Source: Massilia rubra (lineage in GTDB: Bacteria > Pseudomonadota > Gammaproteobacteria > Burkholderiales > Burkholderiaceae_D). From it: a DNA stretch of 64,000 nucleotides. Of this stretch, positions 1 to 64,000 are shown in pieces. Made by a program: the position numbers and the translations under genes. Location of the stretch: NCBI RefSeq assembly GCF_011682065.1, contig NZ_VUYU01000009.1, forward strand, positions 62,001-126,000, in the 5' to 3' direction. Every line of letters starts with the position of its first letter. The stretch's first letter is position 1. Below the pieces are notes generated by a model. It was not told the DNA's origin. It did not search any database and saw only the letters and a program-made list of their open reading frames with translations.

Positions 1-1370
1 CGCCGCCCTCGAAGCCTGCTGCGCCGCCCCGTCCGCCAGCTTCCCTCGCCATTCCCGCCGTCGTCCCGCCCACCGCCCCGGCCGTGCTGCCGCCCGGCGC
101 CCAGCCGCCGGCCACGCCCATACCCGAAGTCGACGAGAACGCCGCCCTGCCGCCCCCCTCCTCGGCCGCGCAAAAAGTGTATTCCGCCGCCAAGGGCGAC
201 CTGTTACAAATCCGCATGCTGCTCAAGAACGGGCGCAGCCAGTCCACCGTCGGTTCGGGCTTCATGGTCGGCACCAGCAATCTGGTGTTGACCAATTATC
301 ACGTGGTCTCGCAAATGGCGATCGACCCGGATGTGTACGTGGGCGAATACATCGATACCGACGGCAAGAGCGGCCCGGTCGAGCTGCTGGCCGTGGACGT
401 GCTGCACGACCTGGCCGTGGTGCGCATCAACCGCAACGGCAGCGGCTTTTTCAATATCCCCGACAAACTGGTGAAGCTGACCCAGGGCCAGTATCTGTAT
501 TCGCTGGGCAATCCTCTCGACCTCGGCTTCGCTATCTCGGAAGGCTCCTACAACGGCATCATCTCGCGCAGCTTTTACGACCAGTTGATGTTCACCGGCC
601 CGATCAACTCGGGCATGAGCGGCGGCCCCAGCGTGACCGTGGGCGGCGACGTGGCCGGGGTGAACGTGTCGAAGCGGCGCGATGGCGAGCTGATCAGCTT
701 TCTGGTGCCGGTGCGCTACGCCCAGGAACTGCTGAGAAAAGTGCGGGCGCAGACCGGCAAACCCAAGGATTTCAATCCCCTGATCGGCGAGCAATTGCTG
801 GCGCACCAGCGCGCCATGATCGACCGCCTGCTCGATTCGCCGCTCTCGCTCAAGACCATGGGGCCGTACCAGGTGCCGGTGCGCGAGTCGGAGCAAGTGC
901 GCTGCTGGGGACGCTCGAACGTCAAGGCCGAAGCCACCTTCAACGCCGACACCATGGCCTGCGCGATGGAGTCGGCCATTTTTGTGTCGGACTCGCAACA
1001 GACCGGGCATGTGTCGATGACGCACCAGTACGTGCGCTCGGCCATCCTGGACCCGGTGCGCTTTGCGGTGCTGGCCTCGACCCTGTTCAAGACCGATAAC
1101 CTGGGCAGCACCAAAGACACGCGCCTGACCGGGCCGATGTGCACCGAGAAATTCGTCAAGACCAAGTCGCTCCCGCTGCGCGCGGTGACCTGCGTGCGCG
1201 CCTACCGCAAGTTCGCCGGCCTGTACAACTTCACCCTGCTCACCGCCAGCACCGACGACGCCCGCGCCACCTTGCAGAGCCGGCTCGACGTATCGGGCGT
1301 GTCGTACGAAAACGGCATGCGCACCACGCGCGCCTTCCTTGAAGCGCTGGCGCGCGGGAACAATAAATGA
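1..1370 (+). CDS. Trypsin-like serine protease (HtrA/DegP-type, S1C), 5' end outside window
   Basis: The reading frame is already open at the left edge, so the true start lies outside the window; the first in-window candidate is a GTG at 84. The visible N-terminus is proline/alanine rich and looks like a linker. The chymotrypsin-fold triad is clear: His in TNYHVV, Asp in HDLAVV and Ser in GMSGGP. This is the order and spacing of HtrA-like S1C proteases. No PDZ domain is visible; the C-terminal half (about residues 230-428) is not recognised. The stop overlaps the start of the FHA gene (ATGA), so the two are probably translated together. Substrate unknown; an envelope quality-control or signalling protease is plausible. 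Confidence 0.85.
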   Translation, partial: PPSKPAAPPRPPASLAIPAVVPPTAPAVLPPGAQPPATPIPEVDENAALPPPSSAAQKVYSAAKGDLLQIRMLLKNGRSQSTVGSGFMVGTSNLVLTNYHVVSQMAIDPDVYVGEYIDTDGKSGPVELLAVDVLHDLAVVRINRNGSGFFNIPDKLVKLTQGQYLYSLGNPLDLGFAISEGSYNGIISRSFYDQLMFTGPINSGMSGGPSVTVGGDVAGVNVSKRRDGELISFLVPVRYAQELLRKVRAQTGKPKDFNPLIGEQLLAHQRAMIDRLLDSPLSLKTMGPYQVPVRESEQVRCWGRSNVKAEATFNADTMACAMESAIFVSDSQQTGHVSMTHQYVRSAILDPVRFAVLASTLFKTDNLGSTKDTRLTGPMCTEKFVKTKSLPLRAVTCVRAYRKFAGLYNFTLLTASTDDARATLQSRLDVSGVSYENGMRTTRAFLEALARGNNK

Positions 1371-2338
1371 AGGCGCCCTACTTCATCGAAACCCTGGCGC
1401 GCAACGGCGACGTGCTGCACCGGCACCAGGTCGACACGCTGCCGATCCGCTTCGGGCGCGGCTACGACAACGACTTCATTCTCGACGACGCCTTCGCCGC
1501 GCCGCGCCACGCCGTGCTCGAAGCGGGCGACGAGGGCCAGGCCGTGCTGCGCGACCTGGGCACCAGGAACGGCGTGGTCCACCTGGGCAAGCGCAAGGAC
1601 AGCCTGGTGCTGACCGGCGACACCGTCATCCGCATCGGCCACACCACCTTGCGCGTGCGCGGGGCCGACTTTCCGGTCGGGGCGGAGATGGTCGACCGCA
1701 CCATGCACGGCTGGGAGGGGGGCATTCCCGGCATGGTCGGCCTGCTGCTGATCGGCGCCTTTGCGCTGATCACCACCTGGCTTTCCGACACCCAGGCGTT
1801 CCAGTTGATCCGCTACCTGCTGCCGCTGGCGTACGGCATCGGTATCGGCCTGGTATGGAGCGGCGCGTGGGCCTTCGCCAACCGCCTGTTCGGCCGCCAC
1901 GCGCGGCTCGGGCGCCACCTGTTCATTTTCGGCTGCGGCCTGACGGCGGTGCTGGCCTACAAGCTCGGGGCGAGCGCCATGGCCTATGCGTTCTCGCTCG
2001 AAGCGCTCACCGCCTACAGCGCCCATGTGGCCATCGCCATCGTGGCCGGCGTGATCTTCTTCCACCTGGTGACGGTCAAGCCGCACCAGAGCCGGCGCTT
2101 TGCGCTGGCCTGCCTGATCATGGCGCTGGTCGGATCGGGCCTGACCCTGATCAGCAACCAGCTGCGCACCGGGCGCGTGGCGGACGAACTGTTCATGTCG
2201 GTGCTGATGCCGCCCTCGACGCGCGTCAGCCCCGATCACAGCGTCGACGAATTCATGACCGATGTCGCCGCCATGAAGGCCAGGCTCGACGCGGAGCGCG
2301 GCAAGAAGATCAAGGGCGACGGCGGCGACGACGATTGA
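1367..2338 (+). CDS. FHA-domain membrane protein
   Basis: 323 residues. The first ~100 residues form a forkhead-associated domain (phosphothreonine-binding fold), with the typical FGRG, ...RHA and GTRNGV elements. After residue ~120 come roughly five hydrophobic segments, so the FHA domain is probably cytoplasmic and membrane-anchored. The C-terminus is short, charged and rich in D/G/K. It is translationally coupled to the upstream S1C protease. FHA proteins read Ser/Thr phosphorylation, but no kinase gene is next to this pair in the window, so the partner is unknown. Confidence 0.8.
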   Translation: MKAPYFIETLARNGDVLHRHQVDTLPIRFGRGYDNDFILDDAFAAPRHAVLEAGDEGQAVLRDLGTRNGVVHLGKRKDSLVLTGDTVIRIGHTTLRVRGADFPVGAEMVDRTMHGWEGGIPGMVGLLLIGAFALITTWLSDTQAFQLIRYLLPLAYGIGIGLVWSGAWAFANRLFGRHARLGRHLFIFGCGLTAVLAYKLGASAMAYAFSLEALTAYSAHVAIAIVAGVIFFHLVTVKPHQSRRFALACLIMALVGSGLTLISNQLRTGRVADELFMSVLMPPSTRVSPDHSVDEFMTDVAAMKARLDAERGKKIKGDGGDDD

Positions 2339-2347
2339 CGCGGCGCT

Positions 2348-2953
2348 TCAGGTTTTTTTGGCCATCAGCGGATGCAGCATCTCGCCACGCGCCAGCATCG
2401 CCGCAAAATTGGCGATGTGGCGCGCGCGCGTTTCGGGCTTTTTGGCGGTCTGGATGCGAAACAGCATCGCGTAGCGGTTCTGCGAATTGAGCGTGGCGAA
2501 GAACTCGCGCGCGCCGGGGTCCGCATCGAAGGCCGCCTCCAGCTCGGGCGGCACCTGCGCCGAACTGGCCGGCGCGTAAGCGGCGTCCCAGCGGCCATCC
2601 TGTTGCGCGCGCTCCACTTCGGCCAGGCCGGCCGGCTGCATCTTGCCCTCGGCGATGTAGGCGAGCGCCTTGGCGCGGTTGACCTGCGACCAGATACTGC
2701 GCGCGCCGCGCGGCGTCCAGCGCTGCAGCCAGTAGTGCTGGTCCTCGGCTTTCTTCTGGCCGTCGATCCAGCCGAAACACAGTGCCACTTCAAGCGCCTC
2801 CTGGTACGACACGGTTGGCTGCGGCGCGCCCTTCTTGGCGTGGCGCAGCCACAGGCCGCGCGAACCGGCGTGGTGCTCGGCCAGCCACTGCGCCCACGCG
2901 GCTTGCGAGGCGAATGCGCGCGGGGTGGCGTCCTGCGCCAGTGCTGTCTCCAT
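2348..2953 (-). CDS. YdeI/OmpD-associated family protein
   Basis: 201 residues from the ATG at 2953, which follows a GGGAG ribosome site; the frame stays open further upstream but without a comparable site. Family hallmarks are the early SRGLWLRHAKKG segment, a VSYQEALEVALCFGWIDGQ block and the W-x-PR-x-A-R-S-x-WS region, followed by a C-terminal ETRARHIANF helix. YdeI-type proteins are small cytoplasmic proteins linked to stress or antimicrobial-peptide resistance in enterics; their biochemistry is unsettled. Its stop faces the FHA gene (convergent). Confidence 0.8.
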   Translation of the reverse strand: METALAQDATPRAFASQAAWAQWLAEHHAGSRGLWLRHAKKGAPQPTVSYQEALEVALCFGWIDGQKKAEDQHYWLQRWTPRGARSIWSQVNRAKALAYIAEGKMQPAGLAEVERAQQDGRWDAAYAPASSAQVPPELEAAFDADPGAREFFATLNSQNRYAMLFRIQTAKKPETRARHIANFAAMLARGEMLHPLMAKKT

Positions 2954-3044
2954 CTTGATGCTCCCGATTCTTTGACATGAACCACAGAATACGCAATCAT
3001 CAGCGCTTCGACCAGCCCCCCGCATCGCGCACACCTGCCTACTC

Positions 3045-4100
3045 ATGCGATTACAACGCTCCACCATCGTCACCGGCGTCGCCTGGCTGCTGTTCTGGTC
3101 ACTGCTGGTATCGGTCGCCATCGAAGATTACCTGCGCGACGGCGGTACCAAGCTATGGCAGCCGGTGCTGTGGGAAAGCTCCTCCATGGTGGCCGCAACC
3201 TTCTTGCTGGCGATCCAGCGCCGCTTCACGCGCCGCTACGACTACCTGCTGGCGACGCCCTGGCGCTGGTTCGGCCTGCAGGCGCTGTTTTTGCCGATGT
3301 ACTGGGTCGCCTTCGTGCCGATCGCGTTCGGCATCCGCCATGCTGTGTATGCGCTGGCCGGGGCAAGCTACGAGCACGAAGGCTGGGTCGAAACCGTTGT
3401 CTACGAATCGCTCAAGCTGTCGTCGTTCATCGGCTTGTTCACGGTGATGGTGTTCGGCATCCTGTCGTACCAGCAGCTGCTGGAAGAAAAGCTGCGCGCC
3501 GAACAGGCCAGCGCCCTGCTGCGCCAGGCGCACCTGCAACGCCTGCGCCAGCAGATGCAGCCGCATTTCCTGTTCAATGCGCTCAACACCATCTCATCCC
3601 TGATGCACACCGACGTCGCGCGCGCCGACGCCACCCTGATCGAACTGGCCGACGTGCTGCGCGCCACGCTCGACGTGGGCGAACTGCAGGTGGCGCCGCT
3701 GTCGACCGAACTGCGGCTGGTGCGCGGCTACGCCCGCGTGATGGAAGAGCGCTTCGCGGAGCGCGTGAGCATCGCATGGCGCATCGACGACGCTGCGCTG
3801 GAGTGCCAGGTGCCGGTGATGAGCATCCAGCCCCTGCTCGAAAACATTTTCAAGCACACCGTGGAACAGCGGCGCGAGACGGTCCGCATCGTCATCTCGG
3901 CCAGCCGCCACGACAAGCTGCTGGTGGTGACGCTGGACGACGATATCGGCACGCTGGCGCCAGGCGCGCCGCCGGGGGTGGGCCTGTCCAACCTGCGCGA
4001 GCGCATGGCAGCGCTGTATGGCGACAGCGCCAGCATGCAACTGTCGCCGCTTGCGCCGGCCGGCGTGCGCGCAACAATGACCGTGCCATGCGCATCCTGA
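3045..4100 (+). CDS. Sensor histidine kinase, LytS/YehU-type (His_kinase/HATPase)
   Basis: 351 residues. The N-terminal ~140 residues contain about four membrane segments. They are followed by a coiled linker and the phosphoacceptor block QMQPHFLFNALNTIS (His about residue 174), then an N-box (PLLENIFKHTVE) and a G-box (GVGLSNLRERM). This architecture is the LytS/YpdA class, which pairs with LytTR regulators; the next gene encodes exactly that and overlaps by 13 bp. The N-box is slightly unusual (NIFKH instead of NAIKH) but keeps the Mg-binding Asn. Signal unknown. Confidence 0.9.
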   Translation: MRLQRSTIVTGVAWLLFWSLLVSVAIEDYLRDGGTKLWQPVLWESSSMVAATFLLAIQRRFTRRYDYLLATPWRWFGLQALFLPMYWVAFVPIAFGIRHAVYALAGASYEHEGWVETVVYESLKLSSFIGLFTVMVFGILSYQQLLEEKLRAEQASALLRQAHLQRLRQQMQPHFLFNALNTISSLMHTDVARADATLIELADVLRATLDVGELQVAPLSTELRLVRGYARVMEERFAERVSIAWRIDDAALECQVPVMSIQPLLENIFKHTVEQRRETVRIVISASRHDKLLVVTLDDDIGTLAPGAPPGVGLSNLRERMAALYGDSASMQLSPLAPAGVRATMTVPCAS

Positions 4101-4801
4101 TCGTCGACGACGAGCGCCCCGCGCGCGACAAACTGCGCCACCTGCTGGCGCAGGAAGACGGCGTGGACGCCATTGCCGAGGCGCGCGACGGGGTCGAGGC
4201 GATGCAGCGGATCGCGGCGTTCGTACCGGATGCGCTGTTCCTGGATATACAGATGCCCGAAGTGAGCGGCCTTGAACTGGCCGCCTCCTTGCCCGCGCCG
4301 GCGCCGCTGATCGTTTTCGCGACCGCCTTCGATCAGTATGCGCTCAAGGCATTCGACGCCAACGCCATCGATTACCTGCTCAAGCCCTACGACCAGGCCC
4401 GCCTGCGGCGCGCCATGCAGCGCCTGCGCGAACGCTTCCAGGCGCGCTGTGCGCAAACCCTGCCCCCCTTCGCCGGCGAGCACGCGTTGCGGCAGTTGCT
4501 GGTGACCGAACGCGGGGTCACGCGCGTGATCCGCGTCGACCAGATCGGGTGGATCGAAACGGCCGACAATTACGTCATCCTGCACACGGCGGGACAGCCG
4601 TTGATGCGCCAGACGCTGGCCGGGCTGCTGGTCAAACTGGGACCGGGCTTCATGCGCTGCCATCGCCGCGCGGCGGTGCAACTGGCCTGGGTCGAGCGGG
4701 TCGAGGCGCTCGACAAGGGCGACTGCGAACTGGTCCTGCGCGACGGCGCGCGCGTGCCCTGCAGCCGCCAGTACCGGGGCGCCGTGATGGATCGCCTGTA
4801 A
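4088..4801 (+). CDS. LytTR-family response regulator
   Basis: 237 residues. The receiver domain (about 1-120) has the acidic pocket VDDE, phosphoacceptor Asp53 in FLDIQMP and the conserved Lys in YLLKPY. The C-terminal LytTR DNA-binding domain (about 135-237) shows IGWIETADNYVILHT and the ...FMRCHRRAAV element. The start codon lies inside the end of the kinase gene, so the pair is translationally coupled. LytTR regulators typically bind tandem direct repeats. The gene immediately downstream (acyltransferase) is a candidate target by position only. Confidence 0.92.
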   Translation: MRILIVDDERPARDKLRHLLAQEDGVDAIAEARDGVEAMQRIAAFVPDALFLDIQMPEVSGLELAASLPAPAPLIVFATAFDQYALKAFDANAIDYLLKPYDQARLRRAMQRLRERFQARCAQTLPPFAGEHALRQLLVTERGVTRVIRVDQIGWIETADNYVILHTAGQPLMRQTLAGLLVKLGPGFMRCHRRAAVQLAWVERVEALDKGDCELVLRDGARVPCSRQYRGAVMDRL

Positions 4802-4905
4802 GTAAGTGCGCCGTTTCGCCCCACCGTCATCCCGGCTCGCCACATTCCTGTGGCGTGCCGACCGGCCTTGATTCACGCTCGGTTTTTTTCACCTGCGAGC
4901 GCGCC

Positions 4906-6117
4906 ATGACAACTTCTCCCGCCCGACTCTGGTTTCTCGACTGGGTCCGCATCATCGCATTTTTCGTCCTGATTCTTTACCACGTCGGCATGTATTACGT
5001 GACGTGGGACTGGCATATCAAGAGCCCCTTCGCCAGCGATGCCATCGAACCGCTGATGCTGCTCTCGTCCCCGTGGCGACTCGGCCTGCTGTTCATGGTG
5101 TCGGGCGTGGCCTCGAGCCTGATGCTGGTGAAAACCGGCGCCGCACGTTTTTTGGGCCAACGCAGCGTGCGCCTGCTGGTGCCGCTGGTGTTCGGCATGC
5201 TGGTGATCGTGCCGCCGCAGGCCTACCTGGAGGTGGTGGGAAAATTGGCCTACCAGGGAAGCTACGCCGACTTCATGCGCCTGTACCTGGGCGCCTACCA
5301 CGGCTTTTGCAAGGGCGACGATTGCCTGGACCTGCCCACCTGGAACCACCTGTGGTTCGTGGCCTATCTGTGGGTGTACACACTGGTGCTCGGTGGCCTG
5401 GTGGCGGCGCTGGGCGGAAGCGTCGACCGGCTGGCCGCGCGCGTGGCCGCCTCGCTGGTGGGCTGGAAGATCATTGTGCTGCCGTTCGTGGTCCTGGCGA
5501 TGGTGCGTCTGCTGTTGCAGCCCTACTTTCCGACCACCCACGCGCTGGTGGACGACTGGTTCAACCACGCGAACTACGTGCTGCTGTTCCTGCTGGGCGC
5601 CACGCTGGCCCGGGCGCCGCAGTTCTGGCCGCGCCTCGAGCCCTTGCGCTGGAGCGCACTCGGCATCGCGGCGGCCTGCTGGGCAACGCTGACCATCTGT
5701 TTCGCGCTGCCGGATAGCTTGTTCATTGCGCAAGCGCTGGAGCAGATGTGGAATCTGCAGCGCATCCTGTATTCGCTGTTCTCATGGAGCGCCATCGTTG
5801 CCGTATTCGGCTTCGCGTACCGTCACCTGAACCGCGACAGCGCCAACCGGCGTTACCTGGTGCAGGCGGTGTTCCCCGTGTATATCGTGCACCAGACGCT
5901 GATCGTCGTGATGGCACATGCAATCGCGCCGGCCAGGCTCGCGCCCGTCATCGAAGCGCTGGTGTTGATCGTGCTCACCTTGTGTCTCAGTTTTGCCGTC
6001 GTCGAAGTCGCGCGACGTTCGCGCGTATTGCGGCCGCTGTTCGGCATCAACCCCGTGCCAGCGCCCGCAAAGACCGGGCGCAGCGCGCAGGAAGCGCAGG
6101 AAGCGACAATGCAATGA
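4906..6117 (+). CDS. Acyltransferase family 3 membrane protein (OpgC-like)
   Basis: 403 residues from the ATG at 4906, which begins the conserved N-terminal block RLWFLDWVRIIAFFVLILYH; the His after the first membrane helix is the catalytic residue expected in acyltransferase-3 proteins. About ten hydrophobic helices follow. The W-N-H-L-W-F-x-x-Y-L element near residue 145 is typical of the OpgC/MdoC-like branch, which O-acylates glucans or other envelope glycans. It lies 100 bp downstream of the two-component pair on the same strand and ends convergently with the phasin gene. Substrate cannot be read from sequence. Confidence 0.82.
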   Translation: MTTSPARLWFLDWVRIIAFFVLILYHVGMYYVTWDWHIKSPFASDAIEPLMLLSSPWRLGLLFMVSGVASSLMLVKTGAARFLGQRSVRLLVPLVFGMLVIVPPQAYLEVVGKLAYQGSYADFMRLYLGAYHGFCKGDDCLDLPTWNHLWFVAYLWVYTLVLGGLVAALGGSVDRLAARVAASLVGWKIIVLPFVVLAMVRLLLQPYFPTTHALVDDWFNHANYVLLFLLGATLARAPQFWPRLEPLRWSALGIAAACWATLTICFALPDSLFIAQALEQMWNLQRILYSLFSWSAIVAVFGFAYRHLNRDSANRRYLVQAVFPVYIVHQTLIVVMAHAIAPARLAPVIEALVLIVLTLCLSFAVVEVARRSRVLRPLFGINPVPAPAKTGRSAQEAQEATMQ

Positions 6118-6247
6118 ACAAGGTAACGACGCACCGAATTGCCGGCGGGGGCAACACGCCCTCCCCGGCAACGGTCTTGCTAATTCCGACCGGCCCTGTG
6201 CCGGTCAGGCGCACCCCTCGCGCTTATTATTGATGATGTCTTGCTGT

Positions 6248-6931
6248 TCAGGTGTTCTTGCCGGTGCTCGCACCACCCGATTTGCTACCCGTGCTGGCGG
6301 ACTGGCCTGCCGGCGACGCGCTGGTGCCGTGCGTCGCGCTGCTGCCTTGCATGCTGCCGTGCTGGTCGCTCTGGCTGCTGCCTGCCGAACCGCCCTGCGC
6401 GCTGCCGCTCTGGCCGCTCTGCATGCTGGTGCTGCCGCGCACTTCGGTGCTGCCGTTACCGCGCCAGGCGCCGCCCTGTTGCGTGAACGGATCACTGAAC
6501 TTGCGCATGTTCTCCTGTTGGTTTTGCATGCTGCGTTCGGTTTCTTCGGAAGCGACGCGCGCCACTTCATCCGCCAGGGCGCGCGCCGTGCGGGTGGTTT
6601 CCTGCACGTGCTGCTCGGTCACGCGGGCCAGTTCGACCTGCGCATCGGCCGCCACGCGCGAGATGTGCTGCTGGTAGGCGCGCAGTTTTTCGGTGGCGGG
6701 CTGGGCGCGCGAGGCGGCAGCGCTGATCACGTCGGTCTGGCGGTCGGCCGTCAGAATTTGCTGGCTGGTCATGGCGGTTTCTTCCAGCAAGGTCTGGGTC
6801 AGCTGGATGTTCAGGGCACACAGTTGCTGGAACGAATTGAACAACGATTTCGACATATCGTTGAGGAAGGATACCTGCGCGTCGAAGTGGGTACGCACAG
6901 CAGGAGTTACCGATTGCGAATATGGAAACAT
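6248..6931 (-). CDS. Phasin family protein
   Basis: 227 residues from the ATG at 6931, preceded by AGAGGA. Residues 1-125 are an amphipathic helical phasin domain (MFPYSQSVTPAVRTHFDAQ, then FNSFQQLCALNIQLTQTLLE), as in proteins that coat polyhydroxyalkanoate granules. The last ~90 residues are a low-complexity tail of Gly/Ser/Gln with repeated SMQ, GSAQ and HGT units, unlike standard phasins, and may be disordered. A perfect FNR-type palindrome lies about 190 bp upstream. No other PHA gene is present in the window. Confidence 0.8.
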   Translation of the reverse strand: MFPYSQSVTPAVRTHFDAQVSFLNDMSKSLFNSFQQLCALNIQLTQTLLEETAMTSQQILTADRQTDVISAAASRAQPATEKLRAYQQHISRVAADAQVELARVTEQHVQETTRTARALADEVARVASEETERSMQNQQENMRKFSDPFTQQGGAWRGNGSTEVRGSTSMQSGQSGSAQGGSAGSSQSDQHGSMQGSSATHGTSASPAGQSASTGSKSGGASTGKNT

Positions 6932-7322
6932 GTAGTCCTCTTTTATGTAATGAATCAAATACAAGAAGTTGCGGCGCGGCGATAAGCGGCCTTGTTCAGC
7001 TGACCTTTTAGCGCGCCGCCGCAGCGCATGCCTGGTGAAGACTGTTTGTCGCCAATCAAAACGATGCGCCAGATCGTCTTCAGCACGAGTCACTAGGCTA
7101 GGGGACTAACATCTTGCGGGTTTGATATATATCAAACGTGTTCAAGTCGGCAACGTTGCCAACCGCTTTCTGTCTTGAAATGGTGCATTTGTGCTGCATC
7201 GCACCAAAAGCATGCCCGTGCCGGCCGGATTATCAGGCCGGCCAGGGGCTGGCAGTGGCTTGCGGACGTGGCACGGGCCTTGCTTGGATGCATGCTATTA
7301 ACCAAACAAGGGAGCGTTGACG
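6932..7322. other. Divergent intergenic region between phasin and transposase remnant
   Basis: About 390 bp with no supportable gene. It is locally AT-richer than its surroundings. It holds the perfect 18-bp palindrome at 7120-7137 and a degenerate copy of the same motif (TTGT-N6-TCAA) at 7046-7059. An AAGGGAG ribosome site lies just before the ATG at 7323. I see no convincing -35/-10 pair at the spacing that would settle which of the two flanking genes the palindrome controls. Confidence 0.5.
7120..7137. promoter_or_regulatory. Perfect FNR/ANR-type palindrome
   Basis: GTTTGATATATATCAAAC is an 18-bp perfect inverted repeat that contains the full FNR consensus TTGAT-N4-ATCAA at 7122-7135. Crp/Fnr-family regulators bind this motif under oxygen limitation. 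Placed at -41.5 it would give a start near 7087 for the phasin gene, or near 7170 in the other direction; neither has a strong -10. Target therefore uncertain; the phasin is the more sensible one, because reserve-polymer genes are often linked to redox state. Confidence 0.6.
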
Positions 7323-8051
7323 ATGCTACTTAAAAACGACTTGCTCTATTACCCGGCGCAGGCGCGCACGGTCCGCATTTTGTGGATCGACAGCGCCGCC
7401 AGCGTTGCCTACACCTTCGACGTGGGCGTGAAAGGTGCGCATCCCGAGCTCGCGCCGCTGCATTGCCTGCACGCCGACCTGGGCGCGCGGCGCGCGCAGC
7501 TGATGCTGGTGGACCCGTATGCGGCGCGCGGCGATCCGTCCCTGCTGCCGGCGCGCCACCGCCAGGTGCGCGACCGCGCGTGGGCCGTGGTGCAAGGCTT
7601 GATCGCCGACGAACCGGCCATCTACCAGGCGCGCCACCGGGGGCGCATGGTGATGGCGCAAAGCGCGCTGCACGGCGTGTCGCACCCGTCCATCTACCGC
7701 TACCTGCGGCGCTACTGGGAGCGCGGCCAGCATCCCGATACGCTGCTGCCGGACTATAAAAACTCCGGCGCGCCGGGCAAGACGCGCGGCTCCAGCGCCG
7801 GCGTCAAACGCGGGCGCCCGCGCAAGGCCGGCACTCATCCGGGACTGAACGCCGACGACGGCATCCGCCGCACCTTTCACGCCGCCGTGGCGCGCTACAG
7901 CGCCACCCACGCGCAGTTCTCGCGGCGCGGCGCGTACCGCCAGATGATCGAGGATTTTTTCGATCCGCGCGAGGCCGACCGCTTGCCGACTTTCGGTCAA
8001 TTCAATTACTGGATCGAAAAGGATGCACCGGGTGCGAGCGCCTCGGCGTGA
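7323..8051 (+). pseudogene. N-terminal remnant of a TnsB/Mu-like (DDE) transposase
   Basis: 242 residues from the ATG at 7323 (ribosome site GGGAG). The sequence matches what I know of the N-terminal DNA-binding part of TnsB/TniA-like transposases: a helix-turn-helix region with HGVSHPSIYRYLRRYWERG, then LLPDYKNSGAPGKTRG and a basic KRGRPRK linker. Family members are usually about 600-750 residues and carry the DDE integrase core and a Mu C-terminal beta-barrel; both are absent here. The frame ends in TGA, 24 bp before the convergent K+ channel gene. Either a decayed transposon end or a domesticated DNA-binding protein. No tnsA, tnsC or end repeats seen. Confidence 0.6.
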
Positions 8052-8074
8052 ACCGGCGCGCGGGACGACGCAGC

Positions 8075-8977
8075 TTACCCGGTCGTCTTGTCGTCGTCGT
8101 AGGCCGGCAAGGATTCGCCGCAATCCTTGCAGTACTTCGCATCCGGCTCGTGTCCTTCGCTCAGGCACGACGGACAGGTGCGCGTGGTCGGCCGCCAGTT
8201 CATGCGCTGCGACGTCATCTCGGCCGTCACAATCCCGGTCGGCACCGCCAGCACGCCCCAGCCCAGCAGCATCATGAACGCGGCGATCAGGCGCCCCAGG
8301 TTGGTCTGCGGCGTCAGGTCGCCGTAGCCGACCGTGGTCATGGTCACCGTGGCCCAGTACATCGCCATCGGAATGCTGGTGAAGCCGTTTTTCGGCCCCT
8401 CGACCACGTACATCACGGTACCCAGGATGAGCACCGCCATCATCACCACCGACAGGAACACGAGGATCTTGCGCCCGCTGGCGCGCAGGGCGCGGCCCAG
8501 GCGCAGGTATTCGGTGATGTACAGCGTCAGTTTGAAGATGCGGAAAATGCGCAGCAGGCGCAGGATGCGGATGTCCAGGAACGCCGACGCTTCCGGCACC
8601 AGCAGCGCAAAGTAGGTCGGCAGCACCGACACCAGGTCGATCACGCCGAAAAAACTGGTCGCGTAGCGCCATGGATGGCGCACGCAGCACAGGCGCGCGA
8701 TGTATTCGGCCGTAAACAGCAGCGTGAAGGTCCACTCCAGCATATTGAGCGGGCGCTTGATGGCGCCGGTCGCCGCTGGCACGCTGTCGAGGATGACCAC
8801 GGCGATGCTGAGCAGGATGACGGCCACGAGCAGCACGTCGAAATGCCGGCCGGCGCTGGTATCGGCTTCGAAAATGATCGTATAGATGCGTCGGCGCAGC
8901 CCGCTATCGGGTTTGCCGAAGACAGGCGGCGTGTGCGGAGCGATGTCCGCGGCGGCAGGCGTGGTGGTGTCGGTCAT
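8075..8977 (-). CDS. Voltage-gated-type potassium channel with C-terminal zinc ribbon
   Basis: 300 residues. Six hydrophobic segments; S4-like helix with regularly spaced arginines at about 137-150 (RILRLLRIFRIFKL); pore helix and K+ selectivity filter TTVGYGD at 214-220. The family is the KvAP/KvLm-like ion transporter group of the inner membrane. Its C-terminus carries two Cys pairs (CPSC and CKDC) forming a small zinc-ribbon-like module in the cytosol, common in this proteobacterial subfamily but of unknown role. Convergent with the transposase remnant. Confidence 0.92.
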   Translation of the reverse strand: MTDTTTPAAADIAPHTPPVFGKPDSGLRRRIYTIIFEADTSAGRHFDVLLVAVILLSIAVVILDSVPAATGAIKRPLNMLEWTFTLLFTAEYIARLCCVRHPWRYATSFFGVIDLVSVLPTYFALLVPEASAFLDIRILRLLRIFRIFKLTLYITEYLRLGRALRASGRKILVFLSVVMMAVLILGTVMYVVEGPKNGFTSIPMAMYWATVTMTTVGYGDLTPQTNLGRLIAAFMMLLGWGVLAVPTGIVTAEMTSQRMNWRPTTRTCPSCLSEGHEPDAKYCKDCGESLPAYDDDKTTG

Positions 8978-9029
8978 GGTGCCGGCAGGGTAGCACGGAC
9001 GAGGGACGCCGGGCGGCGCCCCGTTTTAA

Positions 9030-9581
9030 TTAATCGGCGTGGCGTTCGACCCAGACCGCGAAGGCGTCGACGAACTTCTGCAAAAAGGCCTTGGTGCTGT
9101 CGTTGGTGAGGTTGTCGCCGTCGTACTGGCTGGCGACATTGGCCAGGTAGGCTTCGGGCTGCTGCATGGCGGGCATGTTCAGGAACACCAGCGACTGGCG
9201 CAGGTGATGATTGGCCCCGAAGGCGCCGAGCGCGCCCGGCGTCACGCTGACCACGGCGCAGGGCTTGCTGCCCCAGGCGCTCTGGCCGTACGGACGCGAG
9301 CCGACGTCAATGGCGTTTTTCAGGGCGGCCGGCACCGAGCGGTTGTATTCGGGAGTGCAGAACAGGACCCCGTCGAATTCCTTGAGCTTGTCGCGGAATT
9401 CGGTGTAGACGGGCGGCGGCGCCGCGTCGTCGTCCTGGTTGTACAGCGGGAGCTGGCCGATCTCGATGATCTCCATTTCCAGCGTGGGCGGCGCCAGCAG
9501 CATCAGGGTCTTGGCGACCTTGCGGTTGAAGGAGTCCTTGCGCAAGCTGCCAATAATGACGGCGATTTTTCGTGAGGCCAT
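9030..9581 (-). CDS. NADPH-dependent FMN reductase (ChrR/azoreductase-type)
   Basis: 183 residues from the ATG at 9581, preceded by AAAGGA; an upstream in-frame start at 9647 lacks such support. Flavodoxin-like fold: the phosphate-binding loop GSLRKDSFNRKVA near the N-terminus and the FMN-contacting PEYNRSVPAALKNAIDVGS motif. Such enzymes reduce quinones, chromate or azo compounds with NAD(P)H and are soluble. It lies downstream of the NAD(P)H-binding oxidoreductase gene on the same strand (105-bp gap), so the pair may be one transcription unit. Confidence 0.88.
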   Translation of the reverse strand: MASRKIAVIIGSLRKDSFNRKVAKTLMLLAPPTLEMEIIEIGQLPLYNQDDDAAPPPVYTEFRDKLKEFDGVLFCTPEYNRSVPAALKNAIDVGSRPYGQSAWGSKPCAVVSVTPGALGAFGANHHLRQSLVFLNMPAMQQPEAYLANVASQYDGDNLTNDSTKAFLQKFVDAFAVWVERHAD

Positions 9582-9686
9582 GGCGGTCCTTTCGGGGGTG
9601 GTTGGTTGGTCGGAGATGCGTGATTTGCAAATCTTAACAATTTTCACAGTACCACGCGCGCGCGCTCCCGAACACCCCCGGAAGGC

Positions 9687-10325
9687 TTAATAGGCGATGG
9701 TAAAACGCTGGCGGCGGTGCGCCGGCTGTTCCAGCTCGTCGATCATGGCCACCGCGTAGTCTTCCACCGAAATGGCGCTGTTGCCGGCGCCATCGACCAG
9801 CAACTGGTCGCCGCCGAGGCGGAACACGCCACTGCGCTCACCTGGCGAAATCATCGCCGCTGGACTGAGCATGGTCCAATCGAGCGAGGCTTCGTCGCGC
9901 AGCAGATTGAGCGCTTGGCGCGCGCCTTCCGCGCTGGCGCGGTACGCGTCCGGAAAGCCTGGGGTGTCGAGCAGTTGCACGCCAGGCGCGACCTCGAGCG
10001 AGCCGGCGCCGCCGACGACCAGCAGGCGTGGCGCGTGCGCCTCCTTGACGGCGGCGATGATATTGCGCACGCCGGACAGGTAATACGACTGCACATCGCC
10101 GTGGGCGTGGCCGCTGAAGGCCGACAGCACCGCGTTCGCGCCGGCCAGTTGCGCGGTGAGCGCGGCGACGTCCATCACGTCAGCCTTGCGCGCCGTCAGG
10201 CGCTCGCGCGCGGCCAGCTTGTCGGGACGGGTCGCCAGCGCGGTGACGGCATGGCCACGGTTGAGTGCTTCATTCAATAAGGCTGTGCCGATGAATCCGG
10301 TGGCGCCGATCAAAACGATGTTCAT
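9687..10325 (-). CDS. NAD(P)H-binding protein (NmrA/BVR-B-like short-chain family)
   Basis: 212 residues. N-terminal Rossmann motif GATGFIGTALL and a following LATRPDKL loop typical of NADP-binding atypical SDR proteins (YwnB/biliverdin-reductase-B-like). Residues 120-190 contain DWTMLSPAAMISPGERSGVFRLG, a conserved C-terminal block of this group. No catalytic Tyr-Lys pair is evident, so it may be a redox sensor or a reductase on an unknown substrate. Faces the subtilisin-like protease gene across a 248-bp divergent region. Confidence 0.82.
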   Translation of the reverse strand: MNIVLIGATGFIGTALLNEALNRGHAVTALATRPDKLAARERLTARKADVMDVAALTAQLAGANAVLSAFSGHAHGDVQSYYLSGVRNIIAAVKEAHAPRLLVVGGAGSLEVAPGVQLLDTPGFPDAYRASAEGARQALNLLRDEASLDWTMLSPAAMISPGERSGVFRLGGDQLLVDGAGNSAISVEDYAVAMIDELEQPAHRRQRFTIAY

Positions 10326-10573
10326 TGCAATGCTCCTGCTGTGGGGTTGGTATGGAGAGCATCATGCCAGCAAGCATTGATCAGATAAACAGTGTCTTGC
10401 GCATTTCATTGTTACCGTTTTCTTATCAATGCAGCGGACTGGGCAATTTGAAGGCGGCTTGCGCTGACGCAAAGCGGACGCTGGCATAACGCCGATTATC
10501 GACAACACGCCTGACCGGGCGCATGAAACCGTGTCGTCGCGCGGTGCGGGGCGCCACCCACAGGAGGCACAGC

Positions 10574-12922
10574 ATGGACAAGCATAGCAGTCTGCAAGGC
10601 AGGACAAACAGTGCGAGTTACGACCGGCCGCGCGTGGTCGTGCGCTTTCGCGAAGGGGTGCGCCTGGCGGACCGTCCCGACCTGGGCGAGCAGATCGAAA
10701 ACACCGGCATCGGCCCGTGGCGGCGCCTCCTGGCGCAGTTCCCCGACCTGAAACTGAGCCCGGTCTTCACCGTGCTCAAATCGGACGACCTGCGCGAGCT
10801 GCAGCGGCGCGCGGCCGCCACGGACACGTCCTACCGGCCGGCCGACTTCAACACCTTCTATTATGTCGACGCGCCGCCCGAGACCGACCTGATCGAACTG
10901 GTACGCACGCTGCTGCGCTGGAACAGCGTCCAGACGGCCTACATCGACCAGGGCGGCCCCGACCCCGCCGTCAACGCGGCCAACGATCCGCGCTCGGTCA
11001 ACCAGGGCTACCTCGATCCTTCACCGGACGGCATCGACGCCGAATACGCGTGGACCTTTACCGGCGGCGACGGCGCCGGTCAGCGCTTCATCGACCTCGA
11101 ACGCGGCTGGACGCTCAATCACGAAGACCTGGCCGCGCACGGCGCCACCCTGCTGCACGGGACCCTGCTCGACACCTCGCGCGCGCACGGCACCTCGGTG
11201 CTCGGCGAAATCTGCGCGGTCGATAACGCGATCGGCTGCGTCGGCATTGCGCCCAACATCGCCTCGGTCGATGTGGTGTCTTTCCACGGCAGCACGCGCC
11301 CGAACGCCGTCATCGCCGCCATCACCAACCTCGCCTTCGGCGACACCTTGCTGCTCGAAGCCCAGGTCGCGCTCAACGGCACCGCCCTGCTCGGCCCCAT
11401 CGAAGCCTACGATGCCGAGTACGAGGCGATCCGCCTGGCCACGGCGCTCGGGATCATCGTGGTCGAAGCGGGCGGCAACGGCACCAATAACGGCGGCACG
11501 CCGGCGCTGAACATGGATACCTACACCACGCTCGGCGGCCAGGCCATCTTGCACCGCGATCCGGGCAATCCGCAGTTCCGCGATTCGGGCGCGATCATCG
11601 TCACCGCCGCCAGTTCAACCGCGCCGCACACGCGCCTGGCCTACGGCCCGCACGGCAAGCGCATCGACTGCTATGCCTGGGGCCAGGGCATCAACACCTG
11701 CTCGTCGAACGACGCCGGCTCCACCACGGCCTACACCACGGGCTTTTCCGGCACCTCGGGCGCCTCGCCGATCGTCACCGGCGCGGCGCTGGCGGTGCAG
11801 GGGCGCGCGCAGGCGCAGCTGGGCTACCGGCTCAGTCCGCGCCAGATGCGCGCAGTGCTCAGCGACCCGGCCACCGGCACCCTGCCCTCGGCGCTCGAAA
11901 CCACCCAGATCCGCGTCATGCCGAACCTGCGCAAGATCTTCGACACCTTCTTCAACGCCGGGCCGGACGTGTACCTGCGCGACTTCGTCGGCGATACGGG
12001 CCTGCCGCACACCGGCGCCATCTCGGCCAGCCCGGACATCATCCTGCGGCCCACGCCCGTGCCCTCGCCGCAGGCCAGCTTCGGCGCGGGCAGCGGCACC
12101 GAGAACAATGCGGGCCTCGGCTACAAGGCCGAAGCGGGCCAGGACAACTATATTTATGTGCGGGTGCTGAACCAGGGCGGCTCCGCCGCCGTCAACGTGC
12201 AGGCCACCGTGTACTGGGCGCCGGTGGCCACCCTGATCACGCCGGACCTGTGGAACCTGGTCGGCGCCACGGTCCTGCCGAACGTGCCGACCGGCGAGCA
12301 GCTGACGGTATCGAGCGCGCTGGTGTGGGCCAAGGCCGGCATTCCCGCACCGGGCCATTACTGCTTCGTCGGGCTGGTGGGAACAAGCGGCGACCCGGCG
12401 CCGGGACCGGCCGACTTCCTCAACTTCGATAACTTCCGGCGCTTCATCCGCGAGAACAACAACGTCACCTGGCGTAACTTCAACGTCGAGAACAACGATC
12501 CGGACGTCGAAGACCCGACGCTGCCGCGCGGCTTCAAGGCGCTGGCCTTCCTCGCGCCCGGCGCCCCGGACCGCGCCCGCAACATGGCACTGGAAGTGGT
12601 GGCGCGCCTGCCGGAAGGCGCGCGGGCAGTGCTGGAAGTGCCGCTGGTGTACTTCGAGATGCTGCGCGAGCGCCGCCAGTACGGGCGCGTGAAGATCGAC
12701 AGCGAGCGCCGCGTGGCCTTTTTGGCGATCAATGCGAGCGGGCGCACGGCGTTCGGCGAGGTGCCGTTTCCCGCCAAGTCGCGCATGGCGATGCGCCTGC
12801 TGGTCGAGATCCCGGAGCAGTACCGCGAACGCACGTTCCAGGTCTACGTGCGCCAGTTGTTCGAGCGCGAGGAAATCGGCAGGGTTACCTGGCAACTGGA
12901 GCCCAGGCGCGACGGCAATTGA
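10574..12922 (+). CDS. Subtilisin-like (S8 family) serine peptidase
   Basis: 782 residues from the ATG at 10574, preceded by AGGAGG; earlier in-frame starts are not needed. Catalytic Asp about residue 174 (FIDLERGW), His about 205 (HGTSVLGE), oxyanion Asn about 302 (EAGGNG) and Ser about 395 (GTSGASP). Residues 1-140 resemble an inhibitory prodomain rather than a signal peptide; no hydrophobic export signal is visible. After residue ~480 comes a beta-rich CARDB-like region and a C-terminal domain that I do not recognise. This atypical S8 group is found in GC-rich bacteria; cytosolic or non-classically exported location cannot be decided. Confidence 0.85.
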   Translation: MDKHSSLQGRTNSASYDRPRVVVRFREGVRLADRPDLGEQIENTGIGPWRRLLAQFPDLKLSPVFTVLKSDDLRELQRRAAATDTSYRPADFNTFYYVDAPPETDLIELVRTLLRWNSVQTAYIDQGGPDPAVNAANDPRSVNQGYLDPSPDGIDAEYAWTFTGGDGAGQRFIDLERGWTLNHEDLAAHGATLLHGTLLDTSRAHGTSVLGEICAVDNAIGCVGIAPNIASVDVVSFHGSTRPNAVIAAITNLAFGDTLLLEAQVALNGTALLGPIEAYDAEYEAIRLATALGIIVVEAGGNGTNNGGTPALNMDTYTTLGGQAILHRDPGNPQFRDSGAIIVTAASSTAPHTRLAYGPHGKRIDCYAWGQGINTCSSNDAGSTTAYTTGFSGTSGASPIVTGAALAVQGRAQAQLGYRLSPRQMRAVLSDPATGTLPSALETTQIRVMPNLRKIFDTFFNAGPDVYLRDFVGDTGLPHTGAISASPDIILRPTPVPSPQASFGAGSGTENNAGLGYKAEAGQDNYIYVRVLNQGGSAAVNVQATVYWAPVATLITPDLWNLVGATVLPNVPTGEQLTVSSALVWAKAGIPAPGHYCFVGLVGTSGDPAPGPADFLNFDNFRRFIRENNNVTWRNFNVENNDPDVEDPTLPRGFKALAFLAPGAPDRARNMALEVVARLPEGARAVLEVPLVYFEMLRERRQYGRVKIDSERRVAFLAINASGRTAFGEVPFPAKSRMAMRLLVEIPEQYRERTFQVYVRQLFEREEIGRVTWQLEPRRDGN

Positions 12923-12970
12923 TACGCCGGGCGTCATGGACGATAATGGATTGTTACCCGATCCTTATCA

Positions 12971-13882
12971 ATGCCCATGGCGCCTCTCGACCAGATTGAC
13001 CTGAACAGCCTGACCATCTTCGACGCCGTCGCCGAAGCGGGCAGTTTCACGGCGGCGGCCGAGCGGCTGGGCGTGGCCAAGGCCAGGATCAGCGTGCAGA
13101 TCGCGCGCCTGGAACGCCAGTTGGGGGTGTCGCTGTTTACCCGCACCACGCGCCAAGTGGCGCCCACCGAGGCAGGACGCGCGCTGCATGCGCAGTGCCA
13201 GCCCTTGCTGCGCGCCCTGTCGGACGCGCTGGCGCAAGCCGGTAGCGAGCAGGGCGAGTTGTCCGGCATGCTGCGCATCTCCACCACGGCGCTGCAGGTG
13301 GAACACTCGATCGGCCCGGCGCTGGTGGCGTTCATGGCGCGCCATCCACGCATCACTGTCGATGTGCGTACCGCCGACAAGGTGGCCGACATGGTTGCCG
13401 AAGGCATCGACCTGTCGTTTCGCATGGGCTGGCTGCGCGACTCGACCCAGCGCGCCATCAAGCTGGGCGAGTTCACGCAGCATGTGGTGGCGTCGCCGGC
13501 GTACCTGGAACGGCGCGGTTATCCGGCCACGCCGCAGGACCTGGCGCAACACGACTGGGTGGCGCTATCGCTGATGCGCACCCCGCTGACCTGGACGTTT
13601 ACCGGCGCCGATGGCGTCCAGGCCGTGGTGCACACCAATTCGCGCCTGCAGGTCGACTCGCCCGCCGCGCTGCTGGCGCTGATCGAACAAGGCGCCGGGG
13701 TGACGGTGATGGAAGGGCAAACCCTGCGCGCGAGTTTGAAGGCGGGCACGGTGGTCGAACTGCTGCCGCAATGGTCGCTGCCGCGCGGCGGCATGTACGC
13801 GGTGCTGCCGCCGGGACGCCAGGCGCCCGCGCGGGTGCGCGCATTTATCGAGTTCTATCGCGAGTTCTTGAGCGCGTTGTAA
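12971..13882 (+). CDS. LysR-family transcriptional regulator
   Basis: 303 residues (302 or 301 if an internal Met is used; no clear ribosome site helps). N-terminal winged helix-turn-helix at about 8-65 (FDAVAEAGSFTAAAERLGVAKARISVQIARLE), then the effector-binding domain with two Rossmann-like lobes. It follows the S8 peptidase by 48 bp on the same strand and has no divergently transcribed neighbour, unlike most LysR genes. Target not evident. Confidence 0.9.
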   Translation: MPMAPLDQIDLNSLTIFDAVAEAGSFTAAAERLGVAKARISVQIARLERQLGVSLFTRTTRQVAPTEAGRALHAQCQPLLRALSDALAQAGSEQGELSGMLRISTTALQVEHSIGPALVAFMARHPRITVDVRTADKVADMVAEGIDLSFRMGWLRDSTQRAIKLGEFTQHVVASPAYLERRGYPATPQDLAQHDWVALSLMRTPLTWTFTGADGVQAVVHTNSRLQVDSPAALLALIEQGAGVTVMEGQTLRASLKAGTVVELLPQWSLPRGGMYAVLPPGRQAPARVRAFIEFYREFLSAL

Positions 13883-13899
13883 GAGACGCAAGCGGTAAA

Positions 13900-14253
13900 C
13901 TATATTGATCGTCCCCGGACCGCGTCAGCAGGATCGAAGGAGTCTTCGCTGTGGATTTCGCCGTCATCATCCTGAACACGTGCATCGAGCGCCCTCGCGA
14001 TGGAGATCATCTTGCGAATGACCGCCGGGTCAGGATTTTTTGTATAAACCTCGCCAAGTTCCCACCATAGCGGCCATTTCTCGGCGTGCGACACCACCAG
14101 CCAGTTTTCGGACCCTGGATTTTCGTGATCGGGTTCGATCTCGCTATCGCCAGACGCGTAGTCCAGCCACTCCGCTAACGAGATCGCCGGACCATGTTCA
14201 TCAGCCCAGAACTGCCTGCGTGTTATGTGGAAATCGTAGCCCATCACTTGCAT
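13900..14253 (-). CDS. Hypothetical protein, small acidic
   Basis: 117 residues from the ATG at 14253, or 114 from the Met at 14244. Soluble, acidic, Trp-rich core (ENWLVVSHAEKWPLWWELGE), no membrane segment and no motif I recognise. Size, charge and compact alpha/beta look resemble small immunity-like proteins, but no toxin gene is adjacent, so that is only an impression. Its surroundings are locally AT-richer. Convergent with the LysR gene. Confidence 0.6.
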   Translation of the reverse strand: MQVMGYDFHITRRQFWADEHGPAISLAEWLDYASGDSEIEPDHENPGSENWLVVSHAEKWPLWWELGEVYTKNPDPAVIRKMISIARALDARVQDDDGEIHSEDSFDPADAVRGRSI

Positions 14254-14273
14254 TTCTTAAGATGAAAAGTGGA

Positions 14274-14582
14274 CTAAATCCTGCCGCGCCTGAACTCGGC
14301 CAGGAACTTTTTCGCCTGCGCCGCCGTCAGCACCACCACCGGGTCGCCATGCCAGGCGTACAAGAACGGCGTGCCCCCAAGACGGTCGGTCAGCTTGGCC
14401 GACAGCAGGAAGCGGGTGCCGGCCGGATGCAAGGCCGGGTCGACCAGCGCGCGCGCGCACTGCACGCGCAGGCTGGGGGCGAAGGCTTGCCCCGCCATCG
14501 GGCGGATGCGCAAGGCGCCGGTGCGCCCATCTTCGAACGACTCGACCGCAACGTCGCGGTAAGCCCAGGTATCACGGGTCAT
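14274..14582 (-). CDS. Hypothetical protein coupled to MFS transporter
   Basis: 102 residues; the start ATG (14582) overlaps the TGA of the MFS gene (ATGA), so it is the third gene of a marR-MFS-orf unit. No hydrophobic segment. Has the look of a small alpha/beta accessory protein (TRDTWAYRDVAVESFEDGR, then LTDRLGGTPFLYAWHGDPVVVL). Function unknown; the coupling argues for a role with the transporter. Confidence 0.65.
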   Translation of the reverse strand: MTRDTWAYRDVAVESFEDGRTGALRIRPMAGQAFAPSLRVQCARALVDPALHPAGTRFLLSAKLTDRLGGTPFLYAWHGDPVVVLTAAQAKKFLAEFRRGRI

Positions 14583-15844
14583 GCTGATGCTTTCGCAGGG
14601 ACGACCGGCGCGCGCACCACATGCGCCTCGCGGATCGGCAGGTTGATCAGGGCGGCCGCCAGGGCCAGCACGATGTCGGCGTACCACATCCAGGTGTAGT
14701 CGCCGTAGGTCACGAACGACAGGCCGCCGAGCCAGGCGCCGAAAAAGCCGCCCACCTGGTGCGACAGCAAGGTCAATCCGAACAGCGTGGACAGATAGCG
14801 CATGCCGAACAGTTTGCCGACCAGGCCCGCCGTGGGTGGCACGGTGGCCAGCCAGGTAAAGCCAAGCGCGCCGGCGAACACGTAGAAGGTGGTGGCCGTT
14901 TTCGGCGCCAGCAGGTAGATGACGATGATCACGGCGCGGCTGGCGTACATCAGGGCCAGCAAGGACTTCATGCGGTAGCGGGTCGAGAGCGCGCCGGCGC
15001 TCAAGCTGCCGGCGATGTTGAATAGGCCAATCAGGGCGAGCGCGGTGGCCGATACTCCCGGCGACAGGTTGCACAGGGCGACTTCGCCCGGCAGGTGCGT
15101 GACCAGGAATGCGATGTGAAAGCCGCAGGTGAAAAAGCCGGCGTGCAGGCACAGGTAGCTGCGGTCGCGCAGCGCGATCCTGATCTGCGCACCGAGGCCG
15201 ATGCCGGGCGCCTCGACCGGCTTGGCCGGGACCACGGCTGCGGGATCGGCCTTGGCCATCCCCGCGCCCTTGCGCAGCGGCCAAGCCAGCGGAATCGTCA
15301 GCAAGGTGGTGGCCGCCATGGTCAGCATCGCCATCACCCAGCCGGCGCTGTTAATGATCGCCTGCATCAGCGGGGCGAACACGAACTGGCCGAACGAGCC
15401 GCCGGCGTTGATGAAACCCGCCGCGAACGGACGGCGCGCGGCCGGCAAACGCTGCGCGGTGGCGCCGATCAGGATCGAGAAGCTGCCCGCGCCCGCCCCC
15501 GCCGCGCTTAAAAAGCCCATGGTAACGATCAGGCCCCACTGCGACGAGACGAACGGCGTGAGCGCCATGCCGGCGGCAAGCATGACGGCGCCGACGATAA
15601 TCACCCTGGCCGAGCCCCATTTGTCGGCCACCGCGCCGAACACCGGCTGCGCCGCGCCCCACATGAACTGGCCGATCGCCATGGCAAAGCTGATCGAGGC
15701 GATTCCCAGCCCGGTCGCGGTGTTAATCGGAGACATGAACAGGCCGGTGGTCAGGCGCGCGCCCATGGTGATCATCAAAATCGCCGAGGCGGCGAGGATC
15801 AGCAGCCACGCGGCGCGCGGGGTCATCTCAGTCTGGGTGGGCAT
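14579..15844 (-). CDS. MFS transporter
   Basis: 421 residues with about twelve membrane helices. Shows MFS signatures: the DKWG loop between helices 2 and 3 (FGAVADKWGSARV) and the mid-protein cytoplasmic loop. Resembles the oxalate/formate-antiporter-like and YbfB-like branch of proton-coupled transporters. Its first 17 bp overlap the end of the MarR gene, giving a marR-MFS operon typical of drug or organic-acid efflux under local repressor control. Substrate unknown. Confidence 0.88.
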   Translation of the reverse strand: MPTQTEMTPRAAWLLILAASAILMITMGARLTTGLFMSPINTATGLGIASISFAMAIGQFMWGAAQPVFGAVADKWGSARVIIVGAVMLAAGMALTPFVSSQWGLIVTMGFLSAAGAGAGSFSILIGATAQRLPAARRPFAAGFINAGGSFGQFVFAPLMQAIINSAGWVMAMLTMAATTLLTIPLAWPLRKGAGMAKADPAAVVPAKPVEAPGIGLGAQIRIALRDRSYLCLHAGFFTCGFHIAFLVTHLPGEVALCNLSPGVSATALALIGLFNIAGSLSAGALSTRYRMKSLLALMYASRAVIIVIYLLAPKTATTFYVFAGALGFTWLATVPPTAGLVGKLFGMRYLSTLFGLTLLSHQVGGFFGAWLGGLSFVTYGDYTWMWYADIVLALAAALINLPIREAHVVRAPVVPAKASA

Positions 15845-16292
15845 GATTCAGGTTCTCGATCAGGGGCGTTAGTCGGGCAAGCGTGGTGTCCAGTTGCGTG
15901 TGCAGGGCGCGCACGGCGTCGCGCCCGACCAGTTGTTCGAAGGCGCGCTGGGCGTCGCACCAGGCCAGGTAGGCTTGGCCCAGTTTTTCCTGGCCGGCGT
16001 CGGTGATGGTGACGATGCGCTGGCGGCTGTCGGCGCCGGGGCGCGCCGCGACCCAGCCCGCGTCGGTCAGCGGCTTGAGGTTGCGCGTGAGCGTGGTGCG
16101 CTCCATGCCGAGGCGCTCGGCCAGTTCGGCCACCGGCAGCGCGGCGCGCGCCACGTTGGCGAGCACGCTGTACTGGGTGGTCTTGAGGCCCACGGCGGCC
16201 ATGTGCTGGTCGTACACGCGCGACATGGCGCGCGTGAGCTTGCGCAGCTTGAAGCAGGTACAGCCCAGGGGCTTGTCGGTGGTATCGGTCAT
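15828..16292 (-). CDS. MarR-family transcriptional regulator
   Basis: 154 residues from the ATG at 16292 (MTDTTDKPLG); a start 9 codons upstream is possible. Winged helix-turn-helix at about 55-120, with ALPVAELAERLGMERTTLTRNL as the recognition region and a DSRQR wing. Contains an early Cys pair (GCTCFKLRK) that could act as a redox switch, as in OhrR/DUF24-type regulators; this is inference. First gene of the unit with the MFS transporter; the 105-bp divergent region towards the thioesterase gene is AT-rich and probably holds its operator. Confidence 0.88.
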   Translation of the reverse strand: MTDTTDKPLGCTCFKLRKLTRAMSRVYDQHMAAVGLKTTQYSVLANVARAALPVAELAERLGMERTTLTRNLKPLTDAGWVAARPGADSRQRIVTITDAGQEKLGQAYLAWCDAQRAFEQLVGRDAVRALHTQLDTTLARLTPLIENLNHAHPD

Positions 16293-16397
16293 GGTTTCGG
16301 GAAATAGGTGCAGGTACACTGATTATTCGAAGTATATTACAATCGATCTGCCTTGTGTGCATGGCCCGACTTTTTAATCAGCGATAAGAGGATGATG

Positions 16398-16931
16398 ATG
16401 GAACAAACAGACAAACGCCAGCAATGGCTGGACGACGCCGCGACAATGCGCGCCAGGCTGGCCGCGCCGGGCGTGGCCGACCGCGCGCAACTACGCAGCC
16501 GCAGCGGGATCGAGTTCCTGGAAGCGATCGGCAGCGGCGCCCTGCCCCCGGCGCCGATCGCGCAGTTGATGGGCATTGTGCCGATCTCGGTGGAGCCGGG
16601 TCGCACCGTGTTCCAGGGAACGCCGGAGCTGGCGCATTACAATCCGAGCGGCGTGGTGCACGGCGGTTATGCGGCCACCATGCTCGACACCGCGCTCGGC
16701 TGCGCAATCCATACGATGCTGCCGGCCGGCAAGGGATACACGACCCTGGAGTTGAAGGTGAACTATCTCCGCGCGATGACGGACCAGACCGGGCCGGTGC
16801 GGGCCGAGGCGACCGTGGTCAGCGTGGGTGGACAGGTGGGCGTGGCCGAAGCGCGCATCACCGATGCGAACGGCAAGCTGTATGCCTTTGCGACCACGAC
16901 TTGCCTGGTGTTCGATATCAGCGCTGGGTGA
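16398..16931 (+). CDS. PaaI-family thioesterase (hotdog fold)
   Basis: 177 residues counting from the third of three consecutive ATG codons (16392, 16395, 16398); the AGAGG just before 16392 best fits 16398. The active-site region VVHGGYAATMLDTALG followed by KVNYLRAM is diagnostic of PaaI-type acyl-CoA thioesterases, soluble tetramers that hydrolyse (aryl)acyl-CoA. Divergent from the marR gene, so it may be under MarR control. Its 3' end overlaps the convergent curlin-like gene by 14 bp. Confidence 0.9.
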   Translation: MEQTDKRQQWLDDAATMRARLAAPGVADRAQLRSRSGIEFLEAIGSGALPPAPIAQLMGIVPISVEPGRTVFQGTPELAHYNPSGVVHGGYAATMLDTALGCAIHTMLPAGKGYTTLELKVNYLRAMTDQTGPVRAEATVVSVGGQVGVAEARITDANGKLYAFATTTCLVFDISAG

Positions 16932-17874
16932 TGGTGGAGAGATTGCCGCTGCCGTTTTGCAGCACGCTGGCGGTAAAGGCATTGCCGGTTTGCGTGATGC
17001 GCGAGAAATTGCCTGTCGTCCAGTTGAGTACACCATTCTGCACCGTGGTGGCGCGGTTGTAGTTGCCGGCCTGGAGGATCTCGGAGACGCTGCCGTTGAG
17101 CGTCGATGTTGCAGAGGCAAAGTTCTCGTTTCCAGCCTGGACGATGGTCGAGCCGTTGACTGCCCCGCTTTCATCGGCGCGCGCGACGTTGCGTTCGCCG
17201 TTTTGCGTGATCGACTGGTCCACCGTGAAGATGGTGCCTTTCTGGCGCACCCAGGCGTCGTTCAATTTGCCGGTCTGCGCCACCCTGACGAAGGAGTAGG
17301 CGGCGTCATCCTGGTCGATGAACACCTTGTTGAAGGTGCCGTTCTGGTCGATCTCCGGTCCGCCGTAGCCCGAGAAGTACTGATAGACCACGATCCAGTT
17401 AGCCGAACCGGTCTGGCGCGCCGCGACCGAAAACGTGGGCAGCTCTTGTTGATTGAGCGAGGCGTAATTGTTGCTGCCGCGCTGATGGAGCGACAGTTGC
17501 GAACTGTTCACGTTGTCCTGCCTGAACACGCCCACATTGCCCTGTCCAGACTGGAACATATGGCTATCGCTGCGGTCGGCGTGCTCTTGCAGGACGCTGG
17601 CAACATTGGCGCGGCCCTCCTGGCTGACCTCGACACGCCCGACAGTGGCGATCTGGACGATGCCGCCATCGCGGATGACGGGGTCGCCGATATAGTTGTC
17701 GGCGCCGCGCTGTACCACGCTCACTTGCGCGTAATCGGTGCTCTCGCGCTGCTCGACAAGACTCTTGTTGCCGCTGCCCTGCTGGGTGGTGTTAACGGAC
17801 GTCTGCGCCGCCGCCGGGCCGCTGGCGCACGCCATGCCCGTGGCGAAGGCGATCGCCGTAAGTGCGGATTTCAT
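16918..17874 (-). CDS. Curlin-repeat-like secreted protein
   Basis: 318 residues with a cleavable signal peptide (ALTAIAFATGMACASGPAAAQT). The mature part is a string of ~22-24 residue units of the type x-Q-x-G-x-x-N-x-A-x-V-x-Q, for example IVQAGNENFASAT, ILQAGNYNRATTVQNG and ITQTGNAF, the Gln/Asn/Gly ladder of CsgA/CsgB amyloid subunits. Longer than CsgA (about 150 residues), with more divergent repeats in the middle. No csgD, csgE, csgF or csgG lies next to it. A perfect hairpin-forming inverted repeat precedes it at 17892-17915. Confidence 0.78.
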   Translation of the reverse strand: MKSALTAIAFATGMACASGPAAAQTSVNTTQQGSGNKSLVEQRESTDYAQVSVVQRGADNYIGDPVIRDGGIVQIATVGRVEVSQEGRANVASVLQEHADRSDSHMFQSGQGNVGVFRQDNVNSSQLSLHQRGSNNYASLNQQELPTFSVAARQTGSANWIVVYQYFSGYGGPEIDQNGTFNKVFIDQDDAAYSFVRVAQTGKLNDAWVRQKGTIFTVDQSITQNGERNVARADESGAVNGSTIVQAGNENFASATSTLNGSVSEILQAGNYNRATTVQNGVLNWTTGNFSRITQTGNAFTASVLQNGSGNLSTITQR

Positions 17875-17891
17875 GATGGGTCTCCCTGTGT

Positions 17892-17915
17892 TTGAACCTG
17901 ACGAATCAGGTTCAA
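17892..17915. other. Perfect 10-bp inverted repeat with 4-nt spacer
   Basis: TTGAACCTGA (17892-17901) and TCAGGTTCAA (17906-17915) are exact inverted copies around CGAA. It sits 17 bp upstream of the start codon of the curlin-like gene and about 84 nt past the ispF stop, both on the minus strand. It could be a 5' UTR hairpin masking the ribosome site, an operator, or a terminator for ispF; the lack of a T-run on the minus strand argues against an intrinsic terminator. Confidence 0.55.
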
Positions 17916-17998
17916 GTGTAGGGGTCGCGTTTTCAGGTCCGCCTGACGGCGATCAAGCTTCCCGGTCGCCGGGCCAGGCGGGCCTTGCTCACCGGTCC

Positions 17999-18526
17999 TT
18001 ACGCGGTGACGGACTTGATCAACAGGCAGATCGCCTCGGCGGCCATGCCCTCTTCCCGGCCCAGGTAGCCGAGCTTCTCGTTGGTCTTGGCCTTGATGTT
18101 CACTTGCTGGGGCGAGACGCCAATGTCTTCGGCAATCCGCGACACCATCTGCGCAATATGCGGCGCCATCTTCGGCGCCTGGGCGATGATGGTGGCGTCG
18201 ATATTGCCGATCGTGTAGCCGGTGGCGACCACGCGGTGCGCCACTTCGCGCAGCAGGGTGCGCGAATCGGCGCCGGCGAACATCGGGTCGGTGTCCGGGA
18301 AGTGCTTGCCGATGTCGCCCAGGCCGGCCGCGCCGAGCATCGCATCGATGATCGCGTGCAGCAGGACGTCGGCGTCCGAATGGCCGAGCAGGCCCATACG
18401 GTGCGGGATTGCGACCCCGCCGATAATCAGTTTGCGGCCCTCGACGAGGGCGTGGCAGTCGTAGCCGGTTCCGACGCGGAACGGCGGTGCGGGATTGTAG
18501 GATGCCAGTGCCATGGTCTCACTCAT
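17999..18526 (-). CDS. ispF: 2-C-methyl-D-erythritol 2,4-cyclodiphosphate synthase
   Basis: 175 residues from 18526, or 171 from the Met at 18514; the family is usually ~157-165, so the first residues may be an extension or the inner start is used. Metal ligands Asp and His in [13 protein letters not shown] and the [14 protein letters not shown] block are present, as is the C-terminal [15 protein letters not shown] motif. Makes the cyclic diphosphate in the non-mevalonate isoprenoid pathway from the CDP-ME-2P product. Directly follows ispD (6-bp gap), the usual bacterial pairing. Confidence 0.97.
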
Positions 18527-18532
18527 TTCAGG

Positions 18533-19228
18533 TTAAGGCGCGGCCAGGTACATCTCGGCGATCCGGATGTCCGCCGGCAGCGTCACTTTTAAATTACGGG
18601 GATGTCCTTCGACCAGCTTGGGCGAAAAGCCCAGGGCCTCGACCGCACTGGCGTCATCGGTGATGACGCTGGCGTCGGTGGCCGCTGCGAGTGCATCGCA
18701 CAGCAGCTTGTAGCGAAACATCTGCGGCGTCTGCGCCAGCCACAGACCATCGCGGGCGACGGTGGTGATGCTGGCGGCATTCGCGCCGCTGCGCTTGACG
18801 GTGTCCACGACCGGCAGGGCCAACAGGCCCCCGACCGGATCGTCGCCCACCGTGGCGATCAGCTTGTCGATCAGCGCGGCGTTCAGGCCCGGCCGCGCCG
18901 CGTCGTGCACCAGCACCCAGTCGTGCTCGTGCAACTCGCCCTCCAACGCCCGCAGGGCGTTGCGGACCGACTCCATGCGGCTCGCGCCGCCGCAGCGCAG
19001 CACGGAGGCTGCGCCGGACGGCACGATGGCGTCGATATACTCGTCGCGCGCGCTGACCACGACGTAGGTATGGGCGATCAAGCCGCTCGACAAAAACGCG
19101 TCGAGGGTGTGACGCAGCATCGGCTTGGCGCCGATGGGCAGGTATTGCTTGGGGCAGCCCGACGCCATCCGCGCGCCAATGCCGGCGGCGGGGATCAGGG
19201 CAAAATAGCGCGGTGCGGAATGCTTCAT
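18533..19228 (-). CDS. ispD: 2-C-methyl-D-erythritol 4-phosphate cytidylyltransferase
   Basis: 231 residues from the ATG at 19228; a TTG six codons upstream is possible but less likely. The CTP-binding loop IPAAGIGARM with the conserved CPKQYLPIGAKPML stretch is intact, as are VLVHDAARP and the C-terminal VEGHPRNLKVTLPADI block. Catalyses CTP + MEP to CDP-ME in the isoprenoid pathway. Part of the cluster 20529-17999 that also carries the Nudix and HExxH genes. Confidence 0.97.
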   Translation of the reverse strand: MKHSAPRYFALIPAAGIGARMASGCPKQYLPIGAKPMLRHTLDAFLSSGLIAHTYVVVSARDEYIDAIVPSGAASVLRCGGASRMESVRNALRALEGELHEHDWVLVHDAARPGLNAALIDKLIATVGDDPVGGLLALPVVDTVKRSGANAASITTVARDGLWLAQTPQMFRYKLLCDALAAATDASVITDDASAVEALGFSPKLVEGHPRNLKVTLPADIRIAEMYLAAP

Positions 19229-19242
19229 GGCTGTTGTCGTCG

Positions 19243-19938
19243 TCAATGTCGTTTAGCCGGTCTTATAAGGGACTGTACCTCACCTTTGCAAACTTTGCTC
19301 AGGCGCGCATACTCTTGCGGCGTGTCGATGGCGGCCTGCAAAAGCTCCACTTTCGCCATCTCGTTCTTTATGTACGTCATCCAGCCAGTATTGATTTCCT
19401 GCTGCAACAGGGCGCGAGCCCGGCCCGCCGGCGCGTAGAGCGGCTTGTTGTCGAACCGTTTGGACAGCGCCGCGCGCACCGTGACTTCCACTTTCGGCAA
19501 ATGGTCGAGATAGGTCTTGAGGTGGCGCATCTCATGCGCAAGAATCTCCTGATATGCGCAAGAACCGGGAGAAAACTCGCGTCCGACGTAGACCACGATG
19601 GGGCTGTAGAACAGCGAAACCGTGATTTTCGGCGCCACGCACTCGTAGCCGCTCAAGGGGTCTTTCAGCATCGCACCGTTGAGGCCGATTGACATGCGCG
19701 ACTCGGTGCGGGTCAGTCCCAGCACGAAAGAGTTGGGGCGTCCGGGTTTCATGGCGGTCAGGCCGTGCAGCGACACCGTGTTGTTGATGGTGTAGCCGTT
19801 CTGCGCCGACGTCAATACCGACACCGCCTTGTCGATCGAATCTTCGCAGCGCACCTGGAACGCGGTGCGCGCGGCCCAGCAAGGGTGCGAGCCAAGCAAG
19901 CCCAGTGCGAACGCAAACGCGGACGCCAGGATGTTCAT
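19243..19938 (-). CDS. Secreted protein with HExxH zinc-protease motif
   Basis: 231 residues; N-terminal signal peptide (residues 1-22, ...CWA). The central ILAHEMRHLKTYLDHL contains an HExxH pattern (His135, Glu136, His139) that would bind zinc, preceded by a YSPIVVYVGREF strand; Cys residues near 31, 100, 127 and 217 suggest disulphides. I do not recognise a named family with certainty; it resembles periplasmic DUF922-like putative metallopeptidases. Lies between the Nudix gene and ispD in the same direction, 15 bp before ispD. Confidence 0.7.
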   Translation of the reverse strand: MNILASAFAFALGLLGSHPCWAARTAFQVRCEDSIDKAVSVLTSAQNGYTINNTVSLHGLTAMKPGRPNSFVLGLTRTESRMSIGLNGAMLKDPLSGYECVAPKITVSLFYSPIVVYVGREFSPGSCAYQEILAHEMRHLKTYLDHLPKVEVTVRAALSKRFDNKPLYAPAGRARALLQQEINTGWMTYIKNEMAKVELLQAAIDTPQEYARLSKVCKGEVQSLIRPAKRH

Positions 19939-19944
19939 GGTCGC

Positions 19945-20529
19945 TCAGGCCGGGGTCCAGCTTCCGGCGATCAGCTTTTCGAGCCAGAAGGCGCCGATGA
20001 TGGTTTTCACGTCGGTGACCTGGCCCGTGCGCACCATCTCGAGCAGTTCGGGCACGCTGGCGCTGAAGATCTCCAGGAACTCGCCGTCGTCCAGTTTTGC
20101 CGGGCCGGCCGTCAGGCCGCGCGCGACGAACAGCTCAAGGTGCTCGTCCGAGTAGGCAATGGCGTTGTGGATCGTACTGACAAATTGCCAGTCGGTCGCC
20201 GTGTAGCCGGTTTCCTCCTGCAGCTCGCGCCTGGCGCAGGCCAGCGGTTCCTCGCCCGCATCGATTTTTCCAGCTGGGAATTCGATGAAGACGCGGCCGA
20301 GCGGATAGCGGAACTGGCGTTCGAGCAGCACGCGGCCATCGTCCAGGATCGGCAGGATGACCACGGCGCCCGGATGGCGGATGTATTCGCGGGTGGCGAC
20401 GGCGCCGTTGGGCAAGGTCACGCGGTCGTGCGAGACCTTGAGAAAGCTGCCGTCGTAGGCGACGCCACCATCGATACGTCGCTCTGTCAGGTGATCCTCA
20501 GTCAGGTGCGAGTCCAGGTGCGAGTCCAT
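19945..20529 (-). CDS. Nudix hydrolase, ADP-ribose pyrophosphatase-type
   Basis: 194 residues. A full Nudix box is present at about 87-109 (Gly87, Glu93, then RELQEETGY), matching GX5EX7REUXEEXGU exactly. The upstream strand HPGAVVILPI and FRYPLGRVFIEFPAG fit the NudF/YqiE-like ADP-ribose pyrophosphatases, which hydrolyse ADP-ribose to AMP and ribose-5-phosphate. The first 15 residues repeat DSHL. Same strand as and 6 bp from the HExxH gene. Confidence 0.9.
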   Translation of the reverse strand: MDSHLDSHLTEDHLTERRIDGGVAYDGSFLKVSHDRVTLPNGAVATREYIRHPGAVVILPILDDGRVLLERQFRYPLGRVFIEFPAGKIDAGEEPLACARRELQEETGYTATDWQFVSTIHNAIAYSDEHLELFVARGLTAGPAKLDDGEFLEIFSASVPELLEMVRTGQVTDVKTIIGAFWLEKLIAGSWTPA

Positions 20530-20545
20530 GTGCGGCTCCTTGCGG

Positions 20546-20866
20546 TTAATGTTGGCGCTTGCGCAGGTAGCGCATCACGAAGCCCGGGAACGCCAGCACC
20601 ACGAACAGCGGCACGGTGATCATGTAGAACTCCTTGACCTGCACGAAGACGTTACCGATGCGCGACTCGAGCAGGTAGGCGATGCCGCCCACCACAAAGT
20701 ACAGCACCAGTAATTCGGCCACGCGCAGCCAGCCCGACTTGTTCGGCGCCTCACCGGGCGCGCTGTTCAAGGGGATGACGCCGAACAGCCGTTCGTTGAT
20801 GAACGGCAGGTTGGCCGCCGCCAGGGCAATGGCGATGGCCAACCAGCTCGATGACGACACGTCCAT
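20546..20866 (-). CDS. DUF2818 family membrane protein
   Basis: 106 residues with about three hydrophobic segments (LAIAIALAAANLPFINERLF; ELLVLYFVVGGIAYLLES; FYMITVPLFVVLAFPGF). This small protein follows nuoN in Burkholderiales and is here coupled to it by a 1-bp stop/start overlap at 20866. An accessory or assembly role for complex I is suggested by this fixed position; direct function unknown. Confidence 0.85.
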   Translation of the reverse strand: MDVSSSSWLAIAIALAAANLPFINERLFGVIPLNSAPGEAPNKSGWLRVAELLVLYFVVGGIAYLLESRIGNVFVQVKEFYMITVPLFVVLAFPGFVMRYLRKRQH

Positions 20867-22383
20867 CAGGAACCGATAGTCTTCGTCATCGCGTTCAGGC
20901 ATGCGGCCAGCAGCGGACCGGCGAACACGCCGAGCAGCACGGTAGCGATACCATTGATGGACAGGACCGCGCGCATGTCGAAGGGCGCGACGATCGGGGT
21001 GGTGTCGGTCGGCTCGTCGAAGTACATGACCTTGACCACGCGCAGGTAGTAGAACGCGCCGATCAGCGAGAACATCACCGCCACCACGGTCAGCCACACG
21101 GCGCCGGTCGAGAGCACCGCTTCGAGCACCGCGAACTTGGCGGCAAAGCCCATCATCGGCGGCACGCCGGCCAGCGAGAACAGCAAGATCGCCATGACGA
21201 TCGCGAACCACGGGCTGCGCTTGGCCAGGCCCTTGAAGTCGTTCATTTCTTCGGCTTCGAAGCCGCTGCGCGAGAGCAGCATGATCACGCCGAAGGTGCC
21301 GAGCGTGGTCAGGACGTAGGTGATCGAGTAGTACATGGCGGCGCTGTACGCCGAAGCGGCGTTGCTGGCGTCGGCCATGGCTTTCGGATCGAGCGGATTG
21401 GCGACCACGCCGGCCAGCAGGCCGAGCAAGACAAAGCCCATTTGCGCGATGGTCGAATAGGCCAGCATGCGCTTGATGTTGGTCTGGGCGATGGCGGTCA
21501 GGTTACCGATCGCCAGCGACAGCACGGCCAGCACCATCAGCATCTGCTGCCAGTCGATCGCCATCGGCAGCAAACCTTCCACCAGCAGGCGGATGCAGAT
21601 CGCAAACGCCGCCAGTTTCGGCGCGCCGCCCAGCAGCAGGGTCACCGCGGTCGGCGAACCCTGGTACACGTCGGGGACCCACATATGGAAGGGCACCACG
21701 CCAAGCTTGAACGCCAGGCCGGCCACCAGGAACACCAGGCCAAACACCAGGATGTGCGCATTGGCCTTGGCCGACGATGCCGCTTTCGAGATTTCGCCGA
21801 TGTCGAGCGAACCGGTGGCGCCGTACAGCATCGAGATGCCATACAGCAAGAAGCCGGAAGCGAGCGCGCCGAGGATGAAGTACTTCATCGACGCTTCGGT
21901 CGACACGGCGTGGTCGCGGCGCAGCGCAACGAGTGCGTACAGCGACAGCGACATCAGTTCCAGGCCCAGGTAAATGATCAGCATGTTGTTACCGGAGATC
22001 ATGATCATCTGGCCGAGCAGCGAGAACAGCGCGAGCACATAGAATTCGCCGCCCAGGTTGCCCGACAACATGCCACGCGCGGTGGCATAGGTGCGCGAGT
22101 AGACCAGCGTGATGCCGATGGCCAGGTAAGTGAACATCTTCAGCAGGTTCGACATCGGGTCCGACACGAACATGTTATGGAAGGTGTAGACCGTGGTGCC
22201 GGCCGCGTAGTCGGCGTAGCTCAAGGCGGCGCAGCCGAGCAGCGCACCGAGCGAGAGCAGGTACGTGACGATGCGCTTCTCTTCCTTGAGGAACATGTCG
22301 ATCAACAGGATGCTTGATGCGGCGATCAGCAGGAAGATTTCGGCGTAAACCGGGATCAGGTTGGGATTCGTAGTCTGGATCAT
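20866..22383 (-). CDS. nuoN: NADH-quinone oxidoreductase subunit N
   Basis: 505 residues from the ATG at 22383. Multi-helix antiporter-like subunit of the complex I membrane arm, with the conserved TM Glu/Lys residues in LYALVALRR and [22 protein letters not shown]. Works with nuoL and nuoM in proton translocation coupled to NADH oxidation. Ninth base after the nuoM stop begins it; last canonical nuo gene of the operon. Confidence 0.97.
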
Positions 22384-22391
22384 AGTCTTCT

Positions 22392-23894
22392 TTAGTGCGG
22401 CAGTTTCGACACGGCGACATGCTCGAGCAGGTCGGCGACCGAGGTTTGCATCGTGTCGGTGAACGGCGCAGGGTACAGGCCCATCGCGATCACGGCGATG
22501 GCCAGGATGCCGAGCATGACGAATTCGCGCGTGTTCAGGTCCGTCAGTTCGGCCACGTGCTTGTTGGCGACCTTGCCGAAGACCACGCGCTTGACCATCC
22601 ACAGCGAGTATGCGGCGCCGAAGATAAGGGCGGTTGCGGCCAGCATGCCGATCCAGAAATTGAATTCGACCGCGCCCAGGATGACCATGAACTCACCGAC
22701 GAAACCGGAGGTGGCCGGCAAGCCGCAGTTGGCCATCGAGAACAGCACGATAAAGGCGGCGAAGCGCGGCATGCGGTTGACCACCCCTCCGTAGTCGGCG
22801 ATCTGGCGCGAGTGCATGCGGTCGTACAGCACGCCGATACACAGGAACATGGCGCCCGAAATGAAGCCGTGCGAGATCATCTGCACGATGCCGCCCGAGA
22901 CCGACATCTGGTTGAACATGAAAAAGCCCAGGGTGACGAAACCCATGTGCGCGATCGACGAATAGGCGACCAGTTTTTTCATGTCCTTCTGGACCAGTGC
23001 GACCAGGCCGATGTAGATCACGGCGATCAGCGACAGGGTGATGATGAAGCCACCCATGTAATGCGATGCATCAGGGGTGATCGGCAGCGAAAAACGCAGG
23101 AAACCGTATGCGCCGAGTTTGAGCATGATCGCGGCCAGCACGGCCGAACCGCCCGTTGGCGCTTCGACGTGGACGTCCGGCAGCCAGGTGTGGACCGGGA
23201 ACATCGGCACCTTGACGGCAAACGCCATCAGGAAGGCCAGGAAGATGAAGATCTGCTCTTTCATCGACAGCGGCAGCTTGTGCCAGGCCAGGATGTCGAA
23301 GGTGCCCGAGACGTTGTACAGGTAGACGATGGCGACCAGCGTGAGCAGGGAACCCATGAAGGTGTACAGGAAGAACTTGAACGAGGCGTACACGCGGTTC
23401 TCGCCACCGAACACGCCGATGATGATGAACATCGGGATCAGGGTCGCTTCGAAGAAGAAGTAGAACAGCAAGCCGTCCATGGCGCAGAACACGCCGATCA
23501 TCAGGCCCGACAGGATCAGGAAGGAACCCATGTACTGGGCCACGCGCTTTTCGATCACTTCCCACGCCGAGATCACGACGATCACGGTGATGAAGGCCGT
23601 CAGCGGCACGAACCACAGCGACAGGCCGTCGATCGCCAGCGAGTACATGATGTTGAAGCGGCCGATCCACGGCGTGCTTTCGGCGAACTGCATGCCGTGC
23701 GCGGCGTTGTCGAAGTGCTGCAGCAGCGGCAAGGTGACCAAAAAGCTGGCGATGGACGCGATCAGCGCCAACCACCGGGTCAAGCCCGGCTTGTTGTCGC
23801 GGCCAACCGCAAGAATGGCCGCGCCAAGGACGATCGGAAGCCAGATCGCCAGGCTCAGATACGGAGGAAAATTAGAAATCGTAGACGGCATCAT
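22392..23894 (-). CDS. nuoM: NADH-quinone oxidoreductase subunit M
   Basis: 500 residues, ~14 membrane helices. Contains the antiporter-like core with the conserved Glu in TM5 ([21 protein letters not shown]) and the Lys/His region [20 protein letters not shown]. Membrane-arm proton channel of complex I. Lies 23 bp after nuoL and 8 bp before nuoN. Confidence 0.98.
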
Positions 23895-23917
23895 GTTTTA
23901 TTGTCTTTGCGTGTCTG

Positions 23918-26062
23918 TTAAGCGTGCCAGAACGGGAGGAAGTACATCAGCGCGCCGAGCACACCGATGATCATCACAAACGCGTAGTGGTAGATGTAAC
24001 CGGTCTGTCCGAGACGGACGATGGACGAGAACCAGCCAACCAGTTTCGCGCTTCCGTTGACGACCAGGCCATCGATGAGGCCCTTGTCGCCGATATTCCA
24101 CAGGCCGTTGCCAAGCAGGCGCGCGCCACCGGCGAACACCACCTCGTTGAACTTGTCCATGTAGTACTTGTTGTCCAGCAGCGTATGGACCGCCTTGAAG
24201 TGGCGGTAGAACCAGGCCGGCACGCGCGGATTGACCATGTAGCAGTAGTACGCCGCAGCCACGCCGGAGATCGCCAGCCACAGCACCGGCGAGGTCAGGC
24301 TGTGCGTGACCATGGCCAGCGGGCCGTGGAATTCTTCGGCCAGGATGTGCATTGCCTTGTGATTCTCGCCAACGGTAATGACCTTGTCGAAGAACTTACC
24401 GAACAGCATGGGACCGATGGTCAGGTAGCCGATGACCACCGAAGGAATCGCCAGCAGGATCAGCGGCAGGGTCACCACCAGCGGCGACTCGTGCGGCTTC
24501 TGGCCAGGGGCCAGGCCGTGGTGCGCATGGTCGTCGTGTTCCTCTTCATGGTGCGCGTCGGACTCGTGCGCATCGGCGTGCTTGGCGTCATGCTTGGCGT
24601 CGTGCTTCTTATCGTGCTTGGCGTCGTGCTTCTTATCGTGCTTGGCGTCGTGGGCATGATGGTCGTGCGCATGCGCCTTGCCGAAACGCTCTTCGCCGTG
24701 GAATACCAGGAAGTACATGCGGAACGAGTAGAACGCCGTGACGAACACGCCGGCCATCACCGCAAAGTAGGCGAAGCCCGAGCCCCAGATGGTGCTCGCG
24801 TGGACCGCCTCGATGATGCTGTCTTTCGAGTAGAAGCCCGAGAAGAACGGGGTGCCGATCAGCGCCAGGGAGCCGAGCAGCGCGGTGATCCAGGTAATCG
24901 GCATGTACTTGCGCAGGCCGCCCATGTTGCGGATGTCCTGGTCGTGGTGCATGCCGATGATGACCGAGCCGGCGCCGAGGAACAGCAGCGCCTTGAAGAA
25001 GGCGTGGGTCATCAGGTGGAACACGGCGACCGAGTAGGCCGACGAACCGAGCGCCACGGTCATGTAGCCGAGTTGCGACAGGGTCGAGTAAGCGACCACG
25101 CGCTTGATGTCGTTCTGGATGATGCCCAAGAAGCCCATGAACAGCGCGGTGATCGAACCGATCACCAGCACGAAGGACAAGGCGGTGTCGGACAGTTCGA
25201 ACAGCGGCGACATGCGCGCCACCATGAAGATACCGGCGGTAACCATGGTGGCGGCGTGGATCAGGGCCGAAATCGGGGTCGGGCCTTCCATCGAGTCAGG
25301 CAGCCAGACGTGCAGCGGGAACTGGGCCGACTTGCCCATCGCGCCGATGAACAGGCAGATGCAGGCCACCGACAGCAGCATCCAGTCGCTGCCCGGCAGC
25401 GTCATGGCCGACAGCGCGCCGGCCTGGTCGAACACTTCCTTGTAATTCATGGTCTGTGCCGACGCCAGCAACAGTCCAATACCGAGGATGAAGCCGAAGT
25501 CGCCGACGCGGTTGACCAGGAACGCTTTCATGTTCGCGTAGATCGCGGTCGGGCGGGTGTACCAGAAACCGATCAGCAGGTACGAGACCAGGCCCACCGC
25601 TTCCCAGCCGAAGAACAGCTGCAGGAAGTTGTTCGCCATCACCAGCATCAGCATCGCGAACGTAAACAGCGAAATGTAGGCGAAGAAGCGGTTGTAGCCT
25701 TCGTCTTCGGCCATGTAGCCGATGGTATAGATGTGCACCATCAGCGACACGAAAGTGACCACGCACATCATCATCGCCGAGAGCGAATCGATCTGGAAGC
25801 CGACTTCCATCTTGATTTTGCCGACGGTCATCCAGTTGTAGATGGTGCCGTTGAAGCTGGCGCCGTCGAGAACGTCCATCAAGGTCATCACCGACAGGAC
25901 CAGCGCGATCAGCACGCCCAAAATCGTGACGGTATGCGACGTTTTACGGCCGACCAGGTTACCGAAGAATTTTGTTCCGAACAAGCCCGCAATCACAGCA
26001 CCAGCCAGCGGCGCCAGTGGTACGGCAAGAAGGACGTTAGGGTTAAGAAGTTGCCCCGCCAT
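23918..26062 (-). CDS. nuoL: NADH-quinone oxidoreductase subunit L, with His-rich insert
   Basis: 714 residues; E. coli NuoL is ~613. Distal antiporter-like subunit with FGWEAVGLVSYLLIGFW and SAQFPLHVWLPDSMEGPTPISALIHAATMV, plus the lateral helix at the C-terminus. The extra length is mainly an Asp/His/Lys-rich hydrophilic insert at about 464-513, made of tetrapeptides HDAK/HDKK and then HHEEEHDDHAHH, in a loop before the C-terminal helices. It may bind metal or be flexible; see the repeat at 24581-24652. Confidence 0.97.
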   Translation of the reverse strand: MAGQLLNPNVLLAVPLAPLAGAVIAGLFGTKFFGNLVGRKTSHTVTILGVLIALVLSVMTLMDVLDGASFNGTIYNWMTVGKIKMEVGFQIDSLSAMMMCVVTFVSLMVHIYTIGYMAEDEGYNRFFAYISLFTFAMLMLVMANNFLQLFFGWEAVGLVSYLLIGFWYTRPTAIYANMKAFLVNRVGDFGFILGIGLLLASAQTMNYKEVFDQAGALSAMTLPGSDWMLLSVACICLFIGAMGKSAQFPLHVWLPDSMEGPTPISALIHAATMVTAGIFMVARMSPLFELSDTALSFVLVIGSITALFMGFLGIIQNDIKRVVAYSTLSQLGYMTVALGSSAYSVAVFHLMTHAFFKALLFLGAGSVIIGMHHDQDIRNMGGLRKYMPITWITALLGSLALIGTPFFSGFYSKDSIIEAVHASTIWGSGFAYFAVMAGVFVTAFYSFRMYFLVFHGEERFGKAHAHDHHAHDAKHDKKHDAKHDKKHDAKHDAKHADAHESDAHHEEEHDDHAHHGLAPGQKPHESPLVVTLPLILLAIPSVVIGYLTIGPMLFGKFFDKVITVGENHKAMHILAEEFHGPLAMVTHSLTSPVLWLAISGVAAAYYCYMVNPRVPAWFYRHFKAVHTLLDNKYYMDKFNEVVFAGGARLLGNGLWNIGDKGLIDGLVVNGSAKLVGWFSSIVRLGQTGYIYHYAFVMIIGVLGALMYFLPFWHA
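24581..24652 (-). repeat. 12-bp tandem repeat inside nuoL
   Basis: Six consecutive 12-bp units alternate CTTGGCGTCGTG (one with a single change) and CTTCTTATCGTG; on the coding strand they spell HDAK and HDKK. The alternation suggests a 24-bp higher-order duplication. In-frame copy-number change would lengthen or shorten the histidine-rich loop of NuoL without breaking the gene. Confidence 0.85.
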
Positions 26063-26118
26063 GTTGAACCTTAATCGTTATGTATTCGAGTATGAATGTA
26101 AGCGCCGGACGGACCGGA

Positions 26119-26427
26119 TTAACCTTTGAGGGTATCGAGGTCTTCCACGTTGATCGTGTCCAGATTACGGAACATGACCACCAAAATCGCGAGGCCAATT
26201 GCCGATTCGGCAGCGGCGACGGTCAGGATGAAGAAGACAAAGATCTGCCCCGCCGCGTCGCCCAGGTAATGCGAAAACGCGATGAAGTTCAAATTCACGG
26301 CCAGCAGCATCAATTCAATCGCCATCAGCAGGACGATGACGTTCTTGCGGTTCAGGAAAATCCCGACGATCGAGATCGCAAACAGCAGTGCGCCCAGGAT
26401 CAGGTAGTGTGCGAGCGATAAAGTCAT
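26119..26427 (-). CDS. nuoK: NADH-quinone oxidoreductase subunit K
   Basis: 102 residues, three membrane helices. The conserved glutamates of the proton path are in [18 protein letters not shown] and [12 protein letters not shown]. Overlaps the end of nuoJ by 4 bp (ATGA). Standard size for the family. Confidence 0.97.
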
Positions 26428-27125
26428 TTTGTCTCCTTGGGGACGGCGACCGGTGGCGTGACGTCCGCCGAACCGGCCTGGGCTTCGGCGGCGGCCAGCG
26501 CGGCCGCTTTGGCAGCCGCATCGATGGCGGGCTGGTCGACCGTTGCCATCTTCACGATGCGCAGGCGGTCGTTACGCTTGACGCGCACGGCGTCGCCCGG
26601 ATGGAAGGCCTTGGTATCCTTGCGGCGACGCAGGGTCAGCGCGACGGCGGCGACAATGGCCACCAGCAGGATGGCGGCGGCGATCTCGAAACCAAGGATG
26701 TACTTGGTGTAGATCAGCAGGCCCAATTCCTTGGTGCCGCCGATGTTCGCGCCGACGGCCTCGGCCTCCTGCTCGAACTTCATGAAGCCGCGCCACAGCA
26801 CGGCCGCCATTTCCAGCACGATCACCACGCCGATACCGGTGGCCAGCGGCAGGTAGGACCAGAAGCCCTCCCGCATGCGGTCCATATTGATATCGAGCAT
26901 CATGACCACGAACAGGAACAGCACCATCACCGCGCCCACATACACGAGCACCAGCACGATCGCCAGGAACTCGGCCTTGAGCAGCAGCCAGATGCCGGCC
27001 GCGTTGAAGAACGCCAGCACCAGGAACAGTGCCGCGTGGACCGGATTGCGGGCAGTGATTACACGGGTCGCGGCGGCAAGCATAATCGCCGAGAACACGT
27101 AGAACATGACAGTTTTAAATTCCAT
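26424..27125 (-). CDS. nuoJ: NADH-quinone oxidoreductase subunit J
   Basis: 233 residues. Five membrane helices with the conserved [24 protein letters not shown] region (TM3 with the pi-bulge) near residues 53-75. The last ~65 residues are a hydrophilic tail rich in Ala ([19 protein letters not shown]) that is longer than in E. coli NuoJ (184 residues) and typical of this lineage. Begins 39 bp after nuoI. Confidence 0.97.
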
Positions 27126-27164
27126 AACTAACCCAGAGGACTTGCAGTTAAATGTGCTAAAAGA

Positions 27165-27653
27165 TTAGCGGTAAGGGGCATCGGCCGCGCGCGCGGCGGC
27201 AATGTCGCCCTCGTAGCGATCGCCAACAGCCAGCAACATCTCTTTCGTATAGTACAGATCGCCGCGTTTTTCGCCGTGGTATTCCAGCACATGCGTCTCG
27301 ACGATCGAGTCGACCGGGCAGGATTCTTCGCAAAAGCCGCAAAAAATGCACTTGGTCAAATCGATGTCGTAACGCGTGGTGCGGCGCGAACCGTCGTCGC
27401 GCTGTTCCGATTCGATGGTGATCGCCATGGCCGGGCACACCGCTTCGCACAGCTTGCAGGCGATGCAGCGCTCTTCCCCGTTGGGGTAGCGGCGCAGCGC
27501 ATGCAGGCCGCGGAAACGCGGCGACATCGGGGTTTTTTCTTCCGGATACTGCACGGTGATCTTGCGCGAGAACGCATAGCGTCCGGTCAGCGCCAATCCC
27601 TTGATCAGTTCGGTCAGCAGCATGCTGCTGAAAAAGTCTTTCACTCGTTCCAT
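27165..27653 (-). CDS. nuoI: NADH-quinone oxidoreductase subunit I
   Basis: 162 residues from the ATG at 27653. Two 4Fe-4S ferredoxin motifs, [12 protein letters not shown] and [12 protein letters not shown], carry clusters N6a and N6b between NuoG and NuoB in the peripheral arm. An N-terminal amphipathic helix anchors it at the membrane. 10 bp downstream of nuoH. Confidence 0.98.
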
Positions 27654-27663
27654 TATCTCTTCC

Positions 27664-28755
27664 TTACTTCCAAATATTCCAGGATGTCTGCATCCAGCCA
27701 GCGACCAGGACCAGCCACACCAGGCAGATTGGAATGAAAATCTTCCAGCCGAGGCGCATGATCTGGTCATAGCGATAGCGCGGGAAGGTGCCGCGAACCC
27801 AGATGAACAGCGAGACAATCACAAAGGCCTTGGCGAACAGCCAGAAGAAGCCGAGGAAACCGCCCAGTACGCCGCCAACTTCGAGGAAGGCGAACGGTGC
27901 GTGCCAGCCGCCCAGGAACATGATCGAGGCCAGGGTGCCGATCAGGATCATGTTGGCGTATTCGGCCAGCATGAACATGGCGTACGACATGCCCGAGTAC
28001 TCGACCATGTGGCCGGCCACGATTTCCGATTCGCCTTCGACGACGTCGAACGGGGAACGGTTGCATTCGGCCAGGCCCGAGGTCAGGTACACCACGAACA
28101 GCGGCAACAGCGGCCACACGTTCCACGACAGCATGGAGACGCCGTGCGCCACGCCCCAACCCATGTTCTGGCCGGCGACGATGTCGGAGAAATTCAGGCT
28201 GCCCGAGACCATCAAAACCACCACCAGCACGAAGCCGATCGGAATTTCGTACGAAATCATCTGGGCCGAGGCGCGCATCGCGCCCATGAACGAGTATTTC
28301 GAGTTCGACGCCCAGCCGGCGATGATGATGCCGTACACCTCGATCGAGGTGATCGCCATCAGCAGCAGCAGGCCGGCGTTGATGTCGGCCAGGGCCACGC
28401 CCGGACCGAAGGGCACCACCACCCAGGCGGCCAGCGCCGGCATGATGGTCATGATCGGACCGAGGATAAACAGGCCGCTCGACGCCTTGGTCGGCACCAC
28501 GATCTCTTTGAACAAGAGTTTGAGCGCATCGGCGATCGGCTGCAGCAAGCCCATCGGGCCCACGCGGTTGGGGCCGACGCGGATCTGGATCCAGCCGATC
28601 AGCTTGCGTTCCCACAAAGTCGCGTAGGCAACCAAGCCCATCAGCGGCAGCAGGACGCACATGATCTTGACCATGGTCCAGATCAGCGGCCACACGTAGC
28701 CGATGTTGGTGGCACCCCAGGCGTTGACGCCATCAATCATTTCAGGCAGAGCCAT
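27664..28755 (-). CDS. nuoH: NADH-quinone oxidoreductase subunit H
   Basis: 363 residues, eight or nine membrane helices; [20 protein letters not shown] and [19 protein letters not shown] are the invariant quinone-chamber and E-channel segments. Forms the quinone site with NuoB and NuoD. Starts on the last base of nuoG. Confidence 0.98.
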
Positions 28756-31094
28756 CAGACCCCCTCCCCTGCTTTTTCAACTGTGATCGCACCGAACATC
28801 GCGCCCAAGGTGGCGGTCAGCGGATGCGCCGAGGCGACACGCACGGTGTTGGCCGGCAGGCGGGCATCGACGCCGGCCACCAGGATGGCCGAGCCCGAAC
28901 CTTGCGACACTTTTACCTTGGCGCCGGCCTGCACGCCCAGCTTGGCGGCCAGGTCGGCCGGCAAGATCACCAGTGGCGCGTTGGCGTCGGCGGTGCGCAG
29001 CAGCGGCTCGGAACGGCGCGCGATGGCGTCGGCAAAGTAGATCGGCACATCGGTGACGCGTTCCAGCGCGGTGCCGGTGCCGTAGGCGGCGCTTTTCAAG
29101 GCGGCCTTGCCGGTGTTGTTCAGCTTGGCCGACAGGTCGGTCACGTCTTTGCCGAACAGCTCGTCGCGAATCGCTTCGGAGGTGTCGTACTCGAAACCGG
29201 ACAGGCCCAGCAGGTTGCCTAGCACGCGCAGCACTTTCCATGCCGGGCGGGTGTCGCCGAGCGGCTTGACGGTGCCGTTGAAACTTTGCGCGCGGCCTTC
29301 GCAGTTCACGAACGTGCCCGAGGTTTCGCTGAATGGCGACACCGGCAGCAGCACGTCGGCGTACTCGAAACCATGCTGGAAGGCCGACATGACGACGACC
29401 ATTTCGGCGCTGTCGAGCGCGGCGCGCGCTTGCTGCGGGTTGGCGCAATCGAGTTCCGGCTCGGCGTTGAGCAGCACGTAAGCTTTTTTCGGTACCGAAA
29501 ACACTGGCGCCGCGTTCTTGGCGAACGCGCCGACCAGGTAACCGCCGACCGTGTTGGCGGCCTCGGTCAGGTAACCGAACTTGGCGCCGGTCTGTTCGGC
29601 GATCCACTGCGCAGCCGCGTGCAGCGCGGACGCTTGCGGATGGTGGGCGGCGGCGTTGCCGAGCAAGACCACGCCCGGCAGGTTTTCGTCGCCGGTGTTC
29701 AGGCTGGCGGCAATCGCCTTGGCGGCATCGCTTGCTTCGATGTTCTCGAAACCGGCCGGCGCGGCCACGCCCTTGGCGGCGGCGACCGCGGCCACGATGC
29801 TCGACAAGGCGGCGAGCCAGTCGGACGGCGCGGCGATGATCTTGTTGGCGGTCGGGATCAACAGTTCGTCATCCGATGCGTGCACCAGCGACAGCTTGGC
29901 GCCGCCCTTGACGGCAGCGCGCAGGCGCGTGGCGACCAGCGGATGATCCTTGCGGATGAACGAACCGATGACCAGTGCGCGCTTAACAAGCGACAGCTCG
30001 GCGATCGGCATGCCCAGCCATGGCGTGACCTGGCCGTCCAGCGCGAAGTCGCTCTGGCGCAGGCGGAAGTCGACGTGCTCGGAACCGATGCCGCGGATCG
30101 CCTTTTGCAGCAAATGCAGCTCTTCGACGGTCGAATGGGCGGTGGCGACGGCGGCGATGCTGTCCGCGCCATGCTCATGCTTGATGTTGCGCAAGCCGTG
30201 CGCCACGTATTCGAGCGCGGTCTGCCAGTCGGTCTCGGCCCACTGGCCGCCCTGCTTGATCATCGGCTTGGTCAGGCGCGACTGGTTGTCCAGCGCTTCG
30301 TACGAGAAACGGTCTTTGTCCGAAATCCAGCACTCATTGATGCTGTCGTTTTCCAGCGGCAGCACGCGCATGACTTTGCCGCCCTTGACCTGGACGATCA
30401 GGTTGGTGCCGAGCGAATCGTGCGGGCTGACCGATTTGCGGCGCGACAGTTCCCAGGTACGGGCGCTGTAGCGGAACGGCTTGGAGGTCAGTGCGCCGAC
30501 CGGGCACAGGTCGATCATATTGCCCGACACTTCCGAATCGACGGTCTTGCCGACGAAGGAGGTGATTTCGGCATGTTCGCCACGGCCCAGCATGCCCAGT
30601 TCCATGACGCCGGCCACTTCCTGGCCGAAACGTACGCAACGGGTGCAGTGGATGCAACGGGTCATTTCCTGCATCGAGATCAGCGGGCCCGCATCTTTCG
30701 GCGGAACCACGCGTTTTTCTTCTTCGTAGCGCGAGTTCGACTTGCCGTAACCGACCGCCAAGTCTTGCAACTGGCATTCGCCGCCCTGGTCGCAGATCGG
30801 GCAGTCGAGCGGGTGGTTAATCAGCAAGAATTCCATCACGGATTTCTGTGCCTGTACCGCCTTTTCGCTGTTCGAACGCACGATCATGCCCGCCGAGACC
30901 GGCGTGGCGCAAGCCGGCAAAGGCTTGGGCGCCTTCTCGACTTCGACCAGGCACATGCGGCAGTTGGCTGCGATCGACAATTTCTTGTGATAGCAGAAGT
31001 GCGGAATGTAGGTGCCCAGCTTGTTGGCCGCGTCCATCACCATGCTACCCGGTGGGACTTCTACCTTCTTACCGTCAATTTCAATTTCAACCAT
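28755..31094 (-). CDS. nuoG: NADH-quinone oxidoreductase subunit G
   Basis: 779 residues. N-terminal 2Fe-2S domain ([20 protein letters not shown]), the His-ligated cluster region [12 protein letters not shown], 4Fe-4S motif [14 protein letters not shown] and the later [10 protein letters not shown] block, followed by a molybdopterin-oxidoreductase-like domain that lacks cofactor. Carries clusters N1b, N4 and N5 in the peripheral arm. 15 bp after nuoF. Confidence 0.98.
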
Positions 31095-31109
31095 GAGATT
31101 TCTCTGGCC

Positions 31110-32405
31110 TTAGATATAAGCGGGCACCAGACAGTGCTTGTGCTCGATGTGATATTCAAATTCTTCGCGGAAGTTCTTCACGAAAGCGCGTACCGGCATC
31201 GCCGCCGCATCACCGAGGGCGCAAATGGTGCGGCCCTGGATGTTGTCGGCGATCGAGTTGAGCATGTCCAGGTCGTCGGGACGGCCCTGGCCGTGCTCGA
31301 TGCGGTGGACCATGCGGTACATCCAGCCCGTGCCTTCGCGGCACGGCGTGCACTGGCCGCAAGACTCTTCATAATAGAAATACGACAGGCGCAGCAGCGA
31401 CTTGACCATGCAGCGCGTCTCGTCCATGACGATCACGGCGCCCGAACCGAGCATGGAGCCGGCCTTGGCGATCGAATCGTAGTCGAGATCGGTGTTCATC
31501 ATGAGCTCGCCACGGATCACCGGGGCGGACGAACCGCCGGGAATGACCGCCTTGATCTTTTTGCCGCCGCGCATGCCGCCAGCCAGTTCCAGCAGCTTGG
31601 CGAACGGCGTGCCGAGCGGCACTTCGTAGTTGCCCGGCAAGTTGACGTCGCCCGAGATCGAGAAAATCTTGCTGCCGCCATTGTTCGGCTTGCCGATGGC
31701 GGCGTACTTCTCGCCACCCATGTTCAGCAGGAAGGGCACGGCGGCAAACGTTTCGGTATTGTTGATCGTGGTCGGCTTGCCGTACAGGCCGAACGAGGCC
31801 GGGAACGGCGGCTTGAAGCGCGGCTGTCCCTTCTTGCCTTCGAGCGACTCGAGCAGCGCGGTTTCTTCGCCGCAGATGTAGGCGCCGTAACCGTGCGCGG
31901 CGTGCAGCTGGAAGCAAAATTCGCTGCCCATGATCTTGTCGCCCAGGAAGCCGGCGGCGCGCGCCTCGTCCAGTGCGTCTTCAAAGCGCGCGTATTCGGC
32001 CCAGATTTCGCCGTGGATGTAGTTGTAGCCGACCGTGATGCCCATCGCGTAGGCGCCGATGGCCATGCCTTCGATCAGCGCGTGCGGATTGTAGCGGATG
32101 ATGTCGCGGTCCTTGAACGTGCCCGGCTCGCCTTCGTCGGTATTGCAGACGAGGTATTTCTGGCCCGGGAACTGGCGCGGCATGAAGCTCCACTTCAAGC
32201 CCGTCGGAAAACCGGCGCCGCCACGGCCGCGCAGGGAACCGGCCTTGAGTTCGGCGATGATCGCTTCCGGCGTGATTTTTTCTTCCAGGATACGGCGCAG
32301 CGCGGAATAGCCGCCACGGTTCACGTAATCCTGCAAGTGCCAGTTCTGGCCGTCGAGGCCGGCCAGGATGACCGGGTCGATGTGACGTGAATGGAGCGAT
32401 GTCAT
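31110..32405 (-). CDS. nuoF: NADH-quinone oxidoreductase subunit F
   Basis: 431 residues from the ATG at 32405, overlapping the nuoE stop (ATGA). NADH and FMN binding loops [13 protein letters not shown] and [15 protein letters not shown]; the C-terminal [11 protein letters not shown] plus a distal Cys ligate cluster N3. NADH entry point of complex I. Confidence 0.98.
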
Positions 32406-32881
32406 TTCTTGAGTTCCTCGACCAGTGCATCGATTTTGCTGTCCGACATCAGGCTGCACATGCGCTTGTTATTGACCAGCATCACCGGCGCATCGGCGCA
32501 GGCGCCCATGCACTCGCCTTCGACCAGCGTGAACTGGCCGTCGGCCGAGGTGGCGCGGTAGCCGATGCCGAGTTTTTCTTGCAGATAGTGACCGGCGTGC
32601 TCGCCGCCCGACAGGGCGCACGGCAGGTTGGTGCACACGGAAATCTTGTACTTGCCGACCGGCTTGACGTTGTACATATTGTAGAAGGTCGCCACTTCCT
32701 GCACGGCGATGGCGGGCATGCCGAGGTAATCGGCGACATCCTGCATCACTTCCGGCGGGAGCCAGCCTTTTTCATCCTGCGCAATGGCGAGCGCCGCCAT
32801 GACCGCGGACTCTTTATGGTCGGGCGGATACTTGGCGACTTCACGGTCGATTTTTTTGTAAGACTGCTCTGATAACAACAT
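32402..32881 (-). CDS. nuoE: NADH-quinone oxidoreductase subunit E
   Basis: 159 residues. Thioredoxin-like 2Fe-2S subunit; the four cysteine ligands lie in [10 protein letters not shown] and [10 protein letters not shown] (cluster N1a). Pairs with NuoF in the NADH dehydrogenase tip. 25 bp after nuoD. Confidence 0.97.
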
Positions 32882-32906
32882 GGTTGTGCCTCAAATGGTC
32901 GACTGC

Positions 32907-34160
32907 TTAGCGGTCGATACTGCCGAATACGATGTCCTGGGTGCCGATGATGGTGACGGCGTCGGCGAGCATGTGGCCGCGCGCCATTTCATCCAGGCTT
33001 TGCAAGTGCGCATAGTCCGGGGCGCGGATCTTCAGTCGGTACGGCTTGTTGGCGCCGTCCGACACAATGTAGATGCCGAACTCGCCCTTCGGATGCTCGA
33101 CCGCGGCATACGCCTCGCCCGGCGGCACGTGGAAGCCTTCGGTAAACAGCTTGAAGTGGTGAATCAGCGACTCCATGTTCGACTTCATCTCGGTGCGGCG
33201 CGGCGGCGCAACCTTGTGGTTGTCGGTCATGACCGGGCCCGGATTGGCGCGCAGCCAGCGCGACGCCTGCTGGATGATGCGGTTCGACTGGCGCATTTCT
33301 TCCACGCGCACCAGGTAGCGGTCGTAGCAATCGCCATTGGTGCCGACCGGCACGTCGAAATCCATCTTGTCGTACACGGCGTAGGGCTGCTTCTTGCGCA
33401 AGTCCCACTCCACGCCCGAGCCGCGCAGCATGGGGCCGGTAAAGCCCATGGCCTTGGCCGCTTCCGGGCTGACCACGCCGATGCCGACGGTACGCTGTTT
33501 CCAGATACGGTTGTCGGTCAGCAGGGTTTCGTACTCGTCCACATAGGTGACGAAACGCTTGGAAAAGTCGTCGAGGAAGTCGAGCAGCGAGCCCTGGCGG
33601 TGTTCGTTCAGTTCATCGATGGCCTTGGCGCTGCGGATGATCGATGCCTTGTGCTTGGGCATCGCGTCCGGCAGGTCGCGGTACACGCCGCCCGGGCGGT
33701 AGTAGGCCGCGTGCATGCGCGCGCCGGACACCGCTTCGTAGCAGTCGAACAAGTCTTCGCGGTCGCGGAAGGCGTACAGGAAGGGGCCCATGGCGCCGAC
33801 GTCGAGCGCGTGCGTGCCGAGCCACATCAGGTGGTTCAGCAAGCGCGTGATTTCGTCGAACATGACGCGGATATATTGGGCGCGCACGGGCACCTCGATG
33901 CCCAGCAGCTTTTCGATCGCCAACACGTAACCGTGCTCATTGCTCATCATCGACACATAGTCGAGACGGTCCATGTACGGCACGGTTTGCAGGTAAGTGC
34001 GGGTTTCGGCCAGTTTTTCGGTGGCGCGGTGCAACAGGCCGATGTGCGGATCGGCACGCTGGATGACTTCGCCGTCGAGCTCGAGCACCAGGCGCAGCAC
34101 GCCGTGCGCGGCCGGGTGCTGCGGACCGAAGTTGAGGGTGTAGTTCTTAATTTCAGCCAT
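32907..34160 (-). CDS. nuoD: NADH-quinone oxidoreductase subunit D
   Basis: 417 residues. The 49-kDa homologue lining the quinone cavity; conserved [20 protein letters not shown] with the quinone-facing His, and the C-terminal [13 protein letters not shown]. Encoded separately from nuoC, unlike the fused nuoCD of enterics. Start and nuoC stop share one base. Confidence 0.98.
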
Positions 34161-34753
34161 TATTTCATCCCGTAGGTTTCTTCGCGGATCACGCGCGGAA
34201 TGATTTCACGCGGCTCGATCGTCACGGCTTGGTAGATCACGCGCTTCTGTTCCGGGTCGTAACGCATTTCGACGTAACCGGAAATCGGGAAGTCCTTGCG
34301 GAACGGATGGCCGATGAAGCCGTAGTCGGTCAGGATGCGGCGCAGGTCGTTGTGACCTTCGAACAGGATGCCGAACAGGTCGAACGCTTCGCGCTCGTAC
34401 CAGTTGGCGGCGCGCCACAGTTCGACCACGGAGGCGAGCACCGGGGTATCGTCGTCTTCGGCGAACACGCGCACGCGCACGCGCCAGTTGTGTTCGATCG
34501 ACAGCAGGTGCGAGACGGCCGCGAAACGCGCGCCTTCCCAGGTACCTTCGCCGTAGGTGGAGTAATCCACGCCGCACAGGTCGAGCAATTGTTCGAAATG
34601 GAGGGCCGGATTGTCGCGCAGGGTCTGCATCGCGGCGTAATAGCCGGCGGCCTTGACCACTACGGTCACTTCGCCCAGCGCCACCGTAATAGCGGCGCCC
34701 TCACCCAGTGCGGTACGCAGGGCGAGTTCAAGGGCTTCGAGTTTTGTCGTCAT
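34160..34753 (-). CDS. nuoC: NADH-quinone oxidoreductase subunit C
   Basis: 197 residues. 30-kDa subunit of the peripheral arm; signature block [37 protein letters not shown] around residues 117-150. Structural scaffold for NuoD and NuoB. 15 bp after nuoB. Confidence 0.97.
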
Positions 34754-34768
34754 GGTGGAAACCGCTTC

Positions 34769-35245
34769 TTAACGTGCGATGGTATTGGTGCGCTTGATCT
34801 TGTTCTGCAATTGCAGAATCCCGTACAGCAGCGCTTCGGCGGTCGGCGGACAGCCCGGCACGTAGACATCGACCGGCACGATGCGGTCGCAACCGCGCAC
34901 CACCGAGTACGAATAGTGATAGTAGCCGCCGCCGTTGGCGCACGAGCCCATCGAGATGACCCAGCGCGGCTCCGGCATCTGGTCGTAGACCTTGCGCAGG
35001 GCCGGCGCCATCTTGTTGCACAGCGTGCCAGCGACGATCATCACGTCGGACTGGCGCGGCGAGGGACGGAACACGACGCCGAAGCGGTCCATGTCGTAGC
35101 GGGCCGCGCCCGTGTGCATCATTTCGACGGCGCAGCAAGCCAGGCCGAACGTCATCGGGAACATCGACCCGGTACGCGCCCAGTTGATCAGCTTGTCTGC
35201 TGTCGTGGTGATGAAACCTTCGTTTAATACGCCTTCAATTGACAT
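34769..35245 (-). CDS. nuoB: NADH-quinone oxidoreductase subunit B
   Basis: 158 residues. Cluster N2 ligands are the tandem Cys pair in [13 protein letters not shown] plus the Cys in GSCANGGG and [14 protein letters not shown]. Passes electrons to quinone at the NuoD/NuoH interface. Follows nuoA by 3 bp. Confidence 0.98.
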
Positions 35246-35248
35246 GGC

Positions 35249-35608
35249 TTATTCCCAATCAAGGGCACCTTTCTTCCAGATATACCAAAAACCGACCACA
35301 AACTCGGCGATGAAGACCATCATCGTCACGAAGCCGGACCAGCCCAGTTCACGCATGGAAACGCCCCATGGGAAGAAGAATGCCGTTTCCAGATCAAACA
35401 AAATAAACAGGATTGCCACCAGGTAGTAGCGGACGTCGAACTTCATGCGCGCGTCTTCGAACGCTTCGAAGCCGCACTCGTAAGGCGACAGCTTGGCGGA
35501 ATCGGGCTTATGGGGAGAGAGCAGATATCCCAGTACCTGCGGGACGACACCGACACCGATGCCAACCAGGATGAACAACAGGACGGGGAAGTAATTATCG
35601 AGGTTCAC
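35249..35608 (-). CDS. nuoA: NADH-quinone oxidoreductase subunit A
   Basis: 119 residues; starts with GTG at 35608 (the frame has no better ATG that keeps the conserved N-terminus). Three membrane helices, with the conserved [20 protein letters not shown] loop that lies at the quinone chamber. First gene of the nuo operon; its promoter should lie in 35609-35719, below the tRNA terminator, but I see no clear box. Confidence 0.96.
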
Positions 35609-35719
35609 TTGATGGAGCCTATCTTGAACGATCGGTTAATGAAACACTGCATGTCGCAGCGCCCTACCGCACGAACCTGGCTTGAACCTTGCCACCAGGA
35701 CCGTACGACTGATCCTCGC

Positions 35720-35773
35720 AAAAAAGCCAGCTTAGGCATAAACATGTTCGCTTATGCAACCTTGCTGGCTTTT
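35720..35773 (-). terminator. Rho-independent terminator after tRNA-Leu
   Basis: On the minus strand, AAAAGCCAGC (35773-35764) pairs with GCTGGCTTTT (35731-35722), with an inner stem GCATAA/TTATGC, followed by a run of six T (35725-35720). It ends tRNA-Leu transcription 8 nt past the CCA end and separates the tRNA from the nuo operon. Confidence 0.85.
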
Positions 35774-35780
35774 ATATTCT

Positions 35781-35867
35781 TGGTGCCGACGGCGAGACTC
35801 GAACTCGCACAGGCTTTCGCCCACTACCCCCTCAAGATAGCGTGTCTACCAATTTCACCACGTCGGC
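35781..35867 (-). tRNA. tRNA-Leu (anticodon GAG)
   Basis: 87 nt including an encoded CCA end. Acceptor stem GCCGACG pairs with CGTCGGC; D-arm with GGTAGACAC; anticodon arm reads CTATCTTGAGGGGGTAG with GAG in the loop; long variable arm GTGGGCGAAAGCCTGTG, the class II feature of tRNA-Leu; T-arm GCGAGTTCGAGTCTCGC. Reads CUC/CUU codons. Confidence 0.96.
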
Positions 35868-35879
35868 ATTGAGTCCGCT

Positions 35880-35909
35880 ATTCTAACATTGTTACATCAC
35901 TGTATTCAA
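35880..35909 (-). promoter_or_regulatory. Sigma-70-type promoter of tRNA-Leu
   Basis: Minus strand: -35 TTGAAT at 35909-35904, 18-bp spacer, -10 TAGAAT at 35885-35880, placing the start about 6 nt before the tRNA 5' end. Spacing and position fit a strong stable-RNA promoter. Confidence 0.65.
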
Positions 35910-36033
35910 TGCAAAATTGCGCGAAAACAAGGATAAAACAGAAAAACTTTACTTCTTTTTGATACCGGCCAATATACAGCCTTACTGCCTGCACTAATAC
36001 TCTGTGCGCGGGCAGTATTCTAACAGAAAACGA

Positions 36034-36504
36034 TTACTTTGGCAGCTGATTAGCAGGTGCTGGCGGAACAATTGCTGGCGCAGTCGCCGGAGCGGCCGCC
36101 GGCGTAGTGCCGCCGGTGGTGACCGACGCTGGCGGCGCGGCTGGCGTCGCCACCGGTGCGGCTGGTGCGACTGGCGCAGCGGTCGGGATCGCGGCCGAGC
36201 CGGTCACTGGAGCTGGCGCGGTCACTGCGGCGCGGTCCATCAGGCCGCCGCCGGTGGTGCCGGTGTGGGTCTTGGCAAAATACGCCAGGCCCAGGGTGGC
36301 GCCGAAAAACACCGCGGCGGCCACGCCGGTCGACTTCGACATGAAGTTCGACGAGCCGGTGGCGCCGAACAGGCTGCCGGAAGCGCCGGAACCGAAAGCC
36401 GCACCCATATCGGCGCCCTTGCCATGCTGCAGCAATACCAGGCCGATGATCGCCAGAGCGGAAAGAACCTGTACAACAACTACCAGATTGAACAACGTGT
36501 TCAT
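36034..36504 (-). CDS. secG: Preprotein translocase subunit SecG
   Basis: 156 residues; two membrane helices with the conserved LLQHGKGADMGAAFG loop between them. Core is normal (~75 residues), but the C-terminal half is an Ala/Pro/Thr-rich tail (VAPAAPVATPAAPP), longer than in enterics and common in this lineage. Auxiliary subunit of SecYEG. Sits 36 bp after tpiA, a conserved tpiA-secG-tRNA-nuo order. A weak hairpin (35984-36016) follows the stop. Confidence 0.95.
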   Translation of the reverse strand: MNTLFNLVVVVQVLSALAIIGLVLLQHGKGADMGAAFGSGASGSLFGATGSSNFMSKSTGVAAAVFFGATLGLAYFAKTHTGTTGGGLMDRAAVTAPAPVTGSAAIPTAAPVAPAAPVATPAAPPASVTTGGTTPAAAPATAPAIVPPAPANQLPK

Positions 36505-36540
36505 TGCTTATTCCATTCCAAGTTTAACAACAATAATAGT

Positions 36541-37296
36541 TCAATTGGCCGCATGAAGAATGGCGAGGAAATCCGCCGCCTTCAATGCCGCCCCGCCGAT
36601 GAGGCCACCGTCAATATCTGGCTGGGCCATCAATTCAAGGGCGTTATCGGGCTTCATGCTGCCGCCGTACAAAATCTGCACTGTCTCGGCCGCTACTGCA
36701 TTCTTCGCCATCAGTTGCGCGCGCAACTGGGCGTGGACTTCCTGGGCCATGGCCGGCGTGGCGGTCTTGCCGGTGCCGATTGCCCAGACTGGCTCGTAGG
36801 CGACGACGATCTGCGCCACGCGCTCGCCCACCAGGTCGAGCACGGCGCCGAGCTGGCCCGACACCACGGCCACGGTCTGGCCGGCGTCGCGTTCGGCCAA
36901 GGTTTCGCCGACGCACACGATCGGGGTCATGCCGGCGTCGAGCACGGCGACGGCTTTTTTCGCCACCAGCTCGCTGCTTTCGGCATGGTAGGCGCGCCGC
37001 TCGGAGTGGCCGACGATCACGTAGGCGCAGGCGAAATCGGCCAGCATGGCAGCCGAGACTTCGCCGGTGAAGGCGCCGCCCGGCTGCGCCGAGACATCTT
37101 GCGCACCCCAGGCGAGCGCGCTGCCGGCCAGGCCATCCTGGCACTGGGCCAGATAGGGCGCCGGCGCGCACACGGCGCAAGCGGCGTTAGTAGTGTCAGC
37201 GGCATTGACGCCCGCGACGATGCCGGCCAACAGGCTTGCATTCGCGGCACGGTTGCCGTTCATCTTCCAATTTCCTACGACCAGTTTGCGACGCAT
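36541..37296 (-). CDS. tpiA: Triose-phosphate isomerase
   Basis: 251 residues. TIM barrel with substrate Lys in GNWKMNG, catalytic His in VGHSERR, catalytic Glu in [16 protein letters not shown] and the phosphate loop YGGSMKPDN. Interconverts DHAP and glyceraldehyde-3-phosphate in glycolysis and gluconeogenesis. Upstream partner of secG. Confidence 0.98.
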
Positions 37297-37379
37297 AGTA
37301 GCCCAGATTTAATTAACCCGCTATTTTAACCCCCGATCCGATGTCGGTCAAACAAAGGCCGGGGTCAGTTGCCAGCCGA

Positions 37380-38360
37380 TCACAGCACTTGCAACATGAT
37401 CTTCCCGATATGGGTAGAACTCTCCATCAGGGCGTGCGCCTGGGCGGCCTGTTCGAGCGGAAAAGTCTGGAAAATCACGGGGCGGATCTTGCCTTGCTCG
37501 ATCAGCGGCCAGACCTTGTCGCGCAGTTTGGCGGCGATGGCGCCCTTGAAGGCGACCGGACGCGGCCGCAGGGTCGAGCCGGAGATGGTCAGGCGACGCC
37601 GCAGCACCTGGCCGAGGTCGAGATTGGCCTTGGCGCCGCCCAGCAGCGCGATCAGGGCGATGCGGCCATCGTCGGCCAGGCAATCGATTTCGCGCGGAAT
37701 ATAGTCGCCGCCGACCATGTCGAGGACGACATCGACGCCCTTGTTGTCGGTGAGCGACTTGACGAGCGCCACGAAATCCTCGGTCTTGTAGTCGATGCCG
37801 CGTTCGGCGCCGAGCGACTCGGTGGCGCGGCACTTGTCGGCGCTGCCGGCGGTGGCGAACACGCGGTGGCCGAGCGCGGCGGCGAGCTGGATGGCGCTCA
37901 CGCCGATGCCGGAGGTGCCGCCCTGCACCAGCAGGGTTTCGCCCCCGGACAGGTGGGCGCGGTCGAACACATTGCTCCAGACCGTGAAGAAGTTTTCGGG
38001 CAGGGACGCCGCTTCGAGCGGGGACAGGCCCTTCGGCACCGGCAGGCACTGCTGCAGCGGCGCGGCGCAGTATTCGGCGTAGCCGCCGCCCTGGACCAGG
38101 GCGCACACCATGTCGCCTTTGGCGAAGGTGCTGCCGGCCAGGTCGCCGTCGACGATTTCGCCGGCTACTTCGAGGCCGGGCAGGTCGGAGGCGCCGGGCG
38201 GGACTGGATAGTGACCGAGGCGTTGCAGCACGTCGGGACGGTTGATGCCGGCCGCGTGCACGCGGATCAGCACTTCGCCGGCTTTCAGCTCAGGAACGGG
38301 ACGCTCGCACAGTTGCAATACATCGGCCGGACCGGGCTGTTTGATTTCGATGGCACGCAT
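37380..38360 (-). CDS. NAD(P)H-quinone oxidoreductase, zeta-crystallin/PIG3 type
   Basis: 326 residues from the ATG at 38360 (MRAIEIKQPG); eight more codons upstream are possible. Zinc-independent MDR fold: GroES-like N-terminus with HAAGINRPDVLQRLG and the NADPH-binding GGTSGIGVSAIQLA loop. No zinc ligands, as in PIG3-type quinone reductases. Convergent spacing to neighbours suggests it is its own unit. Confidence 0.9.
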   Translation of the reverse strand: MRAIEIKQPGPADVLQLCERPVPELKAGEVLIRVHAAGINRPDVLQRLGHYPVPPGASDLPGLEVAGEIVDGDLAGSTFAKGDMVCALVQGGGYAEYCAAPLQQCLPVPKGLSPLEAASLPENFFTVWSNVFDRAHLSGGETLLVQGGTSGIGVSAIQLAAALGHRVFATAGSADKCRATESLGAERGIDYKTEDFVALVKSLTDNKGVDVVLDMVGGDYIPREIDCLADDGRIALIALLGGAKANLDLGQVLRRRLTISGSTLRPRPVAFKGAIAAKLRDKVWPLIEQGKIRPVIFQTFPLEQAAQAHALMESSTHIGKIMLQVL

Positions 38361-38454
38361 GGGATGGGGCTCGCTTGGGGGCAAAAGGCGATTGTACGGG
38401 ATGTGGGGGATGCGTGTTTTTGCACGGCGCCGCCATCTACGCGATACCCAACAC

Positions 38455-39240
38455 TTACGTAGCTAAAGCGGACAGCGTCGTCAATTCGTTTTTCAGCAAA
38501 GTGGGAAGTTCTGAAAAAGGCTTGAAATCATCCTCCTCACTTAACGCGGAAAAATCCATCGGCGCCTTTGCGGAAACAGTGCAACGGAGTCGCATATTCA
38601 AGGGGGCATCCGGGTTCACGCATGTCACTTTCACCGCAAGAGTGCTGCGCGCGCCCTGGAGCAGCTTGCCCAGATCCTTGACATAGTATTTCGGGCAAAA
38701 TCCCGCGAGAAAAATCGGATTTTCCGTTCTTAAGGTCAAAGCATATGGATCATGCCGATTCTGGCTGTCTTGCATTAAAAATAGGTTGGCACCCTCCTCT
38801 AACTTGTCGATCAGCGCAATTGTTTCCCCCGGAAGAAACGAGAGACTTCTGGCAAAAAAATCCAAGCGATATTCACCATCTTTACTCATTTCTGGAGGGC
38901 GAAACAACTCAAGCGAATCGGTTCCGCGAATCCCGCCCGTTAACGCAAGAATCGACATGGGATCATTGCTTCCTTTTTCTAGCCCAAGCCATCGAAGATT
39001 GTCGGAGAATTCAGGCCGCGACTTGCTAATCAATCGATTAGAAAAAATTGGAAACAGCGCATCGGATTCGTAGACCACATCAAGGCGCCGTAAGCCACTA
39101 AAAGGAAGAAAATTGCTTGCTCGACAAGCACCTTGAGTATAGTTAAGACGATAGCCTCCCGAAACCGTTTGCTCGAGACATGCCACAGGAATCCATTCTC
39201 CCGAGCTAGGCTGCTGCCATGCAACATATAACTGTTTCAT
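38455..39240 (-). CDS. HIRAN-domain protein, partner of HipA-like kinase
   Basis: 261 residues. Residues ~1-95 resemble the HipA N-terminal couple subdomain (LYVAWQQPSSGEWIPVACLE, LFPIFSNRLISKSRPEF). Residues ~125-235 are HIRAN-like, with LFLMQDSQNRHDPYAL followed by an AGFCPKYY strand; HIRAN domains bind DNA ends or single strands in eukaryotic HLTF. Overlaps the kinase gene by 4 bp (ATGA). AT-richer than neighbours, consistent with transfer. Likely works with the kinase; exact role unknown. Confidence 0.7.
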   Translation of the reverse strand: MKQLYVAWQQPSSGEWIPVACLEQTVSGGYRLNYTQGACRASNFLPFSGLRRLDVVYESDALFPIFSNRLISKSRPEFSDNLRWLGLEKGSNDPMSILALTGGIRGTDSLELFRPPEMSKDGEYRLDFFARSLSFLPGETIALIDKLEEGANLFLMQDSQNRHDPYALTLRTENPIFLAGFCPKYYVKDLGKLLQGARSTLAVKVTCVNPDAPLNMRLRCTVSAKAPMDFSALSEEDDFKPFSELPTLLKNELTTLSALAT

Positions 39241-40223
39241 TTTTTCGCGAATTTAATGAGCCGATTTTGATTTGATATTAGCAACTGCGCAGTGAACTCC
39301 TCGGCCACCGATGTCATGTATCCATTGGGAATTTTCTCAATCAGCTCGTGGATATCTTTTGTTGATATGTTTTCCAACTGCCTCGTCCAAACGAGGCAAG
39401 CATTCGGATAGGATTTCCACATCAATTCAACCAACTCGAATGCAAGATAAGCCCTGGACTTTATGCCGCTCGCGACATTAGGATATAGCGCCGACCTTGC
39501 TCTTGCGAGAAAAGCTTCTAATGATGCCCCTTTATCCTTAGTCGTCAGCATCGTGGTTCTACGAGCATCTGTTTCCGTTCGTGCCAGACTGGAACCATGA
39601 TCGTACGATGGAGCCAGATACAGCTCGCCTTTATCATGGACAACGCCCCAATTTTCATCATGTCGATCTTGATTGCAAATCCAGGCGTCAAAAAGAAGAT
39701 AACCGACGAAGACATCAAGCGCCTTATCAATACCATCTATGTGGGCATAGGTTTGAGGGACGCGCAGTTGATCTTCATGTTTTTTCAGATATGCAAAAAC
39801 TCGAGATACGGTATGGCTGCGCTGTCTATAAAATCGCAGTTTTTCCGCATCCTGAATCGCAGTAGTGCGACCGCCGACCAACTGATTACCGTGAATTAAT
39901 TCAGCAGAACTTGGGACAAAAGATGGGGAAAGCACCCCGCAGCGCTCACCGTACCGTGCAAGCTCGTACGATGCATGCGGAAGTCCCATAAGCTGGGCAA
40001 GTTCAGAGGCAAGTTTTTCCGCCCAGTTCTCACCGGTTCCCGGCCGTCCTTCTTTAAACAGCGTAAGGCCTCTCAGTGGATCATTGTACCAAAACTTGGA
40101 CTTGGAACCCATCTGCTCCTGAAATTCGGCGGCACCGGGTGGGACCTCATAAATAGTGAACATATGAGTGATGAATTCTTTGGCACGACTGATGGATGTT
40201 GCACAATAGCGCGGGGGCTGCAT
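39237..40223 (-). CDS. HipA/CtkA-like Ser/Thr kinase
   Basis: 328 residues from the ATG at 40223, which has a GGGGGGA site 8 nt upstream; an inner ATG at 40163 is an alternative. Kinase fold of the HipA/PI3K-like group: Lys57 in LTLFKEGRPGTGENWAEKLA, the catalytic loop NQDRHDENWG at 184-193, and the metal-binding LAPSYDHGSSL at 203-213, equivalent to the HipA DFG element. Lacks the HipA N-terminal couple subdomain, which appears in the HIRAN gene that follows and overlaps it. AT-rich codon use. A toxin or signalling kinase is plausible; no hipB antitoxin gene is adjacent. Confidence 0.72.
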   Translation of the reverse strand: MQPPRYCATSISRAKEFITHMFTIYEVPPGAAEFQEQMGSKSKFWYNDPLRGLTLFKEGRPGTGENWAEKLASELAQLMGLPHASYELARYGERCGVLSPSFVPSSAELIHGNQLVGGRTTAIQDAEKLRFYRQRSHTVSRVFAYLKKHEDQLRVPQTYAHIDGIDKALDVFVGYLLFDAWICNQDRHDENWGVVHDKGELYLAPSYDHGSSLARTETDARRTTMLTTKDKGASLEAFLARARSALYPNVASGIKSRAYLAFELVELMWKSYPNACLVWTRQLENISTKDIHELIEKIPNGYMTSVAEEFTAQLLISNQNRLIKFAKK

Positions 40224-40340
40224 TGATCAGTCCCCCCGTCGTTTTACCAAGTTCAATTAGAGCAGAAGCGACGAGAAACAGGTACGTTTCGTCCCAACAT
40301 CGGGCGATAAAGCAACGAGCGGCCGCAGGGATAGCAAGGT

Positions 40341-40955
40341 TTACCCCGCCCCGCCCCCACTGCGCGACTGCGTCGGCAAGGGCGTGCCCGGCTTCCACGC
40401 GCGCGACAAGGCTTGCGCCTCGTCGATCTGCTCCTGCGTCATGCGCCTGGCGATCGCCGCGCGCTGTTCGGTCGCGTTGGCGTTGCCGCTGGCCGCCGCC
40501 AGGTTCCACAACATATACGCCAGCACCTTATCCTGCGGCATGCCGGCCGCGTGATAGCGGTACATCAAGCCCAGCGCATGCTGCGCCTCGGCATGACCCT
40601 GCTCGGCGGCCTTGCGGAACCAGCCGATCGCCGCCTTGTGATCGAGCGGCACGGCGTTGCCTGTGTAATACATCGCCCCCACCACATACTGCGCGTCGGC
40701 CTTGCCCTGCTCGGCCGCCTTGCGGTGCCACAGCATGGCCTGCTTGTAGTCGCGCGCCACCCCGCGTCCCATGTAATACATGAGCCCGAGCAAATGCTGC
40801 GCGTCCACATGCCCCGCCCTCGCCAGCGGCGCGACTTCTTTCAGCGCACGCGTATAGTCGCGCGCATTGTAGGCGTTGGCGCCTTCGGTAAACCCGGCGA
40901 CCGCGCTGCCGTGCAGGCCGGCCGCGATCAGGATCGCAAGGAAGACTTTTTTCAT
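40341..40955 (-). CDS. Secreted Sel1/TPR repeat protein
   Basis: 204 residues from the ATG at 40955 (a Met four codons earlier is possible). Signal peptide 1-20, then Sel1-like repeats of about 36 residues with the A-x-x-x-LG-x-MY-x-x-G pattern (for example DAQHLLGLMYYMGRGVARDY and DAQYVVGAMYYTGN), ending in a helical tail with a Gly-rich end. Such periplasmic solenoids mediate protein contacts. Same strand as the DUF2807 gene, 32 bp away. Confidence 0.85.
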   Translation of the reverse strand: MKKVFLAILIAAGLHGSAVAGFTEGANAYNARDYTRALKEVAPLARAGHVDAQHLLGLMYYMGRGVARDYKQAMLWHRKAAEQGKADAQYVVGAMYYTGNAVPLDHKAAIGWFRKAAEQGHAEAQHALGLMYRYHAAGMPQDKVLAYMLWNLAAASGNANATEQRAAIARRMTQEQIDEAQALSRAWKPGTPLPTQSRSGGGAG

Positions 40956-40987
40956 GGTGCGAGTCATGTGGCGCGCATGCATGACGC

Positions 40988-41740
40988 TCATTTCCAAGTG
41001 ACCTTGCCAAGGCCTTCGACGCTGACGTTGCGGCTGGGCGGCTTGCCGTACACCGTCACCGACCCCATGCCGTTCAGGCGCAGGTTGGCGCTCTGGCGCG
41101 CCATCACCGTGGCGTTGCCCAGTCCGTTCAGGTCGACATTCACGCTGTCGACCTGGAAGTGCTGCGCATCGAGTCCGCCCAGCCCGCCCAGGCTGGCCCT
41201 GAGCCACTTGGCGCGTCCGCTCAGCCTGACATAGCCCGCCCCGCGCAACGCCAGTTCCACGCCCTCGCTGGCCACACCCTGCAAGTCCAGGCTGCCGACC
41301 CCGCCCAGGCTGGCGCTGACGACGCGGTAGGTGCAGTTGACCTTCATCGAGCCGGCCCCTTCCAGCGACAAGTCGAGCTCGTCGCCGGCAAAGCCGCTGA
41401 TCTCGGCCGAGCCAAAGCTGTCGGACGACACTTCGCGCAAGCTCGGGAGGGTCAGTTCGGCCCGCGCACGCGCGCCGCGCGCGGCGCCGCCAATGCTGAT
41501 GGTGTCGCCGTGCTGCTCGGTGGTAACGCTGCCCAGGATGCGCCGGGCGCCGCTGATGACCAGGCTGGGCACGGCGCCCTGGCGCAGGTGCAGGTCGATC
41601 GCGCCGTCGAGCCGGACACGCTGGGCGCTGGCGTCGATCGTCCGTGTTTCGGTCGCACTGTCGTCGGCGGCGCCGGCCGTGGCGAGCGAGGCCAGGGCCA
41701 AGGCCGCCGCCAGCGCGCCGGCTTTGAAAAAATCAATCAT
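40988..41740 (-). CDS. DUF2807 (GIN-domain) secreted protein
   Basis: 250 residues; signal peptide of ~24 residues (ALAAALALASLATAGAA). The mature part is a right-handed beta-helix-like GIN domain with short Gly-rich rungs: LEGAGSMKVNC, LGGVGSLDLQG, LGGLGGLDAQHF and LNGLGNATV. Domain is exported and common in Bacteroidetes and some betaproteobacteria; biochemical role not known. Paired with the Sel1 gene. Confidence 0.88.
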   Translation of the reverse strand: MIDFFKAGALAAALALASLATAGAADDSATETRTIDASAQRVRLDGAIDLHLRQGAVPSLVISGARRILGSVTTEQHGDTISIGGAARGARARAELTLPSLREVSSDSFGSAEISGFAGDELDLSLEGAGSMKVNCTYRVVSASLGGVGSLDLQGVASEGVELALRGAGYVRLSGRAKWLRASLGGLGGLDAQHFQVDSVNVDLNGLGNATVMARQSANLRLNGMGSVTVYGKPPSRNVSVEGLGKVTWK

Positions 41741-41814
41741 GGTGCGTCTTTCGCGTTTTCTTATCGTGGCTTGCCTGGCGCCTGCGCCAGCAACAAGTCG
41801 GACGGCGTTCCAGC

Positions 41815-42021
41815 TTATTGCGGCAGCCGGGCTTTTTCGGCGGCGCTCAGGCGGCGCGCGCTGACCACGACCACCGGAATGGCGGACTCTACATTAGCGC
41901 TGGCGGCCAGCGGCGCGCTACGCTGGGTTGGCGCCGGCGCGCCGGCCGTGGCGAAGGTGCTGGCGCCGATCACGGCGACGACGGCAAGAAAAATGGCTTC
42001 CATGTGTTTGGCGATGTTCAT
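41815..42021 (-). CDS. Small exported hypothetical protein
   Basis: 68 residues; strong ribosome site GAGGAG 6 nt before the ATG. N-terminal hydrophobic segment ending in ...FATAGAP looks like a signal peptide; the rest is Ala/Ser/Val rich and ends in RRLSAAEKARLPQ. No family known to me. Divergent from the GMC oxidoreductase gene. Confidence 0.6.
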   Translation of the reverse strand: MNIAKHMEAIFLAVVAVIGASTFATAGAPAPTQRSAPLAASANVESAIPVVVVSARRLSAAEKARLPQ

Positions 42022-42211
42022 GATGCGCTCCTCGTGTTCGGTTTGGTGCCGTGGCGGTATGGTGTGACTTTAGCCACATAGGGCGCATCTCTCCAGCCGA
42101 TTGCGATGAACTGCATTTTTCGCCACCTGGTCCAGCGAAAATGCGCGATGAGGCGTCACGCGCAGGTTTGCCAGTTGACGAGCCCGCGCTTGCGTCCGAT
42201 ACTCGTGCACC

Positions 42212-43513
42212 ATGTCCGCGCCCGCTTCCACGTCCACCACCGCCCCCTCGCCCGATGCGATTGTCGTCGGCAGCGGGCCGGGCGGCGCCAGCGTGGCGCG
42301 CGAACTGGCCGCACGCGGCCTGCGCGTGCTGATCCTGGAACAGGGCAGCGCCGCCCCATTGAAAGGCACCCTGGCCCAGATGGCGCGCATCGCCGCCGTT
42401 CCCGGCAAGGGCGCCTTTATCCACCGCGACGCCTCGCTGCTGGTGCAAGGCATCAACGCCGGCGGCAGCTCCAGCATCAATTTCGCCACCGCCGCCGATC
42501 CGCCCCTGGCCCGCTTCGCCACCCTCGGCATCGACCTGGGGCCGGCCTTGCACGCGCTGCGCGCCGAACTGCCGATCGGCCCGCTTCCGGATTCCCTGGT
42601 CGGCCCGGCGGCGAGCCGCATCATGCAAGGGGCCCTGGCCTTGGGCATGGACTGGCGCAAGCTCGACAAGATGATCCGCCCGCAACTGTGCCGCCCGGGT
42701 TGCTGGCGTTGCGTCTACGGCTGCCCGTTCGGGGCCAAGTGGAGCGCGCGCGACTTCATCGAGCAGGCCTGCGCCCACGGCGCCACCCTGCTCGACCAGG
42801 CCCGCGCCACGCGCGTGCTGGTGCAGGACGGCAAGGCGGCCGGGGTCGAATACATGCGTGGAGGCAAGCTGGAACAGGCGCTGGCGCCGCTGGTGATCCT
42901 GGCCGGCGGTGGCGTCGGCAGCCCGCGCCTGCTGCACGCCAGCGGCTTGCGCGCCCAGTCCAGCAGCCTGTTCAGCGATCCGGTGGTGGCGGTGATGGGC
43001 ACGGTGGACGGCCTCGACGGTGGCGCCGAGGTGCCGATGGCGGCCGGCATGCGCCTGGACGAGGCCGGCATCTCGCTGGCCGACATGACCCTGCCCAAGC
43101 CGATGTACCAGGCCTTCACCGCGCAGGCGGGCCGCTTCGACCGCCTGTTCGCGCACCGGCGCACGCTCTCGATCATGGTCAAGATCGCCGACCAGGCCGG
43201 CGGCGCGGTGGGGCCGCGCTGGGTCGACAAGACCCTGCACCAGCGCGATCGCGACAAGCTGGCCCGGGGCGAAGCGCTGGCGCGCGCCATCCTGGCCGGC
43301 TGCGGCGCCACGCACGTCTTCAAAAGCCACCATTTCGCCGCGCATCCGGGCGGCAGCGTGCGCATCGGCGACGGCGTCGACGCCACCCTGCAAGCCGGCG
43401 CGGCAGGCGTGTATGTGTGCGACGCCTCGGTCATTCCGGGGCCGTGGGGCTTGCCGCCGACCTTGACCTTGCTGTGCCTGGGCAAATGGCTGGGCCAGCG
43501 CCTGGCGCGCTAG
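42212..43513 (+). CDS. GMC-type FAD-dependent oxidoreductase
   Basis: 433 residues. N-terminal FAD loop AIVVGSGPGGASVARELA and the C-terminal FAD-binding HPGGSVRIGDGVD with VCDASVIPGPWGLPPTLTL. An additional Cys cluster at about 162-175 (CRPGCWRCVYGCPFG) resembles an iron-sulphur or disulphide site found in a subset of GMC-like dehydrogenases. No signal peptide seen. Substrate unknown. Confidence 0.85.
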   Translation: MSAPASTSTTAPSPDAIVVGSGPGGASVARELAARGLRVLILEQGSAAPLKGTLAQMARIAAVPGKGAFIHRDASLLVQGINAGGSSSINFATAADPPLARFATLGIDLGPALHALRAELPIGPLPDSLVGPAASRIMQGALALGMDWRKLDKMIRPQLCRPGCWRCVYGCPFGAKWSARDFIEQACAHGATLLDQARATRVLVQDGKAAGVEYMRGGKLEQALAPLVILAGGGVGSPRLLHASGLRAQSSSLFSDPVVAVMGTVDGLDGGAEVPMAAGMRLDEAGISLADMTLPKPMYQAFTAQAGRFDRLFAHRRTLSIMVKIADQAGGAVGPRWVDKTLHQRDRDKLARGEALARAILAGCGATHVFKSHHFAAHPGGSVRIGDGVDATLQAGAAGVYVCDASVIPGPWGLPPTLTLLCLGKWLGQRLAR

Positions 43514-44200
43514 TCAACTGGCCAGCGCGCCGTTCAGCGCCGCATGCACCAGATCGTCGATTTCACCCGTGATCAGGGTCATGGAGCTGGCCACCACCGA
43601 AAACTCCTTGCCGGCCTGGCCGGCGCGCGCGGCGACGATCTGGGCGTTAAAGGCGACCATGCGGGCCTGCTTGGCGATGGTCTTGATGTCCCCCATCATC
43701 ACCTGCAACTGGCGTTTTTGCAGCTGGGCGTGGCGCTTCGATTGTTCTTCATACACCAGGGTCAGCCCGTTGAGCACGCTCAGCAGGGTGGTGGCGCTGC
43801 GCACCAGCTCATCTAGCAGCGCGGGCGCGCCGCGCCCTTCGCCGACGATGGCGTCGAGCGTCGATCCGGCCAGCGCGATGAAGTCGCGGATCACGCGGTC
43901 GCCCTGCAACACGCCAAAATAGGCGTCGCGCAAGGGGGCGCAGAACACGCCCGGCAAGCCACCCTTGCCTTCGACCAGGGTCAGGTGCGTTTCGCGAAAC
44001 TGCGCCAGCGTCTCGCGCGCGGTGGCCGCCGCGCCGTCATGGCCCATCGAGGCCAGTACGGCGTACAACACCACGCGCTGCGAGGTGAAGCGGCGCCGGC
44101 CTGACAGGTTGATAAGTGCGCCAAAGACATCGCCGGACAGCTTGGCCCCGGCAAATCCATCGTCGCGCGGGCGCACCAAGGTGCTCGCATCTTCCAACAT
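43514..44200 (-). CDS. Soluble MCP-like signalling protein (short)
   Basis: 228 residues from the ATG at 44200, after GAAGGAGAA. Helical throughout; residues ~180-228 match the tip of the chemoreceptor signalling domain (MVAFNAQIVAARAGQAGKEFSVVASSM), but only one short arm is present, and no transmembrane or HAMP segment precedes it. Could be a cytosolic partner of chemoreceptors, or a degraded MCP. Its stop meets the GMC gene's stop. Confidence 0.7.
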   Translation of the reverse strand: MLEDASTLVRPRDDGFAGAKLSGDVFGALINLSGRRRFTSQRVVLYAVLASMGHDGAAATARETLAQFRETHLTLVEGKGGLPGVFCAPLRDAYFGVLQGDRVIRDFIALAGSTLDAIVGEGRGAPALLDELVRSATTLLSVLNGLTLVYEEQSKRHAQLQKRQLQVMMGDIKTIAKQARMVAFNAQIVAARAGQAGKEFSVVASSMTLITGEIDDLVHAALNGALAS

Positions 44201-44720
44201 GGTGTTCTCCTTCTCAGCGCCGGTAGCGACTTTGCCAGCCGGACAGAGGCAGCAGATGCAGGTTCCGTGCCAGCGCCCCCGGGGAATTTTGCTATCGGCT
44301 TCACCAAGTTAGCGCAATGCGGCACAAGGCGAGCACCAAAGCGGACCGCCGCATCCCAACATGATGCGCGCCTGCCGTATTGACCTCGCTCAACTGAACA
44401 ATAACTTATGATTTACTTAAAGCATGACTTCCATAATTTCTCGTCTTTTTGTAGGAATAGGACTACATACACAAATGATATAGACAGAAATGGTGCTCTG
44501 CAACAGAGGTCAAGCGAGCTCTTCACTATGAAGATGCGCCTGTAATAGTATTTCCATATCAATAAAGCGTTCTCTGTAGAAAATTGCAACGAGATGTAAA
44601 GAAACGAGCTCATCCTTACCGCGGTCACAAGCCAATGTTAGATTGGCCTCTCGCGTACACATACGTGATCCAAGCCACAATCCGGCCTTAACAAAAGGCA
44701 AATTTAATAGGTGCAATATG
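44201..44720. other. AT-rich intergenic region upstream of PEP-CTERM gene
   Basis: About 520 bp, clearly AT-richer than the flanks from 44390 on, without a supportable gene; short frames here lack ribosome sites and family resemblance. Contains TTGA-N6-TCAA at 44380-44393. The long leader before 44721 could hold regulation for the PEP-CTERM gene. Confidence 0.55.
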
Positions 44721-45275
44721 ATGAACAAATCTAAAGTTTTCCTGTCGGCCATCGCGCTGGCATCCGCTGCCCTGGTATCGAGCCAGGCATCCGCTGTCGA
44801 GATCATCAATACCTCGACCCTGGAATTCGTCGATAACTTCGCTGAAGCCGACGGTTTCTTCGCCGGTGGCAACAAAGGCAACACCTTCACCGACAACTAC
44901 AGCTTCACCCTGGGCCAGGCTGGCGAATTCGCCGCCGGCATTTTCTCGGTGACCGGCAGCGCTAAAACCGGCCTGGACATCACCGCGTTCAACCTGATCG
45001 ACAGCACCGGCTCCCTGTTCGGCGGCACCCTGCTGTCGACCGGCGCGACCGACCAATGGTCGCTGTCGACCTCGAGCCTGAACGCCGGCACCTACACCCT
45101 GCAAGTGAAGGGCAGCATCCTGGGGAACACCGTGGGCCGCTACTCGACCAACATCGCTCTGGCGCCGGTACCTGAGCCAGAAACCTACGCCATGATGCTC
45201 GCCGGCCTCGGCCTGCTGGGCTTCACCGCTCGCCGCCGCAACAAAAAGGCAGCAGCCGCCGCACTGGCAGCGTAA
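44721..45275 (+). CDS. PEP-CTERM sorted exoprotein
   Basis: 184 residues from the second of two ATGs (44718, 44721); AGGTG is 7 nt before 44721. Signal peptide (VFLSAIALASAALVSSQASA), beta-rich middle, and a C-terminal sorting signal VPEPETYAMMLAGLGLLGF followed by the basic ARRRNKK. PEP-CTERM proteins are cleaved and sorted by an exosortase system to the surface or matrix; the exosortase gene is not in this window. A strong terminator follows. Confidence 0.9.
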   Translation: MNKSKVFLSAIALASAALVSSQASAVEIINTSTLEFVDNFAEADGFFAGGNKGNTFTDNYSFTLGQAGEFAAGIFSVTGSAKTGLDITAFNLIDSTGSLFGGTLLSTGATDQWSLSTSSLNAGTYTLQVKGSILGNTVGRYSTNIALAPVPEPETYAMMLAGLGLLGFTARRRNKKAAAAALAA

Positions 45276-45285
45276 GCTTTACGCG

Positions 45286-45343
45286 CCCCGCATAAAGACC
45301 CTCGCGTCCCCCCTGGCGCGAGGGTCGCTATGCGGGGTTTTTT
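45286..45343 (+). terminator. Nested rho-independent terminator
   Basis: Outer stem CCCCGCATA (45286-45294) pairs with TATGCGGGG (45329-45337); inner stem GACCCTCGCG (45297-45306) pairs with CGCGAGGGTC (45317-45326); then TTTTTT. Follows the PEP-CTERM gene by 10 nt. Confidence 0.92.
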
Positions 45344-45454
45344 CGCATGCATATGTTTGCTTAAAAACCAACGTACGTTAAGATACTTCGCCATGCAGCG
45401 GGCCCCGCCCCTGCGGCCGAGCTGGTTCCCCAGGTACTTATCGTGAGGTTTTTC

Positions 45455-46864
45455 ATGCGCATGCGCCAACTCCCCGTTCTCATCGCCGGACTTTGCCTGT
45501 CCCTGTCCGCATTCGCGGCCACCAGCGACAGCTGGAACGTTCCCGTCAACATCAAGAAGCTCGACAACGGCCTGACCGTGATCGTCTCGCCCGACCACAC
45601 CTCGCCCACCGTTGGCGTGAGCGTGGTGTACCACGTCGGCATGCGGCTCGAACCGAAAAACCGCACCGGCTTCGCCCACCTGTTCGAACACCTGATGTTC
45701 CAGGGCACGCCGAACGCACCGAAGGGCGTGTTCGACAAGACCATCACCGGCGGCGGCGGGCGCAAAAACGGTTCGACCGGGCCCGACTTCACCAACTATA
45801 TAGAGACCGCGCCGGTCTCGTCGATCGAGTCGATCCTGTGGCTCGAAGCGGACCGCATGAAAACGCTCGACTTCAACGAAAAGACCCTGAAGAACCAGCA
45901 GGATGTGGTCAAGGAAGAAATTCGCGTCAACGTCAAAAACCAGCCGTACGGCGGCTTCATGTGGATCGACATCAACCAGCAGGCGTTCCAGAAGTGGGAA
46001 AACAACCACGACGGCTACGGCAGCTTCGAAGACCTGGAAGGCGCCAGCCTGGACGACGTGCGCAATTTCCACCGCGATTACTACGGCCCCAACAACGCGG
46101 TACTGGCCATTTCCGGCGACGTGACCCCGGCCCAGGGCTTTGCGCTGGCCAAAAAATACTTCGCCGCCATCCCGAAACGCCCGACCCCGCCCGCCACCGA
46201 CTTTACCGAGCCGCTGAACACGGCCGAAAAACGCATCGAGCAAAGCGATGCGCTGGCCCAGGTGCCGGCCATTGCCGCCGCCTGGAAGATGCCAGCGCGC
46301 GGTAGCAAGGACCTCGCGCCGATGGCGGTGCTGGGCGAACTGCTGGCCGGCGGCGACGCCTCGGTGCTGTACCAGGGCCTGGTCAAGGGGCGTGAAGTGG
46401 CGCTCAACCTGGAAAACCTGTACGGGCTGACCAGCCCGTGGGAATTCGACGGCCCGACCCTGTTTACCGTGTTCGCCCTGTACAAGCCGACCAGCAACGC
46501 CGACGCCGTGCTCAAGGGCATCGATGAAGAAATCGCCAAAGTGGCCGCCGGCGGGGTCGATCCGGCCACGCTCAAGCGCGTCAAGACGCGCATGCTGGCC
46601 AACTGGTACAACACGCTCGAAAGCTTCATGGACCGCGCCGACACCCTGGCCAAGCTGCAAACCCTGTGGGGCGACGCCAACGTGGCCAACCAGATTCCGG
46701 GCTGGATCGATGGCGTGAGCTCGGAAGACATCCAGCGCGTCGCGAAAACCTACCTGACCCGCGCCAACCGCACCGTGATCGACCGCAAGCCGGTCGCCAA
46801 GACCGCCGCCGTGGCCGCCCCTGCCGCCGCCGCGACGGCCGCACCCGCCCCCGTGAAGAACTAA
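45455..46864 (+). CDS. M16 zinc peptidase (catalytic partner)
   Basis: 469 residues from the ATG at 45455, placed 7 nt after GAGG (a GTG at 45443 and an ATG at 45461 are alternatives). Signal peptide 1-22. Inverted zinc motif HLFEH at 75-79 and the downstream Glu in VVKEEIRVN identify the active subunit of a pitrilysin-like protease. C-terminal tail is Ala/Pro rich. Operon with the next gene, 11 bp apart; the pair probably forms a periplasmic heterodimer. Confidence 0.93.
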   Translation: MRMRQLPVLIAGLCLSLSAFAATSDSWNVPVNIKKLDNGLTVIVSPDHTSPTVGVSVVYHVGMRLEPKNRTGFAHLFEHLMFQGTPNAPKGVFDKTITGGGGRKNGSTGPDFTNYIETAPVSSIESILWLEADRMKTLDFNEKTLKNQQDVVKEEIRVNVKNQPYGGFMWIDINQQAFQKWENNHDGYGSFEDLEGASLDDVRNFHRDYYGPNNAVLAISGDVTPAQGFALAKKYFAAIPKRPTPPATDFTEPLNTAEKRIEQSDALAQVPAIAAAWKMPARGSKDLAPMAVLGELLAGGDASVLYQGLVKGREVALNLENLYGLTSPWEFDGPTLFTVFALYKPTSNADAVLKGIDEEIAKVAAGGVDPATLKRVKTRMLANWYNTLESFMDRADTLAKLQTLWGDANVANQIPGWIDGVSSEDIQRVAKTYLTRANRTVIDRKPVAKTAAVAAPAAAATAAPAPVKN

Positions 46865-46875
46865 GGAGAGCCGCC

Positions 46876-48291
46876 ATGAAAAAACTGATGCTGGCAATGA
46901 GTATTTCCCTGCTGTTCGGTACGGCCGCGCAAGCCGCCGCTGCACCGGCCCCGGCCGCCACCAAACTGCCGCCGTATGGCAAGGACAAGCCGATCCCGGC
47001 CCCCAAGATCATCAAGAAAACCCTGGCCAACGGCCTGCAGGTGTGGGTCGTGCCGCGCCAGGGCTTGCCGCGCGTGGACTACGTGCTGGCCGTGCGCGGC
47101 GCCGGACTGGCCGCCGACGAGCGCAAGCTGCCCGGCTTCGCCACCCTGATGGCGGGCCTGCTCAACGAAGGCAGCACCAGGCGCGACTCGCGCGCCATCG
47201 CCGAAGCGGCCCAGGGCCTGGGCGGCGAAGTCGGCGCCGGCGCCAGCCACGACGGCGTGGTGGTCTCGGCCAACGCCCTGACCTCGAACGCCGGCCCGAT
47301 GCTGCAACTGCTGGCCGAAGTGGCGCGCATGCCGGCCTTCCCCGCGCAAGAAGTCGAACTGGGCAAGGGCAACGCGCTGGAGGGCTTGAAAGTATCCGAA
47401 ACCAACCCCGGTTTTCGCGCCGAACGCGCGCTGAACAAGGCGGTCTTCGCCGATCACCCGTACGGCAACACCAGCCCGAGCGTGGAATCGATCAACGCGG
47501 TCACGCCGGAATTGCTGCGCGCCGAGCACGGCAAGCGCTTCCGTCCCGACCGCAGCCTGCTGGTGATCACCGGCCGCATCGACGAGGCCGAAGCCATCAA
47601 GCTGGCCAGCGCCGCCTTCGGGGACTGGAAGGCCGACGGCCCGGCCCTGCCCGAAACCCCGGGCGCCACCCTGGCCGCCAAGCCGGTGCGCATCCTCCTG
47701 CAACGCGACGGCAGCGTGCAGTCGACCATGCGCCTGGGCAGCCCGGGCATGGCCGCCAGCGCCATCGACTACGTGCCGCTGCGCCTGACCAGCACTATCC
47801 TCGGCGGCGGTTTCAGCAGCCGCGTGAACCTCAACCTGCGCGAAGAAAAGGGCTACACCTACGGCGCCTCGGCCGGCGCGCGCATCTTCCGCAACGGCGG
47901 CAGCATTGTCGGCGGCGCCGATGTGCGCAACGAAGTGACCGGCGACGCGCTCAAGGAATATTTGCACGAGTACACCCGCATCGGCGCCGAACTGGTGCCG
48001 GAAGCGGAAATGAGCATGAACAAGCGCTACGTGGCCGGCGGCTACCTGATCAGCAACCAGATGCAGGCCGCCGTGGCGCGCACCCTGGCCAACAACTGGC
48101 TGGTCGGCCTGCCGCCGGAATTCCTCGGCCAGTACGTGCCGCTGATCCAGAAAGTCACGCCCGAACAGGTGCGCGAGATGGGCAAGAAGTACTTTGCTCC
48201 GGAACTGCAATCGGTGGTGGTGGTGGGCGACAATGCCGCCGTGGCGGAGCAGTTGAAAAAATACGGCGAATTCAGCGTCCAGCCGAAGTAA
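46876..48291 (+). CDS. M16 peptidase family, non-catalytic partner
   Basis: 471 residues from the ATG at 46876 after AAGGAG. Signal peptide 1-22. M16 fold, but the HxxEH motif is replaced by FATLMAG, so it cannot bind zinc in the usual way. The R/Y substrate-anchoring element (LREEKGYTYGASAGA) is present, as in the regulatory subunits of two-gene M16 systems. Followed by a terminator at 48347-48380. Confidence 0.92.
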   Translation: MKKLMLAMSISLLFGTAAQAAAAPAPAATKLPPYGKDKPIPAPKIIKKTLANGLQVWVVPRQGLPRVDYVLAVRGAGLAADERKLPGFATLMAGLLNEGSTRRDSRAIAEAAQGLGGEVGAGASHDGVVVSANALTSNAGPMLQLLAEVARMPAFPAQEVELGKGNALEGLKVSETNPGFRAERALNKAVFADHPYGNTSPSVESINAVTPELLRAEHGKRFRPDRSLLVITGRIDEAEAIKLASAAFGDWKADGPALPETPGATLAAKPVRILLQRDGSVQSTMRLGSPGMAASAIDYVPLRLTSTILGGGFSSRVNLNLREEKGYTYGASAGARIFRNGGSIVGGADVRNEVTGDALKEYLHEYTRIGAELVPEAEMSMNKRYVAGGYLISNQMQAAVARTLANNWLVGLPPEFLGQYVPLIQKVTPEQVREMGKKYFAPELQSVVVVGDNAAVAEQLKKYGEFSVQPK

Positions 48292-48346
48292 GCCGGCGCA
48301 GGCGCGGCGCCCGCCAGGGTGCGCCCGCCACATCGATCGGCCCGGG

Positions 48347-48380
48347 GCCGCCGCTGCGCAAGCACCGGCGGCTTCTTTTT
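48347..48380 (+). terminator. Rho-independent terminator of the M16 operon
   Basis: GCCGCCG (48347-48353) pairs with CGGCGGC (48366-48372), inner TGC/GCA stem around a GCAA turn, followed by TTCTTTTT. Confidence 0.8.
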
Positions 48381-48392
48381 GCCCGCATTACA

Positions 48393-48893
48393 TCAAGCGT
48401 CGATGCGCCTGCAGGTGACTTCCACCATCGCTTCGGGATAAGTCGGGTCGAGCGGAATCGAACGCATCGCGCTGGGGCCGATCTCAAGAATGGTCGACTT
48501 GAAGGTCGACTTCTTGCGCTGTTCGGCGTCAAGCACCTGTTGGCCCGCTGCCGTGCTGATGCGTGGGTCCGAGGCCGAGATGAACGTCGACGCGTGATAG
48601 TCCGAGACCAGGGTGTTTCCGTCGAGCCGCCAGGCTCCCGCGTCCGAGGCCACGAATGTCAGGGTGGGACGGTCGCTGGAAGTGATGACCGTGGTGGCCA
48701 GGGAGGTAAACGTCAGATCGGCCGCGCGCTTGATCACGCTGACCACCGTGATGACCGCTGACGGCGCTTTCATCGCCGTCGGCCCGCACTCCCACGTTCC
48801 GGTAAGCGAGGTTTCCGAGAGCGCGACGGGAGCGGCCGCGGCCGGAGAAACAGCGGCGAGAAGGACGATAAAAATGGCTGATTGTGAACGCAC
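48393..48893 (-). CDS. Secreted hypothetical protein
   Basis: 166 residues with a GTG start at 48893, preceded by CAGGAAACC. Signal peptide (IFIVLLAAVSPAAAA), then a beta-rich lipocalin-like domain (TWECGPTAMK, DGNTLVSDYHA) with a C-terminal Cys (VEVTCRRIDA) that may bridge to CGP. No recognised family. Convergent with the M16 operon. Confidence 0.65.
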   Translation of the reverse strand: MRSQSAIFIVLLAAVSPAAAAPVALSETSLTGTWECGPTAMKAPSAVITVVSVIKRAADLTFTSLATTVITSSDRPTLTFVASDAGAWRLDGNTLVSDYHASTFISASDPRISTAAGQQVLDAEQRKKSTFKSTILEIGPSAMRSIPLDPTYPEAMVEVTCRRIDA

Positions 48894-49217
48894 GTGGTTT
48901 CCTGTCGGTGTACGAAGCGGTTTTTCTGCGGCATCGGGAAGTCTGTCCAGCCCGGCGCCGCGCGGTGCCCTGTCCTGCAATGTTGCATTCTAGTCTATGC
49001 GGACGATCGGGGTCGACCTCGTCGCGCAGCGCCGGACCGGTGGTTTACGCAAGCAATAGTTGCAATTGGTTATCTGCGTAAGAGATAATGTAGGGCAACT
49101 ACGTGAGGGTTCTGTTACCGCCTTTATATGGTTCCGCAGAACACGACGCCCGCCGGCGCTTTTCATCGTGTGCCATCGTGTCGAGCGCATGAAGGCGCAC
49201 CACCTGTCCGAATCATC
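48894..49217. promoter_or_regulatory. Divergent intergenic region with a likely promoter for the lipoprotein genes
   Basis: No gene seen. On the plus strand TTGCAA (49060-49065), an 18-bp spacer and GATAAT (49084-49089) make a plausible sigma-70 promoter giving a ~120-nt leader before 49218. TTATCT/AGATAA inverted repeat overlaps the spacer and -10, a possible operator. Confidence 0.5.
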
Positions 49218-49766
49218 ATGCCATACACCCGCCTTTTCATCGCGCCATTGCTGCTGGCGGTCCTGTCCGCCTGTAGCACATACGTGCCGCCGCCAAGCAA
49301 GCCGACCGCGACCCTCGTCATGTACATGGAAAACGACACCCCCACCCCGCGCATGCGCATCGGCAGAGCCCTTGCTTTCGCCGATAGCGAATGCGGAGGC
49401 CCGCACACCAGCCATGTCATCAACAGCGCCATTTCCATGGATGATGTCGATGAAATACCGCGCAAGCAGATTGCAGCGGAGCAGGAATTTACCTTCGCCC
49501 TGGAAGCTTCGCACGTTCTCTGGGGCGGCAATTCGGGCTGTTCCGTCACCGCCACCTTCACGCCCAAGGCGGGCCAGACCTACGACGCCCGCATGTACAC
49601 ACGCGGCAACTCGCAACGTTGCGAAATGATCATCGTGGACCAGGACAACCACGAGGTCCCGTCCACCAGGCCGGCGTATTCCTGCATGCCGGGGATGAAC
49701 GGCATTAACAAAAATGGCCAGGGCTGGTACAAGGCGATCAGCGTCTCAGTCACGATTATCAGGTAA
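49218..49766 (+). CDS. Putative lipoprotein 1 of 3
   Basis: 182 residues from the ATG at 49218. Lipobox LLAVLSAC, Cys at ~18. Mature part is beta-rich with GCSVTATFTPKAGQTYDARMY and a later CEMIIVDQD, repeated in the third gene as CLAAASFIPQAGQRY and TPTIYIDDPG. Function unknown; envelope location likely. Confidence 0.7.
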   Translation: MPYTRLFIAPLLLAVLSACSTYVPPPSKPTATLVMYMENDTPTPRMRIGRALAFADSECGGPHTSHVINSAISMDDVDEIPRKQIAAEQEFTFALEASHVLWGGNSGCSVTATFTPKAGQTYDARMYTRGNSQRCEMIIVDQDNHEVPSTRPAYSCMPGMNGINKNGQGWYKAISVSVTIIR

Positions 49767-49799
49767 GGCGTGCGCAGCGCGACATCCCGAAAGTGCATC

Positions 49800-50234
49800 A
49801 TGAAACTCATCAAACCGTTTTCTCTCGCCCTCCTCCTGACGCTGGCCGCCTGCAGTGACTACCGCGAGCGCACTTGGTTGACGTATCAGGGCCGGGATGC
49901 CGGCGGCTACGAAGAAGAAGCGGGCCCCGGCAAACTGATCAAAGTCAGCTATACCGGCCCGTTGGGAGTGCATGTGTATATGGCCGCCAACTCGGTACTC
50001 TACAGAAGCGCCGAAATCACCCAGCGCGAAGGAAAAGCCTATTTTGCGCTGTACAACGACCTGCCATCGGCGCTGAAAGACCGGCGCAGCGAGAAAGCCA
50101 TCTTCTCGACCGTCGGCGGCCGGGCCTTTTCCTACGCCTATATCGTGCCCTTCCAGGACAATGCACCGGGCCTGCTGTCGGCTGCCGAAGTGATCGCGCG
50201 GCTCGAGATCAAGGTCAAAGGCAAGCCGCGATGA
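49800..50234 (+). CDS. Putative lipoprotein 2 of 3
   Basis: 144 residues. Lipobox ALLLTLAACS. Different body from its neighbours: GKLIKVSYTGPLGVHVYMAA, RREKxIFSTVGG-like strand, ending in a basic KVKGKPR. Overlaps the next gene by 4 bp (ATGA). Function unknown. Confidence 0.68.
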   Translation: MKLIKPFSLALLLTLAACSDYRERTWLTYQGRDAGGYEEEAGPGKLIKVSYTGPLGVHVYMAANSVLYRSAEITQREGKAYFALYNDLPSALKDRRSEKAIFSTVGGRAFSYAYIVPFQDNAPGLLSAAEVIARLEIKVKGKPR

Positions 50235-50662
50235 CGCCGGCTCCCATCCTGATGAAGTGGTCCGTGATCCTGGCCCTGCTGGGCGCGGCGGGCTGCGGCG
50301 AAGCCCCGCTCTACCATCCGGCCCCCATGCCGGCCGATGCCTCGGCGCTGGTCGACGCGTCCGGCAACATCGTCAAATGGATTTGCGCCAAGGGCGAGCG
50401 GCACCGCCTGGTAGGCGATGCCAACGGCGATGCGCACATCCCCGCCGGCGCGCGCGTGACCGTCGGCGCCTATTACAATCAAGACAGACTGAGATGCCTG
50501 GCAGCGGCGAGCTTCATCCCCCAAGCCGGGCAGCGCTACCGCATCGACCTGCAAATTGCCGCCGAACATTGCACTCCCACGATCTACATCGACGATCCCG
50601 GCACCGTCATCGGCGTACGGCTCGCGCGCGGCGTGCAGCCAGCGCGCGGCTGCGATCTTTGA
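50231..50662 (+). CDS. Putative lipoprotein 3 of 3
   Basis: 143 residues; lipobox ALLGAAGC. Paralogous to lipoprotein 1 over the C-terminal ~70 residues: Cys - x - A/T-x-F-x-P-x-AGQ-x-Y, then a Cys and an I/V-x-D-D/Q pattern. Translationally coupled to lipoprotein 2. Function unknown. Confidence 0.68.
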   Translation: MTPAPILMKWSVILALLGAAGCGEAPLYHPAPMPADASALVDASGNIVKWICAKGERHRLVGDANGDAHIPAGARVTVGAYYNQDRLRCLAAASFIPQAGQRYRIDLQIAAEHCTPTIYIDDPGTVIGVRLARGVQPARGCDL

Positions 50663-50694
50663 GCTGCGGCCTTGCTCCAGGCAAGCAGCCCGAT

Positions 50695-50985
50695 TCAAGC
50701 AAACACATCGATGCGGCCGCCTGCCGCCACGCTGGCAAGCGGTGCATTAGTGGTGGTGTTGGCGCCATCGGCCTGCGCGATGCGCTGCTGCACCTGCGTA
50801 ATGCGCGCAGCGATGGCTTCAATGTCGGACTTGCCTTTGGGCGTGTCGGCGCTGGCGCAGTTGACGCAGTCGGATAACTGCTGCTGGTAGCGCTGCAATT
50901 GCGCTTGCAGGGCGACCGGCGACGGTTTCGCAGCGCCATAGGACACTGCGGCACTGCTGCTGGCAATGGCGATGGCTTGGACCAT
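50695..50985 (-). CDS. Small helical hypothetical protein (FlxA-like)
   Basis: 96 residues; ribosome site GGGAG. Two amphipathic helices (QAQLQRYQQQLSDCVNCAS and SDIEAIAARITQVQQRIAQ) with a CVNC motif between, similar in arrangement to FlxA-like proteins. No signal peptide. Convergent with lipoprotein 3. Confidence 0.6.
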   Translation of the reverse strand: MVQAIAIASSSAAVSYGAAKPSPVALQAQLQRYQQQLSDCVNCASADTPKGKSDIEAIAARITQVQQRIAQADGANTTTNAPLASVAAGGRIDVFA

Positions 50986-51031
50986 GCGATCTCCCGATGA
51001 AAACGCCCGGCGCCGAGGCCGGGCAGTTCGA

Positions 51032-51325
51032 TTACTTCTTCATTTCATCCTTGGCCATGGCATCTTTCTTCATCTCGTCCTTGGCCATCGCATCTTTCTT
51101 CATGCCGTCTTTTTTCATCGCATCCTTGCCCATCGCATCTTTCTTCATACCGTCCTTGGCCATGGTGTCCTTGTGCATGCCATCCTTGGCCATGTGATCC
51201 TTCTGCATGGCCGGCTTGTGCATCCCATCCTTGGCCATCTCATCCTTCTTCATGGCGTCCTGGGCGAACACGGCGCCGGACAGGGTCAGGGAAACGGCGA
51301 TCAGGGCGGTGGTGATGGTCTTCAT
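51032..51325 (-). CDS. Pentapeptide MXKDX repeat protein
   Basis: 97 residues from the ATG at 51325. Signal peptide (ALIAVSLTLSGAVFAQ), then ~14 copies of a five-residue unit M-x-K-D-x/G (DAMKKDEMAKDGMHK...), the TIGR02953-type MXKDX family. Met/Lys-rich, exported, of unknown role. It accompanies ECF sigma factors with NrsF-like anti-sigmas and sulphite-oxidase-like genes, which are all here. Repeat DNA at 51035-51253. Confidence 0.88.
   Translation of the reverse strand: MKTITTALIAVSLTLSGAVFAQDAMKKDEMAKDGMHKPAMQKDHMAKDGMHKDTMAKDGMKKDAMGKDAMKKDGMKKDAMAKDEMKKDAMAKDEMKK
51035..51253 (-). repeat. 15-bp tandem repeat encoding MXKDX units
   Basis: About 14 consecutive 15-bp units, variants of CATCTTTCTTCATxx, encode the Met-Lys-Asp pentapeptides. 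Variation is at the third and fifth codons. Copy number can vary in frame. Confidence 0.8.
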
Positions 51326-51399
51326 GGTAAATCCTTTAGAGTGAGTAAAACAAGAAAAGTACTGCTTGCGGGCGGTCCGGGACAGCGATCGATGCTCGG

Positions 51400-52182
51400 T
51401 CAACTGCCGCCGAACCAGTTATACCCCTGGTTTTCCCAGTAGCCGCCAGGGTAGGTATTGGTGACGGAAATGGCCTGGATGTGTTTGGGATTCTTGTAGC
51501 CGAGCTTGGTCGGCATGCGCAGCTTCATCGGAAAGCCGTAGCGCGGCGGCAAAGGCTGGTCGTCATAGGTGAGCGCCATCAAGGTTTGCGGATGCAGGGC
51601 CGTCGCCATGTCGATGCTCGTAAAATAGTCGTCGGCACAGTGAAATCCCACGTATTTCGCGCTCAGGTCGGCGCCCACGTGACGCAGGAAGTGTCCGAAC
51701 GAGACTCCGCCCCATTTGCCGATGGCGCTCCAGCCTTCCACGCAGATATGGCGCGTGATCTGGTCCTGCTGCGGCAGCGCGCGCAGGCGGGCCAGTGTCC
51801 ACGGCTTGCGCTCGGCCACCATGCCGCTCAGCTCCAGGCGCCAGGCCTCGCCATCGACCTCGCGGATCTGCTCCTCGCCGTAAAAGGCATTGAATGGAAA
51901 CGGCCGCGTGATCATGCTGGCCGGATACGTGGGCGCCAGGCGCGCCGGATCGAACAGCAGGCCCTGCACACGGTCGTTCAGGCGCGAGATGCCGGCCAAT
52001 GCCTGCTCGATGCTGTCCTGGTCGCTGGTGGAGCAGCCGGTCAGCAGGCTCAGGCCGCCTAGTGTCAGGCTGCGCTGCAGGAAGGCCCGGCGCGAAGGCT
52101 GGGCGATGCGCTTGACGGCGTCGGCCAGCATGGCGGCGCCCTCGGCGGGAATGGCGATGGCGCGTGGTGTGAACAGTGTCAT
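51400..52182 (-). CDS. Molybdopterin-dependent oxidoreductase (sulphite oxidase/MsrP-like), Tat-exported
   Basis: 260 residues from the ATG at 52182. Twin-arginine signal SRRAFLQ at ~30-36 followed by LTLGGLSLLTGC, which also reads as a lipobox. Mo-ligand Cys147 in RHICVEGWSAIGKWGG; pterin-binding KYVGFHCADDY. Single Moco domain, as in YedY/MsrP and related enzymes. The next upstream gene is a cytochrome b, likely the electron donor or acceptor in the membrane. Confidence 0.88.
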   Translation of the reverse strand: MTLFTPRAIAIPAEGAAMLADAVKRIAQPSRRAFLQRSLTLGGLSLLTGCSTSDQDSIEQALAGISRLNDRVQGLLFDPARLAPTYPASMITRPFPFNAFYGEEQIREVDGEAWRLELSGMVAERKPWTLARLRALPQQDQITRHICVEGWSAIGKWGGVSFGHFLRHVGADLSAKYVGFHCADDYFTSIDMATALHPQTLMALTYDDQPLPPRYGFPMKLRMPTKLGYKNPKHIQAISVTNTYPGGYWENQGYNWFGGS

Positions 52183-52207
52183 GATAGGTTTTTCCAATCC
52201 TCGATCG

Positions 52208-52804
52208 TTAGCGGCCACGCAGCATGGCCAGCAGCGTGCGCGGCACCAGCGCCACCATCGCCACATGCACGACAATGAAGCCGCACAGGCCGGCCATCGC
52301 AAAAAAATGGACCTGGCGCGCGCCTTCGTAGCCGCCCATCAGCATGCGCAACAGGGGGAACTGCACCGATTTCCAGAGCACCAGCCCGGACAGCACCAGC
52401 ACGATGCTGTCGAGCATGACGAACAGGTAGGCCAGGCGCTGCACACTGTTGTAGCGGCGTGGATCGGCGTGGGCCAGCTTGCCTTTCAGCGCTGCGCCCA
52501 TATCGCGCAGCAACTGGCGTGGCGACACAGGAAAGAACTGGCGCCGCAGCCTGCCCGACGCCAGGTTAAGCAGCAGATACAGGATGCCGTTGGCCAGCAG
52601 CAGCCACATCGCGGCGAAATGCCATTGCAGCGCGCCGCCCAGCCAGCCGCCCAGGGTGATGTGCGCGGGAATCGAGAAGCCCAGAAAAGCGGTCGCGTTA
52701 TAGATGCGCCAGCCGCTCGTCACCAGCAGCAGCACGGCCACCGCATTGAGCCAGTGCGTCAGGCGCAGCCAGAGCGGATGGATGATGCGCGCATCGGCAC
52801 TCAT
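52208..52804 (-). CDS. Cytochrome b561-type membrane subunit
   Basis: 198 residues from the ATG at 52804. Four membrane helices with haem-ligand histidines in RLTHWLNA, HITLGGW, QWHFAAMW and ARQVHFFAMAG. Belongs to the b561/HydC-like group; partner of the Moco enzyme 25 bp downstream. Divergent from the sigma factor gene. Confidence 0.87.
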   Translation of the reverse strand: MSADARIIHPLWLRLTHWLNAVAVLLLVTSGWRIYNATAFLGFSIPAHITLGGWLGGALQWHFAAMWLLLANGILYLLLNLASGRLRRQFFPVSPRQLLRDMGAALKGKLAHADPRRYNSVQRLAYLFVMLDSIVLVLSGLVLWKSVQFPLLRMLMGGYEGARQVHFFAMAGLCGFIVVHVAMVALVPRTLLAMLRGR

Positions 52805-53042
52805 GGCGTACTCCGCGCGGCGCCGGGCAAGGCCCTTTTGACTTGCTCGCAATAAGCGGCATATGATGCCGGCGCGGCAGCGGGCGCGGTCGACACGGTA
52901 ATGATGGGAAACGGATGCATGTTTTGCCTGTGATGAATGACTCTGACAGGTAATTCGAAGCAAGACCGGCATTGGTTACAGTTCAGCAAAAAAATTTTTG
53001 CGAACTATTTTTATTTATCAAACGCTGTTACTTAAGGCACCG

Positions 53043-53615
53043 ATGGAACGAATACCTGAGGTAAGCGTGTTGCACAGGACGGAGTTACGCTTGCATGCGC
53101 TGTTCTTGCAGGGGCTCGACGGCGACAACGTGGCCTACCGCGCCTTTTTGCAGGCGACCGCGTCGCATTTGCGCGCGTTCCTGCGGCGGCGCCTGGGCGC
53201 TTGGCCGGATGAAGTGGAAGACCTGGTGCAGGAATCGCTGCTGGCGATCCACAACCAGCGCTTGAGTTACGATACCGCCGTGCCACTGACGGCGTGGATG
53301 GTAGCGATCGCCAGGTACAAGCTGATCGACTGGCTGCGCCGCCATGCCCGGCGCGACGCGATGAACGAGCCCTTGCCCGACGAAGACGCATTCTTTTCCA
53401 GCGCCGACGCCGATGCGGGCGAAGCGCGGCGCGACCTGGGCAAGCTGCTGGCCAGCCTGCCCGACAAGCAGCGCGAGGCGATCGTGTACACCAAATTGGA
53501 CGGCTTGTCGGTGCGCGAAGCGGCCGCCGCCTTGCAAATGACCGAAGCGGCGGTCAAAGTAGCGGTCCACCGCGGCTTGAAAACCCTGGCAACCCTCTTC
53601 AAGGATGCGCTATGA
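53043..53615 (+). CDS. ECF-type sigma-70 family RNA polymerase sigma factor
   Basis: 190 residues. Region 2 with DEVEDLVQESLLAIHNQR and LTAWMVAIARYKLIDWLRR; region 4 with LPDKQREAIVYTKLDGLSVREAAAALQM. Group-4 sigma. Its stop overlaps the next gene, a membrane anti-sigma. AT-rich upstream region has the near-perfect inverted repeat GCAAAAAAATTTTTGC at 52986-53001. Confidence 0.92.
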   Translation: MERIPEVSVLHRTELRLHALFLQGLDGDNVAYRAFLQATASHLRAFLRRRLGAWPDEVEDLVQESLLAIHNQRLSYDTAVPLTAWMVAIARYKLIDWLRRHARRDAMNEPLPDEDAFFSSADADAGEARRDLGKLLASLPDKQREAIVYTKLDGLSVREAAAALQMTEAAVKVAVHRGLKTLATLFKDAL

Positions 53616-54253
53616 ACACCGATGACTTGATTACCATGCTCGCCAGCGGCCCCGATGTGCGCGTGCAGCGCCGGTCCGCGCGGGTCACCCTCCTGCCGCT
53701 GGCGGCGGCCTTGCTGGTCAGCGGCATCATCGTGCTGGCCGGGCTCGGCTTGCGCGCCGATCTGGCCCAGGCGGCCAGCTTCTCGCCTTTCTGGATCAAG
53801 CTGGGCTTCTCCGTGGCGCTGGCGGCGGCCGGCGCCCTGGCGCTCAAGCGCCTGTCGACCCCGGGCGCGCGCAGCGCCGCGCCGGCGTTCCTGTTGAGCG
53901 CACCGGTGCTGCTGATCTGGTGCTTGGGTGCAACGGTCCTGTGGCAAGCCGCGCCCGAGCTGCGCGCCGAGCTGTTCTGGGGCCGCACCTGGCGCACCTG
54001 CCCCTTGCTGATCTCGCTCATTTCCCTGCCGCTGTTCGGCGCCGCGCTGCACGTGGTGCGCGCCCTGGCGCCGACCCGCTTGCGCCTGGCGGGCGCGGCG
54101 GCAGGATTCGGGGCGGGAGCGGCCGCCGCCGCCGTGTATTGCCTGCATTGCCCGGAAGCAAGCTCAGCGTTTGTGGGCGTCTGGTACCTGCTGGGCATGT
54201 TGATGCCGGCCATGCTGGGGGCACTGATCGGCCCGCGCGTGCTAGCCTGGTAG
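53612..54253 (+). CDS. NrsF-like (DUF1109) membrane anti-sigma factor
   Basis: 213 residues, six membrane helices; conserved CLHCPEASSAFVGVWYLLGM towards the C-terminus with the two Cys residues of DUF1109/NrsF proteins. These hold their ECF sigma factor inactive until the cysteines sense stress. Translationally coupled (ATGA) to the sigma gene. Confidence 0.88.
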   Translation: MNTDDLITMLASGPDVRVQRRSARVTLLPLAAALLVSGIIVLAGLGLRADLAQAASFSPFWIKLGFSVALAAAGALALKRLSTPGARSAAPAFLLSAPVLLIWCLGATVLWQAAPELRAELFWGRTWRTCPLLISLISLPLFGAALHVVRALAPTRLRLAGAAAGFGAGAAAAAVYCLHCPEASSAFVGVWYLLGMLMPAMLGALIGPRVLAW

Positions 54254-54302
54254 TTTGCATTTTTCATGCCATGCGCATCACTTCTGCGCAACAAAATGGG
54301 TA

Positions 54303-54351
54303 TTGAGCCAGATCAAAGTTTGTGCAGAAAAAAGCACGTATAGTCGTTTGT
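54303..54351 (+). promoter_or_regulatory. FNR-type class II promoter of the sigma-54 activator gene
   Basis: TTGA-GCCAGA-TCAA (54303-54316) matches the Crp/Fnr core TTGA-N6-TCAA; its centre is 54309.5. A -10 TATAGT lies at 54339-54344, giving a start near 54351, exactly 41.5 bp from the box centre. There is no good -35, as expected for an FNR class II promoter. Prediction only. Confidence 0.6.
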
Positions 54352-54360
54352 AGCAAGCGG

Positions 54361-54381
54361 GGCTCAACCAACCTTTGAGCC
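54361..54381 (+). other. Inverted repeat in the leader of the activator gene
   Basis: GGCTCAA (54361-54367) and TTGAGCC (54375-54381) are exact inverted copies with a 7-nt loop, ten bases after the predicted transcription start. No T-run, so not an intrinsic terminator; a leader hairpin or a binding site. Confidence 0.45.
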
Positions 54382-54426
54382 TTGTCAAACATTGTGCAAC
54401 TTTCTTTGACCGGGAGAACGACGCGC

Positions 54427-55788
54427 ATGCAAGCCCGACTGCCTCTCCCGCTCTGGATTCACCCCTTCGAACACGTCAGCGCCGCCCTGTGCGCCAAGGT
54501 GGCGGCGGCGCTGGAACAGGCCGGCATGCAGCTCGATCCCGGCGGCGCGCGCGCATCTGGCTTCGGCCTGGCCCTGCTCGACGGCATCGATGCCGCCGTG
54601 CTCGAGCGGGTGCGCAGCCTGGCCGCCGGCGCCACCGTGCTGGCCATCGCCGTTGGCGCGCGCGCCCCGGCCACGGCCGACATGTGGGCGTTGCTCGAGG
54701 CCGGCGCTTTCGACGTGCTCAACTGGACCGACGCCAGCGACGCCGCCGCCCGCGTGCGGGCCCGGCTCGAGCGCCGCGACGCCCTGCAGCGCCTGGCCGA
54801 CTCGCCCGAGGTGCGCACCACCCTGGTCGGCGCCAGTCCCGCCTGGCGCGCGCTGGTGCACAGCGTGGTCGAGGTGGCCGCCTTCACCGAGTCGCCGGTC
54901 CTGATCACCGGCGAGACCGGCACCGGCAAGGACCAGGTCGCGCAACTGATCCACCGCCTCGGCGGGCGCGGCGAACTGGTCGTGCTCGACTGCACCACGC
55001 TCACGCCCGAGCTGGCCGGCAGCGAACTGTTCGGCCACGAGCGCGGCGCCTTCACGGGAGCGGCCAACGCGCGCGACGGCGCTTTTGCGCTGGCCGACGG
55101 CGGCGTGCTGTTCCTCGACGAAGTGGGCGAGCTGCCCCTGCCCCTTCAGGCACAACTGTTGCGCGTGCTGCAGGAGCATACGTATAAGCGGGTCGGCAGC
55201 AACACCTGGCAGCGCTCGCGCTTCCGGCTGGTGTGCGCCACCAACCGCAGCCTGGAAGAGGAGGTGGCGAACGGGCGCTTCCGGGCCGACCTGTTCCACC
55301 GCATCGCCGCCTGGCGCTGCCGCACCCCGCCCCTGCGCGAACGCAGCGACGACGTGCTGCCGCTGGCGCAGCACTTCCTGGCGCTGCTGGCCGGCCCCGG
55401 CGCGGCCTGCGAATTCGACGACGCCGTGCGCGAATACCTGCTGCTGCGCGAATACCCCGGCAATGTGCGCGAACTGCGCCAGACCGTGGCGCGCCTGTGG
55501 TGCCGCCACAGCGGCCCCGGGCCGATCACCATCGGCGACCTGGCGCCCGACGAGCGGCCCGCGCGCGGCGCGCCCGCCAGCTGGCCCGACGTGCGCTTTG
55601 AAAGTGCGATCCGCGCCGCGATCGACCTGCGCATTGGCCTGGCGCGCATCAGCCAGGCCGCGGCCGACATCGCGATCCAGCTGGTGCTGGAACAGGAAGG
55701 CGACAACAACCAGCGCGCCGCCCTGCGCCTGGGCGTGACCGACCGCGCGCTGCAGATCAGGCGCAAAGCCTGGGCCGAGGCACACTGA
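54427..55788 (+). CDS. Sigma-54-dependent activator (AAA+ enhancer-binding protein)
   Basis: 453 residues from the ATG at 54427 (GGGAG 10 nt before); a TTG 15 codons upstream is weaker. Residues 1-120 look like a degenerate receiver without the phosphoacceptor pocket. AAA+ domain: Walker A GETGTGKD at 162-169, sigma-54 loop GAFTGA at 207-212, Walker B VLFLDE at 227-232, and the arginine finger region PPLRERSDD. C-terminal FIS-type HTH (NNQRAALRLGVTDRALQIRRK). Convergent with, and the likely regulator of, the minus-strand cluster next to it. Confidence 0.92.
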   Translation: MQARLPLPLWIHPFEHVSAALCAKVAAALEQAGMQLDPGGARASGFGLALLDGIDAAVLERVRSLAAGATVLAIAVGARAPATADMWALLEAGAFDVLNWTDASDAAARVRARLERRDALQRLADSPEVRTTLVGASPAWRALVHSVVEVAAFTESPVLITGETGTGKDQVAQLIHRLGGRGELVVLDCTTLTPELAGSELFGHERGAFTGAANARDGAFALADGGVLFLDEVGELPLPLQAQLLRVLQEHTYKRVGSNTWQRSRFRLVCATNRSLEEEVANGRFRADLFHRIAAWRCRTPPLRERSDDVLPLAQHFLALLAGPGAACEFDDAVREYLLLREYPGNVRELRQTVARLWCRHSGPGPITIGDLAPDERPARGAPASWPDVRFESAIRAAIDLRIGLARISQAAADIAIQLVLEQEGDNNQRAALRLGVTDRALQIRRKAWAEAH

Positions 55789-55792
55789 TGCG

Positions 55793-56521
55793 TCACTGAC
55801 GCCCGATCAGGCGCAGCAGATTTTGCCCCAGCACCAGCGCCTCGTCGTCCGGCGCCAGGCCGAGCATGCCGATCTTGGCCAGTTCCACGCCCGGATGCAG
55901 CCACGGGCCGTCGGAGCCGAACAGCAGCTTGTGCGCGCCGGCGCGGCGCACCGCCATTTCCAGCAGGTCGAAACGGCGCACGCCGGCGCTGTCGGCGTAG
56001 ATATTGCGGTGGCGCGCCAGATGGTCGACCAGCGCCAGCTGCGCGCTCCAGTCGTCGGCAAAGCTGCCCAGGTGCGGCAGGATGAAGTTCACGTCCGGGA
56101 ACTGGCTGGCCAGCAGTTCGGCCACCGCCACCTCGCCGGTCACGTCGTACAGCACCGGCAGGCGAAAGAAGCGCGCCGTTTCGCACACCTCGCGCGAGAT
56201 GCGCGCATCGTGCCGGTGCAGCTTGATGCCCACGAAACCGTACTCCTCGACGGCCACCCGCACCAGCGCGCGCACCCGCCCGCGGTCGCGCTGCGCATGC
56301 ACGAACGCGAAACCGTAGAAGCGGCCCGGATCGGCCGCCACGATGCGCGCCACGCTGCGGTTGGCCTGCGCATAGTCGGAGTGAAACGCGGCCAGCAGCA
56401 CCGTGCGCGCGATGCCGGCCCGGCGCGCCCGCGCCAGGTAGCGTTCGAGGCCGGCGTCACTATCCCACGGGCCCGAAAAGCCGTCGCCCTCGCCCGCGTG
56501 GCAATGGCAATCGATGATCAT
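55793..56521 (-). CDS. Amidohydrolase (TIM-barrel, PF04909-like)
   Basis: 242 residues. Metal-binding HxH in DCHCHAGEG at the N-terminus, then KLHRHD, the His in ILPHLGSF and the Asp in FGSDGPW, the order seen in amidohydrolase-2 enzymes that decarboxylate or hydrolyse small acids. Its start overlaps the end of the paralogue A gene by 4 bp. Last gene of the cluster. Substrate unknown. Confidence 0.85.
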   Translation of the reverse strand: MIIDCHCHAGEGDGFSGPWDSDAGLERYLARARRAGIARTVLLAAFHSDYAQANRSVARIVAADPGRFYGFAFVHAQRDRGRVRALVRVAVEEYGFVGIKLHRHDARISREVCETARFFRLPVLYDVTGEVAVAELLASQFPDVNFILPHLGSFADDWSAQLALVDHLARHRNIYADSAGVRRFDLLEMAVRRAGAHKLLFGSDGPWLHPGVELAKIGMLGLAPDDEALVLGQNLLRLIGRQ

Positions 56522-57153
56522 AGATCGAGCACGATCTGGCCGCGCCCCTGGCGGCGCCAGGTGCCGCTGTCGGCGCCACTGGCGCCGCCGGCCAGGCCCG
56601 GCTGGCGCATGCGCGGCAAGTGGCAGCGCAGCGCCGCGTCGACCGCGTCGCGCGCGGCGCGCTGCGGGTCCATGCCCTGCCCCGCCATGCCGGCCTGCTG
56701 GGCGGCGGTGCCGGCGATGCGCACGAAGCGGCGCGCCATTTCCAGCTCGCGCTCCTCGCCATCGAGACCGGCCGCTTCCATCTCCAGTGCCTTGGCGACG
56801 GCACTCCCGAGCGCGCCGCCAAGCATCGTGCCCACACCCGGAATCGGTATGAAGGAGCCGAGCGCCTTGCCCACGAACGGCAGCGCGGTCTTGGCCAGGC
56901 CCTTGAGCACGCCGCCGAGCGGCTTGGCGACCTTGCCGATGACGGAGCCGACCTTTTTCACGCCCTTCCAGATCCCCTTGAACATCTTGCCGAGGAACTG
57001 CTCGAGTTCTTCCTCGCTGGCGACCGACATCAATTCCATCGCCAGCGCGATTTCTTCCTGCTCCCCGAAGGGTCCGGGCGCTGCGAATTCGAGCACTTCC
57101 AGTTCGCCGGCCGTCTGGCGGCATTTGGCGCAACCACATCCTGATTCTTGCAT
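56518..57153 (-). CDS. Cluster paralogue A, glycine-rich protein of unknown family
   Basis: 211 residues from the ATG at 57153, after AAGGAG. N-terminus has a CGCAKC cysteine cluster. Then an acidic helix (EELEQFLGKM), a long hydrophobic Gly-rich region (GGVLKGLAKTALPFVGKALG, PIPGVGTMLGGALG), a charged helix (GEERELEMARRFVRIAG) and a C-terminal end GTWRRQGRGQIVLDL. Paralogous to B (62334-63050) and C (63135-63740). No known domain. The Gly-rich segment could insert in or coat a membrane. Confidence 0.75.
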   Translation of the reverse strand: MQESGCGCAKCRQTAGELEVLEFAAPGPFGEQEEIALAMELMSVASEEELEQFLGKMFKGIWKGVKKVGSVIGKVAKPLGGVLKGLAKTALPFVGKALGSFIPIPGVGTMLGGALGSAVAKALEMEAAGLDGEERELEMARRFVRIAGTAAQQAGMAGQGMDPQRAARDAVDAALRCHLPRMRQPGLAGGASGADSGTWRRQGRGQIVLDL

Positions 57154-57199
57154 GACGATCTCCTTCGGTTGATGAAGCGTTTGCATACGTTAAAGTAAG

Positions 57200-57829
57200 T
57201 CAGCCCCAGAACTCGCCGAGCAACTCGGCCTCCAGTTCCTTGCGCTGGTTGGTCAGCACGCCCGGCGGGTCGCCGGGCTTGCGCGGTTTGACACCCATCT
57301 GCGCATGCAGGTCCTTTTCGGTCTTGCGCCGCGCGGCCGCCGACGGCGCCGGCGCCACGAACACCCGATGCTTGCCCACGTCAAGCCCCAGCATGGTGGC
57401 GCACAGCAGATGCTGGCGCAGGCGGCGCCCCACGTTGTCGCTCTGGCCGCTGTAGGCGCGCTTGCCGGCCGGGCCATCGAACTCGATCAGGTACAGTCCC
57501 GCCAGGTTCGCTCCCACCTTCGCCACCGCGTCGCGCAGCGGACCGTAGGATGTGTAGCTTGGCGCGGCGGCCATCCTGGCCAGGGCGGGCGCGATGCTGG
57601 TGGGCTGTTCGTCCTGCGGTTCGTCATCCTCGATGGCGTAAGGAGCCGGTTCCGGCCACGGCGCCAGCACCGGATAGCGCCAGCCGCCCCAGGCCGGCCA
57701 GCGTGGCGCGCGCGCCTTGGCGGACCAGGTGCGGCCCGACGACGGCCGTGGTGCGCGCGCCGGCGCACCACGGCGGCCACCACGCTCTTGTTCCATTTCA
57801 AAAGCCACCATTTCAAATTCCGTATTCAT
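57200..57829 (-). CDS. GIY-YIG-type protein of the cluster
   Basis: 209 residues from the ATG at 57829, with AAGGAGG just before. Residues 1-90 are disordered and Pro/Ala/Arg-rich, starting with an acidic MNTEFEMVAFEMEQE leader. Residues 105-209 show the GIY-YIG pattern: GLYLIEF at 111, AYSGQSDNVGRRLRQH at 125-140 (Tyr, Gly, Arg and His conserved) and a Glu in KTEKDLH. A nuclease fold, but the second motif is YSG rather than YIG, so activity is uncertain. Overlaps the aminotransferase gene by 17 bp. Confidence 0.7.
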   Translation of the reverse strand: MNTEFEMVAFEMEQERGGRRGAPARAPRPSSGRTWSAKARAPRWPAWGGWRYPVLAPWPEPAPYAIEDDEPQDEQPTSIAPALARMAAAPSYTSYGPLRDAVAKVGANLAGLYLIEFDGPAGKRAYSGQSDNVGRRLRQHLLCATMLGLDVGKHRVFVAPAPSAAARRKTEKDLHAQMGVKPRKPGDPPGVLTNQRKELEAELLGEFWG

Positions 57830-58886
57830 ATTCCCTCCTTGTATGTCTGGCCGTCGGCGCCTGCGCGCGCAGGCAGGCCGCCAGCAGCGCCAGTGCGCGT
57901 TCGATGTCGTCCGGCGCGTGGCGCGCCGTGACGATGAAACTGAGCGTGGCCCGCGCACCCGCGCGCTGCAGCACCGCATCGACGCCGGCGCGGCGCAGGC
58001 AGGCGTGCAGCGCATCGCCATCGATATCGCGCCGCAGCGCCAGCGTCTGCACCGGAAACGCACTCGCATGCAGCGCAATGCCATGCCTGGCCGCCCCAAG
58101 GCGCCACTGGGCCACGCGCCGCCACAGGCGCGAGCGCAGCTGGTCGCCGTGCGCGCGATTGATGCGCAACGCCGCCAGCGCGGCCCGGATCGCCGCCACC
58201 GACGGCGGGCTCGAATGCACGCGCGCCTGGCTTGATTGCCCGAAGCGGCGCACCAGCTCCGTGCTGGCGCACAGCACCGCCAGCGGCGCGCCGAACGCTT
58301 TCGAGAGCGAACTGCCGACCACCACGTGCGGCCCTTGCACGCCGTGCCGGCGCAGCGAACCGCCGCCGGCGGCGCCGAACAGGCCGACCACCTGTGTGTC
58401 GTCGAGCACCAGCCAGCCGCCCGCCTCGCGCATCAACGCCGCGTAGGCGGCCAGTGGCGGTGGTCCGGGCGCGCCGGGCGAATAGCCGTCGGCCAGGATC
58501 AAGGGGCGCCGTCCCTGCTGGCGTGCGCTGCGCGCCAGCCTGCGCGCGCCGTCCACGTCGGCCGGCGCGAACACCGTCAGCGGCGTGCCGCGCGCGGCCG
58601 CCCGTTCGGCGCCGGTGCGCGCGATCGGATAGCTGGCGCCATCGACCAGGATCGCCAGCGGTTCGCGCGCCAGCAGGTCGAACAGGTCGCAGAACAGGTG
58701 CAAGGTCGATGGCAGCAGGGTCGCCGCCTGGCAGCCGCACAGCAGCGCCAGCGCTTGCGCCAGTTGCGCGGCCCCCGGCGGCTCCATGCTGGCCGCCGGC
58801 CGCCCCAGGGTCAGCGCGTCCCAGCCGCCCAGGTCCGCGCTGGGATGGCGCATGCCGAGATACAGGGCGCTGGAAAAGTCGAGCAT
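57813..58886 (-). CDS. PLP-dependent aminotransferase, alpha-oxoamine-synthase-like
   Basis: 357 residues. Fold type I: PLP-binding Lys196 in GSSLSKAFGAPLAV; the Asp in LVLDDTQVVGLFG stacks with the pyridine N; the final third has the ADDIERALALL small domain. Shorter than BioF/KBL (about 385-400) and with diverged active-site surroundings. Three bases after the 702-residue gene. Could make or modify an amino acid-derived moiety for the system; inference. Confidence 0.75.
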   Translation of the reverse strand: MLDFSSALYLGMRHPSADLGGWDALTLGRPAASMEPPGAAQLAQALALLCGCQAATLLPSTLHLFCDLFDLLAREPLAILVDGASYPIARTGAERAAARGTPLTVFAPADVDGARRLARSARQQGRRPLILADGYSPGAPGPPPLAAYAALMREAGGWLVLDDTQVVGLFGAAGGGSLRRHGVQGPHVVVGSSLSKAFGAPLAVLCASTELVRRFGQSSQARVHSSPPSVAAIRAALAALRINRAHGDQLRSRLWRRVAQWRLGAARHGIALHASAFPVQTLALRRDIDGDALHACLRRAGVDAVLQRAGARATLSFIVTARHAPDDIERALALLAACLRAQAPTARHTRREYEYGI

Positions 58887-58889
58887 GGC

Positions 58890-60998
58890 CTACGCCATCC
58901 TCGCTTGCTGCTCCAGGCGGCGGCGCAGCAGGATCGAGGGCAAGGTGCCTTCCGCCTTCGGATCGCGCGCATCGACCGTCAGGTCGACCCCGGTGGCGGC
59001 GCGGTAGGCGTGGATGTAGCCCTGGATCTGCGGACGCCAGAAGCGCGCCCAGTTGAAGGCCTGGGTCGGCTCGTAGATGTCGCTCCAGGCGCCGTAGCGC
59101 ACCGACAGCAGCACCTGTTCGCCGAACATGGCCAGGCTGCGGAAGTGCATCACGCTCGTATCGGACCATCCCTGCAGCTTTTTCATGGCGTCGACCCGAT
59201 CCATCCACGGTTCCGGATAGGCGACCATGATGCGGGTCGGGAGGAACTCGCGGAACTCGGGCCGCGCCAGCATCCACTGCTGCATCAGCATTTCGATGCG
59301 CGCCGTCGATGGCAGGTCGCCGAACTGGTTGTGCGCGCCCTGCGACAGGATCAGGTGCACCTCCTTGAGGCCATTGAGCACCGGGAAGGCGTCGGCCTTG
59401 ACGGTGGTGTCGTCGTCCTGGCGATAAAAGGCGGTGCACAGGCGCAGCAAGTAATGAAAGGCTTCGAGGAATTTCGAGCGCGTGTCGGCCGGGCGGAAAT
59501 GCTGGACCGCCTTGCCGTCGAGCCGCACGCCGTAATGGTGGTCGTACTCGTAATTGCGCCGCACCACGGTGAGGCGATGTTGTTCATCCTGCGTGTAACC
59601 CCAGATGAGGTTATTCAGGGGGCGCAGCGGGTCGATTTCGAGGTTCGCCAGCGGGTCGTCGCGGCCCAGCGCGCGCACGTTCTGGAAGCGCTGGGTGATC
59701 GCGTTCATGGTCTGCACCAGCATGCCCTCTTCGTGCCAGTAGGACCAGATCAGCTCCAGCAGGCAGGGATTGGCCAGCTTTTGCTGGACGATGCCGAAGC
59801 ACAGATCGGCCTCGCCCTCGATCCCGCGCAGCAGGTGGATCGGCACGTCGGGCAGCTTGCGCCGGATGATCGCCAGGTACGGCAGCACCTTGGTGCCGTC
59901 CACCGTGGTTTCGAGGTAGTCGGCGTTGAAGGTGGTTTCCAGGTCGCGCGTGGCCGGAATATCGCGCCGGTCGAGGTAGGCCTGGTCTTCGACCGGATTG
60001 AACATGTTCGGTTGGCTCAGGACCCCGCAGTTGACCATCACGAACGCTTCGGTCGCCACCTTGAGCACGCGGTAGGCTTCCGAATCGTTGAAGGGCAAAG
60101 CGCGGCGCTGGCGCAACTGCTCGAACAGCTGGCTTTTTGCGTCGAAGGCGGCAGTACGGTTGGCCGGGGTGCAGAACAGCGCATCCATGAAGTTCAGGTA
60201 GTTCGTAAACGACATCGCATCGGTGCTGTTGCGGATCAGGGTCCACAGCGGCAGGTCGTCGGTCGGCTCGGTCTCGGTGCGCGTCATCGAAACGCCGATG
60301 TTGCCCGAGATCGGGCTCGGCGTGCGCTCGTCGGCGACAAAGCCCTGGCGGATGCCGATCATGGCCGGCGCAGCCAGTGGCGCCATGTTGATGCCCGGCG
60401 CCAGCGCGGCCGCCGAGGGCCTGCGTTCGAACGCCAGCACCGCCTCGAACTGCTGCGGCCCGGCGTGGCGCACCACGCGCGAGAGCACGTACGGATCGTC
60501 CTCGCGCGCGATCCATCCGGGCGTGGGCAGCAACCGCACATGGGGCTTGAGGTCGGACTGGTTGCCGGAAAAGCGGATCGTGGCCACCACCCGGTCGGCC
60601 ACGCGCGCCACGCTGCAGGTGTTGGCCTGGCAGTCGACCGTTTCGTAACTGAGTTCGGCGCGCAGTTCCAGCGCCAGCTGGAAGCAGACCACGGCGCGGC
60701 AGCCGCCATCGACCTTCACGCAGCGCGGCTCGGTCAGCGGGTAGTGCTCGTAGACGACCACGTAGCTGCCCGGCGCCAGGTTGGCCACCGTGGCCTCGCC
60801 CGCGCTGCCGGTGACGGCGGTCGCTTCCAGGACTTCGTACGACGGCGTCCAGCGGGCCGCCTCGAAACTGTCGATGCCGGCCGGGTGGCGATACACGCTG
60901 ACGGCGCCATTCGACACCGGCGCGCCGGTCTGGGCCTCGTGCACGGTCACCTCGAGCGACCCGGTACGGGCGTCCTTCAGATTGTTCTTGCTGCTCAT
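58890..60998 (-). CDS. Large protein of unknown function (702 aa)
   Basis: 702 residues. Residues ~12-100 look like a carboxypeptidase-regulatory/Ig-like beta-sandwich (GSLEVTVHEAQTGAPVSNGAVSVY ... PGSYVVVYEHYPL). Residues 130-700 are a large helical region rich in Trp/Tyr with conserved-looking stretches such as FNDSEAYRVLKVATEAFVMV and LIWGYTQDEQHRLTVVRRNYEY. No signal peptide, no membrane helices, no domain I can name. Eleven bases downstream of the metallopeptidase gene. Probable core, scaffold or effector of the cluster. Confidence 0.7.
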   Translation of the reverse strand: MSSKNNLKDARTGSLEVTVHEAQTGAPVSNGAVSVYRHPAGIDSFEAARWTPSYEVLEATAVTGSAGEATVANLAPGSYVVVYEHYPLTEPRCVKVDGGCRAVVCFQLALELRAELSYETVDCQANTCSVARVADRVVATIRFSGNQSDLKPHVRLLPTPGWIAREDDPYVLSRVVRHAGPQQFEAVLAFERRPSAAALAPGINMAPLAAPAMIGIRQGFVADERTPSPISGNIGVSMTRTETEPTDDLPLWTLIRNSTDAMSFTNYLNFMDALFCTPANRTAAFDAKSQLFEQLRQRRALPFNDSEAYRVLKVATEAFVMVNCGVLSQPNMFNPVEDQAYLDRRDIPATRDLETTFNADYLETTVDGTKVLPYLAIIRRKLPDVPIHLLRGIEGEADLCFGIVQQKLANPCLLELIWSYWHEEGMLVQTMNAITQRFQNVRALGRDDPLANLEIDPLRPLNNLIWGYTQDEQHRLTVVRRNYEYDHHYGVRLDGKAVQHFRPADTRSKFLEAFHYLLRLCTAFYRQDDDTTVKADAFPVLNGLKEVHLILSQGAHNQFGDLPSTARIEMLMQQWMLARPEFREFLPTRIMVAYPEPWMDRVDAMKKLQGWSDTSVMHFRSLAMFGEQVLLSVRYGAWSDIYEPTQAFNWARFWRPQIQGYIHAYRAATGVDLTVDARDPKAEGTLPSILLRRRLEQQARMA

Positions 60999-61008
60999 GT
61001 CATTCTCC

Positions 61009-62328
61009 TCAATGGAAAGTCAAAGGTGCCCGGGCAGGCGCCGGCGCTCGCGTATCCAGCGAGGCGCACAGGAAGCTCGTATCGAGCGTGCTGCGCAGCG
61101 CCCAGTGCGTCAGCAGTTTGGCCAGCAGGACGTTTTCTTCTTCCGGCCCGACCAGGCCATCGGCGCGCGCCTGGCCCAGCACCGCGAACACCAGCGATGG
61201 CGGGGCGCGGTACATTTGCGCGGGCGCGTTCTCCCAGCGCCGGTACAGCGATAACAGGGCCGCCGGCTGGCGCGACGCCACGTCGAGCACCTCGGGCAGG
61301 GTTTTGCCGCGCAGTGCGGCGGGCCGGTGCCGGATCAGCAGCTGCACGAACGCCGGCATGCCGCGCCGCAGCCGCCGCAAGAGATCGACCGTCTCCGGCG
61401 CCAGGGTCGCGCTCGGGTAGTAGTCGTGCCACACCGTGGCCAGGCGCTCCCATTGCGGATGCGGATACAGGGCCTGCCCCATCGCGCAACTGAGCATCAC
61501 GCGGATCCACGGAATCGGATGCGGGTCGTCGGGGCTTAAGCGAAACACGAACACGCGCGGCAGGCTGACCACGCCGATCAGGCCCAGGGTCGAGACCACG
61601 CCGACCCGCGCCACCGACCAGAAGTCGGCCACGATCTCGGAGATCCAGCGTTCCCACCACTGCCACACTTCGCGCTGGTCGGCATCGCTTTGCTGCATCG
61701 CCTGCAATTGCGGGCGCAGCGAATTGACCAGGTCGAGCAGGGCCGCGCCCTGGTGCCCGACCTCGTGGATGAGGGAAGAGGCGATGCCGCTGCCGATCAT
61801 GCGTTCGCGCGGCACCCGCACCACCGCCACCGGGTTCTCGCCGCCGCCCGGCAGGCGGGTGCGCGCGCGCCGGATCGCCGCGCCCGGCCCCCGGTCCAGG
61901 TAGCAAACCACGGGCGGCAGGCGATAGTAGTTACCGGGCAGCGCCAGGGCGTCGGCCGCGACCGCGTCCAGGCCCGACAGCCACACCCCGTTTTCGTGCT
62001 CGCTGCGCTGGGTGATGACGTCGTTGAACAAATCGAACTGGGTCAGGGTGGCGTTGAACTTCAGGCGCAGGAAGGTAAAGCGGCGCTGGGCCTCGGCCGC
62101 CGTGGCGCTCGCGCGCGCGCCGGCCAGCCAGTGCTGGAAGGCCGACACCAGCGCCTGCAGCTCGCGCCGCCCCGTGACCAGGTAGCGCTCGAGCGCCGAC
62201 TGGGCCGACGGCAGCAGCGCGGCGGCCGGCACCATGGGCTCGATCAGGGCAAAGGGGCGGACCCGCGCCAGCCTGGTTTGCAGGGAGCGCGCCTCCTGTT
62301 CGAGCAGCGACGCGGCATACGGGCTCAT
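61009..62328 (-). CDS. Zinc metallopeptidase (HExxH, gluzincin-like) of the cluster
   Basis: 439 residues. HEVGH at 188-192 within SSLIHEVGHQGAALLDL, followed 40 residues later by EIVADFWSVA with Glu231 as the likely third zinc ligand and Asp235: a gluzincin-like arrangement. Soluble, helical N-terminal part, no signal peptide. Five bases after paralogue B. May process the paralogues or another cluster product; this is inference. Confidence 0.75.
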   Translation of the reverse strand: MSPYAASLLEQEARSLQTRLARVRPFALIEPMVPAAALLPSAQSALERYLVTGRRELQALVSAFQHWLAGARASATAAEAQRRFTFLRLKFNATLTQFDLFNDVITQRSEHENGVWLSGLDAVAADALALPGNYYRLPPVVCYLDRGPGAAIRRARTRLPGGGENPVAVVRVPRERMIGSGIASSLIHEVGHQGAALLDLVNSLRPQLQAMQQSDADQREVWQWWERWISEIVADFWSVARVGVVSTLGLIGVVSLPRVFVFRLSPDDPHPIPWIRVMLSCAMGQALYPHPQWERLATVWHDYYPSATLAPETVDLLRRLRRGMPAFVQLLIRHRPAALRGKTLPEVLDVASRQPAALLSLYRRWENAPAQMYRAPPSLVFAVLGQARADGLVGPEEENVLLAKLLTHWALRSTLDTSFLCASLDTRAPAPARAPLTFH

Positions 62329-62333
62329 GACGG

Positions 62334-63050
62334 TCAGGCGCCGTAGATGACGATCTTGTTGCCCTGGCGGCTCCAGCGTCCACTGGCGCCACGGCCCCCG
62401 CCCGCCGACATGCCGCCACCCGCCGCCATGCCGCTGCCGCCCAGCCCTGCCCCGCCGCCGCAGCTGCCGCAGCCGCCCGAGGCGCCGCGTTTGAGCAGGC
62501 CGGGCGCATGCTGGCGCGCCGCCGCCATGGCAGCACTCTGGGCAATCGCGCGCGGGTCGCCCGAGCCGCTCGCCTGCGACGCCTTCTGCACCGTGTCGGC
62601 GGCCAGGCGCACGAACTGGCGCGCGCCTTCGTACTCGCGGTCTTCGCCGCTCATTTCACCTTCCAGGCCAAGCGCGCCGCCGGCCGCCGAGGCCAGGCCG
62701 CTGCCGATCTTGGCGCCCAGTGGGCCGCCGAAATAGCCCCCGATGGCGCCACCGGCCAGCGGCAGCGCTTTTTTGGCCACGCCTTTGAGCACGCCGCCGA
62801 CGGCTTGCCCGATCGGCGAGCGGATGACGCGGCCGGCGGTGGAGCCGACCTTGCGGATGAAGTCACCGAGGAACTGGTCGAGCTCCGCTTCGCTGTTCAC
62901 GTTCAGCAGTTCCTGCGCGAATTCGGCTTCCTGCTGCTCGTTCAGACTGGCCTCGCCACTCCACTCGCCCTGGCCGAATTCGAACTGTTCGCCCTCGAAG
63001 CTGGAGGTTTCCTGGCCATATTCCATGGTCGTGCGGTCGATGTCATGCAT
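62334..63050 (-). CDS. Cluster paralogue B, glycine-rich protein of unknown family
   Basis: 238 residues from the ATG at 63050 (GAGGAG before it). Acidic, Phe/Glu-rich N-terminus (EFGQGEWSGE), helix EAELDQFLGDFIRKVG, hydrophobic segment GGVLKGVAKKALPLAGGAIG, then GEDREYEGARQFVRLAADT, a Gly/Cys-rich stretch (GGCGSCGGGAG) and a final GRWSRQGNKIVIYGA. Same plan as A and C. No known domain. Confidence 0.75.
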   Translation of the reverse strand: MHDIDRTTMEYGQETSSFEGEQFEFGQGEWSGEASLNEQQEAEFAQELLNVNSEAELDQFLGDFIRKVGSTAGRVIRSPIGQAVGGVLKGVAKKALPLAGGAIGGYFGGPLGAKIGSGLASAAGGALGLEGEMSGEDREYEGARQFVRLAADTVQKASQASGSGDPRAIAQSAAMAAARQHAPGLLKRGASGGCGSCGGGAGLGGSGMAAGGGMSAGGGRGASGRWSRQGNKIVIYGA

Positions 63051-63134
63051 GATGCGCTCCTCTAGAAAAATGAAACAACAAGGTGAAACAACGAAGTAAA
63101 ACAACACAGCGCCCGGATGGACAATCCGTCCGGA

Positions 63135-63740
63135 TCAGCAATCGTGAAGAATCAGTTGGCCCGCCTGGCGGGTCCAGCGTCCCTGCGTGGCCGGGCGCGC
63201 GTGCACATGCGGCAGCAAGCCCGGTGCGACCTGGCGCGCGGCGGCCTGCACGGCGGCGCGCGCGGACCGCGGCGATGGGTGGCCATCCTCGCCCGCACGG
63301 CCGGCGTGGCGCGCGGCGTGGTCGGCCAGGCGCACCAGCTGGCGCGCCAGGATGAATTCCTTGTCCTCGGGGCTGAGCCCTTCGAGTTCGAGGCCGAACA
63401 TGCGCGCACCGAGGTTGATGCTCACCGTTTTCGCGCTGGCGCCACGCGCAAGGCGGCGCTGCGGCGACAGGATCGGTTGCACGGCGCGCAGCAGTTCGGT
63501 GACCAGCAAGGGACCCATGGGCGAGCGGGCCACGCGCGCACCGAGCACGCCGGCGCCGGCGATGGCGCGGCTTAGCACGCGGCGCAGGTCGGCCGGTTCG
63601 GCCGCTTCGAGCAGTTCGGCGGCCAGCGCCAGGTCGGCGCTGTCGTCCGAGAGCGGGCCGGCCTCGTCCTCCTGCGCGCGCGGCGCGGGATGGGTGAAGA
63701 TGTCGAACACCGGACTGTATTCAAGCAAGCGACGGTTCAC
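63135..63740 (-). CDS. Cluster paralogue C, first gene of the cluster
   Basis: 201 residues with a GTG start at 63740 after AAAGGGG. Shares the order of A and B: helix LALAAELLEAAEPADLRRVL, SPMGPLLVTELL, then GLSPEDKEFILARQLVRLAD, and the ending GRWTRQAGQLILHDC. Its hydrophobic segment is shorter and less Gly-rich. Transcribed from the sigma-54-type promoter at 63814-63829, leader ~63 nt. Confidence 0.75.
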   Translation of the reverse strand: MNRRLLEYSPVFDIFTHPAPRAQEDEAGPLSDDSADLALAAELLEAAEPADLRRVLSRAIAGAGVLGARVARSPMGPLLVTELLRAVQPILSPQRRLARGASAKTVSINLGARMFGLELEGLSPEDKEFILARQLVRLADHAARHAGRAGEDGHPSPRSARAAVQAAARQVAPGLLPHVHARPATQGRWTRQAGQLILHDC

Positions 63741-63813
63741 GGGCGGCCCCTTTCATCTGTGCTGGATGCGCGGGGAAGAAAGGTGATGCTGCCGCGCGTC
63801 GTGCTTTATCCAT

Positions 63814-63829
63814 TGCAAGGGCTGTGCCA
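63814..63829 (-). promoter_or_regulatory. Sigma-54 (-24/-12) promoter of the cluster
   Basis: On the minus strand TGGCACAGCCCTTGCA, preceded by C, matches YTGGCACG-N4-TTGCW at all but one position (A for G after TGGCAC) with exact GG-GC spacing. Predicted start near 63803, 63 nt before the GTG of paralogue C. The cluster's neighbouring gene encodes a sigma-54 activator. Confidence 0.8.
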
Positions 63830-63871
63830 GCGTGCGTGAGGGGCAAACGGCCGGCTTGCCGGCGTCGGCGG

Positions 63872-63927
63872 CGAAACGCGTTTCGTGGAAGCGGTATAGT
63901 GACGCCGGCACGGCGAAAAGCGTTTCG
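63872..63927. promoter_or_regulatory. Two 14-bp palindromes, probable activator sites
   Basis: CGAAACGCGTTTCG (63872-63885, perfect) and CGAAAAGCGTTTCG (63914-63927, one mismatch between halves) are near-identical. Centres are 42 bp apart, four helical turns. Measured from the sigma-54 start they lie near -76 and -118, where enhancer-binding-protein sites usually are. Alternatively they are operators for the divergent gene at 63963, whose possible -10 (TATAGT, 63895-63900) lies between them. Confidence 0.65.
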
Positions 63928-63962
63928 CGATCGCGCCGGCCTCCCACTGTGAAGGAGAAAGC

Positions 63963-64000
63963 ATGCGTCAATGGATGTTTGCAATCGGTACGATGCTGGC
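63963..64000 (+). CDS. Start of an exported protein, cut by window end
   Basis: Ribosome site AAGGAG 6 nt before the ATG at 63963; the twelve codons visible (MRQWMFAIGTML) look like the start of a signal peptide. Nothing more can be said. The palindromes at 63872-63927 lie in its promoter region. Confidence 0.5.
   Translation, partial: MRQWMFAIGTML

What the first reader, a model, noticed from the sequence alone, without database searches (positions are those of the whole stretch)
55793..63740. Undescribed eight-gene operon: three paralogues, metallopeptidase, 702-aa protein, aminotransferase, GIY-YIG protein and amidohydrolase
Eight minus-strand genes are packed with gaps of at most 85 bp or with overlaps. 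They combine families rarely found together, and half of them have no assignable domain. Their shared strand, spacing and single strong promoter argue for one function. Possible readings: a protease-processed secreted or membrane-inserted product, a conflict/defence module, or a small-molecule-modified polypeptide system. The sequence does not decide between these.
Basis: partly seen in the sequence, partly recalled or inferred. Interest (0 to 1): 0.87.

Follow-up and report, generated by a model that had tools for sequence, protein, structure and literature searches.

The report
Sigma54-switched operon with swappable effector genes
Eight neighbouring genes and a ninth control gene form one conserved, apparently undescribed bacterial system in which a fixed core travels with an interchangeable set of enzymes that look able to cut DNA, cell wall or protein, so it may be a new kind of bacterial weapon or self-destruct device.

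Summary
In detail: eight minus-strand genes at 55793-63740, gaps of at most 84 bp. In 65 related loci with enough flanking sequence, the peptidase and P paralogues accompany the 702-aa gene in 65, the activator in 64, the aminotransferase-like gene in 61, the amidohydrolase in 58. Upstream lies a conserved switch: CGAA-N6-TTCG dyads, usually two 42 bp apart (a dyad in 69 of 69 upstream regions, 64 of 3250 control chunks), and a sigma54 promoter. The GIY-YIG position is variable: relatives carry amidase, muramidase, glucosaminidase, VanY, NlpC/P60, trypsin-like or peptidoglycan-binding proteins, often with an N-terminal FExxPF-like motif (48 of 111 ORFs, shuffles 2.7). P proteins join an acidic N-terminus to a cationic glycine-rich segment. 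A sister type with LuxR-like genes exists. Best reading: a sigma54-switched set of membrane-active proteins and tagged nucleolytic/bacteriolytic effectors, processed by the peptidase and organised by the 702-aa protein. Linkage and control region are shown; function is inferred. Export route, target and the role of two metabolic-type enzymes are unknown.

The parts
63872..63927 (-). Control region: two CGAA-N6-TTCG dyads, 42 bp start to start (63914-63927 and 63872-63885)
   Evidence: the only zero-mismatch pair in the 7.57 Mb genome. 69 of 69 loci (window included) have at least one dyad in up to 420 bp upstream; in 89 related loci 61 of 77 dyad pairs 31-59 bp apart are spaced 42 bp.
63814..63829 (-). 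sigma54 -24/-12 promoter TGGCACAGCCCTTGCA
   Evidence: weighted score 15 of 15 here; at least 13 of 15 in 66 of 69 upstream regions against 5.9% of random stretches of the same loci.
63135..63740 (-). A: paralogue P1, 201 aa (GTG start)
62334..63050 (-). B: paralogue P2, 238 aa; acidic-aromatic N-terminus (SSFEGEQFEFG), cationic glycine-rich centre, C-terminal GRWxRxGxxIxxxG
61009..62328 (-). C: predicted zinc metallopeptidase, 439 aa; HEVGH (188-192), ExxxD (231-235), H270-P271, R276
   Evidence: these His/Glu/Asp/Pro/Arg positions are invariant in 25 aligned sequences, three of them at 21-23% identity. No Pfam or NCBIfam family.
58890..60998 (-). D: 702 aa; prealbumin/CnaB-like beta-sandwich N-terminal part (about 7-225) and a highly conserved helical C-terminal part (about 240-702)
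57813..58886 (-). E: PLP enzyme resembling alpha-oxoamine synthases (BioF group), 357 aa
   Evidence: bioF 7.5e-17, 61 bits against a cut-off of 426; D162, S193, K196 kept in at least 95% of 76.
57200..57829 (-). F: variable cargo position; here a GIY-YIG-like protein, 209 aa, N-terminus MNTEFEMVAFEMEQERG
   Evidence: Residues kept in at least 95% of 51 relatives, in F's own numbering: Y113, Y126, G128, R136, E171, N194 (one search prints them two lower, from the start of the aligned fragment).
56518..57153 (-). G: paralogue P3, 211 aa, N-terminal CxCxxC
   Evidence: CxCxxC in 50 of 62 P proteins encoded after D, 0 of 133 before D.
55793..56521 (-). H: predicted metal-dependent hydrolase, Amidohydro_2, 242 aa
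   Evidence: 7.7e-18, above cut-off; H6, H8, H102, H150, D204 kept in at least 95% of 63.
54382..55788 (+). R: sigma54-dependent activator (AAA+ with GAFTGA), 468 aa, convergent with H; proposed regulator of the operon
   Evidence: GAFTGA in 63 of 72; present in 64 of 65 loci.

Best explanation
A self-contained, sigma54-switched effector cassette. R binds the two dyads about 42 bp apart and turns on the operon's sigma54 promoter. The core products are the P proteins, the zinc peptidase C and the scaffold-like D. P proteins are made as precursors in which a strongly acidic, Phe/Glu-rich N-terminal part masks a cationic, glycine-rich amphipathic segment; C cuts them (or the cargo) so that this segment can enter a membrane. 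A similar short N-terminal motif (FExxPF-like) marks many cargo enzymes, here a GIY-YIG protein, elsewhere cell-wall hydrolases and proteases, and lets the core collect them, with D as the assembly platform. The product damages DNA, cell wall and membrane of bacteria, more likely of other cells than of the producer alone. Shown: the linked module, its co-inheritance, the control region, the variable cargo, the shared motif in about four of ten accessory ORFs, the charge pattern of P, conserved putative catalytic residues in C and F. Inferred: that R acts on these dyads, that C processes P or cargo, that P enters membranes, that the motif is an address tag, that D is the platform, that the targets are bacterial. 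Unknown: how the product leaves the cell, and what E and H do.
For: One unit: of 65 loci with at least 4 kb before and 7.5 kb after D, C 65, P 65, R 64, E 61, H 58. In a sample of 398 genomes of the phylum, strong D and P hits fall in the same four genomes, own genome included; C is found in those four and in two genomes with the sister type. Pairwise distances of C, D, E, H and R correlate, Pearson 0.80-0.91. Switch; one perfect dyad pair in this genome. Variable cargo between D and R in 88 loci: GIY-YIG in 50, PG-binding 25, Amidase_2 12, OmpA-like 9, M20 8, trypsin-like 4 (similarity to seed domains); examples of VanY, muramidase, glucosaminidase, DUF2272 and NlpC/P60. Motif FExx(x)[PAQSL]F in 48 of 111 accessory ORFs against a shuffle mean of 2.7 (max 9) and C 0/85, E 1/80, H 0/67, R 1/72; 41 of the 48 have a Met within 12 residues before it. 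P charge: -4.9 and -7.6 over the first two segments, +4.8 and +3.0 over the next two, sign kept in at least 90%. C residues. F residues. L135 from a class sample: P, C, D, an Amidase_2 protein, a trypsin-family protein and R, with no E or H found.
Against: No transporter, needle or secretion gene was recognised in the conserved set or among ten representatives of flanking gene families, and no immunity gene was noticed, so delivery to other cells is unsupported. The motif was defined after seeing these sequences, relatives are not independent, it is missing from 63 of 111 accessory ORFs, and it also occurs in 15 of 88 D proteins. M20 cargo lacks it. The window's own F has no cell-wall domain. 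The cationic segments are only mildly hydrophobic (mean Kyte-Doolittle 0.56 and 0.61), so membrane entry is a guess. D's helical part was modelled at low confidence and matched nothing, so 'platform' is by elimination. P3 (G) has a weak PHROG match to an endolysin family (5.5e-5) and to a tail tape-measure family (0.0082), which would suit other readings. E and H look metabolic and are unexplained.
Confidence: 0.42

Rival explanations
1. Programmed self-lysis or cell-death device: P proteins act like holins, tagged hydrolases like endolysins, the GIY-YIG protein destroys the cell's own DNA; sigma54 control limits it to some cells, releasing DNA or goods.
For: PG_binding_1 + Amidase_2 in one protein without a signal peptide evident by eye is endolysin-like; P is glycine-rich; P3 has a weak match to a PHROG endolysin family; no export genes would be needed; no immunity gene noticed.
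Against: The commonest cell-wall hydrolase domain counted, Amidase_2, is in 12 of 88 loci; other classes were seen only in examples and not counted throughout; the window has none recognised, whereas lysis should need one. C and D, large and invariant, have no role in a simple holin/endolysin pair.
Confidence: 0.22
2. Envelope-anchored machine (for DNA processing or uptake, or stopping incoming phage DNA at the envelope): tagged proteins bind peptidoglycan, P forms a channel, GIY-YIG cuts DNA passing through.
For: PG-binding domains in 25 of 88 loci and OmpA-like in 9, against Amidase_2 in 12; in the same ORF as GIY-YIG, PG-binding 10 times and Amidase_2 6 times. D carries pilin-like beta-sandwich domains.
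Against: PADLOC fits none of the nine genes except the AAA part of R and a weak F hit; trypsin, VanY and muramidase cargo do not fit a DNA machine.
Confidence: 0.15
3. Modified-peptide or small-molecule system: P are precursor polypeptides, E an acyl-transferring PLP enzyme, H and M20 tailoring hydrolases, C the leader peptidase.
For: P has a leader-like N-terminal part; E resembles alpha-oxoamine synthases; E in 61 and H in 58 of 65 loci.
Against: Of the 65 loci four lack E (L049, L076, L098, L102) and seven lack H; L135 lacks both while keeping P, C, D and R; no exporter recognised; does not explain cell-wall hydrolases.
Confidence: 0.08
4. A functional coincidence: a neutral cluster of unrelated genes.
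For: Mixed enzyme families.
Against: Linkage in loci labelled as Proteobacteria, Nitrospira, Acidobacteria and Chloroflexales (the last, L083, shows only C, D and E on a 3.7 kb contig), shared control region, correlated distances.
Confidence: 0.01

Closest known systems
Polymorphic toxin systems (PMC3482391; passages read)
   Same: Constant part with interchangeable enzymatic cargo (nuclease, peptidase, cell-wall hydrolase, OmpA-like); a peptidase goes with the cargo.
   Different: Cargo are separate proteins that share at most a short N-terminal motif, not one long toxin with a swapped C-terminus; no secretion system recognised; no immunity gene noticed. 'GIY-YIG' has 0 occurrences in the 300,000 characters held of that paper, 1 in the full text by the search listing.
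PVC / extracellular contractile injection system cargo with PVC-metallopeptidase (passages in PMC3482391)
   Same: A zincin with an HExxH...E signature goes with diverse effectors, often without immunity genes; N-terminal cargo addresses are known there (recalled).
   Different: No contractile apparatus gene recognised among conserved or flanking families examined; C is a separate protein without a Pfam family.
Phage holin/endolysin cassettes and explosive cell lysis (PMC4834629: search listing with start of abstract only)
   Same: Glycine-rich proteins beside PG_binding_1 + Amidase_2 enzymes.
   Different: sigma54 control, C and D, nuclease-like cargo; no relatives of D or P found in viral contigs, none of D in phages.
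NTP-dependent conflict systems with zincin and short diverging proteins (PMC7159879; passages read)
   Same: A zincin beside rapidly diverging proteins, and peptidoglycan-directed effectors.
   Different: No STAND, MoxR-vWA or EAD component recognised here; 'GIY-YIG', 'amidohydrolase' and 'sigma-54' have 0 occurrences in its main text.
sigma54 enhancer-binding proteins (RtcR, NorR, NifA, NtrC and others)
   Same: R has the AAA+ sigma54-interaction domain and GAFTGA.
   Different: N-terminal domain matches no Pfam family and no C-terminal HTH was detected at E 0.1; the cut-offs of all 25 NCBIfam models listed (of 28) are missed by far.

Membership tests
sigma54 enhancer-binding protein (gene R) | Sigma54_activat AAA+ domain with the GAFTGA loop | tested here: met
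   PF00158 3.1e-55; exact GAFTGA in 63 of 72 R proteins and in the window's.
sigma54 enhancer-binding protein (gene R) | C-terminal helix-turn-helix | tested here: inconclusive
   No HTH model reported by Pfam at E up to 0.1; C-terminal residues are conserved.
sigma54 enhancer-binding protein (gene R) | Upstream dyads and a -24/-12 promoter at the presumed target | tested here: met
   Binding itself not testable here.
Gluzincin (thermolysin-like) zinc peptidase (gene C) | HExxH and a downstream Glu ligand within ExxxD | tested here: met
   H188, E189, H192, E231, D235 invariant in 25. That this is the thermolysin pattern is recalled.
Gluzincin (thermolysin-like) zinc peptidase (gene C) | Match to a known peptidase family or solved structure | tested here: not met
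   No Pfam/NCBIfam family; best PDB sequence match E 0.99. Called 'predicted', not filed.
PVC-metallopeptidase | Domain inside the toxin polypeptide with a PVC apparatus nearby | tested here: not met
   C is a stand-alone gene without Pfam match; no PVC gene recognised.
GIY-YIG nuclease (gene F) | Tyr, Tyr, Arg, Glu, Asn catalytic set | tested here: met
   Y113, Y126, R136, E171, N194 of F kept in at least 95% of 51. That these are the catalytic positions is recalled.
GIY-YIG nuclease (gene F) | Pfam gathering score | tested here: not met
   14.9 against 22.6 bits in the window; a relative in L040 reaches 24.1.
Alpha-oxoamine synthase (gene E) | PLP lysine and aspartate | tested here: met
   K196 and D162 kept in at least 95% of 76; their role is recalled.
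Alpha-oxoamine synthase (gene E) | Score of a named equivalog | tested here: not met
   Best bioF 61.1 bits against 426; substrate unknown.
Polymorphic toxin system | Constant part with exchangeable effector domains | tested here: met
Polymorphic toxin system | Known secretion route | tested here: inconclusive
   None recognised among conserved families or ten flanking representatives; routes encoded elsewhere in the genomes were not searched.
Polymorphic toxin system | Cognate immunity genes | tested here: inconclusive
   None noticed in the gene maps; no dedicated search was made.
Prophage lysis cassette | Presence in phages or viral contigs | tested here: not met
   No relative of D or P in viral contigs (pattern-limited scans), none of D in phages.
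Known anti-phage defence system | Match of the set to PADLOC models | tested here: not met
   Only R's AAA region and one weak hit of F (0.0037) among nine proteins.

The most novel reading that the evidence does not exclude
A new class of protein-delivery or killing machine that needs no contractile, T6SS-like or ABC-type apparatus: three acid-masked glycine-rich proteins, freed by a dedicated zinc peptidase and organised by a 702-aa scaffold with a possibly new helical fold, form a membrane-active assembly loaded with enzymes that bear a short FExxPF-like N-terminal address. It is switched as a whole by one sigma54 activator at a paired dyad, and exists in at least two types (sigma54-controlled and LuxR-associated).
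Probability: 0.27. Interest if true: 0.93.

Novelty: categorically new. Interest (0 to 1): 0.82.

Why it matters
Three core families (P, C, D) have no Pfam or NCBIfam family above cut-off and no PADLOC model, yet they travel together across Proteobacteria and in records labelled Nitrospira, Acidobacteria and Bacteroidetes, with a control region regular enough to be recognised from DNA alone. If the tag reading is right, it gives a compact way to gather lytic enzymes and nucleases under one switch, and a short address that can be tested by fusing it to a reporter. It would also give a first hypothesis for many unnamed genes of soil and water bacteria and nitrifiers.

Tried and rejected
RiPP or modified-peptide reading: weakened because E and H are dispensable. 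Phage origin: no relatives in viral contigs or, for D, in phages. Known defence system: PADLOC negative except for R's AAA region and a weak F hit. eCIS/PVC: no such genes recognised nearby. Homology of D's helical part to the 367-402 aa protein X of the sister type: looked likely by eye, hhalign gave 0.4% probability, so not claimed. Fold of D: first model mean pLDDT 64.7, helical part largely under 50; second model, residues 236-702, mean 65.6, pTM 0.67; best PDB match E 0.41, best viral 0.49, i.e. none; with so weak a model this is poor evidence for a new fold. Wider regulon of R in this genome: one perfect dyad pair and one further place with one mismatch. Fixed place or island in the genus: the neighbour nrsF has a match near D in G578, G580 and G582, none in G579, G584 and G592 although they have D, and matches of 44-69% identity in G581, G587 and G590, which lack D; no empty site was examined, so inconclusive. 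M35-like peptidase guess for L043/L047 accessory proteins: no Pfam match. Paper searches found no description of the system; the library holds open-licence papers only.

Limits of counts. One search found 181 relatives of D; only the best 80 were kept and analysed. Searches use 69 of 81 loci (12 without a usable first P or with under 250 bp upstream); 75 of 88 loci have 450 bp upstream; 62 show a dyad pair at 41-43 bp followed by a sigma54-like site, 13 do not (listed there). Gene starts in related loci were chosen by script, so lengths and N-termini are approximate. Shuffles keep single-letter composition only; the real-sequence controls are the stronger ones. The motif and the dyads were defined from the sequences in which they are counted. 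Absence of signal peptides and immunity genes was judged by eye. PHROGs was run on six of the window's proteins, without E, H and R.

Full report
1. Observation. A, B and G are the only three places in the 7.57 Mb genome that match their family at E 0.01. Pfam assigns only E and H at its cut-offs. NCBIfam gives A, B and D only single weak hits (E 0.05-0.11, far under cut-off) and C, F, G and H none; E has many hits, all far under cut-off. PHROGs (six window proteins) gives weak hits only: B to an unknown family (0.0052), G to an endolysin family (5.5e-5) and a tape-measure family (0.0082). PADLOC gives nothing but R's AAA region and a weak F hit. The next gene, on the other strand and ending 4 bp from H, is a sigma54 activator (R, 54382-55788; PF00158 3.1e-55).

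2. Conserved linkage. A scan of the species-genome collection with D found 181 relatives, of which the best 80 were kept: by record names mostly Massilia, Janthinobacterium, Duganella and allies, other beta-proteobacteria, gamma- and alpha-proteobacteria, and records labelled Nitrospira, Nitrospirota, Acidobacteria, Chloracidobacterium, Chloroflexales, Methylomirabilis and Bacteroidetes, many of these metagenome-assembled. phmmer of the window's proteins against ORFs of these 80 loci plus the window (81): C in 78, E in 75, the three P queries in 73, 75 and 75, H in 61, F in 36, mostly in the order P-P-C-D-E-cargo-P-H, with R convergent (65 ORFs in 64 of 81 loci). After adding seven loci from plasmids and sampled genomes (88 in all), the 65 with at least 4 kb before and 7.5 kb after D have C 65, P 65, R 64, E 61, H 58. 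L135, from a sample of the class, has P, C, D, an Amidase_2 protein, a trypsin-family protein and R (plus a second R-like gene further upstream), but no E or H was found. So P-C-D-R is the core.

3. Less biased samples. Of 200 genomes of the order, 2 have D, own included. Of 398 of the phylum, four have strong D hits, own included, and two weak partial ones (about 0.005); P gives strong hits in the same four and nine weak ones (8e-8 to 0.009); C gives those four plus G296 and G364, which carry the sister type. Of 369 of the class, four have D: own, G641, G854 and G755. In each of the six new genomes with a long enough contig (G170, G260, G435, G510, G641, G854), P, C, D and R stand together; G755's 3.7 kb contig shows C and a D split over two ORFs. 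In the genus 7 of 17 genomes have D. The module is thus rare and patchy; four plasmid records hold D, three of which were looked at. Distances of C, D, E, H and R correlate at 0.80-0.91, which includes shared species history and so shows co-inheritance, not contact.

4. The switch. A sigma54 site scores at least 13 of 15 in 66 of 69 upstream regions, against 5.9% of random stretches of the same loci and 2.6% of shuffles. CGAA-N6-TTCG occurs upstream in 69 of 69, against 64 of 3250 chunks elsewhere; other spacer lengths from 2 to 12 give 0-7 of 69. Of 77 dyad pairs 31-59 bp apart in 89 loci, 61 are 42 bp, 10 are 41, 3 are 43. Of 73 pairs at 41-43 bp in 1.66 Mb (88 loci), 72 lie 1.9-4.8 kb before D; the other is in L051, where the D reading frame is called too long; 20 shuffles gave none. 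The strict combined pattern fits 62 of 75 loci. L098 has no pair. The three sister-type loci lack both R and the pair. The pair occurs once without mismatch in the window's genome. That R binds it is inferred.

5. The P proteins. 133 are encoded before D (78 loci) and 62 after it (61 loci). The groups differ: MHDxD near the N-terminus in 62 of 133 against 0 of 62; CxCxxC in 0 of 133 against 50 of 62; C-terminal GxWxR in 123 and 44. In 196 P proteins the mean net charge is -4.9 and -7.6 over the first two segments, +4.8 and +3.0 over the following glycine/alanine-rich ones. P is sometimes fused to cargo (L059, L061, L068).

6. The cargo. Between D and R, 158 ORFs that are neither E nor H were collected from the 88 loci, 47 of them P alone. 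By similarity to seed domains, GIY-YIG is in 50 loci, PG-binding in 25, Amidase_2 in 12, OmpA-like in 9, M20 in 8, trypsin-like in 4; 20 ORFs had none of these. Pfam on chosen examples: Amidase_2 + PG_binding_1 in L062 and L068 (L062 with a GIY-YIG just under cut-off), Muramidase + Amidase_2 + PG_binding_1 (L069), Glucosaminidase + DUF2272 + PG_binding_1 (L099), VanY (L052, L076), NlpC/P60 (L040), Trypsin-type (L047, L059), OmpA (L047, L054); no match for others, e.g. L043 and the L041 accessory protein. The expected GIY-YIG residues are kept in at least 95% of 51 relatives of F. Many accessory ORFs begin with FExxPF-like sequence: 48 of 111 (46 of the 72 loci with such an ORF), shuffle mean 2.7 and maximum 9; 41 of the 48 have a Met within the 12 residues before it. 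Controls: C 0/85, E 1/80, H 0/67, R 1/72, but D 15/88; P ORFs 80 of 200. By a second measure, at least five Phe/Tyr/Trp-Asp/Glu dipeptides in 45 residues occur in the best window of 35 of 97 accessory ORFs without P and in the bodies of 3 of 97; controls C 0/85, D 4/88, E 0/80, H 1/67, R 0/72. It is a strong tendency, not a rule.

7. C and D. C keeps HExxH, ExxxD, HP and R in 25 sequences down to 21% identity. D has prealbumin/CnaB-like domains at its N-terminus (Foldseek 1.1e-6 to a pilin; CnaB2 domain 8bdw at target TM 0.73 over 104 columns) and a helical part in which 51 positions are invariant in 50 sequences and which matches no solved structure in a weak model.

8. Sister type. L121, L123 and L130 carry acidic, glycine-rich P-like proteins (hhalign of P against those of L121 and L123: 96.6%, 5e-10; L130's by eye), C relatives and large proteins without a Pfam match at 0.01 where tested; L121 has M20 and an H relative, L123 an M74 endopeptidase, L130 a trypsin-family protein and, by eye, a CxCxxC protein with a GIY-YIG-like stretch (no Pfam match). 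L121 and L130 hold LuxR-family genes (GerE). A more distant C relative on a Bradyrhizobium plasmid sits with patatin-like, phospholipase D-like and CHAT genes.

9. Mechanism. Interchangeable cargo of this make-up (DNA, cell wall and protein cutting) under one switch is typical of antagonism. The acid-masked cationic P, a linked peptidase and a common N-terminal motif suggest processing and loading. Self-lysis is the main rival; it is weakened because the window shows no cell-wall hydrolase and Amidase_2, the class counted, is in 12 of 88 loci. I put 0.42 on the tagged-effector antagonism reading and more than 0.95 on 'one conserved module with a sigma54-type control region'.

10. Novelty. The core has no family names, and seven paper searches found nothing on it (open-licence library only). 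Two papers were read in passages, others seen only in listings. R, E, F and H belong to or resemble known superfamilies; the system as a whole fits none of the kinds tested. 'Categorically new' refers to the core and its combination; should the function prove to be a polymorphic-toxin variant, 'new variant' would be the better label.

Noticed in passing
window 53294-54253 (+): NrsF-type anti-sigma gene (PF06532, 5.2e-59) just beyond R; a relative lies within 8 kb of D in G578, G580 and G582 too, but G579, G584 and G592 have D and no match to it.
   Followed up: partly
L121, L123, L130: A second type of the system with P-like acidic/glycine-rich proteins, a C relative, unnamed large proteins and (L121, L130) LuxR-family genes in place of the sigma54 activator.
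   Followed up: partly
L122:4800-18054: Bradyrhizobium plasmid cluster with a distant C relative beside patatin-like, phospholipase D-like, DUF2252, two CHAT and GMC oxidoreductase genes; may be a third setting of the C family.
   Followed up: no
L040:12216-13022, L043:12114-12935, L047:4610-5374: Motif-bearing accessory proteins; the L047 copy shows an HEPFH stretch suggesting a metallopeptidase, but Pfam matches neither L043 nor L047:4973-5374.
   Followed up: partly
L121:1908-4604 (-) and L121:16995-18686 (+): A WD40-repeat protein (Pfam) and, by eye, a DUF4062/NTPase-like protein flank the sister-type locus on a Paraburkholderia plasmid.
   Followed up: partly
L135:4980-6395 (+): A second gene resembling R lies upstream of P on the same strand, besides the usual convergent R.
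   Followed up: no
window 57813-58886 (E): PLP lysine and aspartate are kept but the motif reads DDTQ where BioF-type enzymes have DxxH (recalled), suggesting another substrate.
   Followed up: no
window 22392-32459 (-): Genes of respiratory complex I (nuo), an ordinary chromosomal operon.
   Followed up: no
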